A stretch of DNA of 64,000 nucleotides from Neobacillus mesonae (GTDB lineage: Bacteria; Bacillota; Bacilli; Bacillales; Cytobacillaceae), in contig NZ_KV440949.1 of NCBI RefSeq assembly GCF_001636315.1, positions 1,528,703-1,592,702 on the forward strand. Reading direction: 5' to 3'. The notes under the pieces were generated by a model that was given only the letters and a program-made list of their open reading frames with translations, made no database searches and had not been told where the DNA came from. Numbering within the stretch: position 1 is the stretch's first letter; the number at the start of each line of letters is the position of its first letter. A program made the translations under genes and the position numbers. This document shows, piece after piece, positions 1-64,000 of this stretch.

Positions 1-1
1 A

Positions 2-1024
2 CAAATATTGGCAGAAGAGAGCCATGCTGGAACGAATAAAACCAATGCAACCATTTATGCCGTAAATAAAGATGGCTATGTAGGTTACGATTATGCAAAC
101 CGATCCTATTCCTTCGATTACAAGTTAGTTAGTGGTAAAAGAACAACGCTCACATTTGTAACAGAATTTGAGAAAACTAGATTATTTGTGAATGGTGAAG
201 AAATACCACTAACAACCGAAACAAGTATGCCTTACAATACGCTGGTATTACCGCTTGAAAGAATTGGCAGTGCAACTGATTCTGTTCGTGGTATCATTTC
301 TTCCTTTCATGTAGAAAAAGGAAAATTTGTAGACCCAACAAGAATTGACACTAAAACAATGAAAATTACCGCCACAAGTGAAGAAACATCCCAGGGGGAC
401 ACGAATGTTGAAGGGCCGATTAAGCTTGCGTTTGATGGAAATGTAAACACGTTTTGGCACTCCAAGTGGAGCAAAAATCCGCCGCTCCCTTATGAAGTAA
501 ACATAGAGCTCGCTGAAAAAACTAAACTTGGCAAATTTGTCTATACTCCTAGACAAAGCGGCGACAACGGACGCATATTAAAATATCGTCTACAGGTCAG
601 TACTGACGGGGAAACCTATGAAGAAGCGGCTTCTGGTACTTGGAGCAGCAATCCGTCCGTTCGAACCATTAATTTGAATGGGGTTAAAACACAATTTGTC
701 CGACTTATTATTGAAGATGGCGTTGGCGGATTTGCAAGTGCGGCTGAATTCTCATTGCATTCTAAGGTCCAAGCCCCGCAAGTGACGATAGACGGCTTAG
801 ATGAAGAACTAAAAATAGCCTTTAATCTAGGGCTGATCACCAACAAAGGCATTCTTAACAGCCTGCTCGCCAAGGTTGACCAGCTTCAAAAAGCTTCTGG
901 AGACGAAAAACAATTCCAAAACGGATTGACAGCCCTGGTAAACGAAATTCAGGCTCAATCTGGCAAGCATCTTGACAAAAACTACGCTGCCCTATTGCTC
1001 GAGATCATTGCTGAATTAAAGTGA
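2..1024 (+). CDS. C-terminal part of a secreted, probably carbohydrate-active protein (truncated by window edge)
   Basis: The reading frame is open from the left edge, so the true start lies outside the window and only about 340 C-terminal residues are seen. The first 110 residues look like the end of a laminin-G/concanavalin-like beta-sandwich (phrases such as RLFVNGEEIPL and ISSFHVEKGKF). About residues 118-255 form an F5/8 type C (CBM32-like) domain, with AFDGNVNTFWHSKW near its start and RYRLQVSTDGE-like and FVRLIIEDGVGG strands. The last 80 residues are helical and resemble the small C-terminal FIMAH-type module seen on Bacillus exoproteins. This order is common at the end of secreted glycoside hydrolases, but the catalytic domain is not visible, so no activity is assigned. 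Two hairpins follow the stop without a clear T-run. Confidence 0.75.
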   Translation, partial: QILAEESHAGTNKTNATIYAVNKDGYVGYDYANRSYSFDYKLVSGKRTTLTFVTEFEKTRLFVNGEEIPLTTETSMPYNTLVLPLERIGSATDSVRGIISSFHVEKGKFVDPTRIDTKTMKITATSEETSQGDTNVEGPIKLAFDGNVNTFWHSKWSKNPPLPYEVNIELAEKTKLGKFVYTPRQSGDNGRILKYRLQVSTDGETYEEAASGTWSSNPSVRTINLNGVKTQFVRLIIEDGVGGFASAAEFSLHSKVQAPQVTIDGLDEELKIAFNLGLITNKGILNSLLAKVDQLQKASGDEKQFQNGLTALVNEIQAQSGKHLDKNYAALLLEIIAELK

Positions 1025-1088
1025 TGGTGGAGAGCGTTCATAGAACCGTCAAAAAGTATGATTGAAAGACATTTTTTATGATTTCTGG

Positions 1089-1174
1089 GGCGGATGTGTC
1101 CTTCATCGCGATTATGAAGGACACTCCGCCCAAACTTTAAGATGGATTAGTCCTTCATCGGGGGAATGAAGGAC
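1089..1174. repeat. Pair of TGTCCTTCAT / ATGAAGGACA hairpins
   Basis: Two consecutive inverted repeats share the same arms. The first pairs 1089-1106 with 1114-1130 around a 7-base loop and the second pairs 1150-1158 with 1166-1174. Neither is followed by a convincing T-run, so they look like a repeat element rather than a simple terminator. Confidence 0.6.
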
Positions 1175-1553
1175 ATTACTTTTAGTACCTGCTAAAGATT
1201 ATATCCAATTTGCATTTTCATATTTATTAAAAAAAGCAGCACACTAGATATAACCTGTTATACTTCTTGTTCTAAAGGCTTTAGTATTTTTATTGGGGAA
1301 TTAATGATCATAATTACTGACAAAAAAAACAGCGAGAGAATTACTTCTCTCGCATAATATTATTTAGACCCCATTCAAACATGAAAAACACTTTCATTGA
1401 ATGATGGAATGGTTCAAGAAAATTTTTTAAAATTTTGTTCCGTTTATTTATGAACGTTTTCCGTTAAATTATGAAAAATAAATTCGGACTTTTTTGGTAG
1501 AAATCCAGGATTTATTGAACGAAATCCGCTCTTTTTTGGTGTTTTACATACAG
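1175..1553. other. Non-coding spacer
   Basis: No supported gene is seen. It holds the minJ terminator (1322-1354) and, at about 1480-1530, a few degenerate AAATCCG/ATTCGG words resembling the TTTCGCGGA repeat family described elsewhere in the window. Confidence 0.5.
1322..1354 (-). terminator. Intrinsic terminator of the minJ transcript
   Basis: GCGAGAGAA pairs with TTCTCTCGC around a 4-base loop (1333-1354). On the minus strand it is followed by eight T. It lies 200 bases after minJ. Confidence 0.8.
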
Positions 1554-2744
1554 TCAGGCACCCTTTTCATATTTCCGCTCATCCAGGACGAAGAGAATAC
1601 CGAGTTCGTGGTGGTCGCCTTCGAATAGGGCGCGTTGAACGAAGCGGATTTCGCCATTTGTGTCGAGGACATCTAGTTTGCAGTGGGCGCGATTTTTCTG
1701 CAATGCCTCGTAGAATGTGTTTTCATCCCGAATCGCTGACCCATTGATTTTTGTGATAATTTCGCCAACCTTCAGCTCCATTTTTTCAGCAGGGGATTCC
1801 GGAATTATTCCAATAATCATTAAGCCGTTATTCTTTTTCGAAAAGTAAAACGGACGATTATCATCCTTTAAGTAGGCAATTAACGCTAACGATTCACGGC
1901 CGATTAAGGCAAGTGCCGCAACAATAATCGACACTAGCGGGTGCCAATAACCTGCAACCGCCAGGAGGGTAATCAACACACCCAATGTTGTCACCTGCCG
2001 CCCGTAACGTTCAATTGCTGCCTTTGGCAATGTTCCTTTAATTTGCTGATAAAAACTTATCGCAAAGGGTACAAAAATCAACGAATACTCTGTTGCTCCT
2101 AAATGGAAGACCGGCCACCAATCAAAAGGCAGCTGAAGGGCTGTGCCCGGAACCAGCAAAAACAGCGGAACCATCCAGAGGCGTTTGACCTCATGGACCC
2201 CAATAACTTGTCCGCGTTTACTTTTTGCCAGTTTTGGAGACGTGCCTTTATATCCGTTTTTCAAAATCAGAATCCCTTCGGCAACAATTAATAGGCCAAG
2301 GACAATAACGATTGAAGGATAAACCATATCGTTAATAGATTCAAATGCTTTTGTGAAAAAAGGAACTGACCAGTTATTTTGCGAAAATAACACGATGGCA
2401 AAAAAGGCAGCCCCGACTGTATACGCCGGCGACATCCAGCGAATATTGGTCGTAAGTGATAATAGAATCGTAAAGCCAGCAATAAGAACGACCGCAGCAA
2501 AAGGAACAGCTATACCTGCCGCAATAATAATGATGGAAAACACCAGACCGATTATTAGCCCTTGGGGAAAGAGTTGTCTTAGTTCGAAATAAGCATCTTG
2601 CGCCCTAACATGAAAGTTCTCCCGCTCACGTTTTACTCTCATTACCCCTAAAATTCCTGATAAAAATACAAGATAGTATAAAACAGGATGAAGAAATAAC
2701 TTGCCTGTTCCCTTCAGAAGCTCCACAAGCCATATTTGCACCAT
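1554..2744 (-). CDS. minJ: MinJ-like PDZ-domain membrane protein, cell-division topology factor
   Basis: A 396-residue polytopic membrane protein with about seven hydrophobic segments and a C-terminal PDZ domain (about residues 300-390, with NNGLMIIGIIPESPAEKMEL and VGEIITKINGSAI). Length, topology and position downstream of ctpB and ftsEX match B. subtilis MinJ (about 397 residues), which links DivIVA to MinD and restricts Z-ring assembly at poles and new septa. I chose the ATG at 2744 because AGGTGG lies just upstream; a GTG three codons earlier is possible. The last codons and stop (GGT GCC TGA) coincide with half of the GGTGCCTGACACC repeat found elsewhere in the window, so the extreme C-terminus may have been reshaped by such an element. 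Identity is by family and synteny. Confidence 0.85.
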   Translation of the reverse strand: MVQIWLVELLKGTGKLFLHPVLYYLVFLSGILGVMRVKRERENFHVRAQDAYFELRQLFPQGLIIGLVFSIIIIAAGIAVPFAAVVLIAGFTILLSLTTNIRWMSPAYTVGAAFFAIVLFSQNNWSVPFFTKAFESINDMVYPSIVIVLGLLIVAEGILILKNGYKGTSPKLAKSKRGQVIGVHEVKRLWMVPLFLLVPGTALQLPFDWWPVFHLGATEYSLIFVPFAISFYQQIKGTLPKAAIERYGRQVTTLGVLITLLAVAGYWHPLVSIIVAALALIGRESLALIAYLKDDNRPFYFSKKNNGLMIIGIIPESPAEKMELKVGEIITKINGSAIRDENTFYEALQKNRAHCKLDVLDTNGEIRFVQRALFEGDHHELGILFVLDERKYEKGA

Positions 2745-2879
2745 ACCTGCCACCTGCCTCTATTAAAAAATATCTAACTTAATATGAAATAGACTCTTAC
2801 CCTTTATTTTACCAAATTACAACTATAAAACATATTGCTAGTTATAGAAATAGATAAATTATCATAGATTTTATTTTTT

Positions 2880-3150
2880 GTTGAGTTTTTCAATAGGGAA
2901 TTTCGCGGGTTTTCAGAGAATTTTCGCGTACTTTCGGATTTATTTCGTGGAAATTTGCAAGGATTTCGCGGAATATCTAATTAATTTCGCGAAATGACTT
3001 TTGATAGACCTATTTGTATCCATTTCGTAAGCTATTCCGCGGTTTCTTCAATAATTCCGCCGAATTATTGGTTTATTCCGCCGTTTCTCGTACTATTTCC
3101 GCGGAAATTGTCTTGAATTCCGCGAAAAATGACAATGAATCCGCCAAACC
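2880..3150. repeat. TTTCGCGG / TTCCGCGG interspersed repeat cluster
   Basis: The 466-base spacer between minJ and ctpB holds about a dozen degenerate units, each a TTTCGCGG-like core followed by 15-25 AT-rich bases. From about 3035 the core becomes TTCCGCGG/TTCCGCCG. A perfect 14-base palindrome, ATTTCCGCGGAAAT, lies at 3095-3108. The open frame through this stretch (3014-3199) is not a credible gene. Confidence 0.7.
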
Positions 3151-3171
3151 GCAACACCCCCTCCGACAATC

Positions 3172-3210
3172 AAAAAAAGCAGTGAACCTCACCACATGAA
3201 GTTCGCTGCT
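3172..3210 (-). terminator. Intrinsic terminator of ctpB
   Basis: AGCAGTGAAC (3179-3188) pairs with GTTCGCTGCT (3201-3210), with one G-U pair; seven T follow on the minus strand. Confidence 0.75.
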
Positions 3211-3219
3211 TCCCTAAAA

Positions 3220-4671
3220 TTATTTAACAATTAGCCTCAAAGCCGTTTGCAGCTGCATATCATTTTTCTGCTTTTTCATTTCCGCCACAACCGCTTCCTC
3301 TAATTTGGAGGCTGTCACTTCATCAATTTCCCCGGTTGCCGGCAAATCATTATATTGCTGGAACCCTTTTACCGCAGTCGTTGTTTCTGAATTGAAATAT
3401 CCGTCTTTGCGTCCAGGTGCAAATCCTAAGCCGGCGAGGATTTCTTGGGCGTTTTTGACTTGCTCGTTGTTCATATCCTCCGTGAGCGGCTCTTCAATTT
3501 GAAGCGGGTGGGTTGAAAATATGGCAGGCTGTGCTATCTCAACATCTGGCTTGATTCCTTTTTTGTGAATCCAATTGCCGTCTGGCGTTAACCACTTGTA
3601 TAAGGTTAATTTCACATTACTGCCGTCTTCCATTTCCAAAGCCTGCTGAACGGTCCCTTTGCCGAATGTAGTTTCCCCCACAATCTTATATCCTGCTGCT
3701 TCCTGAAGTGCCCCGGCTAAAATTTCAGAGGCAGAAGCGCTTCCTTTGTTTGCCAACACAAGAATTGGATAGTCCTTCTTTTCCGAAATGGTTGAGAAGA
3801 ATCGGCGCTTTTCACCTGTGCGTTCCTGAATCTGCACATATGGTTTATCCTTTGGCACGAGCTCTTTTAATATCTCTTCAACACTGATTAACAATCCCCC
3901 GGGGTTGCCGCGAACATCTATGATCAGCCCTTTAATATCATCATTTTCCAGCGCCTTTAATTCTTTTTTAAAATCAGCAGCTGTATTCTCAGAAAATGAA
4001 GTAACCTCCAAATAGCCGATTTTTTTACCATCTTGCATTTTCACATCACTGTGGACAGTCTCAAGCGGAATTTCATCGCGCTTTACTTTTATTTCAAGCG
4101 GATCCTTCAGTCCTTTTCGGGCAATTTCTAATTTGACGAATGTCCCTTTCTTTCCACGGATTTTCATTGTCGCTTTATTAAGATCTAGACCTTCAACACT
4201 TTTTCCATCCACTTTTAAAATTTGATCATTTGGTTTGATACCAGACTTTTCTGCTGGTGAGTTTTTAAACGGCGAGATAATGACAATTTTTCCATCAACC
4301 ATACCGACCTCAGCCCCAATCCCTTCAAATGAGGATTCTAAGGTTTGGGTAAATTGTTTGCTCGTTTCCTTGTCCATATAAACAGAATATGGATCCTTTA
4401 AAACGGAAAGCATCCCTTGAATGGCACCTTCCACCAGCTTTTGCTCGTCAACCTTTTCCACATAACGTTTAAGAATCAAGTCATATGCCTGTTCAACCTT
4501 ATCAAGATTGTCTCCAGAAGCACCATCAGATGTTACGGTAATGCTTTTAGGATTCATCGCCTCTTCCAGCTCTGAGCTTTTATTGTCTAAAAGCTGCATT
4601 CCGGCGTACGTTCCACCGGCGCCTGCCAAAAGGGAGATTGTCATTAATAGGGCTATTCCTTTTCGATTCAT
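3220..4671 (-). CDS. ctpB: S41 C-terminal processing protease (CtpA/CtpB family)
   Basis: A 483-residue exported serine protease. It has an N-terminal signal/anchor segment (about residues 5-25), a PDZ domain (about 105-190), an S41 peptidase core, and a C-terminal PG_binding_1 domain (about 400-460). The catalytic Ser-Lys pair is visible: Ser313 in GSASASE and Lys338 in TFGKGT, 25 residues apart as in B. subtilis CtpB. In that species CtpB works in the intermembrane space of the forespore on SpoIVFA; a general role in envelope protein turnover is equally compatible here. An AAGGAGG site precedes the ATG. It lies between the M23 hydrolase and minJ, the order known near ftsEX in Bacillaceae, but has its own terminator and a 200-base upstream gap, so it is probably transcribed separately. 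The ctpB name rests on length and synteny. Confidence 0.88.
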   Translation of the reverse strand: MNRKGIALLMTISLLAGAGGTYAGMQLLDNKSSELEEAMNPKSITVTSDGASGDNLDKVEQAYDLILKRYVEKVDEQKLVEGAIQGMLSVLKDPYSVYMDKETSKQFTQTLESSFEGIGAEVGMVDGKIVIISPFKNSPAEKSGIKPNDQILKVDGKSVEGLDLNKATMKIRGKKGTFVKLEIARKGLKDPLEIKVKRDEIPLETVHSDVKMQDGKKIGYLEVTSFSENTAADFKKELKALENDDIKGLIIDVRGNPGGLLISVEEILKELVPKDKPYVQIQERTGEKRRFFSTISEKKDYPILVLANKGSASASEILAGALQEAAGYKIVGETTFGKGTVQQALEMEDGSNVKLTLYKWLTPDGNWIHKKGIKPDVEIAQPAIFSTHPLQIEEPLTEDMNNEQVKNAQEILAGLGFAPGRKDGYFNSETTTAVKGFQQYNDLPATGEIDEVTASKLEEAVVAEMKKQKNDMQLQTALRLIVK

Positions 4672-4842
4672 CGAAACCCTCCTTGTAAAAAAACATGTCT
4701 ATTCTTTTAATTAAAAACTACATCGATCCAATGCCCGAATAGTAATAGTTATGTAAAGAATGGACGAGTTATGAGTTTTTCTGATGAATCGAATAAGCGA
4801 ACTTCGCAAAAAGTGAAAGCTATCAACAGATCGTATGCAAAA

Positions 4843-4874
4843 AAAAGAGCGAAGCATCATGCTTCACTCTTTTT
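4843..4874 (-). terminator. Intrinsic terminator of the M23 hydrolase gene
   Basis: GAGcGAAGCA and TGCTTCaCTC form a 3-base-loop hairpin touching the stop codon, followed by a long T-run on the minus strand. Confidence 0.85.
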
Positions 4875-6180
4875 ACAATGGGACAATTCCCATCGGATTA
4901 ATCGCTGAATGAAATTGCCAGCGTCCTTTGTATAATTCAAAGTGGAGATGCTGACCTTGGGAATCACCGGTATTACCCATAATTCCAATTTGCTGGCCTT
5001 TTTTAACATGCTGCCCCGCACCGACCAAACGCGATCTCATGTGTGCGTAAACAGTCGTGTACATTTGCCCGTTAATGTTATGCAAAATATAAACTACATT
5101 TCCGTAGCTTGATGAATAGTGAGAAACATACACTTCTCCGTCAGCCGCAGCCACAATTGGAACCGTGCCGCCTTGTGCAATGTCAACACCCCAGTGGAAT
5201 GTTCCCCAGCGGGCACCATAAGTGGAAGTGATGGCACCAGCAGCCGGTCTTGTGAAGCTGCCGCCGGAAACTGCCGGAGTTGATGCCACAGTACCACCAC
5301 CGCCGCTTCCTGAGCTGGAACTTGATGATTGCTGCTGTCTCGCTTGAGCTGCCTTTTTGGCTTCAGCTGCCCTCTTAGCCTCGGCTGCCGCTCTTGCCTG
5401 GCGATCTTCCTCAGACTTAATAGAACGCTGAATTGCTGCCTCTTGTGCAGCAAGAATTCCTTCTTGTTCCTGTAAATTCATCGCATGCTCATGGGCTTCA
5501 TTTTCTTGAACCTTCAATTTTGATAGCAATTTATTTTTCTCCGCCATCTGCACTTTTAGCTCTTGGCTCATCTTATTTAAGTCAGCCAGCATGGTCTCAA
5601 GACCAGCAAGATCCTTTTTCACTTTTTCCTGTTTTTTCTCAAGCTCAATTTTATCCGCTTCATGCTGCTTAAAGATTTCTTGGTCTGCCAAAACCAAAGT
5701 TGCTACCGCATTGGCCCGGTCGATAAAATCGTTGAAGCTTTGCGCCCCTAATAAAACATCAATGTAATTCACTGCACCGCCATTTTCCTGGTAACTGCGG
5801 GCACGTTCCTTCAAAAGCTCACTACGCTTTTTCATCCTGTCCAAAATTACCTTTATATCACCTTGAAGTTTATTAATCTCAGTTTTTGTGGCGTTAATTT
5901 TAGCCTTTTTGTCGTTAATTTTTTCAGTTGTATCACTAATGGCAAAATCAATTCGTTTCATCTCATCTTTTACATCTGATTGTTGTTTCTGGAGATTATT
6001 GATTTTATCATTTACTTTATTAATGTCTGATTTTACACCTGAGCGCTTATTCTGAATTTCACTTTGTTTCCCTTTCAATTCGGAGACTGATTCAGCTTCT
6101 GTTTTCGCTGCATATCCGCCAAATATCGTCCCGAATCCAACCGCTGCAGTCACGGCAAGCGTTAAAACTTTCTGTTTCAT
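4873..6180 (-). CDS. Exported coiled-coil M23 (LytM-type) peptidoglycan endopeptidase, candidate FtsEX partner
   Basis: A 435-residue protein with a signal peptide (cleavage near residues 25-30), a long charged coiled coil (about 30-270), a low-complexity Ala/Gln/Ser/Gly linker (about 265-300) and a C-terminal M23 domain. The zinc ligands look complete: His329 and Asp333 in HWGVD, and His411/His413 in HLHF, so the domain is probably active, unlike the degenerate LytM domain of EnvC. The coiled-coil-plus-hydrolase plan recalls EnvC, PcsB and CwlO, the classes of protein controlled by FtsEX. It lies 145 bases downstream of ftsX on the same strand with no terminator between. That FtsEX regulates it is inference from architecture and position. 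A strong GGGAGG site precedes the ATG. Confidence 0.85.
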   Translation of the reverse strand: MKQKVLTLAVTAAVGFGTIFGGYAAKTEAESVSELKGKQSEIQNKRSGVKSDINKVNDKINNLQKQQSDVKDEMKRIDFAISDTTEKINDKKAKINATKTEINKLQGDIKVILDRMKKRSELLKERARSYQENGGAVNYIDVLLGAQSFNDFIDRANAVATLVLADQEIFKQHEADKIELEKKQEKVKKDLAGLETMLADLNKMSQELKVQMAEKNKLLSKLKVQENEAHEHAMNLQEQEGILAAQEAAIQRSIKSEEDRQARAAAEAKRAAEAKKAAQARQQQSSSSSSGSGGGGTVASTPAVSGGSFTRPAAGAITSTYGARWGTFHWGVDIAQGGTVPIVAAADGEVYVSHYSSSYGNVVYILHNINGQMYTTVYAHMRSRLVGAGQHVKKGQQIGIMGNTGDSQGQHLHFELYKGRWQFHSAINPMGIVPL

Positions 6181-6325
6181 CCGACTTTTCCTCCCACTGC
6201 TATTTCTCTATGTATAGGTAAATCGTTCTTTATCTGTATACTGTTTAAATCTCTTTTACGGTGGTATAACAAATGACAAAATGAAATCAGGAAAGACTGT
6301 ATGAACAGGCCCTTCCTGATAAACA

Positions 6326-7219
6326 TCACACCTTCAAGAATTTTCTTACGGACATCAAGCTTCCCCATACACCAATTAAACCGCCCATTAGCAGAAGTAT
6401 ACCGGAAACCTGATACATAAATGGGTCAAACGGCAGGATTTTTATAAACGTGCCATTAAGCTTGGGGTTTATATAATCAAATGCGCGATAGTAGGCAATC
6501 GAAATTAAGATAATCGGCAAAATCGATCCTAATACACCGAGCCATAGTCCTTCAAGGAAAAATGGCCAGCGAATGAAGGAATTAGTTGCCCCTACTAACC
6601 TCATAATCTTAATTTCTCTTCGTCTAGCAATAATGGTAATTTTAATCGTGTTGGAGATTAGGAAAATCGCTGTGAAGAATAAACCGATAATCAGCACGAT
6701 CCCCACATTTCGGCTGGCCTTAATAAATTTAAACAGCTTTTCCACTTTGTCCTGACCATATTTTACTTTTGCCACAAAATTAAGTTTTTCAATTTTGGAA
6801 GCAGCTTTCATCGTATCAGTAGGTTTTTTCGTTTTAACGATAAACACATCATTTAATGGATTGTCCTGTTCAAAAAGCTTAAACGCCTTTCCTTCCTCAC
6901 CCATACTCTTTACCAGCTCTTTCAGCTCATCCTCCTTGGATGAGAACTGAATCGTCTTAACTTCCGGTATTGCCTGAATGGCTGACTTTAAAGTTTCCTG
7001 ATCCTGCTTGTTTGCCGCAACATCAATGTGGACGCGGATCTGCACATCCTCTTCAACTGTCTGGGCTACTGTATTTAAGTTCATCATGATAACGAAAAAG
7101 ACACCGACTAATATAAGCGTTACCGTTACGGCACTAACGGAGGCAAACGTCATCCAGCCGTTCCTGCCAAGACTTTTCATACTTTCGCGGGCGTGACGAC
7201 CAATTGTACTAATTTTCAT
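6326..7219 (-). CDS. ftsX: Cell-division ABC transporter permease FtsX
   Basis: FtsX forms a membrane complex with FtsE that activates peptidoglycan hydrolases rather than transporting a solute. The protein of 297 residues has one N-terminal transmembrane helix, an extracellular domain of about 120 residues, then three more helices, the FtsX/MacB arrangement. Length matches B. subtilis FtsX (296). I place the start at the ATG at 7219 (MKISTIGRHARES), preceded by GAGGTGAT. This start overlaps the end of ftsE by 11 bases, a sign of translational coupling. An in-frame extension further upstream would lie wholly inside ftsE and is unlikely to be used. Confidence 0.95.
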   Translation of the reverse strand: MKISTIGRHARESMKSLGRNGWMTFASVSAVTVTLILVGVFFVIMMNLNTVAQTVEEDVQIRVHIDVAANKQDQETLKSAIQAIPEVKTIQFSSKEDELKELVKSMGEEGKAFKLFEQDNPLNDVFIVKTKKPTDTMKAASKIEKLNFVAKVKYGQDKVEKLFKFIKASRNVGIVLIIGLFFTAIFLISNTIKITIIARRREIKIMRLVGATNSFIRWPFFLEGLWLGVLGSILPIILISIAYYRAFDYINPKLNGTFIKILPFDPFMYQVSGILLLMGGLIGVWGSLMSVRKFLKV

Positions 7220-7895
7220 AACCGTAATCACCTCTTTGCTCATCACGAACAATTTTTCCGCCTTCAATCGCTATTACGCGGCGTTTCAATGTATTCACAA
7301 TGTCTCTGTTATGCGTCGCCATTATAACTGTTGTTCCACGGTTATTAATCTCTTCAAAGATTTTCATAATTTCCCATGTTGTTTCAGGGTCAAGGTTACC
7401 GGTCGGCTCGTCCGCAATCACCACTTTCGGTGAGTTAACGATAGAGCGGGCAATAGAAACACGCTGCTGCTCCCCGCCGGAAAGTTCATTTGGCAGCATT
7501 CTTGCCTTATGCTTCAAACCGACAAGGTCAAGAACCTCCATGACTCTCTTTTTGATATACTTTTGCGATGCTTCAATTACCTCTAAGGCAAAAGCGACAT
7601 TTTCATAGACTGTCAGAGTCGGAAGCAGCTTATAGTCTTGGAAAACCACCCCAATATTGCGGCGGTAAAGCGGCACTTTTTTCATTTTTAATTTTGCCAG
7701 GTTCACACCGTTCATTAAAATCGTGCCGGAAGTAGGTATTTCCTCACGGTACATCATTTTAACGAATGTCGATTTCCCGGCGCCGCTAGGACCAACGACA
7801 TAGACAAATTCACCCTGGTTAATACGAACGTCAATCCCGTTGATGGCCGTTACGCCATTCCGGTATTTTTTATATACCTCTTGCATTTCAATCAT
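7209..7895 (-). CDS. ftsE: Cell-division ABC transporter ATP-binding protein FtsE
   Basis: A 228-residue ABC ATPase, the length of B. subtilis FtsE. It has Walker A GPSGAGKST, the signature LSGGEQQRVSIAR and Walker B VVIADEPTGNLD with the D-loop. It drives FtsX to control cell-wall hydrolases during elongation or division. The ATG at 7895 (MIEMQEVYKKY) has GGGTGAT upstream and gives the expected N-terminus; the longer frame upstream adds residues unlike the family. It overlaps ftsX. Upstream, a perfect -10 TATAAT on the minus strand at 8008-8013 with a poor -35 could be its promoter. Confidence 0.95.
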   Translation of the reverse strand: MIEMQEVYKKYRNGVTAINGIDVRINQGEFVYVVGPSGAGKSTFVKMMYREEIPTSGTILMNGVNLAKLKMKKVPLYRRNIGVVFQDYKLLPTLTVYENVAFALEVIEASQKYIKKRVMEVLDLVGLKHKARMLPNELSGGEQQRVSIARSIVNSPKVVIADEPTGNLDPETTWEIMKIFEEINNRGTTVIMATHNRDIVNTLKRRVIAIEGGKIVRDEQRGDYGYEN

Positions 7896-7980
7896 AGTTA
7901 TCACCCATATTATTATTGTTGAATAATGATTATTCGACAATTTTCATTTTTTATCTACAATCCATACCAAAATAACAAAC

Positions 7981-8013
7981 ATTGTGTGCACAATTTCGCA
8001 TGGCTCTATTATA
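7981..8013 (-). promoter_or_regulatory. Candidate ftsE promoter -10 with adjacent dyad
   Basis: TATAAT reads on the minus strand at 8008-8013. Just downstream of it lies the inverted repeat ATTGTG-TG-CACAAT (7981-7994). No good -35 is visible 17 bases upstream, so activator dependence is possible. Confidence 0.4.
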
Positions 8014-8160
8014 ACATCAAAAATCGGCAAAAAAAGCTAAAATAATATTACAGTTTCGTTTCAAACAATACAAATCCTTACAATTCTCCCCATTAGCAGA
8101 CTTATTTTTTTCACGTAGAGCGTTCATTTTGTCGAACTATTTTAAATGAATTTTCGACAA

Positions 8161-8196
8161 AAAAACACCCTGTCTTTTAATAGACAGAGTGTTTTT
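8161..8196 (-). terminator. Intrinsic terminator of cccB
   Basis: AAACAC-CTGTCT pairs with AGACAG-GTGTTT across a 6-base loop, with seven T on the minus strand. Confidence 0.8.
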
Positions 8197-8208
8197 AGAA
8201 ATCGAATT

Positions 8209-8544
8209 TTATTTTTTTTCTGACAGCCAAACAGCAACTTGTTCAGCATCATCACCCTTAACAATTCCTGGAGGCATCATACCTTTGTCACCAGATTTAC
8301 CATTGTTAACGATATCTAAAATCTCATCTTTTGAGTATTTAGACCCAACTTTTGTTAAGTCTGGTCCAACTCCACCCTTTAAATCTCCACCATGGCAGCT
8401 CGAACATTTTTGATCGTATATTTTTGCTCCTCCAGCTGAGGCAGTATCTTTCCCTCCATCAGAGCTGTCAGAACCGCCGCCGCATGCAGCAAGTCCCATC
8501 ACTAAAGCTGCTCCCATTATTACTGTTCCTAATTTTTTCTTCAT
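8209..8544 (-). CDS. cccB: Cytochrome c-551 lipoprotein
   Basis: A 111-residue lipoprotein cytochrome. The signal peptide ends in the lipobox LAAC (Cys21), followed by a Gly/Ser/Asp linker. The single haem site CSSCH and a later Met-rich MMPPGIV segment supply His/Met ligation typical of class I small cytochromes. B. subtilis CccB (112 residues) occupies the same place next to ftsE and yvjA. It probably shuttles electrons on the outer face of the membrane to a terminal oxidase. It is the only c-type cytochrome here outside the multiheme block, 2.3 kb away, and is clearly the ancestral resident of this locus. AGGGGGAG precedes the ATG. Confidence 0.93.
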
Positions 8545-8596
8545 TGCTACTCCCCCTAAGTGAAAATAGTGCCATCACTGCTTAATTATACCAGCA

Positions 8597-9463
8597 TTAT
8601 CCGCGTTTAAAACCCTCACCTAATACCTCCGCAGCGTCCATAACAACGACAAATGCAGACGGGTCAAGGCTTTTGACCAATTGTTTCAATTTTGTGAACT
8701 CGGTTTGGTCAACGACACACATTAATACCGGCCTTTCATGATCGGTAAATCCTCCAAAGGCTGAAAATTTTGTGACACCGCGGTCTATTTTCTTCAGGAT
8801 CCCTTCGCGTACTTCTTCCTGCTTATCTGTGATGATCATCGCCATCTTTGACCGGCCGAAACCGATCTGTACTAAGTCAATCGTTTTGCTGGTAACATAC
8901 AAGCCAATTAAGGCATACAGCGCTTTTTCAATGTCAAAAACAATGGCTGCTGTCAGGACGATTAATCCATCAATCATCACAATGCATCTTCCAAGTGTAA
9001 AACCAGTATATTTGTTGATAATTTGCGCTGCTAAATCTGTTCCGCCGGTTGAGGCATTGCCGCGAAACACTATTCCGAGTCCAAGGCCCACACCAATACC
9101 GCCGAATAAAGCGCCTAGCAAAGCATCATGTGTCCACGGCTCCCAGCTTTTTGTCAAAAACACCACAAACGGAAGAAAAATAGTCCCTGCCAACGTTTTC
9201 ACTCCGTAGTGTTTTCCTAATAAAACCACTCCGGCGATAAATAATGGAATGTTAAACGCCCATTGTACATACGCCGGCTCCAGCCCAAGGACAGATTTCA
9301 AAATCGTACTAATGCCGCTGACCCCGCCGGATGCCACCTTATTCGGCAATAAAAATACATTAAATGATATCGCTATGATGGCTGAGCCCAGAAGAACCAA
9401 TAAATAATCTGCTGCAATTCGTAATTTGGGGTTTGTTTCTGTTAGATGATTGATTCGATTCAT
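8597..9463 (-). CDS. yvjA: YitT-family membrane protein (YvjA-like)
   Basis: A 288-residue protein with five to six hydrophobic segments in the first 200 residues (for example LLVLLGSAIIAISFNVFLL) and a soluble C-terminal DUF2179 domain of about 80 residues (MIITDKQEEVREGILKK). Family and length fit YitT/YvjA, whose molecular role is unknown. In B. subtilis yvjA lies between prfB and cccB, exactly as here, so the symbol rests on synteny. AGAGGGGAA precedes the ATG. It is separated from prfB by a strong terminator. Confidence 0.88.
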   Translation of the reverse strand: MNRINHLTETNPKLRIAADYLLVLLGSAIIAISFNVFLLPNKVASGGVSGISTILKSVLGLEPAYVQWAFNIPLFIAGVVLLGKHYGVKTLAGTIFLPFVVFLTKSWEPWTHDALLGALFGGIGVGLGLGIVFRGNASTGGTDLAAQIINKYTGFTLGRCIVMIDGLIVLTAAIVFDIEKALYALIGLYVTSKTIDLVQIGFGRSKMAMIITDKQEEVREGILKKIDRGVTKFSAFGGFTDHERPVLMCVVDQTEFTKLKQLVKSLDPSAFVVVMDAAEVLGEGFKRG

Positions 9464-9607
9464 GTGTAATTCCCCTCTAAAATGCTTTTAACCGCTACTG
9501 AGTATAGCATGGGTAAATAATGGTGTAAATGCCAATTAACTGCCGTGTTAAATCAGTAAATTTCTAATAGCATTTGCTATTAAAGGGGGTTTCATTAGGG
9601 TACATAC

Positions 9608-9650
9608 AATAAAAGCCTTTGCCGAAACTCTGCCGGCAAAGGCTTTTATT
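9608..9650 (-). terminator. Intrinsic terminator of prfB
   Basis: AAAAGCCTTTGCCG (9611-9624) and CGGCAAAGGCTTTT (9634-9647) form a perfect 14-base stem ending in T residues on the minus strand. Confidence 0.85.
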
Positions 9651-9654
9651 TTGA

Positions 9655-10756
9655 TTATGAAATTCTCGAACGCAGGTAAGCATTGATAAACTGATCAATG
9701 TCACCATCCATTACCGCTTGAACATTACCGGTCTCGGTGCCTGTACGGTGGTCTTTTACCATTGAATAAGGGTGGAATACGTAGGAGCGGATTTGGCTTC
9801 CCCAGCCGATTTCCTTTTGCTCACCACGAATTTCCGCAAGCGCCTTTTCCTTTTCTTCCAGTTCCCGTTGGTAGAGTTTCGCCTTTAACATTTTCATTGC
9901 ATGTTCCCGGTTTTGAATCTGGGAACGCTCCGTTTGGCAGGAGACAACAATTCCTGTTGGTGTGTGCGTGATTCGAACTGCAGATTCCGTTTTATTGATA
10001 TGCTGCCCGCCGGCACCGCTCGCACGGTACGTATCAATCCGCAAGTCTTCCGAACGAATCTCAATTTCAATATCGTCATTGAATTCAGGCATTACATCAC
10101 AGGAGACGAATGAAGTATGACGACGCCCTGAAGAATCAAATGGGGAAATCCGCACAAGACGGTGAACACCTTTTTCTGCTTTCAAATAGCCATATGCATT
10201 ATGACCATTGATGCCAAGCGTAACACTTTTGATTCCGGCTTCATCACCAGGCAGATAATCTAGGGTCACTACCTTAAACCCCTTACTCTCAGCCCAGCGT
10301 GTGTACATCCTGAGCAGCATCGAACCCCAATCCTGCGACTCCGTGCCGCCAGCACCCGGGTGAAGCTCTAAGATTGCATTATTTTTATCATATTCATCGC
10401 TTAAAAGAAGCTGTAATTCAAAATCATTTAAACGATTTGAGAGCTGCCCTAATTCTTCTTCAAGTTCTGACTGAAGTTCTTCATCAGCCTCTTCTTTAAC
10501 GAGTTCATAGGTTAATTCAAGATTCTCAAATGTTTCATTGAGTTCATGAAATTCATTGACTTGGTCCTTTAAGCCATTCGCCTCGCTGATTACCTTTTGC
10601 GCTTCCTGCTGGTCATTCCAAAAATCAGGATGCAGCATAATATCGTCTAGCTCCGCAATTCTGGCTTCCTTATTTTCGAGGTCAAAGAGACCCCCTAAAG
10701 TCAGCTAATGTCACAGCCATTTTTTCAAGTGTATTACGAATTTCTGCTAGTTCCAT
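9655..10756 (-). CDS. prfB: Peptide chain release factor 2, made through a programmed +1 frameshift
   Basis: RF2 ends translation at UGA and UAA. The gene is in two frames. The ATG at 10756 opens 24 codons ([12 protein letters not shown]...) that end at CTT TGA, with the in-frame TGA at 10682-10684. Just before it is AGGGGG (minus strand of 10691-10696), the internal Shine-Dalgarno that promotes the +1 slip at CTTTGAC. After the shift the frame continues as [13 protein letters not shown] to the end, giving 366 residues, the usual length. The domain signatures are [12 protein letters not shown] (GGQ peptidyl-hydrolysis loop) and SPF in [10 protein letters not shown] (stop-codon recognition). 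This is autoregulation by RF2 level, not a broken gene. In B. subtilis secA lies directly upstream; here it is separated by the cytochrome block and inverted. Confidence 0.97.
10681..10696 (-). promoter_or_regulatory. prfB: Programmed +1 frameshift site in prfB
   Basis: On the minus strand AGGGGG is followed by TCT and then CTTTGAC. This is the conserved RF2 slip site with its stimulatory Shine-Dalgarno; the TGA is at 10682-10684. Confidence 0.95.
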
Positions 10757-10861
10757 GTTTTCCACCTCTATAATAAATGTACAATATTTTAATCGCAACA
10801 TCCTTGTTCGTTCTTGTCCACCATATATTATAACGTGAAAATAGGGGGAAATTCAAAATTT

Positions 10862-10890
10862 AAAAAAACGAGGGAATTCCCTCGTTTTTT
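10862..10890 (-). terminator. Intrinsic terminator after the heptaheme cytochrome gene
   Basis: The sequence is a perfect palindrome with an ACGAGGG/CCCTCGT core centred at 10876.5, flanked by A and T tracts and overlapping the stop codon. Confidence 0.85.
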
Positions 10891-12883
10891 ATTGACTAAC
10901 CGGATTATCCAATTCAGAAGCACTCGGTTCTGCATTTGGTGTTTGATTAGTTATACTCGGAGCGTGGGCTGCTTCGATAAATGTTTTTGATTCTCCACCA
11001 TGACATTGAGAACATACAAGATCTTTCCCTTGATGTTCAATTATTGTCTTATTAAACTTAGCAGTTCTCCCGTATAGGACAGTATTATTTTTAGTTTTGT
11101 GACATGCAAGGCAAAATTGGCGTTCAGCCGCCGCATTCCACCTTCCGCTTGTTTTTGAAAATTTACTTAGATTTTCATCTGGCTGAATATTCCCTAGGTC
11201 TTCCCTTAACATTTTTATGTTATTAGACCCATGTGTTTCATGACATTCTGCGCAGGGCAGCTGGCCTTTTAAGCGGCTGCCGCTATCTTTCGTTTTAATA
11301 ATATTATGTCCGGATTGATTAGTGAAATTTTCGTTTGTGTAAAATTGAGCGATATTCTTATTCTTTGATTTATTGTGGCAGCTCAAACATAATGAAAAAT
11401 CGTCAGCACCGCCTGCTGCTGTGCTTGCTTTTTTATAGGTATAAGGTTCAAAATGGATTCCATTTTGGTCTTTAACCTTGTAGCTTTGCAAACTGTTCGG
11501 GTTAGCAGGTGTCCCAGGTATATGCGGATTATGACAGCTCGTACATGCAGCAGCTTTTTCCAAATGATTCTGAGCATGTTTAAATTTTGAAGTATTATAC
11601 TTATCAGCTTCTGGGATACCAGTACTGCTCAATGTACCGTCATGACAAGCCAAACAGAGATTATCTTCTTTAGCCCTTATGGTTCCTCCCTCAAGATTGG
11701 GATTTCCCCCATTATGAGTGCTATGACAATAGGCACAGGCATTCGTTACATTCGAATAGTTTCCATGAATATTAAAATCTAAAGACCTCTGATCGTCCGG
11801 GATGTCGGCAATATGTTCGCCGGTTCCTTGATTAAAATCCTTTACATCTTGATGATGGGCGCTGACAGTCGTAAATTTAAGGAATCTAGGAATAATATTA
11901 AACTCCAAATCATTTTTAAAATTTGGATTTAAGTAAACATCATAACTTGTTCCGGCAGTAAAAGTTTTTTCAGGTGTAAAGGTATATACATAAGCCGTAA
12001 CGTCTTCATCTATTATTGTTTCCTTAATTCGTTTTTCTTTCCCTTCAACAGCTTCTCCAAAAACCGTTATCAAAGGTTGATTTTCAGGTATTGATCCGGT
12101 ACTTCTAACTTCAATTAAAATTTGATAATTCAAAGGTACTCTAGTCATATCCTCAGCTGGCAGAAATCCTCTTGGAGCTTTTTTACCAGGGGTATATTGA
12201 TCCGCCCTTCCTCGTGGTATAAGAAACATGTTTGCCATATAAGGTCTATTGCCTATTTTTTTGACAGTGAGCTGATTTCCCGTGGTTTCGTTAGAAGCAG
12301 GCTGGTCCATACTTGGATTTTCTTGATCAGGTTCACTTGTACCAGAATCAACAGTACCAGGCTGCTTTCCATCCATTTCCGCAGGATTGTCGCCTGCAGC
12401 AGTTGGTTGAGCAGAATCGGCTGTCCCATCGAGAGCCGCAGCAGTCGTTTGTGACTGCCCAACAGTAATTGTTTGTTCTGACTTATTACTAAAACCTTGT
12501 TGATCAGATACAAAAAATGTAATCTTATGAACCCCTTGACTGAAATCTTTTACATAAGTAAAATCAGCAAAATTTGCCTGGGGTGTTATCGTCAGCTTTC
12601 CATCCTCAGTAATATCAATAGGCTGCTCAGCATTCTTCGGCTGTTCAAATACCTTTACTATCAGTTCATTTGGCGGGGTTTGTTCATCGGAAATTATTCC
12701 TGTAAATTCAACCGTTGTAACTTCAAATAATGATCCCGCAGCTGGAGCCGTTACTGTGATTTCCGGTTCTCCAGATGCTGAAAAAACATGTGTTTCAGGA
12801 GAATACAAAAGGAAAGAACTTATAAAAAGACTCAATATGACAACGTATAAAACAAATTTCCGTTTGTAGTTCATCCTTTTCAT
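10889..12883 (-). CDS. Secreted heptaheme c-type cytochrome with N-terminal Ig-like domains
   Basis: About 664 residues. The signal peptide is in the first 30 residues (KRKFVLYVVILSLFISSFLL). Residues about 40-145 look like an Ig-like beta-sandwich, 145-200 is an acidic Pro/Ser/Thr linker, and about 215-345 resembles a second Ig (SbsA/Big_5-like) domain. Seven CXXCH haem sites follow: CAYCH, CLACH, CTSCH, CLSCH, CAECH, CLACH and CSQCH, several in the doubled-CXXCH style with nearby His. There is no C-terminal anchor; the Ig-like part may hold the haem domain at the wall. I chose the ATG at 12883, which has AAAGGATG 7 bases upstream. A hairpin and an extended -10 precede the gene, so it may have its own transcript. 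No electron acceptor can be assigned. Confidence 0.85.
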   Translation of the reverse strand: MKRMNYKRKFVLYVVILSLFISSFLLYSPETHVFSASGEPEITVTAPAAGSLFEVTTVEFTGIISDEQTPPNELIVKVFEQPKNAEQPIDITEDGKLTITPQANFADFTYVKDFSQGVHKITFFVSDQQGFSNKSEQTITVGQSQTTAAALDGTADSAQPTAAGDNPAEMDGKQPGTVDSGTSEPDQENPSMDQPASNETTGNQLTVKKIGNRPYMANMFLIPRGRADQYTPGKKAPRGFLPAEDMTRVPLNYQILIEVRSTGSIPENQPLITVFGEAVEGKEKRIKETIIDEDVTAYVYTFTPEKTFTAGTSYDVYLNPNFKNDLEFNIIPRFLKFTTVSAHHQDVKDFNQGTGEHIADIPDDQRSLDFNIHGNYSNVTNACAYCHSTHNGGNPNLEGGTIRAKEDNLCLACHDGTLSSTGIPEADKYNTSKFKHAQNHLEKAAACTSCHNPHIPGTPANPNSLQSYKVKDQNGIHFEPYTYKKASTAAGGADDFSLCLSCHNKSKNKNIAQFYTNENFTNQSGHNIIKTKDSGSRLKGQLPCAECHETHGSNNIKMLREDLGNIQPDENLSKFSKTSGRWNAAAERQFCLACHKTKNNTVLYGRTAKFNKTIIEHQGKDLVCSQCHGGESKTFIEAAHAPSITNQTPNAEPSASELDNPVSQ

Positions 12884-12934
12884 GATATTCATCCTTTTCT
12901 CTTTACTCTCAACCTAGAAAAAATGTTTTATTTT

Positions 12935-12943
12935 ATTATATCA
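12935..12943 (-). promoter_or_regulatory. Candidate extended -10 promoter for the heptaheme gene
   Basis: On the minus strand TGA-TATAAT (TATAAT at 12935-12940) matches an extended -10. The -35 is poor. It lies about 50 bases upstream of the start codon. Confidence 0.45.
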
Positions 12944-13011
12944 ACTGAATCATCATTAATTTTCTTCATTAGTTTAAGATTTTTGACAATTTTGCATCAA
13001 TCTGGAATAAT

Positions 13012-13045
13012 AAACAAGGCAGTAATAATTACTATTACTACCTTG
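13012..13045 (-). terminator. Hairpin between the hexaheme and heptaheme cytochrome genes
   Basis: AACAAGG-AGTAATA pairs with TATTACT-CCTTGTT, one mismatch in a 15-base stem, then a T-rich stretch on the minus strand. It could be a terminator or attenuator. A second weaker inverted repeat (GCTAAC...GTTAGC) is at 13071-13099. Confidence 0.5.
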
Positions 13046-13102
13046 TTAATTTACATTACAATTTTCATCGGCTAACTAATAGTGGGGCTATTGGTTAGCT
13101 TT

Positions 13103-14194
13103 TTATCTAATGTCAGATTTACCTTTAAATAGTTTAATAGGGTTGCCGTATCTGTCTACCCCATCAGTTAAGTATTTATCTTCAGGCTGCTGTGTATCGA
13201 TCGCATGTGAAGATTGGTGACATGTCCAGCATACAGCCATGTTGGTATATTTCTTAAGTGATGATGTTTTCACGCCTTTACTGTTCACACTTACATCCTT
13301 CATATAAGCTTCAGCTTTTTCTTGAGTCCACCCACCATTTACATAATCAGCAATTGTTTTTCCTTGAGTATCTTTAAGCATTGTAATATCGGTACCATGT
13401 GCATAGTGACAGCTTGCACAGTTTCTTCCGGCAGAAGAACTATTTGTGGTATGTCCGTAATGGTTCGTATGGTTAGGAGCACCACTGCTGCCTAAGTAGT
13501 CATCATGGCAGGCACCACAGAATTTAGCATAGTTCACTTTGTCAGTGTTGCCTTTAGGGCCGACAGATGTTGTGATTTTTAACCCAGACATTGTCGAGCT
13601 GTTGTTGATATCTGCATAAGCAGGGTCTTCCTTCAATTCAAGATTAATAGACTTTGTTCCTTTTGTAACACCAGAATAGCTAACTCCAATGACAGATTCA
13701 CTTAGTAACCTGTCATTAACAGATCCGTGTGGATTGTGACAGCTGGAGCATTCTAATTCACCAACAGATTTATTGGCATATGCCCCTGGAGCCGATCCAA
13801 TCTGGATGCCTTTGCCAACATCATGCATTGAAGCACTTTCATGTGTACTGTTAAAAATACCAGCGCCAGATGCTGTTTTTACGTTATAGAAGCCCATTGT
13901 ACCGTCATGGCAGGATAAACACATATCGGGCTCTGAATTTTGAAACTTAAGTAACGTTTCGTTACTGCCATTATGGGCGCTATGACAGTTTCCGCAGGAG
14001 TTCGTATTGTTTTGGAAATTGCCATGGGTCCTGTGTTGATTAGCATCACCATTATTATCAACAGTACCAACATTAATGCCAGGTGCTGGGTTGCTCGGCG
14101 TTGCCGTGAAACCTTCTGCGGAGGCCAACGCGGCAAACATACCAAGTAGAATAAGCGTTAACAGTGCAGAAAAACCAAGTTTAATCTTACTCAT
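13103..14194 (-). CDS. Secreted hexaheme c-type cytochrome
   Basis: A 363-residue protein with a cleavable signal peptide (LGFSALLTLILLGMFAALASAEG, cleavage after about residue 26) and six haem sites: CGNCH, CLSCH, CSSCH, CGACH, CASCH and CWTCH. Motifs such as CGNCHSAHNGSN and CSSCHNPHGS place it in the doubled-CXXCH multiheme group, where a His two residues after the motif can serve as a ligand. There is no membrane anchor after the signal, so the mature protein should be free outside the membrane or held by partner proteins. It follows the NHL gene by 115 bases on the same strand with AGGGAGG before its ATG. It shares its haem-site style with the heptaheme protein downstream, and the two are probably successive extracellular carriers; that order is inference. 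Confidence 0.87.
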   Translation of the reverse strand: MSKIKLGFSALLTLILLGMFAALASAEGFTATPSNPAPGINVGTVDNNGDANQHRTHGNFQNNTNSCGNCHSAHNGSNETLLKFQNSEPDMCLSCHDGTMGFYNVKTASGAGIFNSTHESASMHDVGKGIQIGSAPGAYANKSVGELECSSCHNPHGSVNDRLLSESVIGVSYSGVTKGTKSINLELKEDPAYADINNSSTMSGLKITTSVGPKGNTDKVNYAKFCGACHDDYLGSSGAPNHTNHYGHTTNSSSAGRNCASCHYAHGTDITMLKDTQGKTIADYVNGGWTQEKAEAYMKDVSVNSKGVKTSSLKKYTNMAVCWTCHQSSHAIDTQQPEDKYLTDGVDRYGNPIKLFKGKSDIR

Positions 14195-14309
14195 GTCTAA
14201 AAACCTCCCTAAAAAAATCTTTCTCTCTGTTTTTCTCTGTACCTTTTACGTCTTGTCAAAACGAAATTTCCTTCCTCCCGGGCCTCACCCCCTTAACGTC
14301 ATACAAATG

Positions 14310-15275
14310 TTAATAGAATACTTGGATTCTTTTATTAACTGTATCCGTGACATAAATTGCCCCATTTTCATCTATAAACAGGCCGTTTGGCAAATAAAAT
14401 TGACCATTATCAGTCCCCATTCCGCCTAATACTTCTGCCTCTTTTCCATCTTTGTCATAAACATAAATGTTATGGGACATATTGCTCACGATATAAACAT
14501 TTCCTCTTGAATCAACACCAACACCTCTTGGATTTACAAAAATTGATTCACCTTTTCCATCCTGTGATCCATTAATAATTTTTAAAAACTTACCATCCTT
14601 ATTGAAAACTTGAATTCTATTATTTCCTGAATCGGTAACATAAATCTGCCCTTCCTTGTCAACGGCGACGGCATTTGGTGCAATGAATTGTCCATTTCCG
14701 GTACCAGCCTTGCCAATTTCCATTGATTTTTTGCCGTCCATATCAAAAATAAACAATTTGTTTTCTTTAATATCCGTAACATATAGCTTTTCATCATAGA
14801 TCCGCAAACCGCCGGGAGCTTTAAGAAGCTTGTCTTGATCCGGGAAATACTTGATAAACTTTCCATCCGTATCAAAAATTGAAATATTGCCGTTGTAGAG
14901 ATCCGCTACGTAGATATTCCCGCTCTTATCACCGGAGATTCCGTACGGAAATTGCAATTCCCCTTTATCTGAACCAGCTTTACCAAACGTTGAAATATTA
15001 TTACCTGACTGGTCAAATACTTGGACCTCTTGGTTATTTGTGTCTGTTGCGTAAATCAGGCTGCCAATTTTCGCAACATCCATCGGTTTATTCAAAGGCT
15101 TTTCGAAGTTTCCATAAAACGCCTGCCTAAACTCCGGTGTACCCCCCGCTGGATTAGCCGCAGCGACAATTGGTTTAATGGCAGGATCCAAATTTAAAAA
15201 CGTAATGCCGGTAAAAAGAGCCGCCGTAAGGACAACAATGGTTCCCATCCATATATAAACAGATTTCTTTTTCAC
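14310..15275 (-). CDS. Membrane-anchored six-bladed NHL beta-propeller protein
   Basis: A 321-residue protein. An N-terminal signal anchor (VYIWMGTIVVLTAALFTGITFL) is followed by about six NHL repeats of 40-45 residues with recurring G-IYV-D--N-RIQVF (for example GQIYVTDSGNNRIQVFNKDG). The start is a GTG with GAGGAGA upstream. NHL propellers are protein-interaction scaffolds, and similar proteins are encoded within multiheme cytochrome clusters of metal-respiring bacteria. Here it sits between the TPR gene (16 bases upstream) and the hexaheme cytochrome, so a structural role in a cytochrome complex outside the membrane is the best guess. No catalytic residues are recognised. Confidence 0.85.
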   Translation of the reverse strand: MKKKSVYIWMGTIVVLTAALFTGITFLNLDPAIKPIVAAANPAGGTPEFRQAFYGNFEKPLNKPMDVAKIGSLIYATDTNNQEVQVFDQSGNNISTFGKAGSDKGELQFPYGISGDKSGNIYVADLYNGNISIFDTDGKFIKYFPDQDKLLKAPGGLRIYDEKLYVTDIKENKLFIFDMDGKKSMEIGKAGTGNGQFIAPNAVAVDKEGQIYVTDSGNNRIQVFNKDGKFLKIINGSQDGKGESIFVNPRGVGVDSRGNVYIVSNMSHNIYVYDKDGKEAEVLGGMGTDNGQFYLPNGLFIDENGAIYVTDTVNKRIQVFY

Positions 15276-15291
15276 TCGTGGTCATCTCCTC

Positions 15292-15981
15292 TTAATGATC
15301 CTTGGATGCAATTTTCGTTAATGCTTCCGACGCAGGCTTATAAAGCGGATCATAGCTTAATGCCTTTTTGTAGAGTTCTTCGGCATCCTTTACTTTGCCT
15401 TGATCCTCCGCGACTTTTCCCATTTCAAAAATAATATCGGTATTTGCAGGCATTAATTTGTTCGCCTTTTCAAGAGATGCCAATGAATCTTTGTACATTT
15501 TCAGTTTTCGATAGATCATGCCTTCCAACAAATGGCCTTTATAATCTTTCGGCGCTAATTCTACCGCTTTTTTGGACTGTTTTAAGGCATCGTCATAGCG
15601 TTTTTGGTCGTTATAAACTAGTCCCAAATTGAAATAGCCGCCCACATTCTTTTTGTCTAAATCAATGGCAATCTGTAATTGTTTTACAGCTTCATCATTC
15701 CTTCCTTTTAAATGGTAGGAGTAACCGAGATTAATACGATTTTCTGGATTATTTGACTCCTTACTAACCATATCCTCGTAGTAAGCAATTTGTTCATCAA
15801 GTCTGCTTTGATTTTTATCCGTCCAGACGAATTTATCACATATAAAGTAGCCTCCAATCAAGCTGATTAACAATGTTCCGATAATCATCATTGTTGCTTG
15901 AAGTTTGGTAAAGTAATCTTTCTTCCTATTTATTCGTGACGGTTCATCTGTTTCGATTACAGGGATTTTTTTCGCCTCCAT
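15292..15981 (-). CDS. Membrane-anchored TPR protein of the cytochrome operon
   Basis: A 229-residue protein with one transmembrane segment (about residues 30-50, MMIIGTLLISLIGGYFICDKFVW) and four to five tetratricopeptide repeats facing outward (RINLGYSYHLKGRNDEAVKQL, GYFNLGLVYNDQKRYDDALKQ, GHLLEGMIYRKLKMYKDSLASL, IIFEMGKVAEDQGKVKDAEELY). TPR proteins such as NrfG and CcmI assist haem attachment to multiheme apocytochromes, so a chaperone or assembly role for the neighbouring cytochromes is plausible; this is inference. It is 16 bases upstream of the NHL gene and has GAGGTGG before its ATG. No haem lyase gene is visible in the window. Confidence 0.83.
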   Translation of the reverse strand: MEAKKIPVIETDEPSRINRKKDYFTKLQATMMIIGTLLISLIGGYFICDKFVWTDKNQSRLDEQIAYYEDMVSKESNNPENRINLGYSYHLKGRNDEAVKQLQIAIDLDKKNVGGYFNLGLVYNDQKRYDDALKQSKKAVELAPKDYKGHLLEGMIYRKLKMYKDSLASLEKANKLMPANTDIIFEMGKVAEDQGKVKDAEELYKKALSYDPLYKPASEALTKIASKDH

Positions 15982-16101
15982 AAGTATCCACCTCTTTTTT
16001 CATCAGTTACCTATTGGGAAACCGCATGCATGTCTTTTAAATGATTAAGCCCCAACTATGAGCTTTAACATCTCAGCCAATGCCAATAACTTCCTGATCG
16101 A

Positions 16102-17256
16102 TTATTTTTTATGACAAGATGTACATGTTTGTTTCACATGGCAGGTGTAACATCTTGCATCAGGTCGTTTGATAGTATCAACAGGGAACGGGTGCCCTTG
16201 GCGCCAATTATTCTGGTGTTTCATTTGGTGACAGGTTGCACAATTGATCGTGTTGTTACTGGATGTATTGGTTCGATTCGGGTCATGGCATGTATAGCAT
16301 TTTTCCTGATTTTGATTTGCCAGTGTTCCATGGTTTCCTATAAACGAAACAGCGTGGCTGGCCGGCCGTTTCTTATGGCAATTTTGGCAAAACGTATTTT
16401 CCTTCGCATAGGTGTGCTCATTTTTATTTGACGTCTTCTGATCAGGGTTTAAATACTGATCCACAATCGATGTGTCTTCATACCCCTCAAGTGCCGCAGC
16501 AGACATATATTTATGGCAGGAATTACACTTTTCTAAATCATTTTTCGCGATAATTCCATGTGTTGTTTTAAAATCCGCTGTTTTATGACTTTTTGGAACC
16601 ATTCCAGTTGCATGGCAGGCTTCACATTTTGTTGTGATTTTCCTCGCTATATGACAATCCATGCAGGTTTGCATCGACGGCAGAGTGAATTTCAAATCGG
16701 CCATAGCCGCTTGTCCCACCTTACTGTCCCATTTATCATAATCTGTTTTAAACGTCATGTTTCGATCGGCAATCTTACCATGGGCAACATTGTTATGACA
16801 TTGTGTACATTTAATTTTTTTCTCTATATGCCGATCATGCGGAATGATCAAATCCCCGGATGCGGAAACCTGGCGTTTTGACATATCATGGCACTTCTCG
16901 CAGGCGCTATTCGGTATTTCTTTTGTCATGCGAATAATGGCTGCCGTCGTAATCGCTTCATTACGTATATTCTTTACAGCTCCATTAACTTGAGCCTTAG
17001 CTATCTGTTTGACCCCTGGATCCTTATGACAATTAACACAATCTACTTCGGCATGTGTTGAGGCCTTCCACGTATAATACTCAGGCTTCATCTCGTGACA
17101 TGATGCACAGTACTTGGAGCTTGTGGCTGCTTCCTGCCCGAAGAACCCCAACGATAAAAAGACAATGAGAAAAAATAATGTTAAAGTCATAATTTTAAAC
17201 AGCTTATATCGAATACGGGGAGGGGCCGACCGCTCGTGTTTGTGCTCTTTATCCAT
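16102..17256 (-). CDS. Membrane-anchored dodecaheme c-type cytochrome, NapC/NirT-like N-terminus
   Basis: A 384-residue protein with twelve CXXCH motifs: CASCH, CVNCH, CEKCH, CTQCH, CMDCH, CEACH, CNSCH, CQNCH, CYTCH, CATCH, CYTCH and CTSCH. That is one haem per 32 residues, a very high density. One transmembrane helix (about residues 24-44) anchors it with the haems outside. The first site reads CASCHEM, with Met two residues after the His as in NrfH/NapC/CymA quinol dehydrogenases, followed by CVNCHKDPG. The first four haems therefore probably take electrons from menaquinol and the remaining eight extend the wire outward. It lies 23 bases after the decaheme gene. No CXXCK site is present, so it is not an NrfA-type nitrite reductase. 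Confidence 0.88.
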   Translation of the reverse strand: MDKEHKHERSAPPRIRYKLFKIMTLTLFFLIVFLSLGFFGQEAATSSKYCASCHEMKPEYYTWKASTHAEVDCVNCHKDPGVKQIAKAQVNGAVKNIRNEAITTAAIIRMTKEIPNSACEKCHDMSKRQVSASGDLIIPHDRHIEKKIKCTQCHNNVAHGKIADRNMTFKTDYDKWDSKVGQAAMADLKFTLPSMQTCMDCHIARKITTKCEACHATGMVPKSHKTADFKTTHGIIAKNDLEKCNSCHKYMSAAALEGYEDTSIVDQYLNPDQKTSNKNEHTYAKENTFCQNCHKKRPASHAVSFIGNHGTLANQNQEKCYTCHDPNRTNTSSNNTINCATCHQMKHQNNWRQGHPFPVDTIKRPDARCYTCHVKQTCTSCHKK

Positions 17257-17279
17257 AAAAGCGTCCCTCCAGAGTTTGA

Positions 17280-18668
17280 TTAGTTAGTTTTTACGTCGTT
17301 TTTAAATCCAGTTCTATGACAGTATTGGCAATAAACATCTGTTGGTGCTTTTGCATGGGTTGAGTCAGGTTTGGGCTTTTCTTGATCATGACAGACGAAG
17401 CATTGCACTTTTTGATCAGCTGTTTTCGCTTTGCCAGCATGTGCCGTCAGCCATTGATCACTGTCGCCATGACTATCAGGCCGGTCGGTGTGACAGGCGC
17501 TGCAGAACTTATTAATTCTAGATTCCTCTTTTGCCAATGCATAATTAGGTGTATATTTTTTCTTTTCATTTCCTAATTTCAAAATGGAAACAATGTCTTC
17601 TTTTGGAATATCACGTTTCCACTTAGAATCCTGGTGGCACTCCATACATTGATCCAACTTGGCAACAGCTGTTCCTCCATGATTGTTATTCCAATTTGCG
17701 GTTTGGTGGTTTTTAGGAATAGCCGTCGATTTATGACAAGTTTCGCAAGCCATCGAAATTTTGACATTCTTTTGCTGCTTGCCAATTGCCTGGAGAATCA
17801 GCTTTTGTGTTTGTTCATCGTGTTCGGCTAACCCTGCCTCTTCACTTTGGTTAGCAGCAGCTTCCGTCAACTCGGTCTTATCAGACACTTTTTTCGTATT
17901 CTCCTCCAGCTTTTTCTCCATCTCCTCTGGGTTTGGCGGCACGAGGTAAGCCACGTCTTTCCAAGGCTTTTCACCTTTATTTACCTTGTCATGGCAGTCA
18001 ATACAACTTCCCATGTTTGGAGATAAGTATTTCTTCTCCATGATTTTTTCTGCTTTTTCTTTTGTATATTCACCACGAACCTCATCGGTATTAATCCCCC
18101 GGGCGGCCATTTTGGCATGGACGACCCCTGCGTGACATGAGATACATGGAACACCTTCTTCAAGATGGCCTTTATGGTTAACTTTTAAGTCCCCAGATGG
18201 TGTCACCAGTCGGTTCTTCGAGTGGCATTGTAAACAGTTTTCATCCGAAACTGCTTCGTCCTCTGTTTGGACAATTTGCTTCGGTACGCCGGTTACATGG
18301 TAATAAACCTCTTTCATCGATTTCATCTTGTGGGTCAGCATGTTGATGGCGCCAGGTTTTATATGACACTGCACACAGGTAATATTATTGTGGGCGCTGG
18401 CAGTAAACGTTGAATATTCCGGTGCCATTTCGTGACAGCTCGAACAGAATGCTGGCGAGTTCGTTAAAGCAATTGCCCCGTATCCGCCCGCACCGACAAC
18501 AATTAGCGTAATCAGTGAAATAAACATCAATTTCCAGCGGGTAACCGGATCCTTCCAATCTATGTTTCTGACTTTTTGCCAGAGTCTTTTGATTATGCCC
18601 GCTTTTTTTCTTTCTTCTCTTGATTCGGGATCGGTCTCTTTATTTTTGTTTTTTCCCCAAAAAGCCAC
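17280..18668 (-). CDS. Membrane-anchored decaheme c-type cytochrome, NapC/NirT-like N-terminus
   Basis: About 462 residues, first gene of the cytochrome operon. A charged cytoplasmic N-terminus precedes one transmembrane helix (LMFISLITLIVVGAGGYGAIAL). Ten haem sites follow: CSSCH, CVQCH, CLQCH, CISCH, CIDCH, CETCH, CMECH, CSACH, CFVCH and CQYCH. The first, FCSSCHEM, has the Met-after-His pattern of NrfH/NapC quinol dehydrogenases. A charged helical insert of about 70 residues without haems (EEMEKKLEEN to KNVKIS) separates haems 5 and 6 and may form an interaction arm. I chose the GTG at 18668, which has GGGTGAGG upstream; an ATG six codons earlier has no site. A ResD-like word and two palindromes lie in the upstream spacer shared with secA. 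Confidence 0.87.
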   Translation of the reverse strand: MAFWGKNKNKETDPESREERKKAGIIKRLWQKVRNIDWKDPVTRWKLMFISLITLIVVGAGGYGAIALTNSPAFCSSCHEMAPEYSTFTASAHNNITCVQCHIKPGAINMLTHKMKSMKEVYYHVTGVPKQIVQTEDEAVSDENCLQCHSKNRLVTPSGDLKVNHKGHLEEGVPCISCHAGVVHAKMAARGINTDEVRGEYTKEKAEKIMEKKYLSPNMGSCIDCHDKVNKGEKPWKDVAYLVPPNPEEMEKKLEENTKKVSDKTELTEAAANQSEEAGLAEHDEQTQKLILQAIGKQQKNVKISMACETCHKSTAIPKNHQTANWNNNHGGTAVAKLDQCMECHQDSKWKRDIPKEDIVSILKLGNEKKKYTPNYALAKEESRINKFCSACHTDRPDSHGDSDQWLTAHAGKAKTADQKVQCFVCHDQEKPKPDSTHAKAPTDVYCQYCHRTGFKNDVKTN

Positions 18669-18686
18669 TATCCTCACCCTTCCCAT

Positions 18687-19176
18687 AATGATTGGATTCT
18701 CTATTTATTTTCCATTGATACCTCTCTAAAGGTAGTATCTAACAATATGCAGGTATAATCCAATGTACAATTTGTGAATATTTTTTCATATATTAAAGGT
18801 TTCGTTTTTCTCTAAAAACAACATATAAATGTTGTTTTGAAAGGGTTTGTTTAGCACTATTGCAATAGTATTAAGTTTGGAGTTTTATGAATAATTATTT
18901 TAAAATGTAAATATTTATGCGATGTCATTCTCTTTTTTAAAAGACTTTCACTCTATGAATACGAATTCGACATAAAACGTCACAAACCCGTCAATTTTGA
19001 CAAAAACATGACAAAAAAACTTTATTACACCCACTGATAAAATTTCCTTGACTGCCAACATTGTTGTCACTGTTGCCTTTAAAATGGTAAGATATAAAAG
19101 GAAAAGTATCGCTAGATTTGACTGGATTTTCAAAAAATAATTGCTTTTTTAAGTAAAAAAGGAGCGTTCTTCAAAT
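18687..19176. promoter_or_regulatory. Divergent promoter region between the cytochrome operon and secA
   Basis: A 490-base AT-rich spacer with no supported gene. It contains TTTGTGAAT at 18771-18779, identical to the word I recall as the ResD-binding consensus. A perfect 10-base-arm inverted repeat (AAAACAACAT, ATAA, ATGTTGTTTT) lies at 18815-18838, and the 14-base palindrome ACTATTGCAATAGT at 18856-18869. For secA, TTGTCA near 19064 and TAAGAT about 18 bases further could be a sigma-A promoter. For the cytochromes a weak TTGTAC/TATTGT pair lies between the start codon and the ResD-like word. Confidence 0.5.
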
Positions 19177-21687
19177 ATGGGGATTTTAAATAAAGTCTTT
19201 GATCTGAACAAGCGCGAGTTAAAACGGTTGGACAAGCTCGCTAATAAAATTGACGCACTTGCTGCAGAAACCGAAAGACTCAGCGACGAACAGCTTCGTG
19301 AAAAAACAGAAGAGTTCAAAGCCCGTTACCAAAAAGGGGAAACACTTGATGATTTGCTTGTAGAAGCTTTTGCAGTTGTCCGTGAAGGTGCCCGCCGCGT
19401 GCTCGGTCTTTATCCATACCACGTTCAACTGATGGGGGGGATTTCCCTTCACGAGGGGAATATTTCCGAGATGAAAACCGGGGAAGGTAAAACATTAACC
19501 GCCACTATGCCGGTTTATTTAAACGCACTGTCTGGAAAAGGCGTACACGTTGTAACCGTCAACGAATACTTGGCAAGCCGCGATGCTACCGAGATGGGAC
19601 AGCTGTATGAATTTTTAGGCTTAACTGTCGGCTTAAACTTGAACAGCATGGATAAGGATGAAAAGCAGGCTGCCTATGCCGCTGATATCACATACGGTAC
19701 CAATAACGAATTCGGCTTCGATTATTTGCGCGATAACATGGTTCTTTATAAAGAGCAGAAGGTCCAACGCCCGCTTTTCTTTGCGGTTATTGACGAGGTT
19801 GACTCCATCTTAATCGACGAAGCGCGGACTCCGCTGATCATCTCTGGCTCGGCGCAAAAGTCTACTGTTCTATACATTCAAGCCAATGCCTTCGTCCGCA
19901 CCCTTTCAAAGGACGTTGACTATTCATATGATGAAAAAACAAAAGCCGTTATGCTGACGGAAGAAGGAATCAGCAAGGCTGAAAAGGCTTTTGGCATTGA
20001 AAACTTATTTGATATTTCGCATGTTACTTTAAATCACCATATTAACCAGGCATTAAAAGCCAATGTCACGATGCATCTGGATGTTGATTACGTCGTGCAG
20101 GAAGGTGAGATTGTCATCGTTGACCAGTTCACCGGCCGCTTAATGAAGGGACGCCGCTACTCAGAAGGCTTGCACCAAGCAATCGAGGCGAAAGAAGGCG
20201 TCGAAATTCAAAACGAAAGCATGACCATGGCGACGATTACGTTCCAAAACTACTTCCGGATGTATGAAAAATTATCTGGTATGACTGGTACGGCGAAAAC
20301 GGAAGAAGAGGAATTCCGCAACATTTATAATATGAACGTTATCGTTATTCCAACAAATCGCCCAATTGCCCGTGACGACCGTGCGGATTTAATTTACGCT
20401 TCCATGGATGGCAAGTTCCGTGCCGTTGTTGAAGATATTGCTGAGCGTTATCAAAAGGGACAGCCTGTTCTGGTTGGTACAGTTGCGATTGAAACATCAG
20501 AACTTGTTTCCAAAATGCTGTTGAAAAAAGGCGTACGCCACAATGTCTTGAACGCAAAAAATCATGCTCGAGAAGCAGAAATTATTGCGGAAGCCGGACA
20601 GCAGGGTGCGGTAACCATCGCCACTAACATGGCCGGTCGTGGTACCGATATCAAGCTTGGTGAGGGTGTACGTGAACTAGGCGGCCTTGCCGTAATTGGG
20701 ACCGAGCGTCACGAAAGCCGACGCATCGATAACCAGCTGCGTGGACGTTCCGGTCGTCAAGGGGACCCTGGTGTGACTCAGTTCTATCTTTCAATGGAAG
20801 ATGAGCTCATGCGCCGATTCGGTTCTGATAATATGAAAAACATGATGACCAAACTCGGTATGGATGATACTCAGCCGATTCAAAGTAAAATGGTGTCTCG
20901 TGCCGTTGAATCAGCACAAAAACGCGTTGAGGGTAACAACTTTGATGCCCGTAAACAGTTGCTGCAGTACGATGACGTGCTTCGCCAGCAGCGCGAAATC
21001 ATTTACAAACAGCGTGATGAAGTATTGGAATCAGAAAATCTTCGTGACATTGTTCAAAACATGATTTTACGTTCCATCGAGCGTCATGTTAACGTCCTAG
21101 CACCAGCCCATGCAGATGAGGAAGAATGGAACCTGCAAGGCATTGTAGATTACGTTCATGCTAACCTGCTGCCTGAGGGTGATATCACGTTAGAGGACTT
21201 AAATGGAAAAGATTCTGAAGAAATGATTGAGATCATTTTTGCAAAAGCGAAAGAACGCTATGCGGAAAAAGAAGAAATTCTCGATCCTGAGCAAATGCGT
21301 GAATTCGAAAAAGTGGTTACCCTTCGTGCCGTCGACTCGAAGTGGATTGACCACATTGATGCAATGGATCAGCTTCGCCAAGGAATTCATTTACGCGCCT
21401 ATGGTCAAACCGATCCGCTTCGTGAATACCAGCATGAAGGCTTCGCGATGTTTGAAGCAATGATCGAGTCTGTTGAAGACGAAACGGCAATGTACATTAT
21501 GAAAGCGGAAATCCGCAATAATCTCGAGCGGCAAGAGGTTGCTCAAGGTCATGCTGTGAATCCGAAAGAAGACGGCGAAACGGTTAAGAAGAAGCCGAAA
21601 GTCAACAAGGAAACTATCGGCCGAAATGATCCATGCCCTTGCGGAAGCGGCAAGAAATATAAAAACTGCCATGGAGCAGCGATATAA
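19177..21687 (+). CDS. secA: Preprotein translocase ATPase SecA
   Basis: The 836-residue motor of the Sec pathway pushes unfolded preproteins through SecYEG. Visible signatures are Walker [13 protein letters not shown]-type [15 protein letters not shown], the helicase segment [31 protein letters not shown], and the C-terminal zinc-binding SecB/lipid-binding tail [14 protein letters not shown]. Length fits Bacillus SecA (841). AAAGGAG lies 11 bases before the ATG and a hairpin terminator follows the stop. It is the only gene of the ancestral hpf-secA-prfB series on the plus strand; both neighbours of that series remain on the minus strand. The gene itself is intact. Confidence 0.98.
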
Positions 21688-21699
21688 GTTTTGATTTTT

Positions 21700-21731
21700 G
21701 AGCACTGGCGATTGGGCTGGTGCTCTTTTTT
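21700..21731 (+). terminator. Intrinsic terminator of secA
   Basis: GAGCACTGGC pairs with GCTGGTGCTC (two G-U pairs) around 6 bases, followed by seven T. Confidence 0.85.
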
Positions 21732-21747
21732 TATGTTGTTGGGGGCG

Positions 21748-21850
21748 GGGTGGCGAAATTTTTTTAGTTTTCCGCGAAATTCTAGCGAAAGTCCGCGAAA
21801 TCATTCTTAAAATCAGCGAAATTATGGGCGAAATCCGCGAAATTAATTTA
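21748..21850. repeat. TCCGCGAAAT repeat cluster
   Basis: Six to seven degenerate units with a TCCGCGAAAT core, the reverse complement of ATTTCGCGGA, at 10-25 base spacing. They sit between the secA terminator and the ggt terminator, so outside both transcripts. Confidence 0.65.
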
Positions 21851-21865
21851 AGAAATCTCCAAAAG

Positions 21866-21906
21866 TAAAAAAACAAGAGATTGTCTTAATAAAATCTCTT
21901 GTTTTT
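21866..21906 (-). terminator. Intrinsic terminator of ggt
   Basis: AAACAAGAGATT (21871-21882) pairs with AATCTCTTGTTT (21893-21904); seven A on the plus-strand left flank give a T-run on the minus strand. Confidence 0.85.
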
Positions 21907-21948
21907 CCTCTTATATAAATTCGCAAATTCTCTGTATTTTGTACCAAC

Positions 21949-23559
21949 TCACCAGGCAGCAATGGCCCCGTCGGTCCGCGCTTCTGTCCCACCCATCAGC
22001 ACACCGGTTTCGGGATCACGCCAAATAATCTGACCACGGCCAAAGCCGCCCGAATCAAGTGCAACTTCCACTTGATGCCCTTTTCGTGCTAGCGCCTGAG
22101 CAATGTGATTAGGAAAATGTGATTCAACCTGGACCCTCTTACCCTCAAGCCACTGCCATCTTGGGGCATCCAGCGCTGCCTGCGGGTTTAAACCAAAATC
22201 AATTGTATTCATCACCACCTGCATATGACCCTGAGGCTGCATAAATCCCCCCATAACTCCGAAAGGTCCAACAGCCTGATTTCCCTTAGTTAAAAACCCC
22301 GGGATAATCGTATGATATGACTTTGCACCAGGTCTTAAAGCATTCGGATGATTACAATCCAACGAGAAATCATAACCGCGGTTTTGCAGGGCGATACCGG
22401 TGCCTGGCACCACAATTCCAGAGCCAAATCCCATATAATTACTCTGAATAAACGAAACCATGTTGCCTTCTCCATCTGCTGTCGCGAGGTAGATGGTTCC
22501 TCCACGCGGCGGCTGGTATGGGAGCGGCTCAATGGCATTTTCGGTTATTTCCCGTCGTCTCTCTTCCCCATATGCATCGCAAAGAACGTCGTCTACTTTT
22601 ATTTTCATATGAACAGGGTCGGTAATACAGGCCTTTCCGTCAGTAAAAGCAAGCTTCATCGCCTCAATCTGCTTGTGGTAAGTATCGACGGTTTCTTTTT
22701 CAGTAAAATGAAAGCCTTTGACAATGTTCAGCCCGAGCAGTGCTATCAAACCTTGCCCATTTGGCGGTATTTCCCATACATCGTAGCCCCGGTAGTTCAC
22801 TTTAATTGGGGCTACCCATTCCGCCCTGTAGGCCGCTAAATCTTCTTTGGAAAGGAACCCACCGAAGCGTTCGGAAAAGGCAGCAATCTTATCCGCAAGT
22901 GCACCTCGATAGAAACTCTCTGACCCTGTTTCAGCAATTTCGCTTAAAGTAGCAGCATGTGCCGGTGAACGCCACATCTCCCCTATCCTAGGAGCTCGTC
23001 CGTTTGGGGCAAACGTTTCAAACCATGGCTGGAATTCATCACCGATAAGATTTTGCTTAAATCGATTATAGGCATAACCCCAGTATTTTCCGAGTATCGG
23101 CGTTAACGGATAGCCTTTTTCCGCGTATTCAATTGCTGGTTGTAAGATTTCTTTAAATGAAAGATGGCCAAATTTTTTCGACATTTCCGCCCAACCGGAT
23201 GGTGCTCCCGGTACCGTTACCGGAATCAGGCCGTAAGCAGGAATTTTTTCAAAGCCCCTCGACTTAACCGCCTCGATGGATAATTTTTGCGGTGCAGGAC
23301 CGCTGGCATTTAGTCCAAACAGCTTTCCCTTGGTCCAAATTAAAGCAAAAGCATCCCCGCCAATTCCGTTTGAGGTCGGTTCAAGCACGGTTAAAGCGGC
23401 GGCAGCTGCGATAGCCGCATCGATGGCATTTCCTCCCTTTTTAAGAATATCAAGACCAGCCTGGGCAGCAAGGGGCTGCGATGTGGCAACCATTCCGTTT
23501 CTGGCGAACACAGTGGTACGCTGTGAAGGATAAGGATTATAGTGAAAATCAAAATTCAT
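21949..23559 (-). CDS. Gamma-glutamyltransferase family protein (YwrD-like, no signal peptide)
   Basis: About 536 residues spanning a whole Ntn-hydrolase proenzyme. The N-terminal part has NGMVATSQPLAAQAGLDILKKGGNAIDAAIA and GIGGDAFALIW. Self-cleavage is expected before the Thr of GGTIYLATADGEGN, seven residues before the conserved Asp, matching the nucleophile spacing of E. coli Ggt. C-terminal GVMGGFMQPQGHMQV fits the family. It transfers or hydrolyses gamma-glutamyl groups, for example of glutathione-like thiols. No signal peptide is visible, as in B. subtilis YwrD, so it may be cytoplasmic. I chose the ATG at 23559; a GTG at 23571 would add four residues. The gene lies between hpf and secA, a place free of it in B. 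subtilis. Confidence 0.85.
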   Translation of the reverse strand: MNFDFHYNPYPSQRTTVFARNGMVATSQPLAAQAGLDILKKGGNAIDAAIAAAAALTVLEPTSNGIGGDAFALIWTKGKLFGLNASGPAPQKLSIEAVKSRGFEKIPAYGLIPVTVPGAPSGWAEMSKKFGHLSFKEILQPAIEYAEKGYPLTPILGKYWGYAYNRFKQNLIGDEFQPWFETFAPNGRAPRIGEMWRSPAHAATLSEIAETGSESFYRGALADKIAAFSERFGGFLSKEDLAAYRAEWVAPIKVNYRGYDVWEIPPNGQGLIALLGLNIVKGFHFTEKETVDTYHKQIEAMKLAFTDGKACITDPVHMKIKVDDVLCDAYGEERRREITENAIEPLPYQPPRGGTIYLATADGEGNMVSFIQSNYMGFGSGIVVPGTGIALQNRGYDFSLDCNHPNALRPGAKSYHTIIPGFLTKGNQAVGPFGVMGGFMQPQGHMQVVMNTIDFGLNPQAALDAPRWQWLEGKRVQVESHFPNHIAQALARKGHQVEVALDSGGFGRGQIIWRDPETGVLMGGTEARTDGAIAAW

Positions 23560-23635
23560 GAAGTTACCCACTTTCTAGTAATCTTATTTTTATTATAAAA
23601 AAGATTCAGAAAGTGGTATATCAAATTTTTACAGT

Positions 23636-23667
23636 AAAAAACACCGCCCCAATAAGGGCGGCGTTTT
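23636..23667 (-). terminator. Intrinsic terminator of hpf
   Basis: CCGCCC and GGGCGG arms around AATAA with flanking A and T tracts, just after the hpf stop on the minus strand. Confidence 0.8.
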
Positions 23668-23677
23668 CTGAGTTTTG

Positions 23678-24220
23678 TTATTGTGCTTCAATTAAGCCGT
23701 AGCGGCCGTCTTTACGCTTGTAAACAACGTTTGTACGGTTTGTATCGGAATTTGTAAATACAAAGAAGCTGTGGCCCAGCATGTTCATTTGCAGGATGGC
23801 TTCTTCGCTGTCCATTGGCTTCAGGTCGAAGCGCTTCGTACGGACTAACTCTAAATCATCATCGTCATGAACTTCTGTCGTTGTATTTGTTGTTAATTGG
23901 AAAGGCTCAACACCTTTTTCACGGAACTTGCGGTTTACTTTTGTTTTATGTTTACGGATTTGACGCTCTAGTTTGTCAGAAATCAAGTCAATCCCTGCAT
24001 ACATATCGGTGTTGGTTTCTTCAGCACGCAACACTAAATTTTGCAGCGGGATGGTAACCTCTACTTTAGATGTTTTATCTGGATTGAATCTTAGATTCAC
24101 ATTTACTTTTGCATCGGGTGCTTCAGTAAAATAACGCTCCAATTTAGAGATTTTCTTTTCTACATACTCTCTGATTGCTGGAGTTACCTCAATGTTTTCA
24201 CCACGTACGTTATAATTCAT
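23678..24220 (-). CDS. hpf: Long-form ribosome hibernation promoting factor
   Basis: A 180-residue protein with an N-terminal S30AE/YfiA domain (about 1-100, starting MNYNVRGENIEVTPAIREYVEKKI) and the C-terminal dimerisation domain of long HPF (about 120-180, RTKRFDLKPMDSEEAILQMNMLGHSFFVFTN). It pairs ribosomes into inactive 100S dimers in stationary phase and stress. B. subtilis HPF (YvyD, 189 residues) likewise lies upstream of secA. AAAGGAGGAG precedes the ATG. B. subtilis hpf is under SigB and SigH; here GGGTAA about 25 bases upstream of the start resembles half a SigB site, too weak to claim. Confidence 0.95.
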   Translation of the reverse strand: MNYNVRGENIEVTPAIREYVEKKISKLERYFTEAPDAKVNVNLRFNPDKTSKVEVTIPLQNLVLRAEETNTDMYAGIDLISDKLERQIRKHKTKVNRKFREKGVEPFQLTTNTTTEVHDDDDLELVRTKRFDLKPMDSEEAILQMNMLGHSFFVFTNSDTNRTNVVYKRKDGRYGLIEAQ

Positions 24221-24477
24221 CTGTGGACTCCTCCTTTTTTAAGGCTATGTATTTACATTTCTATTTTACCCTATGATTCTCCTGCTAACTCAAGCAAAAT
24301 TAGTCGATTTAATGACAAAAACATTGGGCAAATAGTGACAATGCCTGACATAACCCTTGTTTTGAGAAGATGAAGAAATTGTTTTCTTCTCCTTTATTTT
24401 AATATTATGTGGGACAACTTTCCAGTAAAATGCTCATGGAATAAGGTAAATATGAATGACGAAAAGGAGGGCCCATA

Positions 24478-24972
24478 ATGACACAAGAAGAGAGAAAATT
24501 ACTCGCCTGGCATGAGACGTTGGAACTGCATGAAATGGTTGCTTTCCAATCGACCGGGTTAATGAAATTAAAGATGTCCATTAATAAGGTAACAGATCAT
24601 GAGCTCAAGGAACTTTACCGAAAGTGCATTAACGACCTTGAAGGCAATTTGAAAGAGCTGCTTAAATTTTACCCTCAAGCCCCAGGGTATCAAGCGCGTG
24701 AGGATGATGAGCGGGAAGATTTAGGCTTTTTTGCCGCCGATCTCCTTGCCCTTTCCAAGACATTGGTACGCAATCTCGCTGGAGCCATCACTGAAACCGC
24801 GACACCTACTTTACGCCATGTGTTTACCAGACAGCTCCAAGGGGCCATCCATGGCCACGAGCGCATCTTTACCTACATGCACAAACACGGCTACTACCCT
24901 GCCTATGATCTAGGCAAGCTGTTAGGACATGACATCGAGAATGCTAATAAAGCTCTAAGAATGAAGTACTAG
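24478..24972 (+). CDS. CotF-domain spore coat protein
   Basis: A 164-residue mostly helical protein resembling the coat-F family (TLELHEMVAFQSTGLMKLKMSI, LKELYRKCINDLEGNLKELLKFYP, GHERIFTYMHKHGYYPAYDLGKLLGHDIENANKAL). Such proteins (CotF, YraD, YraF, YraG) are coat constituents made in the mother cell, which supports an endospore-forming host. A strong AAAAGGAGG site precedes the ATG. No sporulation sigma promoter could be fixed by eye. It occupies the gap between hpf and comFC where B. subtilis carries the flagellar genes. Confidence 0.8.
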   Translation: MTQEERKLLAWHETLELHEMVAFQSTGLMKLKMSINKVTDHELKELYRKCINDLEGNLKELLKFYPQAPGYQAREDDEREDLGFFAADLLALSKTLVRNLAGAITETATPTLRHVFTRQLQGAIHGHERIFTYMHKHGYYPAYDLGKLLGHDIENANKALRMKY

Positions 24973-25030
24973 GACGGATAACAGGCTCCGGCATTAGAAG
25001 CTGCAGCTTATTGTAGCTGACAGTCTTTTT

Positions 25031-25145
25031 GGTGCCTGACACCACTCGTGGACATTTGTCCACCCTGCATGGACACTCTTCCAGATATTGTGTCCTTCCA
25101 AGGTGGACAAATTGGGGTGTTTATCTTTTTGTGGTGCCTGACACC
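25031..25145. repeat. Composite palindromic element flanked by GGTGCCTGACACC
   Basis: Two identical 13-base near-palindromes, GGTGCCTGACACC, lie at 25031-25043 and 25133-25145. Between them is a nested inverted repeat: ATTTGTCCACC (25054-25064) pairs with GGTGGACAAAT (25102-25112), and inside it GGACAC (25071-25076) pairs with GTGTCC (25090-25095). GTGGAC/GTCCAC (25048-25063) offers an alternative local fold. It looks like a REP/MITE-type element. Confidence 0.65.
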
Positions 25146-25157
25146 ATTTTACATTTT

Positions 25158-25874
25158 TTACCTTGCTACCGTAATTGATTCTATGTTTATGGCGCCAGCC
25201 TGTTTTAGTAGCTTGGCTGCGTGTCTGAGGGTGGAGCCGGTGGTATAGATGTCGTCGATCAGTACGATTCGTTTTCCTTCAATGTCTGCTTCGGGTGTGA
25301 GATTGAATACTTGCGGGAGATGGATGCGTTCGCTTCGTGACTTTTTGGATTGTTTTTCCGAATGGACACGGGTGAGGATTGAGGCCGCGGGCAGGTCGGC
25401 TTCCCGTAGCAGTGCCGCGGCCTGATTGAACCCCCGCTCATATAACCGCTCTTCGCTCAACGGGATGGGGACAAATAAATCAGCTTTCATATTTGCCGCC
25501 AATACTTTTACATACATGGCAAACACCTTCGCCAGCACATAATCCCCCCTAAATTTAAACTTCGCAATGACCTCTTTTAAAAAATCATAATAAAGGAATA
25601 GCGAAGTGTTTTTCGTCAAATATCCTCGCCATTCTTCATCCCCCTCCCAGCGAAAACAGTCATGGCACAAATCATCATCGCGAAACTTTGCATCTAACAA
25701 ATGTAAGGGCCGATTGCAGATCCGGCATGTTTCGCCGTCAATTTTTTCAAACTTCCGTTCACATTCTACACAAATCAGTTGTTCTTTCTCCACAGAAAAA
25801 AGCGCCCGCCAGCCAACATCTGGCAGGATTATTTCATGACAGATAAGACAGTGGTTTTGCTGGAATAAGTTCAT
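25158..25874 (-). CDS. comFC: ComF-family phosphoribosyltransferase-like competence protein ComFC
   Basis: A 238-residue protein. The N-terminal third has four-cysteine zinc motifs (CLICHE, CVECE, CRICNR, CHDCF), and the C-terminal part is a PRTase fold with RIVLIDDIYTTGSTLRHAAKLL, the PRPP-binding loop. ComFC is needed for uptake of single-stranded DNA during transformation in Gram-positive bacteria. It is 143 bases downstream of comFA on the same strand; comFB, which separates the two in B. subtilis, is absent and the gap holds CGCGGATA repeats instead. Confidence 0.92.
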   Translation of the reverse strand: MNLFQQNHCLICHEIILPDVGWRALFSVEKEQLICVECERKFEKIDGETCRICNRPLHLLDAKFRDDDLCHDCFRWEGDEEWRGYLTKNTSLFLYYDFLKEVIAKFKFRGDYVLAKVFAMYVKVLAANMKADLFVPIPLSEERLYERGFNQAAALLREADLPAASILTRVHSEKQSKKSRSERIHLPQVFNLTPEADIEGKRIVLIDDIYTTGSTLRHAAKLLKQAGAINIESITVAR

Positions 25875-25889
25875 TTTAATATCGCCTTC

Positions 25890-25995
25890 TTTGATTTGCG
25901 GATATCTTGCTTAAAATCGCGGATATTCCCCATCGAAACAAGGAAAAGTGACTCCGATTCGCGGATATTTCCGGAAAATTCGCGGATAAACTATT
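25890..25995. repeat. CGCGGATA repeat cluster between comFA and comFC
   Basis: Four units of TTGCGGATATC, ATCGCGGATATT, TTCGCGGATATT and TTCGCGGATAA with AT-rich spacers of 15-35 bases. They resemble the TTTCGCGGA family but with GGATA after the core. Confidence 0.55.
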
Positions 25996-26017
25996 TCATC
26001 TTACTATTTCAAAAACC

Positions 26018-27508
26018 TCAAACATCAATCAGTCCGCGCTTTACCCCTTCTCGATTCATGGAAACAATTTGCCTCCTCGCCCTAAGCATCGCCTCCGTTT
26101 TTCCATAATGGAAAAACGTTACCACTCCTTCTGGATAGTCCTTACTCCTCCCTGACCGGCCGGCGATTTGCACCAACGCACTTTCTAAAAAAATGTCATC
26201 CTCCGCTCCTACAACCGCAACATCGATATTCGGAAACGTGACACCACGCTCTAATATCGTTGTTGTTAGCAACAACGGGATTTCCTTGGAGCGCATTTTT
26301 TGCACCTTCTCTTTTCGCTGCGGGTCTTCGGCATGCACGGCTTGAATATTAGGTGTAAACTGCCTTAGAATCGGAAGGGCTTTTTCCATTAACGGAATAT
26401 GCGGGAAAAAGACAAGTGCCTGTTTACCATTATTGAGCCGTTCTTTGACCCATTTAAGCACATTCGGAGGAAGCCTGTTTTTTTTGAGCTGCTTTTGCCA
26501 GTTGCCGCACCACTGGAATTCCGGGACAGGGAGCGGGTAGCGGTGGAACCTGGCAGGAATGGTGGTAAAAGCTCTTTTACCGGAGTGACATTCTTTCTGC
26601 CATTTTGCATTTGGTGTCGCCGTCAGATAAATCATGGCTGACTCCGGTTTTCGCGCCTGAATGGCCGCATGCTGCAGCGCTTCCTCTGCCGTATATGGAA
26701 ATGCATCGACTTCATCTAAAATAATTGCATCAAATGCATGATAGAAGCGGAGTAGCTGATGGGTGGTGGCAATCGTCAGTGGCGCGAACTTGTGGCGGTC
26801 CTTGCTCCCGCCATAAAGGGAAGCTATTTCAATTTGCGGGAATGCCGCCTTAAGACGTGGTGTTAATTCAAGAACAACGTCTGTCCTTGGTGTAGCAATA
26901 CATAGTCGTTTGTTGGCAGCCAAACCTGCTTCAATTCCCTCGAACAGAACCTCCGTTTTCCCAGCCCCGCATACTGCCCAAACGAGCCATTCTTTATTAT
27001 GTAGAATGGCATAGGCTACCCGTTGCGATGCTTCCGATTGCCCTTCCGATAATGTCCCCTGCCAGGCCATAATTTGGAGCGGAAGTTCGGTGTCAGGCAC
27101 CGGTCCTTTCCAGCCGATCAGCGGTGTACATTCGCTGATTCTCCCCATCATGAGACATTTGCGGCAGTAGAAACAGGTTTCACCGCATCTCGCGCACGGA
27201 AACGTTTCGAACCATACCGTGTCTTTATTGCCGCATCTTACGCAAAACGGCTTTTTTCCGTCATATTCTATTCCTCTTCGGAAAGTAATATATCCATTGT
27301 CATAATGTATCTGGATTTCATCGAGCGGGTATGGGAGGTCGTCGAATAGGAGTTGTTTTCCGCTGAGAAGCCTTTGTAATTCGGGATTAAATTGAAAATT
27401 GGAATTAAGCGGCGGTTGAGGGATATCATTGATTTGGGTAATTTTCATCGAGTCTTCTGAAAAGTTTTTGACAGCCTTAATCCTGCCGTTTAGAAGTCGA
27501 AATCGCAT
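26018..27508 (-). CDS. comFA: Competence DNA helicase ComFA
   Basis: A 496-residue DEAD-like ATPase that helps pull transforming DNA through the membrane. Zinc-finger cysteines lie at about residues 89-118 (CVRCG, CARCGETCFYCRKC). Walker A is VCGAGKT (about 180-186), DEVD at about 265-268, the helicase segment YLTATPNAKW follows, and a C-terminal RecA lobe has IAGRSGRSKDYPEG. The start at 27508 has AAGGAAGG upstream and overlaps the NERD gene by 19 bases, so the two are probably co-translated. Codons for PVPDT (27089-27101) contain GGTGTCAGGCACC, the repeat that also flanks the element at 25.0-25.1 kb. Confidence 0.93.
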   Translation of the reverse strand: MRFRLLNGRIKAVKNFSEDSMKITQINDIPQPPLNSNFQFNPELQRLLSGKQLLFDDLPYPLDEIQIHYDNGYITFRRGIEYDGKKPFCVRCGNKDTVWFETFPCARCGETCFYCRKCLMMGRISECTPLIGWKGPVPDTELPLQIMAWQGTLSEGQSEASQRVAYAILHNKEWLVWAVCGAGKTEVLFEGIEAGLAANKRLCIATPRTDVVLELTPRLKAAFPQIEIASLYGGSKDRHKFAPLTIATTHQLLRFYHAFDAIILDEVDAFPYTAEEALQHAAIQARKPESAMIYLTATPNAKWQKECHSGKRAFTTIPARFHRYPLPVPEFQWCGNWQKQLKKNRLPPNVLKWVKERLNNGKQALVFFPHIPLMEKALPILRQFTPNIQAVHAEDPQRKEKVQKMRSKEIPLLLTTTILERGVTFPNIDVAVVGAEDDIFLESALVQIAGRSGRSKDYPEGVVTFFHYGKTEAMLRARRQIVSMNREGVKRGLIDV

Positions 27509-28500
27509 GGCGGCACCTTCCTTGGCGATAAAAGATAAACACGATTTTTTGTAGTACCTGTTGATGGTAAATGAAGAGAATGAAGCTTTTTTTGGGCAAC
27601 ATGTACGGTTGGAAACAAAAAGAACTGACGGAACTCAGTATTGGTGATGGTTGGCTTATACAAATAAAAATAATCATCCAACGCCTCCGGGAATGTTTCG
27701 TCCGATAGGGTTTGGCAGATCGGGCAGCGCCATTTTCCTCTTTCGTACCTCATCGGAATGTGCAAACAAATTGGGCAGAGAACACCGGGGCGGACATCCG
27801 TTTTATCAATCTCAAATTCTTTTAAAATATCAATTTCCTTCGGGCAATGCTGAGCGAGTAATAAATTCCCCAACTCCACTAGCGAATTATAGTTTATCTT
27901 TGTTTGGTTAAATTGCTTTTCCAAACTATAAATCCTATTAAATATATCTCTAGCCTTGCAAATTTTTTGAGCATCCCTAATGGTGCCGTTGCGGTAAGAC
28001 TTTAAGTTGGTTTTGTTACTGGCGAAAAAAATCAGATAATCATGTGGGAGCATGTGGAATCCGTTTTTATTGAGCCAATCTCCCAGCAATGACCGATGCC
28101 ATCTTGCTTGAACGCGAGGGTCCTCAAATACTTCTTCGATCCCATCCTCATTAGGCCGGATCAGCTGGTTAAATTGATCATCAAAATATAGACTACCTTG
28201 GATATTTTTTGCTTCAATTGGGAGAATCAGGTTCTGTGATAGAAGAATGTTGTCTATTTGGATGTGGAAACCGTTGTGCTCCAGGTGGAGGTCATGGATG
28301 ATATGGTATTTATCATTTGGAAGCTGTTTAAGGTATGTACTTAGCATTTGTTCGCCCCAAAATCCTGCCTTTCTTCTCGCCAGACTACTGTCAATTTGAG
28401 GATGTTTTTCGTGGCCGGGGATTAATCGACGTTTTAATGCTTTTGTCTTAAGGAGCCTTTGCGGCGGGGTTAATTCTTTCAAGTCCAAAGGAATCATCAC
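27490..28500 (-). CDS. NERD-domain (nuclease-related) protein with C-terminal zinc ribbon
   Basis: A 336-residue protein. The NERD domain (about residues 40-165) shows the nuclease-like residues Glu50 in FWGEQ, Asp83 in QIDNIL and Glu96-x-Lys98 in IEAKN, the restriction-endonuclease fold pattern. The C-terminal part has CPICLHIPMRYERGKWRCPIC, a four-Cys zinc ribbon. NERD proteins are thought to process DNA, but none has a settled role. It overlaps the start of comFA by 19 bases, so it belongs to the competence operon here. The start is uncertain: GTG at 28500 or ATG at 28497, both with a weak ribosome site. Confidence 0.8.
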   Translation of the reverse strand: MMIPLDLKELTPPQRLLKTKALKRRLIPGHEKHPQIDSSLARRKAGFWGEQMLSTYLKQLPNDKYHIIHDLHLEHNGFHIQIDNILLSQNLILPIEAKNIQGSLYFDDQFNQLIRPNEDGIEEVFEDPRVQARWHRSLLGDWLNKNGFHMLPHDYLIFFASNKTNLKSYRNGTIRDAQKICKARDIFNRIYSLEKQFNQTKINYNSLVELGNLLLAQHCPKEIDILKEFEIDKTDVRPGVLCPICLHIPMRYERGKWRCPICQTLSDETFPEALDDYFYLYKPTITNTEFRQFFLFPTVHVAQKKLHSLHLPSTGTTKNRVYLLSPRKVPPCDFDF

Positions 28501-29131
28501 ACTTTCTGTTTTATGAAAAAAATTCTACAAAATATGCTAAAGTTCCTTCCAGATTGTCTGATTATTTATGGCTATTTTATGACTTTTGAAAGTGGTAAAG
28601 ATATATTTCGCTGGTTCGGGTTTGGATTTCGCGGGTTTTCAGATTTATTTCGCGGACTTTTTGAATTATTTCGCCGACTTTGCCCATAATTTCGCTGAAT
28701 TCCTCATTAATTTCGCCAAACCTTTTTAAAGGTACCTCTTCCAGAACGGATCTATCCTAGTTTGAGAACACACCTGGACTTGCTGCTTATACTCAAAACG
28801 GATTTCGCGGATTTACATCAGGATTTCGCCGGTTTACGTATTTATTTCGCCGACTTTTGGATTTTTTTCGCCGACTTTGCCCATAATTTCGCCGAATTCC
28901 TCATTAATTTCGCCAAACCTTTTATTGTTACCTCTTTTTAGAATGAATCTATCCTAGCTTGGGCGCTCGCCAAGACTAATGCTCAGACTGGATTTCGCGG
29001 GTTTTCCGTTTTATTTCGCGATCATTACTACTAATTTCGCCTACTTCTCTATTTTTTTCGCGGACTTAACAATTATTTCGAGGAATTCCTCAATTATTTC
29101 GCCAAATTCCGCCCACACCGCACAAAGAACT
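28501..29131. repeat. Threefold tandem array of TTTCGC-type repeat modules
   Basis: The spacer holds three copies of a module of about 120 bases, each with five to six ATTTCGC(G/C)G(A/G) words, joined by about 65 bases of related sequence. Modules start with GGATTTCGCGG at 28624, 28800 and 28990 and end with TTTCGCCAAA at 28711, 28908 and 29097. The first two share the closing run GCCCATAATTTCGC-GAATTCC and CTCATTAATTTCGCCAAACC; the third is more diverged. No gene is supported in this stretch. Confidence 0.8.
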
Positions 29132-29163
29132 AAAAAACCATTCCGGCCTAAAGCCGGAATGGT
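29132..29163 (-). terminator. Intrinsic terminator of degV
   Basis: ACCATTCCGGC (29137-29147) pairs perfectly with GCCGGAATGGT (29153-29163); T-run on the minus strand. Confidence 0.85.
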
Positions 29164-29185
29164 AGCAAACTTCAAAACTAAACAT

Positions 29186-30025
29186 TTATTTTTTCATCCA
29201 GCCCATGCCCATGGCGCCTTCGCCGAGGTGGGTGCCGATGACCGCACCAAAATAGCCTATTACAAATTCAACATTTGGATACAACAACGACAGTTCCTGA
29301 CGCCAGACTTCAGCTTCTTCCTCTCGGTTGGCGTGGATGATGACGGCGCGATACTCCTCGCCCCCCGATACGTCCTCGCCTAATAAATCGGCGATCCTTT
29401 TCATGGCCTTTTTACGAGTGCGAATTTTTTCAAACGGGACAATGACTTTATTTTCAAAATGAAGCAGCGGCTTTACCTGCAATAAGCTTCCGATAAACGC
29501 GGCTGCGCCGGACAAACGGCCGCCGCGCTGTAAATGGGATAAATCGTCCACCATAAAATAGGCGCGGGCTGATTTCTTCAACTCTTCTAAACGGGCCATG
29601 ATCGCTTCCGCCCCCTCACCGCGGGAAGCCCATTCGGCTGCCTCAAGCGCATAGAAGCCCTGAACCATACAGCTAATTTCAGAGTCAAAAGCATACACCT
29701 TAATGCCGTCGACCATCGTGCCGGCACTTACCGCTCCTTGAAACGTGCCACTGATGCCGCTAGAAAGGTGGATGCTGATGACCGCATCATAATCCTTTGA
29801 AAGCTTCTCAAATAACTCAACAAATTTGCCGATAGGCGGCTGGGAAGTGGTCGGCAGTTCCTTTGTCCTGACTTCTCCATAGAACTGCGGCCACGTAATA
29901 TCAATTTCTTCTTGATAGACCTCGTTTCCAAAAATCACATTCAACGGGATCATATGTATATTCCATTTTTCACGTATTTCTTTCGGAATGTACGCGGTAC
30001 TATCGGTTACAATTGCCGTTTTCAT
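29186..30025 (-). CDS. degV: DegV-family fatty-acid-binding protein
   Basis: About 279 residues of the DegV fold, with the N-terminal signature KTAIVTDSTAYIPKE, TSQPPIGKFVELFE, ISIHLSSGISGTFQGA and C-terminal YFGAVIGTHLGEGAMGMGW. Family members bind a fatty acid and can serve as FakB-type carriers for fatty-acid kinase; which role applies here is unknown. The ATG at 30025 has AAGGATGG 7 bases upstream; an ATG four codons earlier sits too close to its site. B. subtilis degV (yviA) likewise lies between degU and comFA. Confidence 0.92.
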   Translation of the reverse strand: MKTAIVTDSTAYIPKEIREKWNIHMIPLNVIFGNEVYQEEIDITWPQFYGEVRTKELPTTSQPPIGKFVELFEKLSKDYDAVISIHLSSGISGTFQGAVSAGTMVDGIKVYAFDSEISCMVQGFYALEAAEWASRGEGAEAIMARLEELKKSARAYFMVDDLSHLQRGGRLSGAAAFIGSLLQVKPLLHFENKVIVPFEKIRTRKKAMKRIADLLGEDVSGGEEYRAVIIHANREEEAEVWRQELSLLYPNVEFVIGYFGAVIGTHLGEGAMGMGWMKK

Positions 30026-30145
30026 ATCGCTAACCATCCTTGTCTATTTCAACTAATAATCTGCATGTTTAATATTCTATCTGAAACAAAGGCAAATTGC
30101 ATTATTTATCCTTAAAATGCGATTTTTACAAAAAAATTCAACAAT

Positions 30146-30181
30146 AAAAAGAGCACGCATATTAAAGCCTGCGTGCTCTTC
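30146..30181 (-). terminator. Intrinsic terminator of degU
   Basis: GAGCACGCA and TGCGTGCTC arms, then a T-run on the minus strand. Confidence 0.85.
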
Positions 30182-30194
30182 TTAAAAAGCTAAC

Positions 30195-30878
30195 CTATCG
30201 TACTTCGACCCAGCCATTTTTGATAGCCGACACAACAGCTTGGGTACGGTCGTTTACATTCATTTTTTGCAAGATGTTGCTGACGTGGTTTTTCACCGTT
30301 TTTTCACTGATATATAGCGCCTCGCCGATTCCGCGGTTGCTTTTTCCGTCTGCCAGCATTTGCAGAACTTCACACTCACGACGTGTTAAGAGATGCAGCG
30401 GGCGGCGGATATCAGATGCTGGAATATACGAACCGCCGCGGGCAACACCGGCCACAAGCTTGCGATATTCGTTGACCAAATTATGGGTCACTTTTGGATG
30501 CAGGTAAGAACCGCCGTCTGCGACAACACGCACAGCATCGATTAAGGCATCCGCATCCATTTCTTTTAATAAATACCCCATTGCACCTGTTTGGAGTGCA
30601 TGTGTGACATAGTTTTCATCATCGTGGATTGATAAGATGATGACTTTTGTTTTCGGATACTTTTCAATTAGTTCCCGTGTTGCTTCGACACCGTTCATTT
30701 GCGGCATGTTAATATCCATGATCACGACATCCGGACGATGCTCTTCGACAATGGCCAAAGCCTCTGTACCGTCATCACCTTCTGCAACAACTTGGAACGA
30801 TTTTTCAAACTCTAATATCCTTTTAACACCTTCTCTAAATAGTTGGTGGTCATCGATAATCGCAATTTTTGTAGTCAT
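30195..30878 (-). CDS. degU: Two-component response regulator DegU
   Basis: A 227-residue NarL-family regulator. The receiver domain ([17 protein letters not shown]) has the phosphoacceptor Asp in [13 protein letters not shown], and a C-terminal LuxR-type helix-turn-helix reads [40 protein letters not shown]. In Bacillus, DegU with DegS controls exoenzymes, competence, biofilm and motility. The ATG at 30878 with AGGAGGG upstream gives the family N-terminus. It is 73 bases downstream of degS and ends at a terminator. DegU also promotes ComK activity, which fits its place beside comF genes. Confidence 0.96.
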
Positions 30879-30951
30879 TCTTGTACCCTCCTGACAGTTC
30901 ACTTATAAAAATTTCACTAAATTTCGGCGAATGGCCGCCACTAAAAATACA

Positions 30952-32094
30952 CTAGTTGATTAATGGGACACGAATGAATATCTCAGTTCCCTTACCAATT
31001 TTTGAGTCAAAAGTAATTTCACCATTAAGCAGGTCGACACGTTCCTTCATCCCAATGATTCCAAACGAGTCCGGCTTCTTCTTGTTTAAATCGAAACCGA
31101 CTCCATTGTCTTTAATTAAGACAGCAACCGCTGTATTACTTATTTCCAGTCTTACTTTAATCTGGCAGGCATTGGCATGTTTCAAGGCATTTTGGACCGA
31201 CTCCTGAATCATTCGGAAAAGGGCGACTTCATACTTTGTAGGCAGCCTGTTTTCCAGTCCAATATTTTCAAAATCAATGCGCGACTGATTATGATATTCT
31301 TCAATGGTCCGCAAATATTTTCTAAGAGTAGGGACAAGCCCTAAATCATCCAGCGCCATCGGCCGTAGATCATAAATAATCCGACGGACTTCGTAAAGCG
31401 CGGAACGCACCATTTTTTTGAAGCTCTGAATCTCATTTAATGTCGCTTCCGGACCATCTTCGCGGTAAACACGATCAATTAAATCTGAACGGACAATGAC
31501 ATTTGCCAGCATTTGCGCAGGACCATCATGAATTTCCCGCGAAAGCCGTTTTCGCTCTTCTTCTTGGGCCTCGATAATTTTTAAGCCAAAATCCTGTTTT
31601 GCCTTTGCATTCTCGTATGCCTCGCCGAAATATTTCAAATCACTTTGTAAATAATTCATGACAACGGAAATTTGCGAAATGAGCTGATCAGCCCGTTCAA
31701 TGGTTTCACTTAGACCAATAAGTCTATGCTCAAGGTCATTACTTTTCTCCAGCAGCTGTTTTTTGAACTGCCAGTTAATCGATAGATCCATTTGCAGCTG
31801 GTGTGCCTTTTCGTACGCGACTCGAACCTCTTCCTCACTGAAGTTTTTAAAATCCCTGCTCACTTGTGACAGCCTGTTTCGTGCCTGATTCACCTGTGTT
31901 TGCAGCTGCCCCTCTTCTTCCATAAGCTTGGCCATCGTCTGCTTAATTTCAGCTAATTCATTTTTCAGTTTTTCATAATCTTGGCGGCATTGTTCACTAA
32001 TAAGGAAAATGTCACTTTTACTGCATGTTACAGTTTCAATCATTTCCTCACGAATCTCATCAATAGATTTAATCTTTATTTGTTCTAATTTCAT
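30952..32094 (-). CDS. degS: Soluble sensor histidine kinase DegS
   Basis: About 380 residues with no membrane segment. A long coiled-coil sensor (about 20-180) leads to the HisKA_3 phosphoacceptor REIHDGPAQMLAN and a HATPase domain with NALKHANA and DNGVGFDL. Sequence phrases such as QAKQDFGLKIIEAQEEERKR are typical of DegS (385 residues in B. subtilis). It phosphorylates DegU. GGAGG is 8 bases before the ATG at 32094; the ATG two codons upstream would sit only 2 bases from it. It is divergent from yvyE across a 339-base AT-rich spacer in which I see no gene. Confidence 0.96.
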   Translation of the reverse strand: MKLEQIKIKSIDEIREEMIETVTCSKSDIFLISEQCRQDYEKLKNELAEIKQTMAKLMEEEGQLQTQVNQARNRLSQVSRDFKNFSEEEVRVAYEKAHQLQMDLSINWQFKKQLLEKSNDLEHRLIGLSETIERADQLISQISVVMNYLQSDLKYFGEAYENAKAKQDFGLKIIEAQEEERKRLSREIHDGPAQMLANVIVRSDLIDRVYREDGPEATLNEIQSFKKMVRSALYEVRRIIYDLRPMALDDLGLVPTLRKYLRTIEEYHNQSRIDFENIGLENRLPTKYEVALFRMIQESVQNALKHANACQIKVRLEISNTAVAVLIKDNGVGFDLNKKKPDSFGIIGMKERVDLLNGEITFDSKIGKGTEIFIRVPLIN

Positions 32095-32439
32095 TTCCAT
32101 TACCTCCAGGGGCGTATTTTCCCCATTGGCTCAATAACATATTTTACCTGTATATGCAGCGTATACCAATAATTTTGCTCAGCTCAATCACTCAGAAAGC
32201 CCTCAAACCTTAGAAAACATAGTATAATAAAAAAATATTGCTGGTTTTAATTACTTAATTAACCCCATTTTATTTAGTTATTATATCATTCGAACTTTAC
32301 ACCTATATTAAAGGTATATTTCATTATTTTTTAAAAAAAATTTCAAGACTTTTGACTCACAAGCTTTTTAAAAAAATAAATGTGGGTTGGGAACGCTGTT
32401 GTAGCACTTCCCATTCACATAAAAAGGAAGGAACTTTAG

Positions 32440-33075
32440 ATGTTATCTCATTACTATACAGTTAAAGAATACGGTGAACATGAAATCATTATTCAGAAAT
32501 CACGATTCATTGCCCACGTTAAGCGTGTCGAAACCGAGGCAGCAGCACAAGAGTTTATCCAGGAAATTAAGAAAAAGCATTGGAATGCCACCCATAATTG
32601 CTCAGCTTACTTAATTGGTGAGCACGACCAAATCCAAAAGGCCAATGATGACGGCGAACCAAGCGGCACGGCGGGTGTACCGATCCTTGAGGTATTAAAA
32701 AAGCGAAACCTGAAGGATACCGTTGTGGTTGTTACCCGTTATTTCGGCGGGATTAAGTTAGGTGCCGGCGGTCTGATTCGCGCTTATGGCAAATCAACCT
32801 CTGAGGGTCTTGATGCTGTCGGAATTGTCGAAAGAAAATTAACGCAGGTTGTTCATGTCAAAATCGACTATACATGGCTTGGGAAAATTGAGAAAGAACT
32901 TAGGGCATCTGAGCATAAAATCAAAGAAATTCTTTATCTGGATACAGTTGAAATTGAAACATTCGTCAATGATCATCTGGTTGAGAGCTTTCGGGACTGG
33001 ATGATTGAGCTAACCAACGGGCAATGTACACTGCAGCAAGGCGAAACCGTTTATTTAGAAGAATCCATTAGTTAG
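32440..33075 (+). CDS. yvyE: YvyE/YigZ (IMPACT) family protein
   Basis: A 211-residue protein with the IMPACT N-terminal domain (SRFIAHVKRVETEAAAQEFI, HNCSAYLIGE, DDGEPSGTAGVPILEVL, VVVTRYFGGIKLGAGGLIRAYG) and a C-terminal DUF1949 half. Homologues bind ribosome-related factors or act as peptidase regulators; the function is not established. It is divergent from degS and upstream of tagV, as in B. subtilis. AAAAGGAAGG precedes the ATG. Confidence 0.93.
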   Translation: MLSHYYTVKEYGEHEIIIQKSRFIAHVKRVETEAAAQEFIQEIKKKHWNATHNCSAYLIGEHDQIQKANDDGEPSGTAGVPILEVLKKRNLKDTVVVVTRYFGGIKLGAGGLIRAYGKSTSEGLDAVGIVERKLTQVVHVKIDYTWLGKIEKELRASEHKIKEILYLDTVEIETFVNDHLVESFRDWMIELTNGQCTLQQGETVYLEESIS

Positions 33076-33275
33076 TAACGGCATTATCTTTGAGAATGAT
33101 TATATTTCCACTTGAAGAAAAATACAATTGGGAAAATAGTCGAGCTTTTCTGTTCAATTAGTAAATTATTGCCTTTAAAAAATAATATTTTACCAATCTG
33201 GCAATCTATTATAAAATAAAGATTGGCTTATCATTTTAGCCATGATTCGACACCTTTTTATCAAGGAGGAAATGT

Positions 33276-34271
33276 ATGTCTATCAATAGACAATCCTATA
33301 TACAAACTCAGAAGAAGAAAAAAAGACGATTGAAGCGCTGGGTCTGGTTGGTCGCTCCGATTTTAATATTACTTTTAGGAGCGGGAGTCTATGCCGGCAC
33401 ATTGTACAAAAAAGCAGAATCTGTGATGAATAAATCCTATAAACCAATCGAACGCGAGACAGCGAGGGTAAAGCCGCTGACCATTGATAAGACTTCGATT
33501 TTGTTTATTGGGGTCGATGACAGCGACAAGCGAAAGAAGAATGGACCCGCCCGCTCAGACGCACTGATGCTGGCTACTTTCAATAAAGCTGATAAATCGG
33601 TCAAGCTGCTCAGCATTCCGCGTGACTCTTACGTTCACATTCCGGAAAAGGATATTTATACAAAAATTAATCATGCCCATGCCTATGGCGGTGTGAAGCT
33701 GACGCTTGAAACAGTAGAAGAGTTGCTTGATGTTCCAGTAGATTATTATGTAAAAATGAATTTCAATGCATTTATCGATGTTGTTAATGCACTTGACGGA
33801 ATTACAGTTGACGTTCCATATACTTTCTCTGAACAAGACTCGAAGGACCGTGCCAAAGCAATTACGCTCGAAAAAGGTGAACAGCATTTAGATGGTGAAC
33901 AAGCCCTTGCGTTTGCCCGTACAAGGAAAAAGGACAGCGATATTCAAAGGGGCGAAAGACAGCAGCAAATTATGAAGGCCGTCATCTCAAAGGCTGCCTC
34001 TGTAAAGTCGCTTGGAAATTACACAGGTGTCATGGAAGCGGTTGGGAAAAACATGGAGACAGATTTAACATTTGACCAAATGAAATCATTTTTAGGCTAT
34101 CTGCAAGCAGGCAACAACTTAAATATTGAAACACTTAGCCTTGCCGGTGAAGATTCTTATATCAACCGCGTTTACTATTACCAATTAGATCAGACAAAAT
34201 TAGAAGAAACAAAGAAAGTCTTGCAGGATCATTTACATGTAACGAGCGAGACAGCTGAAGTTGCAAACTAA
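33276..34271 (+). CDS. tagV: LytR-CpsA-Psr family wall teichoic acid ligase
   Basis: A 331-residue protein with a short basic cytoplasmic N-terminus, one transmembrane helix (WVWLVAPILILLLGAGVYAGTLY) and an extracellular LCP domain: ILFIGVDDSDK, RSDALMLATFNK, LLSIPRDSYVHI, KINHAHAYGG, GEQALAFARTRKKDSDIQRGERQQQ. LCP enzymes transfer teichoic acid from undecaprenyl diphosphate to peptidoglycan. Position between yvyE and tagO matches B. subtilis yvhJ (TagV). AAGGAGG precedes the ATG; CCAATCT/AGATTGG arms (33193-33226) surround a likely promoter. Confidence 0.9.
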   Translation: MSINRQSYIQTQKKKKRRLKRWVWLVAPILILLLGAGVYAGTLYKKAESVMNKSYKPIERETARVKPLTIDKTSILFIGVDDSDKRKKNGPARSDALMLATFNKADKSVKLLSIPRDSYVHIPEKDIYTKINHAHAYGGVKLTLETVEELLDVPVDYYVKMNFNAFIDVVNALDGITVDVPYTFSEQDSKDRAKAITLEKGEQHLDGEQALAFARTRKKDSDIQRGERQQQIMKAVISKAASVKSLGNYTGVMEAVGKNMETDLTFDQMKSFLGYLQAGNNLNIETLSLAGEDSYINRVYYYQLDQTKLEETKKVLQDHLHVTSETAEVAN

Positions 34272-34302
34272 CCCGGAGAATTATTCTCCGGGTTTTTCAT
34301 TT
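34270..34302 (+). terminator. Intrinsic terminator of tagV
   Basis: ACCCGGAGAA and TTCTCCGGGT arms, 3-base loop, followed by TTTTT. Confidence 0.88.
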
Positions 34303-34434
34303 TGTCATCTCCTACTAACCTACCTTTATCTTAAATTATTCACAATTGAATAATAAATGCAGAAATGAATTTCAATTACAAAATACATTTCTCTGAAATT
34401 TGCAATTTACCTAATATTATTAAAATTTTATAAA

Positions 34435-34452
34435 TTGGCACAATATTTGCAA
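34435..34452 (+). promoter_or_regulatory. Sigma-54 (SigL) promoter of the amino-acid permease
   Basis: TTGGCACAATATTTGCAA matches the -24/-12 consensus TGGCAC-N5-TTGCA exactly, with ten bases between the GG and GC doublets. It lies 40 bases before the permease start codon. Upstream, AGAAATG (34361-34367) and CATTTCT (34386-34392) form a dyad that could bind the needed enhancer-binding activator. Confidence 0.85.
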
Positions 34453-34490
34453 CAGTAGGGTATCTCTACTATTTTAAGGAGGCTCAAAAA

Positions 34491-36014
34491 ATGCAAAAAA
34501 ATCCGAACAAAAAAATGGTAGAATCCACGCGGAAACATCATGATAGTGATGCTGCGCAACTGGCATCGCTTGGATATGAATCTGAATTCCGCCGCGACAT
34601 GAGCCCATGGGCAAACTTCTCGCTTGGGTTTACTTATCTTTCTCCTGTTGTAGGTGTGTACACGCTATTTGTATTCGCACTTGCACAGGGCGGCCCGCCA
34701 ATGATCTGGAGTATTATCATCTGTGGCCTAGGACAATTACTAGTCGCACTTGTTTTTAGTGAAGTTGTGGCACAATTCCCTGTTGCAGGAGGAGTTTATC
34801 CTTGGGCCCGAAGATTATGGGGGCGGAAGTTTGCGTGGATGACTGGCTGGGTTTATTTAATCGCTTTGTTTGTAACGATTTCAAGTGTCGTTTATGGAGC
34901 TGGACCATTTCTGGCGCAGATTTTGGGGTTTGATGTATCAGTAAACACGACCATTCTTTGTGCAATAATCATTCTTGTACTATCGACAATCATTAATTTT
35001 CTTGGCACAAAGGTTCTTGCAGCTGCAGCTGTTATTGGTTTTGCCGCTGAGCTTATTGGTGCCCTTGTAGTTGGAGTTTGGTTACTTGCCACACAAAGAC
35101 ATCACGGTCTTGGCGTGCTCTTTGATTCTTTTGGTGCAGGGAGCAGTCATAGCTACTTTTATGCATTTGCAGCAGCTGGATTAATTGGAACTTTTCTATT
35201 TTTTGGATTCGAAGCATGTGGTGATGTTGCGGAAGAAGTACCCAATCCAGGTGCGTTAATCCCAAAGGCAATGCGCCGAACGATTTACATTGGCGGTGCT
35301 GCCGCAGTTTTTGTCAGCCTTGCATTAGTACTTTCCGTTACAGATATTCCAGCAGTTATCGCTGGTAAGGACGTCACCCCTGTTGATACAGTACTGAGGG
35401 GAGCGTTTGGTGTTTTTGGTGCGAAGATTGTACTGGGTATTGTATTGATTTCTTTCCTTTCATGTGCAATAAGTTTACAGGCGGCAGCCAGCAGACTTGC
35501 CTATTCTTATGGGCGTGATGACATGATTGTAGGAAGCAGGCTCTTAAAAAAGTTCTCATCTGCTAATCATATTCCACCTTATGCGCTACTTCTTGCAGCT
35601 ATTATTCCAGCAATCATTGTCCTAGGATCGAAAGTGTCTGAGGATGCGCTCACAAAGATCATAAGTTTTGCGTCACTTGGCATATATATTGGATTCCAAA
35701 TGGTTGTCCTTGCTGCACTTCGAGCTAGACTAAAAGGATGGAAGCCAAGTGGTAAGTATCAATTGGGCAAGTGGGGGGTGCCAGTTAATATTGGTGCACT
35801 TAGCTACGGAATAATTGCAATAGTCAACATGTGTTGGCCAAGAACACCGGATGCACCTTGGTATGATAACTATATCGTGCTTGTTTCAGGAATTGTAGTT
35901 ATAGTTTTTGGTTTACTGTATATGATGATTCATCGCAGCTACGGTCATAGCAATATGCCGTATGATGATGCGATACCGAAAGAATATATCTCAACGCAAA
36001 AAAAAGCACAATAA
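34491..36014 (+). CDS. APC-superfamily amino-acid permease
   Basis: A 507-residue protein with about 12 hydrophobic segments. The N-terminal FSLGFTYLSPVVGVYTLF and GGPPMIWSI segments and internal AEEVPNPGALIPKAMRR belong to the amino acid/choline/GABA permease branch of the APC family. The substrate cannot be read from sequence. A sigma-54 promoter precedes it, so expression should need SigL and an enhancer-binding protein, as for arginine or branched-chain catabolism genes in B. subtilis; no such activator gene is in the window. AAGGAGG precedes the ATG. It lies between tagV and tagO, where B. subtilis has no such gene. Confidence 0.85.
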   Translation: MQKNPNKKMVESTRKHHDSDAAQLASLGYESEFRRDMSPWANFSLGFTYLSPVVGVYTLFVFALAQGGPPMIWSIIICGLGQLLVALVFSEVVAQFPVAGGVYPWARRLWGRKFAWMTGWVYLIALFVTISSVVYGAGPFLAQILGFDVSVNTTILCAIIILVLSTIINFLGTKVLAAAAVIGFAAELIGALVVGVWLLATQRHHGLGVLFDSFGAGSSHSYFYAFAAAGLIGTFLFFGFEACGDVAEEVPNPGALIPKAMRRTIYIGGAAAVFVSLALVLSVTDIPAVIAGKDVTPVDTVLRGAFGVFGAKIVLGIVLISFLSCAISLQAAASRLAYSYGRDDMIVGSRLLKKFSSANHIPPYALLLAAIIPAIIVLGSKVSEDALTKIISFASLGIYIGFQMVVLAALRARLKGWKPSGKYQLGKWGVPVNIGALSYGIIAIVNMCWPRTPDAPWYDNYIVLVSGIVVIVFGLLYMMIHRSYGHSNMPYDDAIPKEYISTQKKAQ

Positions 36015-36080
36015 CGAAATTGAATTGGGGCCCAAATTAATCTTGCTCTAGAACCAACAGCCGGGTTTAAGTAATATAAT

Positions 36081-36132
36081 AAAAACCGATAAGAAGCAGA
36101 AGAACCGTCCCTTTGCTTCTTATCGGTTTTTT
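36081..36132 (-). terminator. Terminator of tagO, possibly shared with the permease
   Basis: AAAACCGATAAGAAGCA pairs with TGCTTCTTATCGGTTTT around a 15-base loop. The right arm contains the tagO stop codon. A and T tracts on both sides allow use from either strand. Confidence 0.8.
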
Positions 36133-37175
36133 AGCATACCCATGATGCGTAATAATGGTCGATAGTTTTTATTTATTAGGCCGATGTTTTCGACGAATAG
36201 TTCGATGGCTATGAGCAGGATGATAATAAATAGAATAGAGCCCCAAACCGTTGTCATTGTGAAAATAAAGGCTGCAAGTCCGAACATGGCACTCATCGCA
36301 TAAATCAGCAGTACCGTTTCACGGTGTGTGTAGCCAAGTTTTAAGATACAGTGGTGAAGATGGGATTTATCCGGAGCTGATAGTGGATTTTTATTATACA
36401 GCCGGCGGATAATCGCAAAAAACGTATCTGAAATTGGTACACCCAAGATAATAATCGGTACGACGAAAGAGATGACTGCAATGTTTTTAAAACCAAGTAA
36501 CGATAATACAGAAATCATATACCCTAAAAACAGGGCTCCAGAATCACCCATGAAAATCTTGGCGGGGTGGAAATTATATTTTAAGAATCCTAACGTACTC
36601 GCGGTAAGAATGACTCCCATGGCAACAACGTAAGTATTTCCCATCACGACCGCCATACCGGTAATCGTTACTAATGCGATCGAAGAAACACCAGCTGCCA
36701 AACCATCAAGTCCGTCAATTAAATTAATGGCATTGGTAATACCGACGATCCAAAGCACTGTAATTGGGATAGTAAAGATGCCGAATTCGATCCGCCCGTT
36801 AAAAGGCAGATTAATGAAATCCACATCTACCCCGCCCCAAAGAGCAACAACTAAGGCAGCGGCTATTTGTAAAACCAGCTTAATCCGAGCTGAAAGATCA
36901 AAAATATCATCAAGTACGCCGGTAACGAGAATAATGACACCGCCAGCCACAATGGCTGCATGAGCTGTAGGATAAGGGCTTTCAGGCTGCAAAATCAAGA
37001 TTCCTAACAGGAAGCTTAGATATATGGCCAAGCCGCCTAACCGGGGCATAATCTTTTGATGTACCTTGCGATGATTAGGTTTGTCCGTAGCTCCTACCTT
37101 AAAAGCAAGTTTTTTTACAACCGGAGTCATAAGAATGGAGCATAAAAAACATAATATAAAGGTCAGGTACAGCAT
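36120..37175 (-). CDS. tagO: Undecaprenyl-phosphate N-acetylglucosaminyl 1-phosphate transferase TagO
   Basis: A 351-residue MraY/WecA-family membrane enzyme with about 11 transmembrane segments. It starts wall teichoic acid synthesis by moving GlcNAc-1-phosphate to undecaprenyl phosphate. Conserved loops are visible: KPNHRKVHQKIMPRLGG, VLDDIFDLS (Mg-binding Asp pair), NAINLIDGLDGLAAG, MGDSGALFLGY and SHLHH. AAGGAGGG precedes the ATG. Upstream on the minus strand TGC-TATAAT (TATAAT at 37253-37258) looks like an extended -10 promoter of its own, 200 bases after tagA. Confidence 0.95.
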   Translation of the reverse strand: MLYLTFILCFLCSILMTPVVKKLAFKVGATDKPNHRKVHQKIMPRLGGLAIYLSFLLGILILQPESPYPTAHAAIVAGGVIILVTGVLDDIFDLSARIKLVLQIAAALVVALWGGVDVDFINLPFNGRIEFGIFTIPITVLWIVGITNAINLIDGLDGLAAGVSSIALVTITGMAVVMGNTYVVAMGVILTASTLGFLKYNFHPAKIFMGDSGALFLGYMISVLSLLGFKNIAVISFVVPIIILGVPISDTFFAIIRRLYNKNPLSAPDKSHLHHCILKLGYTHRETVLLIYAMSAMFGLAAFIFTMTTVWGSILFIIILLIAIELFVENIGLINKNYRPLLRIMGMLKNR

Positions 37176-37252
37176 GTAGACCCTCCTTATGGATAGAATG
37201 CCCCTCTAAGATTATTTAGAAACAGGCACATATTTCTAAACACAACGCATTC

Positions 37253-37261
37253 ATTATAGCA
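37253..37261 (-). promoter_or_regulatory. Candidate extended -10 promoter of tagO
   Basis: The minus strand reads TGCTATAAT, an extended -10. The -35 is poor. The start codon is about 80 bases downstream. Confidence 0.5.
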
Positions 37262-37376
37262 CAGATTATTTACTTAGAATACATAAGAACTTAACAAAAG
37301 ATTTACAATTTAAATAAAATGTTACTGTTATGTTTCGCTGGTCCAACAAATTCGACGAAAGTTTTCTTAAAAGGTT

Positions 37377-38117
37377 TCAATTTGTTTTCCCCGACATTTT
37401 TATTTTAAACATTTCACCTAAAAATCGAGGCAGTGCCAGCATTCTCTTCCATCGTGTCGGCTGCAGCACCAATCGATAAAACCATTCCAAATTCAGTCTA
37501 CGCCAGAACAGCGGAGCCCTCTTTACCTCACCCGCCAGCACATCAATACTTCCTCCGACTCCAATAAACAAGCCTTTTGAAAAATGCGGCAGATTTTGAA
37601 CAATCCATTTCTCCTGCCTTGGAAAGCCCAAAGCAACAAACACAATATCAGGGTTCCCGGCTTTAATTTCATCCGTAACCGTACCATCCTTCCAATCAAA
37701 AAAACCATGATGACTTCCAACAATTTGCAGCTGCGGGTAGCGGCTGGCGATATTGGCAACAGCTTTTTTATTCGTCTCTTCCTTTCCACCCAACAAATAA
37801 ATCCGCCACTTTTTTTCATTTCCAAGCTCAAGGAGCCGTACCATCAAGTCGAATCCAGCAACTCGTTCCTGAATCGGAGTATTTAAGATTTTGGAGGCGA
37901 TCACAATTCCGATGCCATCAGGAACTACCATGTCAGCAGATTGGACAATCGCTTTGTAATCAGGATGCTCATGTGCATACATTGCGATTTCCGGATTAGC
38001 GGTAACTACGAAGGATTTTCTTTTACTTTCTACACTGTCGGCAAGTATATCGACTACTTCGTGAAATGGTTTATTTATAAAATCAATTCCTAGTATAGAT
38101 ACGTGATTTTCTGTCAT
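37377..38117 (-). CDS. tagA: TagA: N-acetylmannosaminyltransferase of teichoic acid linkage-unit synthesis
   Basis: A 246-residue WecG/TagA/CpsF-family (GT26) enzyme that adds ManNAc from UDP-ManNAc to undecaprenyl-PP-GlcNAc. Conserved parts are FVVTANPEIAMYAHEHPDY, ADMVVPDGIGIVIASK (catalytic Asp) and IVFVALGFPRQEKW. UDP-ManNAc would come from the epimerase MnaA at 54.8-55.9 kb. GAGGATTT precedes the ATG. It lies between tagH and tagO on one strand. Confidence 0.94.
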   Translation of the reverse strand: MTENHVSILGIDFINKPFHEVVDILADSVESKRKSFVVTANPEIAMYAHEHPDYKAIVQSADMVVPDGIGIVIASKILNTPIQERVAGFDLMVRLLELGNEKKWRIYLLGGKEETNKKAVANIASRYPQLQIVGSHHGFFDWKDGTVTDEIKAGNPDIVFVALGFPRQEKWIVQNLPHFSKGLFIGVGGSIDVLAGEVKRAPLFWRRLNLEWFYRLVLQPTRWKRMLALPRFLGEMFKIKMSGKTN

Positions 38118-38214
38118 ATTCCAAAATCCTCATTTTCGTTATTAACTTTAGCATGTCCAAAAAGAAAACCTAAATTGGCGGTACCACAGATGCCCATTTA
38201 GGTATTTTTAGGAA

Positions 38215-38232
38215 GCGGCCAATAATGGCCGC
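38215..38232 (-). terminator. Possible weak terminator after tagH
   Basis: GCGGCCA-ATAA-TGGCCGC hairpin 6 bases past the tagH stop, followed on the minus strand only by a short pyrimidine run. Confidence 0.35.
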
Positions 38233-38237
38233 ATTAT

Positions 38238-39038
38238 TTAAATTGTGGCAAGACCTCTTTGTTTTAACATAACTTGTTTTCGGAATGCTTTTTGTTCTTC
38301 TTTAGTCATTGACTTATATTTTTTCAAGAACTTTTCATATTCCGGGATAACTTCTTTTACCGTACCGTAATCTTTTATTTCGCCATACTCAAGCCAGATG
38401 GCTTTATCACAAAATTCCTTTATCTGTCCCATGGAATGGCTGACAAAGAAAATGGTTTTTCCCTGTTCTTTAAACTCAAACATCTTATTCTTAGATTTCT
38501 GCGCAAAAACTTGGTCACCTACTGACAATGCTTCGTCAATAATCAGAATGTCGGGATTAACGGTGACAGAGATGGCAAAACCAAGGCGCGACTTCATCCC
38601 GCTTGAATATTTTTTTACTGGTTGATCAATAAAATCTTCAATATCAGCAAAATCAATAATTTCCGATTCCATTTCTTCAATTTCCTTCTTTTTAAAGCCA
38701 AGCATTAAACATTTTAGTTCAATGTTTTCTCGTCCAGTTAATTGATTATTAAGTCCCGAGGAAATTGCAATGATCGAAGTTTGCCCTATCGTTTCTACTG
38801 TACCTTCAGAAGGAGGAATAACGCCCGCAATAATATTCGAAAGCGTTGATTTCCCCGAACCATTTACTCCTACAAATCCAATTACGTCCCCTTTATGAGC
38901 AGTAAATGAAATATTTTGCAAAGCAAAGAAATCTTCTCCATAGCCACCTGGCAATATTAAGTCCAATAACTTCTCAGTAGGCTTTTTATGCATTTTATAT
39001 CTCTTATAAACATTTTTTACAATTACGGATTCACTCAT
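38238..39038 (-). CDS. tagH: Teichoic acid export ABC transporter ATP-binding protein, short TagH
   Basis: A 266-residue ABC ATPase with Walker A GVNGSGKST, signature YSSGMKSRLGFA and Walker B DILIIDEALSVGD. With TagG it exports lipid-linked teichoic acid. Only the ATPase domain and a short tail are present; B. subtilis TagH has about 260 more residues with a membrane helix and extracellular part. A second TagH at 56.1-57.8 kb carries that extension. It is 60 bases downstream of tagG; GAGGTGAT precedes the ATG. Confidence 0.92.
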   Translation of the reverse strand: MSESVIVKNVYKRYKMHKKPTEKLLDLILPGGYGEDFFALQNISFTAHKGDVIGFVGVNGSGKSTLSNIIAGVIPPSEGTVETIGQTSIIAISSGLNNQLTGRENIELKCLMLGFKKKEIEEMESEIIDFADIEDFIDQPVKKYSSGMKSRLGFAISVTVNPDILIIDEALSVGDQVFAQKSKNKMFEFKEQGKTIFFVSHSMGQIKEFCDKAIWLEYGEIKDYGTVKEVIPEYEKFLKKYKSMTKEEQKAFRKQVMLKQRGLATI

Positions 39039-39098
39039 TAGGAATCACCTCAAACATTAGTTAGGCATATATTTCATTCTTACCTATACCTAATATCT

Positions 39099-39929
39099 TT
39101 ATAAATAGTCTACAAAACGATCTCTAAATTTTAAATGTAATACTGAGCCAATTAAGAAAAAGACTAAGGTTATTCCCCAGAAATACAGTGTTAAGGATGA
39201 GTTTTCCCATATATACCATGAGGTACCCAATAATGACGCCCTATAACCCTCAATAATATAATAAAAGGGGTTTAATTTTAGAACAAAAGTAAAATCAATA
39301 TTTTTTAATACTAATTTATCGGTATGCCAAAGAAGCGGTGATAAGTAGAGCAACATTCTTAATACCGACTGAATAATTTGCTGAACATCTCTCACAATGG
39401 TCGACAATGTTGAAGTAATTAGTGAAAGAGCAAGCAAAAAAATTAGGGTTGCCAGCATAAAATATGGTAGCTGGACAAAGTATACCGATATTTTAAAACG
39501 AGTAAATTGCAAAATGATTGTAACTACAGCAACAAGCATTAAATGCGAATAAAAATTTGCCATAATAACAAATGAAGGAATCGCACTCATCGGAAAACTC
39601 ATTTTTGCTATCATTTGCAATCTGGAATAAATCGCCTTTGATGCTTTAGGAATGGTGGGGTTTATAAAGAACCATACAACCATTCCTGATACCATCCAAA
39701 TAAAAAAAGGTACATGAATATCGTTACCCATAATTATATCTTTATTTTTACGCATGCCAACCCCAAATACAAGCCAATAGATTCCAAGTTGAATCATAGG
39801 GTTTAATAATTCCCACAATCTCCCTAAATAGTTATTAGTATTGGCACTTTTCATTTCAAATGCTGATAACCTTAAGATCAAGTAAAAGGAGGTGATTTGC
39901 TCCTTTATAATGGTGATCATTGACTTCAT
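39099..39929 (-). CDS. tagG: Teichoic acid export ABC transporter permease TagG
   Basis: A 276-residue ABC-2 type permease with six hydrophobic segments, including GRLWELLNPMIQLGIYWLVFGVGM and the C-terminal WGITLVFFLIGSVLHLKFRDRFVDYL typical of polysaccharide exporters. It partners an ATPase of the TagH type, encoded next downstream. It is the only TagG in the window although two TagH genes exist. AAGGAAGG precedes the ATG. Confidence 0.93.
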   Translation of the reverse strand: MKSMITIIKEQITSFYLILRLSAFEMKSANTNNYLGRLWELLNPMIQLGIYWLVFGVGMRKNKDIIMGNDIHVPFFIWMVSGMVVWFFINPTIPKASKAIYSRLQMIAKMSFPMSAIPSFVIMANFYSHLMLVAVVTIILQFTRFKISVYFVQLPYFMLATLIFLLALSLITSTLSTIVRDVQQIIQSVLRMLLYLSPLLWHTDKLVLKNIDFTFVLKLNPFYYIIEGYRASLLGTSWYIWENSSLTLYFWGITLVFFLIGSVLHLKFRDRFVDYL

Positions 39930-40048
39930 TTAGACTGTCCTTCCTTTAACAAGTGTAACCCTGTTCATTATACATTAATTCCCCAAAATGAACATAATAA
40001 AAACAAAACTTCGGGCAATAAATTGCCACGAAGCTACATTTTAACTGT

Positions 40049-41248
40049 TTAACTCATTTTGAAAGGAATAATAGCGCTTTTATTCGTAAACATATAACAA
40101 ATTAAGTTTGCACTGGATTCACCCGTAGAGTACTTATTCCATTGTTCAGCATAATAATCCACTACATTTAAGTCAAAACTATTTTGTTTAATTAATTCAA
40201 TAATCTCATCTGTATGCTCAACTATTGGCCCAGGCAAATTTTGTTCGAATTCAGTCAAAACTCCACGTTTCTTTTTGTATTCCTTTAAATCATAAGTAAA
40301 AAATATCATTGGTCTTCGTAATAGAGAATATTCAAATGGAATCGAGGAATAATCAGTAATTAAAATGTCAGCCGCAATCAGTAGATCATTTATTTCGTAT
40401 TTATCAGAAGAAAAATCATACAAGAATCCATTAGCAATTTTAAAATTTAACAAATTCTTTTGTACTACTGGATGCAGCCGCAACATTAATATATATTCAT
40501 TTCCCAGTTCACGTTGCATTTTTTCAACATCAAGCCGAAGTGAAAAATTATTTAATTCATCCTCACGATAAGTGGGAGCATATAAAATTACTTTCTTCCC
40601 TCTCAATTCGGGATATTTAGATATCAATTTTTCTAAAACCGTTTGCTTTGCTTCTTCATTATAAAAAAAATCAGTTCTTGGGATGCCAGTCCTAAGTATA
40701 TTCCCATCTTTAAGATTGAACGACTTTATAAATACATCAGCCATTACATCTGAACCGACGATCACTTTATGAAAATTACGATATACTTGCAAAAAGCGCT
40801 TATTAGCACGTTTACTTCGATTTTTAATAGACTCATCTTCTAGGCCAAACTTCTTCAACGCGCCAGAGGCATGCCATAACTGAATACATTCAACATTAGC
40901 TTTAAACTGAACAGACGCTAAAAATCCGAAATAGTTATCGATTAAAACATGACGCGAAGTGGCTAAATGATAAACTGACTTTATCCAGCTAAGGATACAA
41001 AGTGTCTCAAACGGAATTGTTTTCATACCTTGGTAATGTTTAAATTTATTTATGCTATTTCCTTTACAAAGCAAGATTATTTCGGATGAAATATTATGCT
41101 TTTGCATTTCCTCCAAGACATACTGGCTGTTATCACCAAAACTGATAACAAAAGTTGTTTTGTCTTCTTTAAGTGGCAAGAGATTGAAAAAGAAAAAAAC
41201 ACACTTAAAGACAAACAAATACAAAGAAATGGCTAGTTCTCTAGCCAT
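40049..41248 (-). CDS. tagB: TagB-like CDP-glycerol glycerophosphotransferase (teichoic acid primase)
   Basis: A 399-residue GT-B enzyme of the TagB/TagF family with a hydrophobic N-terminal segment for membrane association. The motifs are CIQLWHASGALKKFGLED (TagB-type WHA-GALKKFG), GIPRTDFF, KVILYAPTYR, LMLRLHPVV and ILITDYSSIPFEYSLL. TagB adds the first glycerol phosphate to the ManNAc-GlcNAc linkage unit. The WHASGALKKFG form, rather than TWHGTPLK, favours primase over polymerase. Its start overlaps tagD by 8 bases, so translation is likely coupled. Confidence 0.85.
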   Translation of the reverse strand: MARELAISLYLFVFKCVFFFFNLLPLKEDKTTFVISFGDNSQYVLEEMQKHNISSEIILLCKGNSINKFKHYQGMKTIPFETLCILSWIKSVYHLATSRHVLIDNYFGFLASVQFKANVECIQLWHASGALKKFGLEDESIKNRSKRANKRFLQVYRNFHKVIVGSDVMADVFIKSFNLKDGNILRTGIPRTDFFYNEEAKQTVLEKLISKYPELRGKKVILYAPTYREDELNNFSLRLDVEKMQRELGNEYILMLRLHPVVQKNLLNFKIANGFLYDFSSDKYEINDLLIAADILITDYSSIPFEYSLLRRPMIFFTYDLKEYKKKRGVLTEFEQNLPGPIVEHTDEIIELIKQNSFDLNVVDYYAEQWNKYSTGESSANLICYMFTNKSAIIPFKMS

Positions 41249-41639
41249 TCTTTACCACGTTTAAGTCGTTTTTTATTTTTGAAGTGGAAATGCCGATAGT
41301 TCTTGGTAAGTATACAACTTCACAATATTCTTTAAGGAAATCGAATTTACCTTTCCAATCATCTCCCATGACAAAAATATCAACATCATGTTTAATGACA
41401 TCTTGGATTTTTTGGTCCCATGTATTTTCAGGAATCACTTCATCCACATATCGAATCGATTCCAAAATCATTTTTCGATTTTCAAAGCTGTGGTAAGCCT
41501 GCTTATTTTTCCCTTTGTTAAATTCATCAGTGGAAAGACCCACAATGAGATAATCACCTAAATCTTTTGCACGACGTAGTAAATTGATATGTCCAAAATG
41601 GAGTAAATCAAATGTTCCATAAGTTAGCACCTTTTTCAT
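41241..41639 (-). CDS. tagD: Glycerol-3-phosphate cytidylyltransferase
   Basis: A 132-residue enzyme that makes CDP-glycerol from CTP and glycerol 3-phosphate, the donor for every TagB/TagF-type domain in this window. Signatures are VLTYGTFDLLHFGHINLLRRAK (HxGH), VGLSTDEFNKGK, RKMILESIRYVDEVI and a final RTIGISTSKIK. AGGAGG precedes the ATG and a clear sigma-A promoter lies about 90 bases upstream (TTGAAA, 17 bases, TATAAT). It heads the tagD-tagB-tagG-tagH-tagA run. Confidence 0.97.
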   Translation of the reverse strand: MKKVLTYGTFDLLHFGHINLLRRAKDLGDYLIVGLSTDEFNKGKNKQAYHSFENRKMILESIRYVDEVIPENTWDQKIQDVIKHDVDIFVMGDDWKGKFDFLKEYCEVVYLPRTIGISTSKIKNDLNVVKNG

Positions 41640-41724
41640 AAGAGATAATCCTCCTGATTTTATTGTTGGAAAATGAATTATTTTTTATTCAATAAAAGTC
41701 GAATTCTGTAAACTACACCATATC

Positions 41725-41753
41725 ATTATAAAACTACGAAACTTAAATTTCAA
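41725..41753 (-). promoter_or_regulatory. Sigma-A promoter of tagD
   Basis: On the minus strand TTGAAA (41748-41753), 17 bases, then TATAAT (41725-41730). Confidence 0.7.
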
Positions 41754-41787
41754 CCAAAAACTTTTCCATATATTATCCAATTAAACA

Positions 41788-41816
41788 AAGAGGCTGACTT
41801 TTAGTAAGTCAGCCAC
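41788..41816 (-). terminator. Intrinsic terminator of the SH3b glucosaminidase gene
   Basis: GGCTGACTT and AAGTCAGCC arms with a 5-base loop, then a T-rich stretch on the minus strand, 5 bases after the stop. Confidence 0.75.
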
Positions 41817-41820
41817 AGGA

Positions 41821-44403
41821 CTATTGTAGTTCTTTCACAATATATAATGCACTTACCCAGCCGGTTTTACCATCTGCTAAGTTAACCTGATACCATTTTT
41901 TCGATGGATCCATGATTAATTTATTATTTTCGTCCAATGTCAATGAAATAAACTGATGTAATTTAAATTTACCGATGATGTTTACATTAGATGTAGTATC
42001 AGTCGTTGAACGAACATTTAAGGTAGTTGCATCAATAACTCTTCCAAGGTTAAGTACAGAAATATATTTGTCATATTGTGAAAAACTTATATTACTAAGT
42101 GTGGACTGTTTGTCATTAAACAGCACTTTTACTTTATAATCATTTGTCTTTTCAAGCAGAGTAAAAATAGTTTTTGTTTTTATATCGTTCGATAAGTCCT
42201 TTTTTGCCAGCACTTGAATTCCTTCAGGAAATTGATCGCCCCCGTCCGGAATTCCAGGAATGGAAAAATAATTTGAATCAATCTTGGAGTTTTCATACTC
42301 TTTTTTATTAAATGCCATGATTTTTTGCATGTGCTTGGCAATGCCATTTCCCCAATTTGGGTCACTTGCATACCAAAAGTTCATCCCAATACTCTTGCTT
42401 TCTACTCTTTTTCCATTCGCATCATTTGTCCGATAGCCAAGCATTGCCCCTTCAAAATGCTTGCCGTATGGATTTAAATAATCAGCTTTCATTTTTTGGG
42501 CAACATAATTAATGCATGCTTCAACTGATGAAAAACGGTAAGCCCCTACGAATGGGGTTGCATCATACGCACCATAACCAAACAGGTTATTTTTCCCTAA
42601 TGATATGTTGGATGTACCAAAGCCGGATTCATGGATGGCATGTGCTGCTAAGTACAAGGCGTTCACCCCATATCGATTTCCTGCATCGATAAAAGCTTGG
42701 CCTTTATTAAGTAATACACTTGTTGCACTAAGTTTCTTATAGTTTGCCGTATTTCTATAATTGGCAGCAATATAAGCATTAATTTGCTGAGCTGTTACAG
42801 TTGATTTAGTTCTTAAGTCAATAAACCTGTAATCAGTTAATTCATATTCCTTTAAATAGCTGGAGTAGACATAGCCAGTTAGTCCTTTATAAGTTACTTG
42901 ATACCATTCATCATTTAATCTTTCTAATGAAGTAACCGTAGTTCCCTTAGGAATCGTAATTAAAGGTGGAGTACCTTCTCCTGATTTACGCAAATTCAAA
43001 TCTGCAGTTACCAAATAGGTCTTCTCTTCAGTGGGAGCAGCTTGTGTATTCTCCGCTGGTTTTTCCATAGGTTTTTCTACAATCTCTTCAGATGGTTTTT
43101 CCACAGGTCCCTCTTCTATTTTAGGTGCGATTTGAAGATTAGACAGAGAAACATAACCTGTTTTCCCTTTATAGGTAACAGCAGCCCAATCTCCAATACT
43201 TTTCGTTGTAGAAATAATCGTACCTTTTGGAAGCTGTACTACCTTTGTAAATACAGTTCCATAGGATGAATAAACATATGTACTAACTTTAACCTGATAA
43301 TTTATTTTAGCAAAGGATTTAACGGAAGCTTTACTTACATCACCACTATACACATAATAAGATTTGCCATTATAAGATACCTTATACCAGATCTGCCCGA
43401 TACTATTAATAACTTTTTGGTTAGAATACATTCCATTTTTGCTTGGAATTGTAACCATTGCCTTTTTTGTTTTTGGTGCTGAATAAAGTTTTGTTGAATT
43501 CTTCGTAAAATAATAAGTGCCAAGTGTATTGGTGTACTGGTTGTATTCCCTTAAATAGTCACCGCTGACCCAGCCGGTTTTGCTCGTCTTCTTTCCATTA
43601 GAAGTATAGGAATAAGTAACCTTATACCAATTACCTGATTTACTGTTTGCAGTAACAACTTTCCCTTTTTTTATGGTTATAATGATTTTTTCTTTTGTAC
43701 TTGTTCCAGCCCGCAAATTTACATTTTCAGAGGTAACAAAATTTGTTTTGGTATATGGAGTTGTCTTTGTCACTAAAGTTTTAGTTTCGGTGGCTGACTG
43801 TTTTTTTAAATAGTCACCGCTGACCCAACCCGTTTTGCTAATTTTCTTACCTTTAGAAGTATAAGAATAAGTAACCTTATACCACTTCCCCGTTTTGTCT
43901 GTAGCAATCACAGGTGATCCTCTTTTAATGGTTAGAATAACTTTTTCCTTGGTGCTCGCTCCAGACCGTAAATTCACATTGGCTGTCGTAAGAAAGTTAG
44001 TTTTGGCTATCGAAAGCGTCTTTGTTACCGATGATTTTGTAATCCCGGAGAACTTCTGTTTTAAATATGTCCCGCTCACCCAGCCTGTTTTCGTAACATT
44101 TTTTCCTTTTGACTTGTATGTATAGGAAACTTTATACCAACTGCCTAGTTTTTGTGATGAAGTAACTGTTTTTCCTTTTGGAATTGTAATGATGGTCTTA
44201 GTCTTTGTATTTGAACCTGTCCGTAAATTTAAATTTGCGGTTGTTTGATAGGAGGTTTTACTAAACTTAACTAAACTGGCAGCTTCCGCATAATGTATGT
44301 TATTGGATAGAAGCGGTATCGTCGTACTAGTACTTAAACTTCCAAATAACAAACCAGTTGAAAGAACCACCACTACTTTCCCCATTTTTTTCAATGAATC
44401 CAC
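41821..44403 (-). CDS. Secreted SH3b-repeat N-acetylglucosaminidase (GH73-like autolysin)
   Basis: An 860-residue wall hydrolase with a signal peptide (about 1-42). SH3b domains lie at about 50-115, 135-200 and 218-285, three near-identical copies ending KTGWVSG-YL, then weaker ones at 295-358, 365-425 and 462-518. A Pro/Glu linker is at 428-462. The glucosaminidase domain spans about 555-700 with LYLAAHAIHESGFGTS (probable catalytic Glu592) and NNLFGYGAYD. A last SH3b lies at 790-857. It resembles LytD-type endo-beta-N-acetylglucosaminidases. It lies in the teichoic acid locus between tagD and the fused transferases with its own terminator. The three first SH3b repeats make a 250-255 base direct repeat in DNA (about 43550-44300). 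Confidence 0.88.
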   Translation of the reverse strand: MDSLKKMGKVVVVLSTGLLFGSLSTSTTIPLLSNNIHYAEAASLVKFSKTSYQTTANLNLRTGSNTKTKTIITIPKGKTVTSSQKLGSWYKVSYTYKSKGKNVTKTGWVSGTYLKQKFSGITKSSVTKTLSIAKTNFLTTANVNLRSGASTKEKVILTIKRGSPVIATDKTGKWYKVTYSYTSKGKKISKTGWVSGDYLKKQSATETKTLVTKTTPYTKTNFVTSENVNLRAGTSTKEKIIITIKKGKVVTANSKSGNWYKVTYSYTSNGKKTSKTGWVSGDYLREYNQYTNTLGTYYFTKNSTKLYSAPKTKKAMVTIPSKNGMYSNQKVINSIGQIWYKVSYNGKSYYVYSGDVSKASVKSFAKINYQVKVSTYVYSSYGTVFTKVVQLPKGTIISTTKSIGDWAAVTYKGKTGYVSLSNLQIAPKIEEGPVEKPSEEIVEKPMEKPAENTQAAPTEEKTYLVTADLNLRKSGEGTPPLITIPKGTTVTSLERLNDEWYQVTYKGLTGYVYSSYLKEYELTDYRFIDLRTKSTVTAQQINAYIAANYRNTANYKKLSATSVLLNKGQAFIDAGNRYGVNALYLAAHAIHESGFGTSNISLGKNNLFGYGAYDATPFVGAYRFSSVEACINYVAQKMKADYLNPYGKHFEGAMLGYRTNDANGKRVESKSIGMNFWYASDPNWGNGIAKHMQKIMAFNKKEYENSKIDSNYFSIPGIPDGGDQFPEGIQVLAKKDLSNDIKTKTIFTLLEKTNDYKVKVLFNDKQSTLSNISFSQYDKYISVLNLGRVIDATTLNVRSTTDTTSNVNIIGKFKLHQFISLTLDENNKLIMDPSKKWYQVNLADGKTGWVSALYIVKELQ

Positions 44404-44575
44404 GTCCTTTTCTCTTTACAAAAATAATTGCAAAATTCTATAATTCTAGTAATCTTTTAATCGAAGAAACTCGAATTATCTCTTATTATCCTGTATTATG
44501 AATAATTATTAAATACTTTCTTGTAAATTGTTACATCAAAATGCAAAAATAGTCATATTTCCTTAAAAAATGTTT

Positions 44576-44621
44576 AAAAAAAGTAAACCCGAAAATCATC
44601 GTTATGACTTTCGGGTTTACT
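44576..44621 (-). terminator. Intrinsic terminator of the GW-containing transferase gene
   Basis: AGTAAACCCGAAA (44582-44594) pairs with TTTCGGGTTTACT (44609-44621); T-run on the minus strand. Confidence 0.85.
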
Positions 44622-44622
44622 A

Positions 44623-47600
44623 TTATTCGAAAATTTTATAAAACGTACCCATTGCACGGTTATTGTACTCACTTGGTACAAAAACATCAGCTTTATAATC
44701 AGATTCTACTTTCACCATCTGTCTTAAACCGTTCTCCAATCCATCAATGCTGTTTTCGACTAGCATCCCATACCTGCCATCCTCAAGGACAGTTCTATTG
44801 GCCACGATATCAGTTGCAACAATCTTCATTCCATGAGTCATTGCCTCCAATAATACCATAGGCTGCCCTTCATAATGGGAAGATAATACAAAGCAATCGC
44901 ATTTTTTCATCAATCGGAAAGGATTTTCAACCTGTCCAGGAAGATATACGCTATCTTCAACTCCAAACTCTGTGATTAAATTTTCCAGCTCGGGTCTTAA
45001 CGGTCCTTCGCCTAAAATATAGAGTTTTGTGTTCTTATTGTCTTTATGCAGTTGAGCAAAAGCTTGAATTAGATTATCCTGTCCCTTTTCGGGAGAAAGC
45101 CTCCCCATGGTGATAAAATTATAGTGCTCCGTCGATGGTTCGGGAATAAACCTGCTGCCGCGTAGTATACCTAAAGTTTTTATATTTTGAAACGAGCGCT
45201 TATTTAACCAGCCGATAGGCTCATTTTCATAACTAAAATGATAATAAACTTCATCAATGGTACGGGCTTCCTTATTTATCGTTGCTAATTTGCCATTATA
45301 TTTATCTGTATCCACCAATTTTTCTGTGCCGGAAGTACCGGGTAATTCAGACCAAATTACATCTCCGTCTCCTATTTGAATTTCAGCAGTTTTTTTGACA
45401 GCTTTTTCACTATAAATAACCGGCTTTTTTATCATTGTAAAAGCATTGTGGTCCAGCCAGCCGACCCGTTTCCCGTCATTATAGAAAAAATAATACGTTC
45501 CTCTGGCAGTCCTATTACTTTTCGTTACAATCACTTTGGCATTGTCTAATTCACTGGCATCCATCACTTTTTTGCAGTCGGGATTAGGATAAGGTTTCGA
45601 CCACACCACATAATTTCCCGGCTTAGAAATGACTGCAAGCTCATATAAATTTTTCTCCTCCAGTGTACGATTGGGGACAAAGGAACGGGATCGGAAGTAA
45701 TTGGAAATTTGGTAAACACAAGCCTTTAACCTTCCTCTAACTGCGGTTTCATTCACAAGAGATAAGGCAGACGATTCAATCCAGCCTATGACCTTCCCAT
45801 TAATCGAAAACCTGCTATAGAGGCCATGATAGGTTCTAGCCTCTACATCAACAGTCACCATCATTCCTTTATAGTCTTTGGCGGGTGATATTTTTGTAGT
45901 TCCTTCTGTTTTATAAGGTCTACTCCAAATATCATGACCATAAACATGGCTAACAAAGGCTAATTTGTTTACCTCTGTTTGAGATAATATCCGGTCCGGC
46001 AATAACTCAAAACAGTCTTGATTGAGCCAGCCAACAATCCGATCGCCGAAAGAGAATTTATAAAAACCATTAGTCCCCGTTCGGGCTTCACGTAAGATAA
46101 CGACTTCTTTATTCAAATAGTGCTTGGCGGGTGCAAGTTTTTCAGCACCGCTTACACTTGGCTGGCGATTCCAAACATAATGATCTAGGGGCCGGCGAAT
46201 AATCGCGGCAGACTTAAAAATGCCATTGCTCATAATCGGCATTTCATGTTGAGAACGAGTTGAAGTATCTGTAGTCGAATCCTCTTCCTCCGCTAGGCGC
46301 AATATTTTTTCATAATTAATCGAATTCATTACATAATCAAACTTTGTTTCATTCGCATATTTAGCCAAATTCTGTTTGTTTACTTCCATCGTTCCCGGCG
46401 AAACACTGACAAGCTTGTCAAAACGGTCATAAACGGAAAACAGCCCTCTTAAATTTATCAAATGGGGCCTACGCCCATTAATGATCCTTTCACTATCTGA
46501 ATGCATATTACTATGAAGATAACAAATTTTTTTCTCTGCATCACTGGCAAGAAGGAATTTTGCCCAGTAAAGACTGTATCCACTGAAATCAATTACATAA
46601 TCAAACTTTGCTCTGCCAAATAGCCGTTGGTAATCTCGTATATAAGCTTTTTCAGGATAAAGCTTTTTCGTTAACCGGGTATATGCCCCGCGATTATGTA
46701 CAAACTTATCACGATATACTTCCTGAATGTTGAACATTGGGATTCCGCCGCGGAACAGAAACCTCGCTTTTTTATTGACCTTTTCCATGTTATCCAATAC
46801 TTCTTTAGATTGAGGCAGTTTCATAAAAATACTTACATCATATCGCTCAAAATCAATGTTATCCATTAGATTAATAAAAGAAGCAGTAATCCCATTATTC
46901 TTCAAACCTCCAGGATAAATAAGAATTTTCTTTTTATTCGTTTCTAAACCACGGATAACATTTAATGATTCTTTATTTTGCTTAAAAATATAGTCAACGA
47001 TCCGTTCTGTTACCTTCCCATCATCGTGATTCGTAAATCGTGACTTTGCTTGTTTATATACATCTTTATAATGGGAAAATACTTTATCTATATTTTGTAT
47101 TGCCGCTGCCACTTCCCTAATTGTAAACAACGTTGGGCCTGGTAATTCATCATCCACTAAATAGCGTCCTCTTTCCTCATTGTAATCATCATAATCCCAG
47201 ACATAGAATAGAATCGGTTTATCAGTCACTAAAAAGTCGAAAAAAATACTTGAATAGTCGGTAATTAATATATCTACCGTGCTAAGAAGCTCGTTTGTAT
47301 CGATAAAATCGGGAATTAAATAATCCTTTACCTCTTCATATTCTCTTGCTGTATTGTATAAATACGGATGCACCTTAATAAGTAAATTATAGTCTTTCCC
47401 TACTTGATTTTTTAAATAGGTCAGGTCAGCAATGATTTGAAACATATCATTCTTCGCCTTAGCCACGTTTGCTCCTTTCCATGTTGGAGCATAAAGAATC
47501 GTTTGCTTATTTGTATCGATTTCCAAACCTAACTCAGCCAAATGAGCTTTGACTTGCTCTGAGTCGCTATGATGGGTAAGGTCAATTCTTGGATATCCTT

Positions 47601-48210
47601 CTTGAAGGATTTCACCATTATAAATTCCATTTAGCTTATAGCTGTTTAGAAACATGTTTGTTGTATGCTCATTCGGGCTTAATAGGTAATCACTACTAAG
47701 AAAATTCCGGACGACATTTTGGGAATTAGACGGATTTCCAGGGATATCAAATCCCATGCTTTTAAGAGGGGTCCCATGCCATGTATTAATGTATACCTGA
47801 TCCTTTTTTGGGGTAAAAAACGGCTGAAAAGTAGAGTTATTAATTAAATATTTGCTTGTAGCTAATTTTTTCAGGTATTCCTTTGAGTTTCGTTTAACAA
47901 AGGAAACGTTCTTTAACTTTCGATACTTGTTAATAACGTAACTTAAATCCTTAAAGCCAGCCACCGACCAGATATGTTTGAAATCTTTATAATCAGGATG
48001 TTGTAATAAGTACTTAAAAATAGCATAAGGGCTATCAGTTATACTTTTCCCATCCCTGCTTTCATAGAAAATGGTTTTATCTTTTATCTTTAACTTATCA
48101 AAGTAACGTGCATACTGAAAATTTTTTCGATGGTTTGCGTTTCCGGCATACTGATAAACCGGGCCTAATACAAATCTCATTCGCCTTTTTAATACCTTTT
48201 TGTTTATCAA
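44623..48210 (-). CDS. Bifunctional CDP-glycerol glycerophosphotransferase / GT4 glycosyltransferase with four GW modules inside the GT4 domain
   Basis: A 1195-residue protein, probably cytoplasmic or membrane-associated: no signal peptide is seen. Residues about 40-410 are a TagF-type domain with INTWHGTPLK (His145), EGYPRIDL, ILYAPTWKG, IKVHPYLY and ILITDYSSIFFD. Residues about 425-640 are the N-lobe of a GT-B enzyme (KKILIYPGGLKNNGITAS, FDYVIDFSGYSLYWAKFL). Residues about 1025-1195 are its C-lobe (FITMGRLSPEKGQ, LYILGEGPLRPELE, SHYEGQPMVLLEAM). Between the lobes lie four GW modules, about 668-737, 750-820, 858-928 and 942-1010, each ending G-(V/I)GW. GW modules otherwise bind teichoic acids on wall proteins. 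Start is TTG with AAGGGAG upstream. The two paralogues at 58.5-63.7 kb lack the insert. Confidence 0.88.
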   Translation of the reverse strand: MINKKVLKRRMRFVLGPVYQYAGNANHRKNFQYARYFDKLKIKDKTIFYESRDGKSITDSPYAIFKYLLQHPDYKDFKHIWSVAGFKDLSYVINKYRKLKNVSFVKRNSKEYLKKLATSKYLINNSTFQPFFTPKKDQVYINTWHGTPLKSMGFDIPGNPSNSQNVVRNFLSSDYLLSPNEHTTNMFLNSYKLNGIYNGEILQEGYPRIDLTHHSDSEQVKAHLAELGLEIDTNKQTILYAPTWKGANVAKAKNDMFQIIADLTYLKNQVGKDYNLLIKVHPYLYNTAREYEEVKDYLIPDFIDTNELLSTVDILITDYSSIFFDFLVTDKPILFYVWDYDDYNEERGRYLVDDELPGPTLFTIREVAAAIQNIDKVFSHYKDVYKQAKSRFTNHDDGKVTERIVDYIFKQNKESLNVIRGLETNKKKILIYPGGLKNNGITASFINLMDNIDFERYDVSIFMKLPQSKEVLDNMEKVNKKARFLFRGGIPMFNIQEVYRDKFVHNRGAYTRLTKKLYPEKAYIRDYQRLFGRAKFDYVIDFSGYSLYWAKFLLASDAEKKICYLHSNMHSDSERIINGRRPHLINLRGLFSVYDRFDKLVSVSPGTMEVNKQNLAKYANETKFDYVMNSINYEKILRLAEEEDSTTDTSTRSQHEMPIMSNGIFKSAAIIRRPLDHYVWNRQPSVSGAEKLAPAKHYLNKEVVILREARTGTNGFYKFSFGDRIVGWLNQDCFELLPDRILSQTEVNKLAFVSHVYGHDIWSRPYKTEGTTKISPAKDYKGMMVTVDVEARTYHGLYSRFSINGKVIGWIESSALSLVNETAVRGRLKACVYQISNYFRSRSFVPNRTLEEKNLYELAVISKPGNYVVWSKPYPNPDCKKVMDASELDNAKVIVTKSNRTARGTYYFFYNDGKRVGWLDHNAFTMIKKPVIYSEKAVKKTAEIQIGDGDVIWSELPGTSGTEKLVDTDKYNGKLATINKEARTIDEVYYHFSYENEPIGWLNKRSFQNIKTLGILRGSRFIPEPSTEHYNFITMGRLSPEKGQDNLIQAFAQLHKDNKNTKLYILGEGPLRPELENLITEFGVEDSVYLPGQVENPFRLMKKCDCFVLSSHYEGQPMVLLEAMTHGMKIVATDIVANRTVLEDGRYGMLVENSIDGLENGLRQMVKVESDYKADVFVPSEYNNRAMGTFYKIFE

Positions 48211-48331
48211 TCTCTACAACTCCCTTATCCTGTTTATCTTTGGAAAATTACTATATTTAAATACACTACAATACAGTTTTTTCCACAAAATAAACAGGTA
48301 TACATAGAAAGCGAAGAAACATTAAAAAAAA

Positions 48332-48383
48332 AACAAAAAAGCACATGGCTTATGCAAGAGTTACCTTTGCGCTGCCATGTACT
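48332..48383 (-). terminator. Intrinsic terminator of the gene at 48.4-49.6 kb
   Basis: AGCACATGGC (48340-48349) pairs with GCCATGTACT (48374-48383) around a long loop; long T-run on the minus strand. Confidence 0.7.
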
Positions 48384-48394
48384 TATAAAAATGA

Positions 48395-49570
48395 TTATTT
48401 ATTTTTTAAAATAACTTCCTTAACCACTCTTTCAGTTGCATGACCATCTTCTAAATAACAAAATTGTTGATAAAACTCAGCCATTTTTCTGCTAAAGATT
48501 TGATTATGTTCGTATCCTTTTATCGCCTCAATCACTTCTTCAGTTGTTTTAACTAACGGACCTGGTGCCTTCTCTGCCAGGTTAAAGTAAAACCCTCTAA
48601 TATCCTCTTTATACTCATCCAAATCATAGGTAAAGAAGATCATCGGCCGTTTTAAATTCGCATAGTCAAAAAATACAGATGAATAATCGGTAATTAACAA
48701 ATCACTGATTAAATAAAGCTCTTGAATATCTTCATACTTTGAGAAATCATAGGCAAAACCTTTAAATGTATCGAGATTAAAGTTCTCTGCGACTAAATAA
48801 TGCATCCGCAAAATGATAATATATTCTCCACCAAGTTCTTTCTGCAGAATAGACAAATCCAGTTGCAGTTCCAATTTATATTTCCCAACTTGATGGTACT
48901 GATTATCTCTCCATGTTGGGGCGTAAAGAATAATCTTTTTTTCTTTAGGAAGATGATGAGTTTCCTTGAATTTTTTTGCAATCTCATCGCTTTCCGGTTT
49001 ATAAAAAATATCATTTCGGGGATAGCCTGATTCTATAACAGTTTTCTCAAATTTAAATGCACGTTTAAAAATCTCTGTCGAATAACGGTTGGGAGAAATT
49101 AAATAGTCCCAATTTCTTGATTCTTGATAAAATTCTTGTTTGTATTTTTCATTGGTTGTCCCCGGCATTAATACGTCTTTCATATCAAAGGCAAGTTTCT
49201 TCAGAGGAGTACCGTGCCAAGTTTGCAAGTATAAAGTATGACGTGGCTTTGGAATCCATATAGGCATTCGGCTATTAGTCACCCAATATCTGGATCTCGC
49301 CATGATAAAAAGCCATTTTATAGAAAAACGATGCGCATAAGGGACCCCTATCTCCTGAAACCCCTTTTCAAAACGGGGGTCAATACTCCAAATCAATTCA
49401 TATTCCGGATGATGTACCTTTAAGTATTCATAAATAGCTCTTGGATTATCACTATATTGCTTACCAAGAAAACTTTCAAATATTATCAAGTTCTTCCTCG
49501 CTGGTAAAAATGAAACAACTTGAAATAAATATTTATAAATGAGTATTAATAAATTTTTTATAAATGGCAA
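48395..49570 (-). CDS. TagF/TagB-family CDP-glycerol glycerophosphotransferase
   Basis: A 391-residue single-domain enzyme with a hydrophobic amphipathic N-terminus. It has LQTWHGTPLKKLAFDMKDV, ESGYPRNDIFY, ILYAPTWRDN, ILRMHYLVAEN and LLITDYSSVFFDYANLKRP. It is closely similar to the C-terminal half of the 713-residue protein at 52.3-54.5 kb, with the same TWHGTPLKKL-FDMKDV and ISPN-YS-EIFKRAFKF stretches, so the two are probably recent relatives. It transfers glycerol phosphate from CDP-glycerol to a growing chain or sugar; polymerase versus short-chain primer cannot be told. Start is TTG (49570) with AGGAGAG 9 bases upstream. A 319-base spacer separates it from the next gene. Confidence 0.87.
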   Translation of the reverse strand: MPFIKNLLILIYKYLFQVVSFLPARKNLIIFESFLGKQYSDNPRAIYEYLKVHHPEYELIWSIDPRFEKGFQEIGVPYAHRFSIKWLFIMARSRYWVTNSRMPIWIPKPRHTLYLQTWHGTPLKKLAFDMKDVLMPGTTNEKYKQEFYQESRNWDYLISPNRYSTEIFKRAFKFEKTVIESGYPRNDIFYKPESDEIAKKFKETHHLPKEKKIILYAPTWRDNQYHQVGKYKLELQLDLSILQKELGGEYIIILRMHYLVAENFNLDTFKGFAYDFSKYEDIQELYLISDLLITDYSSVFFDYANLKRPMIFFTYDLDEYKEDIRGFYFNLAEKAPGPLVKTTEEVIEAIKGYEHNQIFSRKMAEFYQQFCYLEDGHATERVVKEVILKNK

Positions 49571-49889
49571 CGCTACCGCTCTCCTAACCTTTTATAAGAA
49601 ACCTATACATGGCTGAAATATTTTTATACATTTTTATCCTTTTATTTAATTATAATAAGTATTCTCATGTACTTCATTATCAACAAGGTTCAGGAATTTT
49701 TCAAGTAACATTACTTTATTTCCCAAAACTTTATAGAAAGATTTCATAGTATCCCCTTATTGAATTATATTTGCTGTAGTGATCATTCGGATTAATGGAA
49801 TTTAGAAACAAAAAAGGTACAGACTATGGTAGTTCTGTACCGAATCAAAATAAGCTAAAATAATTTGAAAGCTAAATTCCAATCCTTTT
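49571..49889. other. AT-rich spacer
   Basis: No gene is supported. It contains the terminator at 49811-49842 for the upstream transcript and presumably the promoter of the gene at 48.4-49.6 kb. Confidence 0.5.
49811..49842 (-). terminator. Intrinsic terminator of the gene at 49.9-52.3 kb
   Basis: GGTACAGA and TCTGTACC arms with a T-run on the minus strand. Confidence 0.8.
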
Positions 49890-52268
49890 CTAAATAATGT
49901 TATCAGACTCTAAAAACTGAATAATTCGTTCTGTGTTTTTTCTGTCACTGAATTCATTTATCTTTAAATATTTTTGTTGGTATTCTTCCTCTAAATCATA
50001 ATTATTTTGAATTGCCTTCTTACATGCAGCAACTAATGTTTTTACATCATAGACAACTGGTCCTGGGGCATTTTCCTCATTGACCGGTGGAATAGCTTTG
50101 TATTGTTCTATCAAGTAATCCTTTTCCTCCCAATAAAAAATTGGATAAGCTCCACGAACGATTGCATCGTAAATGGCTGAAGAATAATCAGTAATAAAAA
50201 TTTGGGCCTTTTTCAAAGCCTCCGATGGATTATCCGATATAATACTTCTATACTCAGGCATATCCCGATATATAAACTCAGAAAATTTGTTATGCGGGAC
50301 AATTAATAAACGATCTATTAAACCTGCCTTTTTGAACTCCTCAATCACTTTAATGATTGTTCTATAATAAGTCGTCTCCTCAATTTGATCCGTATAGATT
50401 AAACCTTCTTCCCAGTATCGATATGTTGGCATAAAAGCAATTTTATTTGCATCTTCATCAAGTTTAGCATAATCAAATGTTGCTAACCCCGTTAAGATCA
50501 AATCACTTTCCTCATAATTCATTTTCTTAAATTCCCCAATTTCCAGATGAGAACTTATTACAGTTTTGTAAACGTTAAATGCTGTTTTATCTTTATGAAA
50601 ACCAAATGCCATTGGATTATCTACTGGTTTTGCAAACATAATTCCATGTTGTAAAAAAACTAATGGGGTGGACTGAATTTTATTTCTTAAACTTTCGATA
50701 TAAAGACGGTCATTTAAAACATGGTTAGAAAGCTCACTTGCAATAAAATAATCAGCATTAAAAATAGAAAGAAAGTGTCGAAAACTGTATTTTTCGATTA
50801 TATTACTTCCGTATTTTTCTTTCATATAAGGATAATGACCAGAGTCTTTATTCAAGATAAAATAATTTTTGGATTTTGGTCTTTGTTTTTCCATCACCTT
50901 CTCAAAAACACGGAAGGCTGACTCATCAGCCTTATTACTCTTTTTCTCAAAAAACAAATTCAAATTACGTTTATTGGAAGTTTTAAATATCCTTGAAACC
51001 CATTTTGCTGCAGCTATTTTTAATCTGCTTTTGAATGAATATTCTTCAGAGTAAGGAATAATGGTTGAGGTTATATAACCACGTAAGTTGGAACGTATAA
51101 CATTTACTAAGTCCTTATTCTTTTTATATACATAGGTCTTTACTTTGTCCTCTTTTCTTTTAAAATACAAATTATGAATCAGTACATCTTTATCTCCGAT
51201 AAATAAATTATTATGAATTCTATTATTAATATTTAAAGAAGAGATTGGAATCTTAAAATACCCATACCGCTTTAAAAATTTTATATTTGAAAATGGTCGA
51301 TGAAATTTAGCAACAAGATGGTCGGAATTTCTTACATATAGATAGTCATATTTTCTAAATGCATGAAGCGCATAATGAGTAAACCTGCCGAAGATATATA
51401 AATTTTCCCCAAAGAAAGCAGTCCTAAGCTTTGCCCTATGTTGAGTAACTAAAAATGGATTCTTTTTTGCGATAAAAATGCCATTACTTCTTAAAAATAA
51501 ATAATATCTTGATTTATTTATTACGATGATACTTAATATGTTTTTCTCTTCAAAATCATTTATGGAACTTTTATCAAAAACTCTCTTTGCTTTACGCTTA
51601 TTAAATTTCCTAAAGTTAATATTTTTCGTAATATTTGTATATTTGTTTTCGATAGTAATTTTATTAAAATTACTTATCTCAACTGATAACATGGGGTGGT
51701 CAATTATATTACTTAGCACAATTTTTGCAATAATTAATTCTTTATTAATAACATCATAAGAAACAATAAGATTATAAATGCCAAAGTTAACCTTTGATAT
51801 TACAATAAATCTTTCTTCCAACTCTGATTCAAATTCTAATTCTAATTTATACTCAAATTTCCATTCTACTGGTGTAGTGGTTAAAAAGGAGTTAACTAAT
51901 GCTACTTGATTTTCATCTTTGTCAACTAGTTCAATGCTAGCTAACCCAATCTGCCTAATAAATAGGGCTTCATTAAAGTTTTGTATGTTTAAATTATATT
52001 TTTTCTTATAAGAAAACGTACCATCAGTTTCTAACAACAAAAAAATCTCGTTGTCATACGAATATACATACAAAGTACCGACTTCGTTAATAGCATATTC
52101 TAAAAGAAGTTGATCGGGCAGCTCGGTATTAGAAAGAAAGTAGGGTTCATTTTTTTGTAAATCATCTATTTGCCATTTATAAGAAGTTTTTGTTTGATCA
52201 TTAAAAAGATGAATGATGGATGGATTTAACTCCACTACATTGATTATTTGGTTATAAACTGTATACAT
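49890..52268 (-). CDS. Divergent CDP-glycerol glycerophosphotransferase-like protein with a novel N-terminal half
   Basis: About 792 residues. The C-terminal half (from about residue 430) is a distant TagF-type domain: FLQHGIMFAKPV replaces TWHGTPLK but keeps the His, IAFMPTYRYW replaces APTWR, LLIVPHNKF replaces the RxHP region, and FITDYSSAIYDAIVRGAYPIFYW is clear. The N-terminal 420 residues are beta-rich, contain no signal peptide, and match no family I recognise; phrases such as VFLL-ETDGTFSYKKKYNL and YLFLRSNGIFIAKKNPF repeat a theme of alternating hydrophobic strands. I start it at the ATG at 52268, preceded by AGGAGTG. It is 78 bases downstream of the GT2 fusion gene with no clear terminator between, so they are likely cotranscribed. 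Base composition is very AT-rich. Confidence 0.78.
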   Translation of the reverse strand: MYTVYNQIINVVELNPSIIHLFNDQTKTSYKWQIDDLQKNEPYFLSNTELPDQLLLEYAINEVGTLYVYSYDNEIFLLLETDGTFSYKKKYNLNIQNFNEALFIRQIGLASIELVDKDENQVALVNSFLTTTPVEWKFEYKLELEFESELEERFIVISKVNFGIYNLIVSYDVINKELIIAKIVLSNIIDHPMLSVEISNFNKITIENKYTNITKNINFRKFNKRKAKRVFDKSSINDFEEKNILSIIVINKSRYYLFLRSNGIFIAKKNPFLVTQHRAKLRTAFFGENLYIFGRFTHYALHAFRKYDYLYVRNSDHLVAKFHRPFSNIKFLKRYGYFKIPISSLNINNRIHNNLFIGDKDVLIHNLYFKRKEDKVKTYVYKKNKDLVNVIRSNLRGYITSTIIPYSEEYSFKSRLKIAAAKWVSRIFKTSNKRNLNLFFEKKSNKADESAFRVFEKVMEKQRPKSKNYFILNKDSGHYPYMKEKYGSNIIEKYSFRHFLSIFNADYFIASELSNHVLNDRLYIESLRNKIQSTPLVFLQHGIMFAKPVDNPMAFGFHKDKTAFNVYKTVISSHLEIGEFKKMNYEESDLILTGLATFDYAKLDEDANKIAFMPTYRYWEEGLIYTDQIEETTYYRTIIKVIEEFKKAGLIDRLLIVPHNKFSEFIYRDMPEYRSIISDNPSEALKKAQIFITDYSSAIYDAIVRGAYPIFYWEEKDYLIEQYKAIPPVNEENAPGPVVYDVKTLVAACKKAIQNNYDLEEEYQQKYLKINEFSDRKNTERIIQFLESDNII

Positions 52269-52346
52269 TTTTCTCAACACTCCTGATGTGTTTCTCACAA
52301 AATTAACTTCATTAATTACTAAAGAGTAGTTTTTTACCTAATCTAT

Positions 52347-54488
52347 TTATTCTCTTTTTAGAAAAACCCGGTTAACCACCTTTTCAGTTGCCTTCCCATC
52401 ATGCCAGCTACAAAATATTTCGTAAAACTTATCAAATCTGTCTGCATAATCCATCTTTAACGTATCAATATTATTAATGGCATCAATAACAGCATCGCTT
52501 GTCGTTAATAACGGCCCAGGTGCATCTTTTTCGAAGTCTAAATAAAATCCCCTCAATTGGTCACGGTACTTTTCAAGATCATAAGTATAAAACAAGATTG
52601 GACGCTTTAAGTTGGCATAATCGAAAAATACTGAAGAATAATCAGTTATCAAAATATCTGAGATTAAATATAGTTCTGCAATATCATCATATTTAGAAAG
52701 ATTAAAAGCAAATCCCTCTAGCCCTTCAACATTTATATCGTCAGCAATAAAATAATGCATTCTTAATGCCACGACATACTTATCACCAAGTTCTTCCTTC
52801 ATCTTTTTTAGATTAAGCTGGATCTGGAACTTATATTTACCTGGTTCATAATACTCATCATCCCTCCATGTAGGGGCGTATAGTATTACCTTTTTATCCT
52901 CGGGAATTCCTAATGACTTCTTAACTTTCGATGAGATTTCGTCTTTCCTAGCAGAATAAAGAATATCATTTCTCGGATAACCGTATTCAAGCATTTCGTT
53001 GTTAAATTTAAATGCCCTTTTAAATATTTCTGAAGAATATTGATTAGGAGAAACGAGAAAATCCCATGCCCTGGATTGCAAATAAAAATCACTTTTATAT
53101 CTTGGATTCGCGGAGTAAACATCCTTCATATCAAACACTAATTTTTTTAAAGGCGTACCATGCCAAGTTTCTAAAAAAACATTACCTTCTCTTTTAATAA
53201 GGTGCAACGGTTGACGCATATTATTAACCCAGTATTTTGAAACAGCAAAATAATAATAATATGCTAAGCTAAACCTTTTAACAATTTTAGCATTACCAGG
53301 AATTTTTTTATTTTTATCATTAAATACCCAAATACATTTATAATCCAAATTATGTTCCATGATATATTCATAAATATTTCGCGGACTATCAGAATAATTT
53401 TTCCCCAAAAAACTCTCAAATATAATGTAATTGTCTTTCAGCGGGAATCTTAGAAAGAACTTTTTATAAATATATTTTTTAAGCCTTGTAAAGCCTTGTA
53501 CAGCATTTTTGATATCCCTAAGCTCCGTGTTAAAACGAAAAGCCTTTAAAAACTTAACCTTATCTCCAATCATAAGCTGCTTAAGTTCTCGTCTAATATA
53601 TATTGGTTGTGAAGTAACGATTTTAGGATTTAGAACTTTTACAACTGACTCAATTAATTCAAAACGCTTGTCAAAGTTATTATTTTCTTCAAAAATTTTA
53701 ACACGTTGACTTCGATAAAATCCTAAAAATAAACTGTCTAGATACATCTTAATTTTTTCCATTTGACCGAATTTCCGGTCCATTTTATGATACATTTCAA
53801 TTAATTCATTAGTCTTTTCATCTATTTGCCTTTGAATAAGACTTGGATTTGTAATCGGATCATTTCTAACTCGTTTGTAATACGTTAAGACTTTTAGGTT
53901 TGGTATATTTTCCACATTTAACAAAAGCGGAACTATACCGGAAATATCTGTATAACCCTTTGTTTCTTCGTTAAACTTTATATTATGGTCTCGAATAAAA
54001 TCACTTTTAATAAGTACATTAAGAATGCTGCCCTCTTCAAAAAATTCGTTCGCAACTTTTCTCTCTATAGCTACTTCCGTATTCTTCCTTTTCTGTTCTA
54101 TGTCGGATGGTCTTTGCATCAGTTTTGTTTCACCAAGAATCAATGGAGATTCCTGAATATTTTTTAAAAGTAATTCAACAGCGTTCTCTGCAAGGAAATC
54201 ATCACTATCAAGAAAAAAGACGTAATCCCCAGTGACTGCATTTAATCCTTTGTTTCGAGAAAAAGCAACTCCTTTATTTTGGGGATTTTCCAAAAAGATA
54301 ATTCTAGAGTCCTGAATTTGTGACTTAATATATTGGGTATTTTCAAAGTCCGACCCATCATTAATAATAATGATTTCTAAATTCGTATAACTCTGCATAA
54401 TTACAGAATCTAAACAATCTCCGATAAATTCCATGGAGTTGTAATAGGGGATGATTATTGATACCTTTTTTTCTGGCTTAGTTATCAT
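52347..54488 (-). CDS. Fused GT2 glycosyltransferase and CDP-glycerol glycerophosphotransferase
   Basis: A 713-residue protein. Residues 1 to about 320 are a GT-A family 2 domain: VSIIIPYYNSMEFIGDCLDSV, INDGSD and FFLDSDDFL (DxD-type motif at about 94-97). Residues about 345-713 are a TagF-type domain with LETWHGTPLKKLVFDMKDV, GYPRNDILY, ILYAPTWRDDEYY, VALRMHYFIAD and ILITDYSSVFFDYANL. Such fusions suggest a polymer whose repeat alternates a sugar with glycerol phosphate, made by one protein; the sugar is unknown. AGGAGTG precedes the ATG. The C-terminal half is close to the single-domain protein at 48.4-49.6 kb. Confidence 0.88.
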   Translation of the reverse strand: MITKPEKKVSIIIPYYNSMEFIGDCLDSVIMQSYTNLEIIIINDGSDFENTQYIKSQIQDSRIIFLENPQNKGVAFSRNKGLNAVTGDYVFFLDSDDFLAENAVELLLKNIQESPLILGETKLMQRPSDIEQKRKNTEVAIERKVANEFFEEGSILNVLIKSDFIRDHNIKFNEETKGYTDISGIVPLLLNVENIPNLKVLTYYKRVRNDPITNPSLIQRQIDEKTNELIEMYHKMDRKFGQMEKIKMYLDSLFLGFYRSQRVKIFEENNNFDKRFELIESVVKVLNPKIVTSQPIYIRRELKQLMIGDKVKFLKAFRFNTELRDIKNAVQGFTRLKKYIYKKFFLRFPLKDNYIIFESFLGKNYSDSPRNIYEYIMEHNLDYKCIWVFNDKNKKIPGNAKIVKRFSLAYYYYFAVSKYWVNNMRQPLHLIKREGNVFLETWHGTPLKKLVFDMKDVYSANPRYKSDFYLQSRAWDFLVSPNQYSSEIFKRAFKFNNEMLEYGYPRNDILYSARKDEISSKVKKSLGIPEDKKVILYAPTWRDDEYYEPGKYKFQIQLNLKKMKEELGDKYVVALRMHYFIADDINVEGLEGFAFNLSKYDDIAELYLISDILITDYSSVFFDYANLKRPILFYTYDLEKYRDQLRGFYLDFEKDAPGPLLTTSDAVIDAINNIDTLKMDYADRFDKFYEIFCSWHDGKATEKVVNRVFLKRE

Positions 54489-54800
54489 TTATTTCTTTTC
54501 ACTCCTGAAATTTCGACAAGTTTCATTATCGATTTTATCAAATTTCATAGGTTTGGTATAGCAATGTTATTTTAACAAAAAGTTTACACCTTTAAATTAA
54601 GGTTTCCAAGAATATGTAAAAAATTAATTTCCTTTTAAAAATTTATTAAAAATATGACATATTTTAAATTTTAACCTATTTTAAATATCAACCCCCTTGT
54701 CTATTTGGACAAGGGGGTTATTATCTATATAAAAGTCCTTCCAGTATAAAACCCAAGCAAACCCAAAAATGGGTGTCTCTCATTGTTGGTAAAAGCTCAT
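54489..54800. other. AT-rich spacer holding the mnaA terminator
   Basis: No gene is supported in these 312 bases. The terminator at 54690-54719 divides it; the remainder upstream of the GT2 fusion probably contains its promoter, not fixed by eye. Confidence 0.5.
54690..54719 (-). terminator. Intrinsic terminator of mnaA
   Basis: AACCCCCTTGTC pairs perfectly with GACAAGGGGGTT, 6-base loop, T-rich on the minus-strand 3' side. Confidence 0.75.
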
Positions 54801-55949
54801 TTATTTCACATTAAAGTCAGCAGGTCTTATATCGGTTCTTCCAAAATGGTATAAGATGGCTTCCACAATTCTTTGTGAGGCCACTCCATCTCCATAAGGA
54901 TTAGATGACTTGGACATTTTGTCATGTGCAATCGGATCTGACAAAAGCTCATCAGCCATTTCAAAAATTGTCTCTTCATTGATTCCAGCAAGTTTCAATG
55001 TTCCTGCCGCAATCCCTTCTGGACGTTCCGTTGTATCTCGTAAAACCAGAACCGGTACACCTAGCGAAGGAGCCTCTTCTTGTACACCACCAGAATCAGT
55101 CAATATTAAGTATGCATGTGAAGCAAAGTTATGGAAGTCAATTACGTCCAACGGTTCGATCAGATGAATTCTTTCATCATTCCCTAATACACGATTTGCA
55201 ATTTCTCTAACAACCGGGTTCATATGAACCGGATAGACAACCTGAACATCGTCATGCTTTTCTACTAAACGTTTAATTGCCCTGAACATGTTTTCCATTG
55301 GTTTTCCAAGGTTTTCCCGACGATGAGCGGTCATCAAGATTAATCGGTCTTGTCCTAGCTTTTCAAGTACAGGATGTGAGTAATTTGCTTTAACAGTTGT
55401 TTTTAAAGCATCGATTGCTGTATTACCTGTAATAAATATTGATTCTTCCTTTTTATTTTCAATTATTAAATTTTGTTTTGATTGGCCAGTAGGGGCAAAA
55501 TGTAAATCTGCCAAAACCCCTGTCATTTGCCGGTTCATTTCTTCAGGATATGGTGAATATTTGTTATACGTTCTTAAACCAGCTTCAACATGGCCAATAG
55601 GAATTGAATGATAAAAGGCAGCCAAACTTGCCACAAAAGTAGTTGTAGTATCACCGTGAACCAACACAATATCTGGCTTTTCTTCGGCTAGGACTTGATT
55701 TAATCTCTCTAAACATCTAGTGGTAACATCTATTAAAGTTTGTCTGTCTTTCATAATATTTAAGTCATAATCCGGAGTAATTTCAAATATATTTAACACT
55801 TGATCAAGCATTTCACGATGTTGAGCTGTTACTGTAACAATTGATTTAATTTCATCATTATGTTTTTCTAACTCTTTAACAAGAGGTGCCATTTTTATCG
55901 CCTCAGGTCTTGTCCCAAAAACAGTCATTACCTTTAATTGATTTTCCAT
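54801..55949 (-). CDS. mnaA: UDP-N-acetylglucosamine 2-epimerase (non-hydrolysing)
   Basis: A 382-residue enzyme that interconverts UDP-GlcNAc and UDP-ManNAc. Signatures are VMTVFGTRPEAIKMAPLV, TAQHREMLDQVL, VHGDTTTTFVASLAAFY, GHVEAGLRTYNKYSPYPEE, LMTAHRRENLGKPM and LTDSGGVQEEAPSLG. Its product is the donor for TagA, so it completes the linkage-unit pathway of this locus. TTGGAGG precedes the ATG and a 20-base inverted repeat (AACGTATA/TATACGTT, 55966-55985) lies directly upstream. Confidence 0.95.
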   Translation of the reverse strand: MENQLKVMTVFGTRPEAIKMAPLVKELEKHNDEIKSIVTVTAQHREMLDQVLNIFEITPDYDLNIMKDRQTLIDVTTRCLERLNQVLAEEKPDIVLVHGDTTTTFVASLAAFYHSIPIGHVEAGLRTYNKYSPYPEEMNRQMTGVLADLHFAPTGQSKQNLIIENKKEESIFITGNTAIDALKTTVKANYSHPVLEKLGQDRLILMTAHRRENLGKPMENMFRAIKRLVEKHDDVQVVYPVHMNPVVREIANRVLGNDERIHLIEPLDVIDFHNFASHAYLILTDSGGVQEEAPSLGVPVLVLRDTTERPEGIAAGTLKLAGINEETIFEMADELLSDPIAHDKMSKSSNPYGDGVASQRIVEAILYHFGRTDIRPADFNVK

Positions 55950-55965
55950 AAAAAGACCTCCAATT

Positions 55966-55985
55966 AACGTATATAGCTATACGTT
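55966..55985. promoter_or_regulatory. Inverted repeat upstream of mnaA
   Basis: AACGTATA-TAGC-TATACGTT, perfect 8-base arms, just upstream of the mnaA ribosome site. It could be an operator or leader hairpin; the regulator is unknown. Confidence 0.35.
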
Positions 55986-56085
55986 TTATATTTCAACAAA
56001 TAAGCTGCTTATCATTCAACTCTTTAACATGATATCAAATTACTAAATGAAGGGAAAGAAAAAGGGGCATTTGTTCATTTGCAAT

Positions 56086-56108
56086 AAAAAAGGCTGGGAT
56101 GCCAGCCT
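56086..56108 (-). terminator. Intrinsic terminator of the long tagH gene
   Basis: AGGCTGG and CCAGCCT arms with a 4-base loop; T-run on the minus strand. Confidence 0.8.
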
Positions 56109-56120
56109 AAAAATTACTTC

Positions 56121-57779
56121 TTAAACGTTCCCGTTATCAGAAGTTTGTTTTACTGATATTTTGTTGAAATTAAATCCATTTGAGAAAAAAATAAAGTCAT
56201 GTTTTTCCCCATGATATAAAACTGCTTTTTCCCCTTGAAGAAGACTTGGCTCTCCTAATTGGGATATCAACTGTTCTTGGTTAATTACTGTATTAATCCC
56301 TATAGTAATCTCATTAACAATTCCATTTTGATCATAAGCCATCTCTACTAACCCATTCCCAATACCCTCGGTTTCTTGCTTAGTCTTTCCAAGATATGAT
56401 AAACCTTCACTAAACTTGTCTTGCTGAGCAATATAACTTATGGAAGTAACTAATTTATCCTCATTTATCTGGGTTTGCAGCTTACTAACTAACTTTTCAC
56501 TAATCCATCCTGAACGACCGTCAGCTAATTTGAATTTTAGCCAATTAATATCCTCTATAGGATCCTTTACGGTTTCCTCAACATCAACTGTATCTCCAAA
56601 ATCCACCATCGCAATTTTTCTACTATTAGTTAAATCAGGTGTGTCCCTAACAAAACCTGTCGCCAATTGAACGTAACGTATATCTTTTTTAATCTCCTCA
56701 ACTGTCTCCTTTACTGGCTCATTTTGTTTGGATTCAGTTTTATTCTTTAATGCATCGCTTTCCTTTACCGCTGACGCCTTTTCTTGATTATCTGACTTCA
56801 AATAGGTCATCGGATTCCATTTTAAGAATATCAAAAGCGCGGCTGCTAGGAAGATTAATGTTGTAAAAGCGGTTATTGCTTTTTTTCCAATTCGTTTTGG
56901 CTTTTTCCTAGAATTATCGCTCCTAGCTTGGCTAAGAAAACTGACATCCTCATTTTTCTGCATTTCAATACTGCCTTCGACAATCTCCTGTTTTTTACTT
57001 CTCATTTCCGCTATACTTTGATTAAACGTTTTTCTTTCTTCCTTCGACATATTGTTAAAAGCTTTAATAAACTTTTCGTACTGTGGAATTACTTCTTTAA
57101 TTGGGCCGTAAGCCTTTACTTGCCCACCCTCAAGCCAAAGGGCCTTTTGACAAAATTGCTTTACTTGTCCAATAGAATGGCTAATAAAGAAGATTGTCTT
57201 GCCCTTTTCTTTAAAACTGTTCATCTTATCTAAGCATTTTTGAGCAAAAATTTTATCTCCTACAGAAAGGGCCTCATCAATTACCAAAATATCAGGGTTA
57301 ATAGTTACTGAAATAGCAAAGCCTAGTCTTGATTTCATTCCACTTGAATATTTTTTTACTGGCTGATCAATAAAATCGCCAATTTCCGCAAAATCAATAA
57401 TTTCTGGCATTAAATCAGTAATTTGCTTTTTAGAAAACCCCAGCATTAAGCATTTTAACTCAATATTTTCTTTACCTGTTAATTGATTATTAAGACCGGC
57501 TCCAATTGATATGAGTGCTGCTTCCCCTTTAGTCTTAATAGTTCCTGAAGTTGGTGGAATTACACCGGAGATTAAGTTAGAAATTGTAGATTTACCTGCT
57601 CCATTCACACCAATTATTCCAATAATATCCCCTTTTTTTGCTTCAAAACTAATATTTTGTAATGCATAAAAATCTTTACCATAACCATTTGGTAAAATTA
57701 AATCCAACAACTTATCTGATGTCTTTTTATACATCTTAAATTTTTTCGTGACGTTATTAAAAACAATTGCGGTATCCAT
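56121..57779 (-). CDS. Long TagH: teichoic acid ABC ATPase with membrane helix and extracellular SH3-like domain
   Basis: A 552-residue protein. Residues 1 to about 250 are an ABC ATPase nearly identical in layout to the TagH at 38-39 kb (LLDLILPNGYGKDFYALQNISFEA, Walker A GVNGAGKST, YSSGMKSRLGFA, ILVIDEALSVGD). A linker follows, then one transmembrane helix (about 297-316, AITAFTTLIFLAAALLIFLKW), an acidic/Lys stretch, and an SH3b-like domain (about 370-435, ending LADGRSGWISEKLV) plus a final 110 residues outside. This is the architecture of full-length B. subtilis TagH (527 residues). No second permease gene is beside it, so it may pair with TagG at 39.1-39.9 kb in competition with the short TagH. 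AAGGAGA precedes the ATG. Confidence 0.87.
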   Translation of the reverse strand: MDTAIVFNNVTKKFKMYKKTSDKLLDLILPNGYGKDFYALQNISFEAKKGDIIGIIGVNGAGKSTISNLISGVIPPTSGTIKTKGEAALISIGAGLNNQLTGKENIELKCLMLGFSKKQITDLMPEIIDFAEIGDFIDQPVKKYSSGMKSRLGFAISVTINPDILVIDEALSVGDKIFAQKCLDKMNSFKEKGKTIFFISHSIGQVKQFCQKALWLEGGQVKAYGPIKEVIPQYEKFIKAFNNMSKEERKTFNQSIAEMRSKKQEIVEGSIEMQKNEDVSFLSQARSDNSRKKPKRIGKKAITAFTTLIFLAAALLIFLKWNPMTYLKSDNQEKASAVKESDALKNKTESKQNEPVKETVEEIKKDIRYVQLATGFVRDTPDLTNSRKIAMVDFGDTVDVEETVKDPIEDINWLKFKLADGRSGWISEKLVSKLQTQINEDKLVTSISYIAQQDKFSEGLSYLGKTKQETEGIGNGLVEMAYDQNGIVNEITIGINTVINQEQLISQLGEPSLLQGEKAVLYHGEKHDFIFFSNGFNFNKISVKQTSDNGNV

Positions 57780-58482
57780 GTTTTCTCCTTAATTAAATTA
57801 ATACAGTGGTGGCAAAAGGAACCCTTTCCTTGATAATAGCACAAAATCTATTCTAGTTACTTAGGATTATCTGAATAAAAATCACTTGATCTGTTCCCAA
57901 AAAACTAAATTTTTTACTTTGGGATTTTTCTCGATTCTTGTAACATTAATTGATTTTACAATATTAAATGATAAATAAAATGTATATTGAGAGCACCAAA
58001 CTTATAGTAGCAACTCATAAAATCCACCAAAATTGTTAAGATTTTTTCCTCTTTTACATTAACTTCCACACTTAAATAATATCGCTTTTATTGACATTTT
58101 TCTAGAAAATAATACAATTAATTGATGTGGAATATATGAATGGAGGACCACAATACTTCTCAAAAACAATCTTGGGGGTTAAATCTTGATTCTTTATTCC
58201 CTTTTTAATTAATAAGAGAACTTAATATTTTGGTTGAAGCAGTGTCTTCCTATATTCAAATGAATCTAAGTAGTAGCTACCAAAACCAGAAATTATAGTT
58301 AGTTCATGAGAAATGACTAGTATATTTAGGGCCAGTTTTAATTACCAGCCACAAGTATATTATGGACAAGTTTTTATCTGAACTGACTTTTTATTTTGGG
58401 ATTTTCATATTATCATAATATTTTTTTTAAAGTAATTCTAAAAATTTATATATATAAATAGAAAACAGGAGGTGAAGATAGA
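57780..58482. other. 703-base AT-rich divergent spacer
   Basis: No gene is supported. A 21-codon frame starting GTG near 58136 and another near 58225 lack family resemblance and good starts. It separates the minus-strand tagH gene from the plus-strand transferase pair and must contain both promoters. It could be a recombination scar at an island boundary. Confidence 0.45.
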
Positions 58483-60975
58483 TTGCGGATATCTAATATC
58501 ATAAGAAAAACAGTCACAGCTATAAAATTTTTTATTAAGCCTTTTATAAAAATGCTAAAAGATATAAATTTCAAAAAGAGTATAAAGTATACCGGCTTCT
58601 ATAAAAGATTAGGAATAAACGACAATATTATTTTATATGAATCCTTCCACGGAGAAGGAATGATTGATAATCCTTATGCAATTTTTAAAAATTTGGTTGA
58701 TAACCCGGAATACGGCGATTATAAACATATTTGGGCTTTAAATTCAACTAATAATTTTCATGTACATCAATATAAAAGAAAGAAAAATGTAGAATTTGTT
58801 AAAGTGAACAGTAATAAATATTTGAAATATCTTGCTTCTGCAAAATATTTAATTAACAATACTTCATTTCCTTCGTACTTTCAAAAAAAAGAAGGCCAAA
58901 TTTATGTTAATACTTGGCTTGGGACCCCATTTAAAACTATTGGAAAAGATATTAAGGGGAATATTGGTCAGCACAAAAACATTCAGAGAAACTTCCTTCA
59001 TACCGATTATATATTAAATCCAAATAGATATACCGCAGAAACCTTAGTCGATTCCCATGATTTGGAAGGGTTATATGACGGTAACATAGTTGTTGAGGGA
59101 TATCCAAGAATCGATTTAACACTAAATTCAAATAAAATTGATGTCATGAATATGTTGTCAAACATATTAGATATTGATTTCAATAAAAAAATAATTTTAT
59201 ACGCTCCTACATGGAGGGGTGAAGTAAACTATGTTAAGGATTTTAGTGATGAAATTCTACATTTCATTCATGGACTAAATGAAAAAATTCCCTCAGACTA
59301 TCAACTTTTATTAAAAGTCCATCCATTAATGTATAAAACGATTAAGAAAAATGATTATCTTAAAAGGATTTGTGTACCGGAATGGGTAGATACTAATGAG
59401 TTATTTTCAATTATTGATATCTTAATAACTGATTATTCCAGTATCTTTTTTGATTATTTAATAACTAAAAAACCAATAATTTTTTATATGCCTGATATAC
59501 ATTCATATAAACTGAACCATGGTTTATACTTGAATCTAAATAAATTACCGGGTCCTATTTGTACAAATATAAATGATGTTTTAAATTCATTATATAACTT
59601 GCCGGGCTTAATAGAAAATTATAAAGAACTCTTCCAAGAAATGATATTGAAATATTGCCATTTTGATAATGGAAAAGCAACAAAGCGTAATATAGATATA
59701 ATTTTTAATTCAAGAACTACTAAAAATGTATACAAAGTTAGTAATAATAAAAAAAATATTTTATTTTATTGCGGTGGATTTTTAAATAATGGCATTACAA
59801 CATCTGCAATTAATCTTTTTAATAATTTAGATTACTCACGATATAATGTTGTAATTATTGAAAAGGAAAAATTAGATATTATCCCTAGTGAGAATTTTAA
59901 AAAGCTAAATAAAAATCCAAAAAAATTTTTTAGGGCTGGACGTATGAATTTTACTTTAAGCGATTATTATAAACATAATTTTATATTGAAAAAAGGATTA
60001 AAAAATGAAAAACTGACCAAATTAATCCCAAAATCATTATATAATAGGGAATTTTCAAGATTATTTGGCAATGTCAAATTTGACATAGTCGTTGATTTCA
60101 GTGGATATGTCCCATTTTGGAGTTTGCTTTTTGCATTTGGGGAATTTAAGAAAAAATGTATATATCAACATAATGATATGAAGGCTGAATACTATAAAAT
60201 TATTAATAATAAATTTAAACATAGATCTAAGATGAATTTGATATTCCCATTATATAAATATTTTGACAAAGTTATCTCTGTATCGGAGCAAACTAGAGAT
60301 GTAAATTTAAATAATTTAAATAAATATTTATCTAAAGATAAAACTGTATATGTTCATAATTGCTTAGATTATGAAAAAATTTTGACCCAAGCAAAATACG
60401 GAGAAGATTTAAGTATTGTTAAATCAATGAAAAAAAATATAAATTTTGTTAACATGGGCAGACTTTCTCCCGAAAAAGATCAAGAAAAACTCATTCATGC
60501 ATTTTCAAGAGTCGCTCGAACTCATAATAATGTCAAACTATATATTATTGGAGAAGGTTCTTTGGAAGCAAAGCTAAAAGAACTTACTTCAAAATTGGGA
60601 ATAGAAGAAAGTGTAATTTTTACAGGTCAACTATCAAATCCATTCTTTTTAATAAAAAATTGTGATTGTTTTATTCTTTCTTCTAATCATGAGGGCCAAC
60701 CAATGGTATTATTAGAGGCTTTGACACTAAATATTCCAATTATCGCTACGGATATTGCTGGTTCAAGAAGTATATTAAAGGGTGGCTTTGGACAATTAGT
60801 AGAGAACAGTGAAGAAGGATTAATCCATGGTATGGAGAAATTTTTGTCTGGAAAGATATTACCTAAGATATTTGATTACGAAAATTATAATAAAAATGCT
60901 TTAAAGATGTTCTATAAAGAAATTGGTAATACTGATTTACCCCCAAAGGTAATAACTGAACAAATTATTAATTAA
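58483..60975 (+). CDS. TagF-like / GT4 fusion protein with substituted catalytic His
   Basis: An 830-residue protein. Residues about 35-405 form a TagF-type domain (NIILYESFHGEGMIDNPYAIFKNLV, EGYPRIDL, IILYAPTWRGE, LLLKVHPLMY, ILITDYSSIFFD). The normally invariant TWHGTP motif reads TWLGTP: codon 58918-58920 is CTT, so the His proposed as catalytic in TagF is Leu146. Residues about 420-815 are a complete GT-B GT4 enzyme (NILFYCGGFLNNGITTSAIN, FVNMGRLSPEKDQ, LYIIGEGSLEAKL, SNHEGQPMVLLEAL). The TagF half may be inactive and serve as a binding platform, while the GT4 half looks sound. Start is TTG with AGGAGGTGA upstream. It is 15 bases from the next gene, a paralogue. Very AT-rich. Confidence 0.85.
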   Translation: MRISNIIRKTVTAIKFFIKPFIKMLKDINFKKSIKYTGFYKRLGINDNIILYESFHGEGMIDNPYAIFKNLVDNPEYGDYKHIWALNSTNNFHVHQYKRKKNVEFVKVNSNKYLKYLASAKYLINNTSFPSYFQKKEGQIYVNTWLGTPFKTIGKDIKGNIGQHKNIQRNFLHTDYILNPNRYTAETLVDSHDLEGLYDGNIVVEGYPRIDLTLNSNKIDVMNMLSNILDIDFNKKIILYAPTWRGEVNYVKDFSDEILHFIHGLNEKIPSDYQLLLKVHPLMYKTIKKNDYLKRICVPEWVDTNELFSIIDILITDYSSIFFDYLITKKPIIFYMPDIHSYKLNHGLYLNLNKLPGPICTNINDVLNSLYNLPGLIENYKELFQEMILKYCHFDNGKATKRNIDIIFNSRTTKNVYKVSNNKKNILFYCGGFLNNGITTSAINLFNNLDYSRYNVVIIEKEKLDIIPSENFKKLNKNPKKFFRAGRMNFTLSDYYKHNFILKKGLKNEKLTKLIPKSLYNREFSRLFGNVKFDIVVDFSGYVPFWSLLFAFGEFKKKCIYQHNDMKAEYYKIINNKFKHRSKMNLIFPLYKYFDKVISVSEQTRDVNLNNLNKYLSKDKTVYVHNCLDYEKILTQAKYGEDLSIVKSMKKNINFVNMGRLSPEKDQEKLIHAFSRVARTHNNVKLYIIGEGSLEAKLKELTSKLGIEESVIFTGQLSNPFFLIKNCDCFILSSNHEGQPMVLLEALTLNIPIIATDIAGSRSILKGGFGQLVENSEEGLIHGMEKFLSGKILPKIFDYENYNKNALKMFYKEIGNTDLPPKVITEQIIN

Positions 60976-60990
60976 AAAGGGGACACAAAA

Positions 60991-63651
60991 GTGAATAAAA
61001 AAATGAAAGCTCCACTTAAGAAGGCAAAGAATATAGTAGAAAAGTTAACAGGTTATCAAATTATCGTATCAGAACAAAGAAAGCCAAAAAAGGTTAAAAA
61101 GAAAAGCAATTTGAATACATTAATAGACACTGAACTAAGAGAAAAACAACAGGTTATTTTAGAACGTAATAGACAAATTTCTAGTAATACTGCAAAAAAA
61201 TATAAAACAAATGCAACTTTTAGACGTGAAGTCGATTATACAAATTACTACGAAACTCTGACAATAAAAGACAAGACAATTTTATATGAAAGTTTTCATG
61301 GGAAAACTATGGGGTGTAACCCTTACGCTATTTTTAAGCAGCTAATAAGGGATCCAAAATTTTCTGAATATCATCATGTATGGGCACTAAATGATTTAAA
61401 TAACTGTCCGGAAGAATATTTTGAACTTCCTAATGTTGAATTTGTAACAGTTAATAGTGATTTATATTTACGTTATTTAGCAAGTTGTAAGTATTTAATA
61501 AATAATACATCATTCCCACCTTATTTTATAAAAAAGGAAGGTCAAGTATATGTAAATACCTGGCATGGAACTCCGTTAAAAACGTTAGGGAAAGATATGA
61601 AAGGTTCCTTAGGACAACATAAAAATTTAATGAGGAACTTTTTACAGTCGGACTACCTTATTCATCCTAATAAATTTACTGCAGACAAGATAATTGATTC
61701 ACATGATTTACGTGGTATCTACAAAGGAAAAATAGCCGAAACAGGATACCCTAGAGTGGACCTAGTTTTTGAAGAAAATAAAGAATTGAAAAAGCAATTA
61801 GGTTGTGAAAAAAATAAAAAGATAATTCTTTATGCCCCAACGTGGCGAGGTGAAGTAGGAAATGTTTCTGGTGAAATAAATAAGATAATTGAAGATATGA
61901 CGATTTTAAATAAAAAAATTGGTAGTGAATATACAATCCTACTTAGGGTACATTCACTAATGCAGAAATATGTTAAAGATATAGGGCTAGATTTAAACAT
62001 TGTTCCAGATAGTATTGATACTAATGAGCTTTTAAGTATTGTTGACTTACTTATAACAGATTATTCTAGTATATTTTTTGACTTTATGGTTACGAAAAAG
62101 CCTATAATTTTTTATGCACATGATCAAAGAAAGTACAAAAATGAACGGGGATTCTATTTAGACCTAAAAGATATGCCAGGTCCAATATGTAGGGATATTA
62201 ATGAACTTATTGGGGAAGTCCTAACAGCTAATGAGTATCAAGACATTTATCAAGAAAAAACAGAAAAATGTATCAATGAGTTTTCCTATATGGAAGATGG
62301 AAATAGTTCAAAACGGGTAATAGATATAATTTTTAATAATGATGAAAGTTATACTTATACTGTGTCTGACAATAAGACTAATATTCTTATTTATTGTGGT
62401 GGATTCTTAAATAACGGAGTAACAACTTCCGCAATAAACCTAATGAATAATATTGATTATAATAAATATAATGTTATGGTTGCTGATAAAGCAAATTATG
62501 ATGAAGAAAGCTCCAAAAATTTCAATAAATTAAATGAAAATGTGAAAAAATATTATCGAATTGGAAGCATGAATGTATTATTAAATGAAGTAGATAAGCA
62601 AAACTATTTATATAATTATGGTGCCGAACAATTCTATAGAAAAGGTCCTAAAGATTATTTAGATGAAGAAATTATTGATATGTATAAAAGAGAATATAAA
62701 AGAATGTTTGGGAATTCAAAGTTTGATATTCTTATTGACTTTAGTGGTTATGTGAAATTTTGGACTATGTTATTTGCTGTAAATGACAATAAAAAGAAGC
62801 TAATTTTCCAACACAACGAGATGATGGAGGAATATGAAAAGGTAGTATCTGATCATTATAAGCATAAGGAAAACCTAAATGTTATTTTTCCTGTTTATAA
62901 TTATTTTGACTATGTTGTTTCAGTGGCAGAGCATACTAGAAATAAGAATAAAAAAGAACTTGAACATTTAGTTTTAAATAGCGATAAGAAAATGGTGTAT
63001 GTTCATAATTCCATTAATTATAATTATGTATTAGATTCACTTAAATTAAGAAATACTATGGCAATTGCTGATAAAGAGTTTTATATTACAAGTAATTCAA
63101 TTACTCAACAAAATGATATGATTAATATCCAAGGACAGCAAGTTCCAAATAAGTCAGTATATAATTTTGTAACAATGGGACGTATGTCTCCTGAAAAGGA
63201 TCAAAAGAAATTAATCCACGCATTCGCTAAATTTTATGAAAAAAATGCAAATATTGAATTGTATATAATTGGGACTGGCGAATTGAAAGATGAATTAATA
63301 GCGGAAATTGATTCATTGCAATTACAGGATAAAATACATTTAGTGGGTCAATTGGACAATCCTTTCCCACTTATACAAGATTGCGATTGTTTTGTTCTTC
63401 CATCAAATCATGAGGGTCAACCAATGGTATTATTAGAATGCTTGATTTTAAATAAGCCAATTATCGCTACAGATATACCGGGGAATAGAAGTGTTCTCGA
63501 AAATGGTTATGGTGAAATTGTAGAAAATAGTATAAACGGTTTAGTTTCTGGTATGGAAAAAGTGATGAATGAAAAGCCGACTTATAAGGTATTTGACTAC
63601 CGTAAATATAATAAAGAAGCGATGAATATGTTCTATAATAATATTAATTAA
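60991..63651 (+). CDS. Fused CDP-glycerol glycerophosphotransferase / GT4 glycosyltransferase
   Basis: An 886-residue paralogue of the preceding gene, with intact motifs. A basic N-terminus of about 70 residues leads to the TagF-type domain (about 85-450): TILYESFHGKTMGCNPYAIF, VNTWHGTPLKTLGKDM (His192), TGYPRVDLVF, IILYAPTWRGEVG, LLRVHSLM and LLITDYSSIFFD. The GT4 part (about 460-885) has NILIYCGGFLNNGVTTSAIN, FVTMGRMSPEKDQ, LYIIGTGELKDEL and SNHEGQPMVLLECL. The two lobes are joined by about 45 residues, where the protein at 44.6-48.2 kb has its GW insert. Start is GTG with AAGGGGA upstream; it shares an operon with the previous gene. Confidence 0.87.
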   Translation: MNKKMKAPLKKAKNIVEKLTGYQIIVSEQRKPKKVKKKSNLNTLIDTELREKQQVILERNRQISSNTAKKYKTNATFRREVDYTNYYETLTIKDKTILYESFHGKTMGCNPYAIFKQLIRDPKFSEYHHVWALNDLNNCPEEYFELPNVEFVTVNSDLYLRYLASCKYLINNTSFPPYFIKKEGQVYVNTWHGTPLKTLGKDMKGSLGQHKNLMRNFLQSDYLIHPNKFTADKIIDSHDLRGIYKGKIAETGYPRVDLVFEENKELKKQLGCEKNKKIILYAPTWRGEVGNVSGEINKIIEDMTILNKKIGSEYTILLRVHSLMQKYVKDIGLDLNIVPDSIDTNELLSIVDLLITDYSSIFFDFMVTKKPIIFYAHDQRKYKNERGFYLDLKDMPGPICRDINELIGEVLTANEYQDIYQEKTEKCINEFSYMEDGNSSKRVIDIIFNNDESYTYTVSDNKTNILIYCGGFLNNGVTTSAINLMNNIDYNKYNVMVADKANYDEESSKNFNKLNENVKKYYRIGSMNVLLNEVDKQNYLYNYGAEQFYRKGPKDYLDEEIIDMYKREYKRMFGNSKFDILIDFSGYVKFWTMLFAVNDNKKKLIFQHNEMMEEYEKVVSDHYKHKENLNVIFPVYNYFDYVVSVAEHTRNKNKKELEHLVLNSDKKMVYVHNSINYNYVLDSLKLRNTMAIADKEFYITSNSITQQNDMINIQGQQVPNKSVYNFVTMGRMSPEKDQKKLIHAFAKFYEKNANIELYIIGTGELKDELIAEIDSLQLQDKIHLVGQLDNPFPLIQDCDCFVLPSNHEGQPMVLLECLILNKPIIATDIPGNRSVLENGYGEIVENSINGLVSGMEKVMNEKPTYKVFDYRKYNKEAMNMFYNNIN

Positions 63652-63725
63652 ATCAAACTGAAAATGTGATTTGTCAGATAATAACAAAAGGCCAATACTT
63701 CGTTTAGTTTTGTGGTAATAAGGGT

Positions 63726-63765
63726 ACAGTGCAAATCGTAGATGCATTTGCACTGTTTTTCTTTT
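63726..63765 (+). terminator. Intrinsic terminator of the transferase pair
   Basis: ACAGTGCAAAT (63726-63736) and ATTTGCACTGT (63746-63756), followed by TTTTTC. Confidence 0.85.
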
Positions 63766-63846
63766 TCCATTAGAATAATTTGGTTAATATTTTTATTTCA
63801 TTAGAATTATTACACCCAATTGAATAATGAGAGAGGAGATTATATT

Positions 63847-64000
63847 TTGAAAGGTAAATACTCTTTCTCAATATATTTAATAGTTATTATAGGTGTTATT
63901 TTCACTTTTGTTTTTTGCAAAAATGGGAATAATGAAAAGTCAGGATTTGCAGCTAAGGACCTTAACTCGAGTGCAAGTTTTCAATTAAGGTATTTAGATT
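63847..64000 (+). CDS. Start of an exported protein, cut by the window edge
   Basis: A TTG at 63847 with GAGAGGAG 8-10 bases upstream opens 51 codons to the edge. The product begins with a typical export signal: KGKYS, then a hydrophobic run FSIYLIVIIGVIFTFVF, then CKNGNNEKS. The Cys after FVF could be a lipid-modification site, but the lipobox is atypical. After a short polar stretch it reads DLNSSASFQLRYLD. The family cannot be told from so little. Confidence 0.55.
   Translation, partial: MKGKYSFSIYLIVIIGVIFTFVFCKNGNNEKSGFAAKDLNSSASFQLRYLD

Follow-up and report, generated by a model that had tools for sequence, protein, structure and literature searches.

GW modules between the lobes of a glycosyltransferase domain in a putative teichoic acid polymerase of Neobacillus mesonae and other Bacilli

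TagF-like polymerases and GW modules

The closest described relatives of the protein analyzed here are Cps3D and Cps7D from Actinobacillus pleuropneumoniae, in which a TagF-like glycerophosphotransferase is followed by a retaining GT-B glycosyltransferase half. The two halves of Cps3D are reported to add glycerol phosphate and alpha-galactose in alternation, and the product of Cps3D and Cps7D is poly(glycosylglycerol phosphate). The majority of TagF-like/GT-B polymerases carry a TPR domain at the N or C terminus. Cps3D dimerizes through its TPR domain, and active TPR truncations of Cps3D/Cps7D appear to be more distributive.

A polymer-binding module is known from Bcs3, the capsule polymerase of Haemophilus influenzae type b, where an SH3b domain holds the polymer inside the cell and constructs with a disrupted SH3b domain are inactive (PMC10299916). 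Like the protein described below, Bcs3 contains a TagF-related transferase; however, it has a different second transferase plus a phosphatase, and its one SH3b domain is located near the C terminus, does not form a tandem GW array, and is not inserted between lobes. TarS and TarM resemble the protein described here in being cytoplasmic teichoic acid enzymes with extra beta modules. The C-terminal domain of TarS, a carbohydrate-binding module (CBM) region, confers a processivity 18-fold higher than that seen without it, and both the C1/C2 domains of TarS and residues 69-201 of TarM(Se) are beta domains that trimerize. The C-lobe of TarM is related to that of the N. mesonae protein, as judged from a sequence search of the PDB, but TarS and TarM decorate the backbone instead of building it, and their extra domains are reported as trimerization domains, not GW modules.

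GW modules of the same Pfam and NCBIfam families as those described here form tandem arrays in InlB, Ami, Auto (Lmo1076), and the staphylococcal Atl, all of which are secreted and anchor to the wall from the outside, whereas the N. mesonae array interrupts a catalytic domain of a cytoplasmic enzyme. In Listeria, proteins with GW domains were still retained when lipoteichoic acid (LTA) was absent, and a GW fusion bound the peptidoglycan of a strain negative for wall teichoic acid (WTA) (PMC4944223). Other papers tie retention of InlB to galactosylated WTA, and host ligands are also reported for the GW modules of InlB. Because of the Listeria results, the presence of a GW module cannot simply be equated with teichoic acid binding, and a polymer ligand is not assured.

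A search of the literature outside subscription-only papers returned, among the papers listed, no description of GW modules in an enzyme of teichoic acid synthesis and no experiment on any member of the fusion family described below; the terms SH3, GW domain, TagF, GT4, and glycerophosphotransferase are all absent from a 2026 paper on a teichoic-like substance in S. pyogenes. The suggestion of the first-pass annotation that an intracellular role of GW modules had not been described agrees with this search for GW modules as such, but a polymer-binding SH3b domain in a cytoplasmic polymerase is already known from Bcs3. TagF-like polymerases that carry a processivity module are known; the new element appears to be an array of GW modules at the hinge of the lobes, present in naturally varying number.

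Domain architecture of the N. mesonae protein

The window, the entire 64,000-nucleotide stretch of N. mesonae DNA that was analyzed, contains an open reading frame for a 1195-aa protein at positions 44623..48210 on the minus strand. It begins with a TTG codon, a plausible start given that relatives start with MNKKVLKRR or MINKKVLKRR. A Pfam scan of this protein identified Glyphos_transf (PF04464) at residues 39-410 (E value, 1.2e-91) and Glycos_transf_1 (PF00534) at residues 1026-1169 (2e-33). The TagF-like domain (46981..48096, minus strand), also recognized by alignment and by its PDB sequence match, carries the motifs WHGTP (H145), KVHP (H281), and DYSS, which are the three examined here of the five active-site motifs named in the Cps3D/Cps7D paper. 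The GT4 N-terminal, acceptor-side lobe comprises residues 425-637 (46300..46938, minus strand; local profile and Cps3D alignment), and the C-terminal, donor-side lobe, identified by Pfam and alignment, comprises residues 1032-1195 (44626..45117, minus strand) and carries the E-x7-E motif (E1114, E1122). The WHGTP, KVHP, DYSS, and E-x7-E motifs showed no variation among the 29 aligned proteins; a pattern for the glycine-rich GT4 N-lobe, which matched 47 of 69 proteins, was set aside as badly drawn. By its sequence, this protein unites a TagF-like glycerophosphotransferase with a GT4 transferase, which is the architecture of the solved polymerase Cps3D.

The top match in a PDB sequence search was Cps3D (8qoy; 1.3e-139), which aligned with both halves in the same order. 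Residues 32-643 aligned with Cps3D residues 374-965 and residues 1031-1193 with 979-1138, so that the insert (residues 638-1031; 45118..46299, minus strand), delimited by this alignment and by comparison with paralogues, stands in for the 13-residue interdomain linker of Cps3D and replaces it with 394 residues. The N-terminal TPR domain that has been linked to processivity in Cps3D is missing: the Pfam scan returned no TPR family match, and 38 residues precede the TagF-like match. Since the protein lacks this domain, the insert could be a substitute for it. A full-length AlphaFold2 model based on 29 sequences (pLDDT 79.3, pTM 0.67; pLDDT range of the five models, 64.7 to 79.3) gave a Cps3D-like fold over both halves. 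Its first Foldseek match was 8qoy (1.5e-56; TM-score 0.65 by target length), TagF came next, and the GW proteins 5jqc and 1m9s were at ranks 12 and 18. Residues 637-659 are modeled with low confidence (pLDDT under 50). The Cps3D alignment and the predicted fold place the insertion in the linker that joins the two GT-B domains, as the first-pass annotation had proposed.

The insert and its GW modules

The four units that the first-pass annotation had assigned to the GW family at positions 45153..46233 (residues 660-1019) were recognized as such by both family models: Pfam GW (PF13457) matched four stretches with a score of 209.8 bits (6.7e-63; cut-off, 21) and NCBIfam NF033202 matched four with 219.5 bits (cut-off, 50). 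When the genome was searched in all six frames, the single modules scored 43.8-67.1 bits each, all above the Pfam cut-off of 21. A local profile derived from these same modules places module 1 at residues 661-736 (46003..46230), module 2 at 741-817 (45760..45990), module 3 at 849-925 (45436..45666), and module 4 at 932-1009 (45184..45417), all on the minus strand. The modules are 76-78 residues long, occur in tandem, and each contain a Gly-Trp dipeptide, in line with the GW family, whose members are about 80 residues long and usually tandem. They are arranged as two pairs separated by a linker (45667..45759, minus strand) with a predicted helix at residues 824-847, which appeared again when the insert was modeled alone (pLDDT 83.2). 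The top PDB matches of the latter model were the GW autolysin 5jqc, InlB (1m9s), the YrvJ model 9a7d, and the Atl repeats (4epc), with E values from 2e-19 to 2e-5, so that repeats of InlB, Lmo1076, and Atl are the nearest solved folds. The corresponding TM-scores over the whole array were low (0.19-0.44 by target length); the modeled likeness to known GW folds appears to lie in the individual modules, which are predicted to have the SH3-like beta fold, and not in the geometry of the array.

Two paralogues encoded on the plus strand of the window lack GW modules, as judged from Pfam, the local profile, and the spacing of the flanks. Between the (N)YEKIL and FITMGRLSPEK flanks, the GW protein has 394 residues, versus 20 in the product of 58483..60975 and 44 in that of 60991..63651. 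The short spacers noted by the first-pass annotation are thus correct, but its NYEKIL flank is not itself shared and reads DYEKIL and NYNYVL in the paralogues. In the TagF-like half of the paralogue at 58483..60975, TWLGTP stands in place of the WHGTP motif, with Leu instead of the active-site His. Three other members of the same branch (L032:4529-7123, L035:3043-5490, and L036:3185-5674) show other changes in conserved motifs, and the glycerophosphotransferase half may be dead in this lineage. In the window as well as in the L032, L035, and L036 loci, the gene of this type is located near a paralogue of the 60991..63651 type.

Distribution among Bacilli

A search for the same architecture in other Bacilli, which the first-pass annotation had proposed, yielded, with the window protein counted, 53 distinct fusion proteins with 2 to 4 GW modules, all with the same insertion site, from Neobacillus, Peribacillus, Mesobacillus, Virgibacillus, strains called Bacillus, and Enterococcus plasmids, among other sources. 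At the family level, such a fusion was found in 16 of 193 genomes; of the 193, 19 (that of the window included) were examined as loci and the others were judged from listed open frames; a 785-aa C-terminal query matched all 193, because any GT4 transferase matches it. The order, class, and phylum samples, searched using a profile of the GW insert at a cut-off of 1e-10 that may miss distant members, contained fusions in 15 of 348 (one of them truncated at a contig end), 6 of 398, and 2 of 398 genomes, respectively; the four samples overlap, and the genome of the window is in every one. Among 21 loci of Neobacillus, Peribacillus, Mesobacillus, Virgibacillus, and Bacillus, 20 have an intact fusion gene, and in L055 the gene is split into three frames.

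Plasmid-borne fusions were found in Peribacillus, Enterococcus gallinarum, and E. lactis and carry the annotation "CDP-glycerol glycerophosphotransferase family protein." Pfam recognized 1 to 3 GW stretches in each of six fusion proteins that are encoded in Enterococcus or in more distantly related genomes. On the 31-kb Peribacillus plasmid pD, galU, a four-module polymerase gene, and galE are adjacent (L110:6615-12673), a compact cassette that could be movable as a unit.

Evolution and selection of the array

Of the 65 distinct bifunctional proteins (including the three from the window), 37 have four modules, 6 have three, 10 have two, and 12 have none, as counted with the local profile at 5 bits or more, a permissive threshold that affects the counts for the Enterococcus rows and for two rows from the order-level sample. 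In a quick IQ-TREE phylogeny of the catalytic parts, which omits four later-found fusions from one family (L113-L116) and has SH-aLRT support under 80 for 18 of 62 inner branches, a fully supported branch separates the 53 module-bearing and two module-free proteins from the other 10 of the 12 module-free ones. One of the two, encoded on a plasmid of Staphylococcus nepalensis, lies on a long branch at the base of the module side, with support of 81 for the branch separating it; the Enterococcus rows also have long branches. The other, L021:4761-7259, is placed deep within the module-bearing clade and has probably lost its array. It keeps both catalytic halves, indicating that the array is dispensable for the fold.

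Array length requires 12 changes on this tree, versus a mean of 25.8 after shuffling. When shorter arrays were compared with the module positions (four-module rows are scored against their own profiles, so that only the two- and three-module rows count), position 1 was matched in 9 of 11 rows with two modules, as was position 2, and all 6 rows with three modules matched positions 1, 2, and 3. The modules absent from shorter arrays are therefore those beside the C-lobe, and these arrays look like products of loss from the C-terminal side. Genes with different numbers of modules can occur side by side: within the genus, four-module and two-module genes are directly adjacent in five genomes and separated by a TarF-like gene in a sixth, and a single genome carries three tandem paralogues with 0, 4, and 3 GW modules (L021:4761-14672).

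In seven pairs of relatives, with substitutions counted by domain, dN/dS was 0.08-0.25 for the modules versus 0.05-0.19 for the catalytic parts, and the modules had the highest ratio of the four regions in three of the pairs; two regions have nearly saturated dS values in the pair that includes the window protein. By these estimates, the GW modules are under purifying selection.

Charge is unevenly distributed along the array. In 33 four-module proteins with modules of 30 bits or more (many are close relatives, so the counts are not independent), a net positive charge was found for module 2 in 30, for module 3 in 29, and for the linker between them in 29, versus 10 for module 1, which is near neutral, and 6 for module 4, which is mostly acidic. 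The basic character of modules 2 and 3 and of the intervening helix fits the array as a polyanion binder. This is weak evidence, since of six distinct GW proteins outside the fusion family that were compared, three are not basic; in 8 of 53 proteins, the insert as a whole lacks a net basic charge. A simple rule equating GW modules with basic polyanion binders was rejected, as it is true of modules 2 and 3 only and fails for the same three proteins.

Gene neighborhood and likely product

In agreement with the first-pass annotation, the polymerase gene is found among genes of teichoic acid synthesis. The window encodes TagD, TagH, TarA-like, TarB-like, TarF-like, and TagO-like enzymes and a UDP-GlcNAc 2-epimerase; the TarF-like glycerophosphotransferase gene (48395..49570, minus strand) lies 185 bp 5' of the polymerase gene, and tagD, for glycerol-3-phosphate cytidylyltransferase, the source of CDP-glycerol, is located at 41241..41639 (minus strand). 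Across 47 fusion loci, some of which hold less than 5 kb of flank, raw counts set against no random baseline placed GalU at most 5 kb from the fusion in 24, with no more than 200 bp between them in 15 of these 24, and GalE at most 5 kb away in 15. In the genome of the window, GalU, identified by its sequence, is encoded about 19 kb from the polymerase. Taken with the Cps3D precedent, TagD and the proximity of GalU and GalE make poly(alpha-glycosylglycerol phosphate) the likely product, with CDP-glycerol and UDP-glucose or UDP-galactose as the putative donors. A TarF-like enzyme as a universal partner was rejected, as its gene is within 5 kb of the fusion in only 20 of the 47 loci (within 2.5 kb for 19 of 57 proteins).

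Cell location and exported GW proteins

No signal peptide or membrane segment was detected in the 1195-aa protein by a 19-residue Kyte-Doolittle scan, whose maximum was 1.19 over the whole protein and -0.04 among windows that begin within residues 1-60. The first-pass annotation had likewise seen no signal peptide; export was rejected on hydrophobicity together with the teichoic acid gene neighborhood. Occurrence on exported proteins, which is the usual setting of GW modules and not part of the family definition, does not extend to this one.

Exported GW proteins are encoded in 9 of the 16 family genomes with a fusion versus 21 of 177 without one (Fisher's test, 9e-5) and in 8 of 12 versus 4 of 49 genomes of the genus (6e-5), in both cases with kinship ignored. 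The association is as if the exported proteins and the polymerase array bound one shared polymer, an idea that it fits. The genome of the window itself encodes a 678-aa GW protein with a signal-like N terminus (C1:1682534-1683619; L038) about 106 kb from the polymerase.

Possible functions of the array

The reading favored here, to which we give somewhat better than even credence, is that the GW array acts as a clamp for the nascent chain and confers processivity on a teichoic acid polymerase; chain binding, processivity, and the alternating product are all inferred. A cytoplasmic polymerase would extend a lipid-linked primer, its TagF-like half adding glycerol phosphate and its retaining GT4 half an alpha-linked hexose in alternation, to give a wall polymer of the poly(glycosylglycerol phosphate) type. 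From their site at the hinge of the GT4 half, where the acceptor and donor lobes meet, the four GW modules would bind the newly made chain and, by keeping the enzyme on its product, make elongation processive. The precedents for such a chain holder are the SH3b domain of Bcs3, the TPR domains of Cps3D/Cps7D, and the C-terminal domain of TarS, GW modules being SH3b-like. In an extended version, the number of modules would set processivity and hence chain length, and the exported GW proteins would read the same polymer outside, one module family thus serving writer and readers; this is a speculative proposal that we hold to be unlikely in full. Natural variation in module number (0, 2, 3, or 4) makes the length-measuring idea testable but does not prove it.

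The trimerizing beta domains of TarM(Se) and TarS and the TPR-mediated dimer of Cps3D are precedents for an array that would serve oligomerization or spacing, holding a multimer or a fixed lobe geometry without contacting the polymer. An array length that varies from 0 to 2, 3, and 4 among close paralogues is hard to reconcile with a fixed interface, and the TarS trimerization domain is reported also to raise processivity, so that this reading overlaps with that of a clamp; by itself it seems rather improbable. The basic modules 2 and 3 and the basic helix would also suit docking of the polymerase to a partner or the membrane (the TagH exporter, a TarF-like enzyme, or anionic lipids), and a TarF-like gene is indeed close to the fusion in the 20 loci mentioned above. 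However, none was seen within 5 kb in the other 27 (some with shorter flanks), and GW modules are known mainly as binders of glycans and the wall, although host ligands are described for InlB as well, and we regard docking as decidedly unlikely.

A neutral fusion with no function might be suspected from the apparent loss of modules in some lineages, which is total in one, but it is very hard to reconcile with the low dN/dS values, with a single insertion point across several families of Bacilli, and with the retention of four modules in 37 of the 53 fusion proteins. Export by an unrecognized route, with the modules anchoring the protein to the wall, deserves scarcely any credence. It would agree with other GW proteins, 13 of 13 of which, from 12 genomes out of the 30 having one (the longest open frame per locus was taken), have a hydrophobic N-terminal segment with a 15-residue maximum of 1.6-3.1. 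Such a segment is lacking here, the gene lies among those for teichoic acid synthesis, and both catalytic halves depend on nucleotide-activated donors, which are cytoplasmic.

How teichoic acid polymerases stay on their product and set chain length is, to our knowledge, poorly known. Enzymes that share their catalytic halves but differ in the number of putative chain-binding modules (0, 2, 3, or 4) form a natural series with which this question can be approached in vitro. If the nascent-chain clamp is correct, GW modules, so far seen as wall anchors of exported proteins, enter the synthesis machinery, and the array hints at the polymer that may be recognized by exported GW proteins in these bacteria.

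Other genes in the window

Several further genes of the window encode transport or wall-related proteins. A short TagH is encoded at 38238-39038. A second TagH-like ABC ATPase (56121-57779, minus strand; 552 aa) has a hydrophobic stretch in its C-terminal part, as well as a weak SH3_3 match there (26.2 bits; cut-off, 27). Directly 3' of the polymerase gene lies a gene for a glucosaminidase (41821-44403, minus strand) with six SH3_3 repeats and a signal-like N terminus. Translations of the region at 10889-18686 (minus strand) contain many CxxCH motifs in a cluster of proteins, which we take to be multiheme cytochrome c-like proteins together with an NHL-type and a TPR-like protein, an unusual set for a bacillus.
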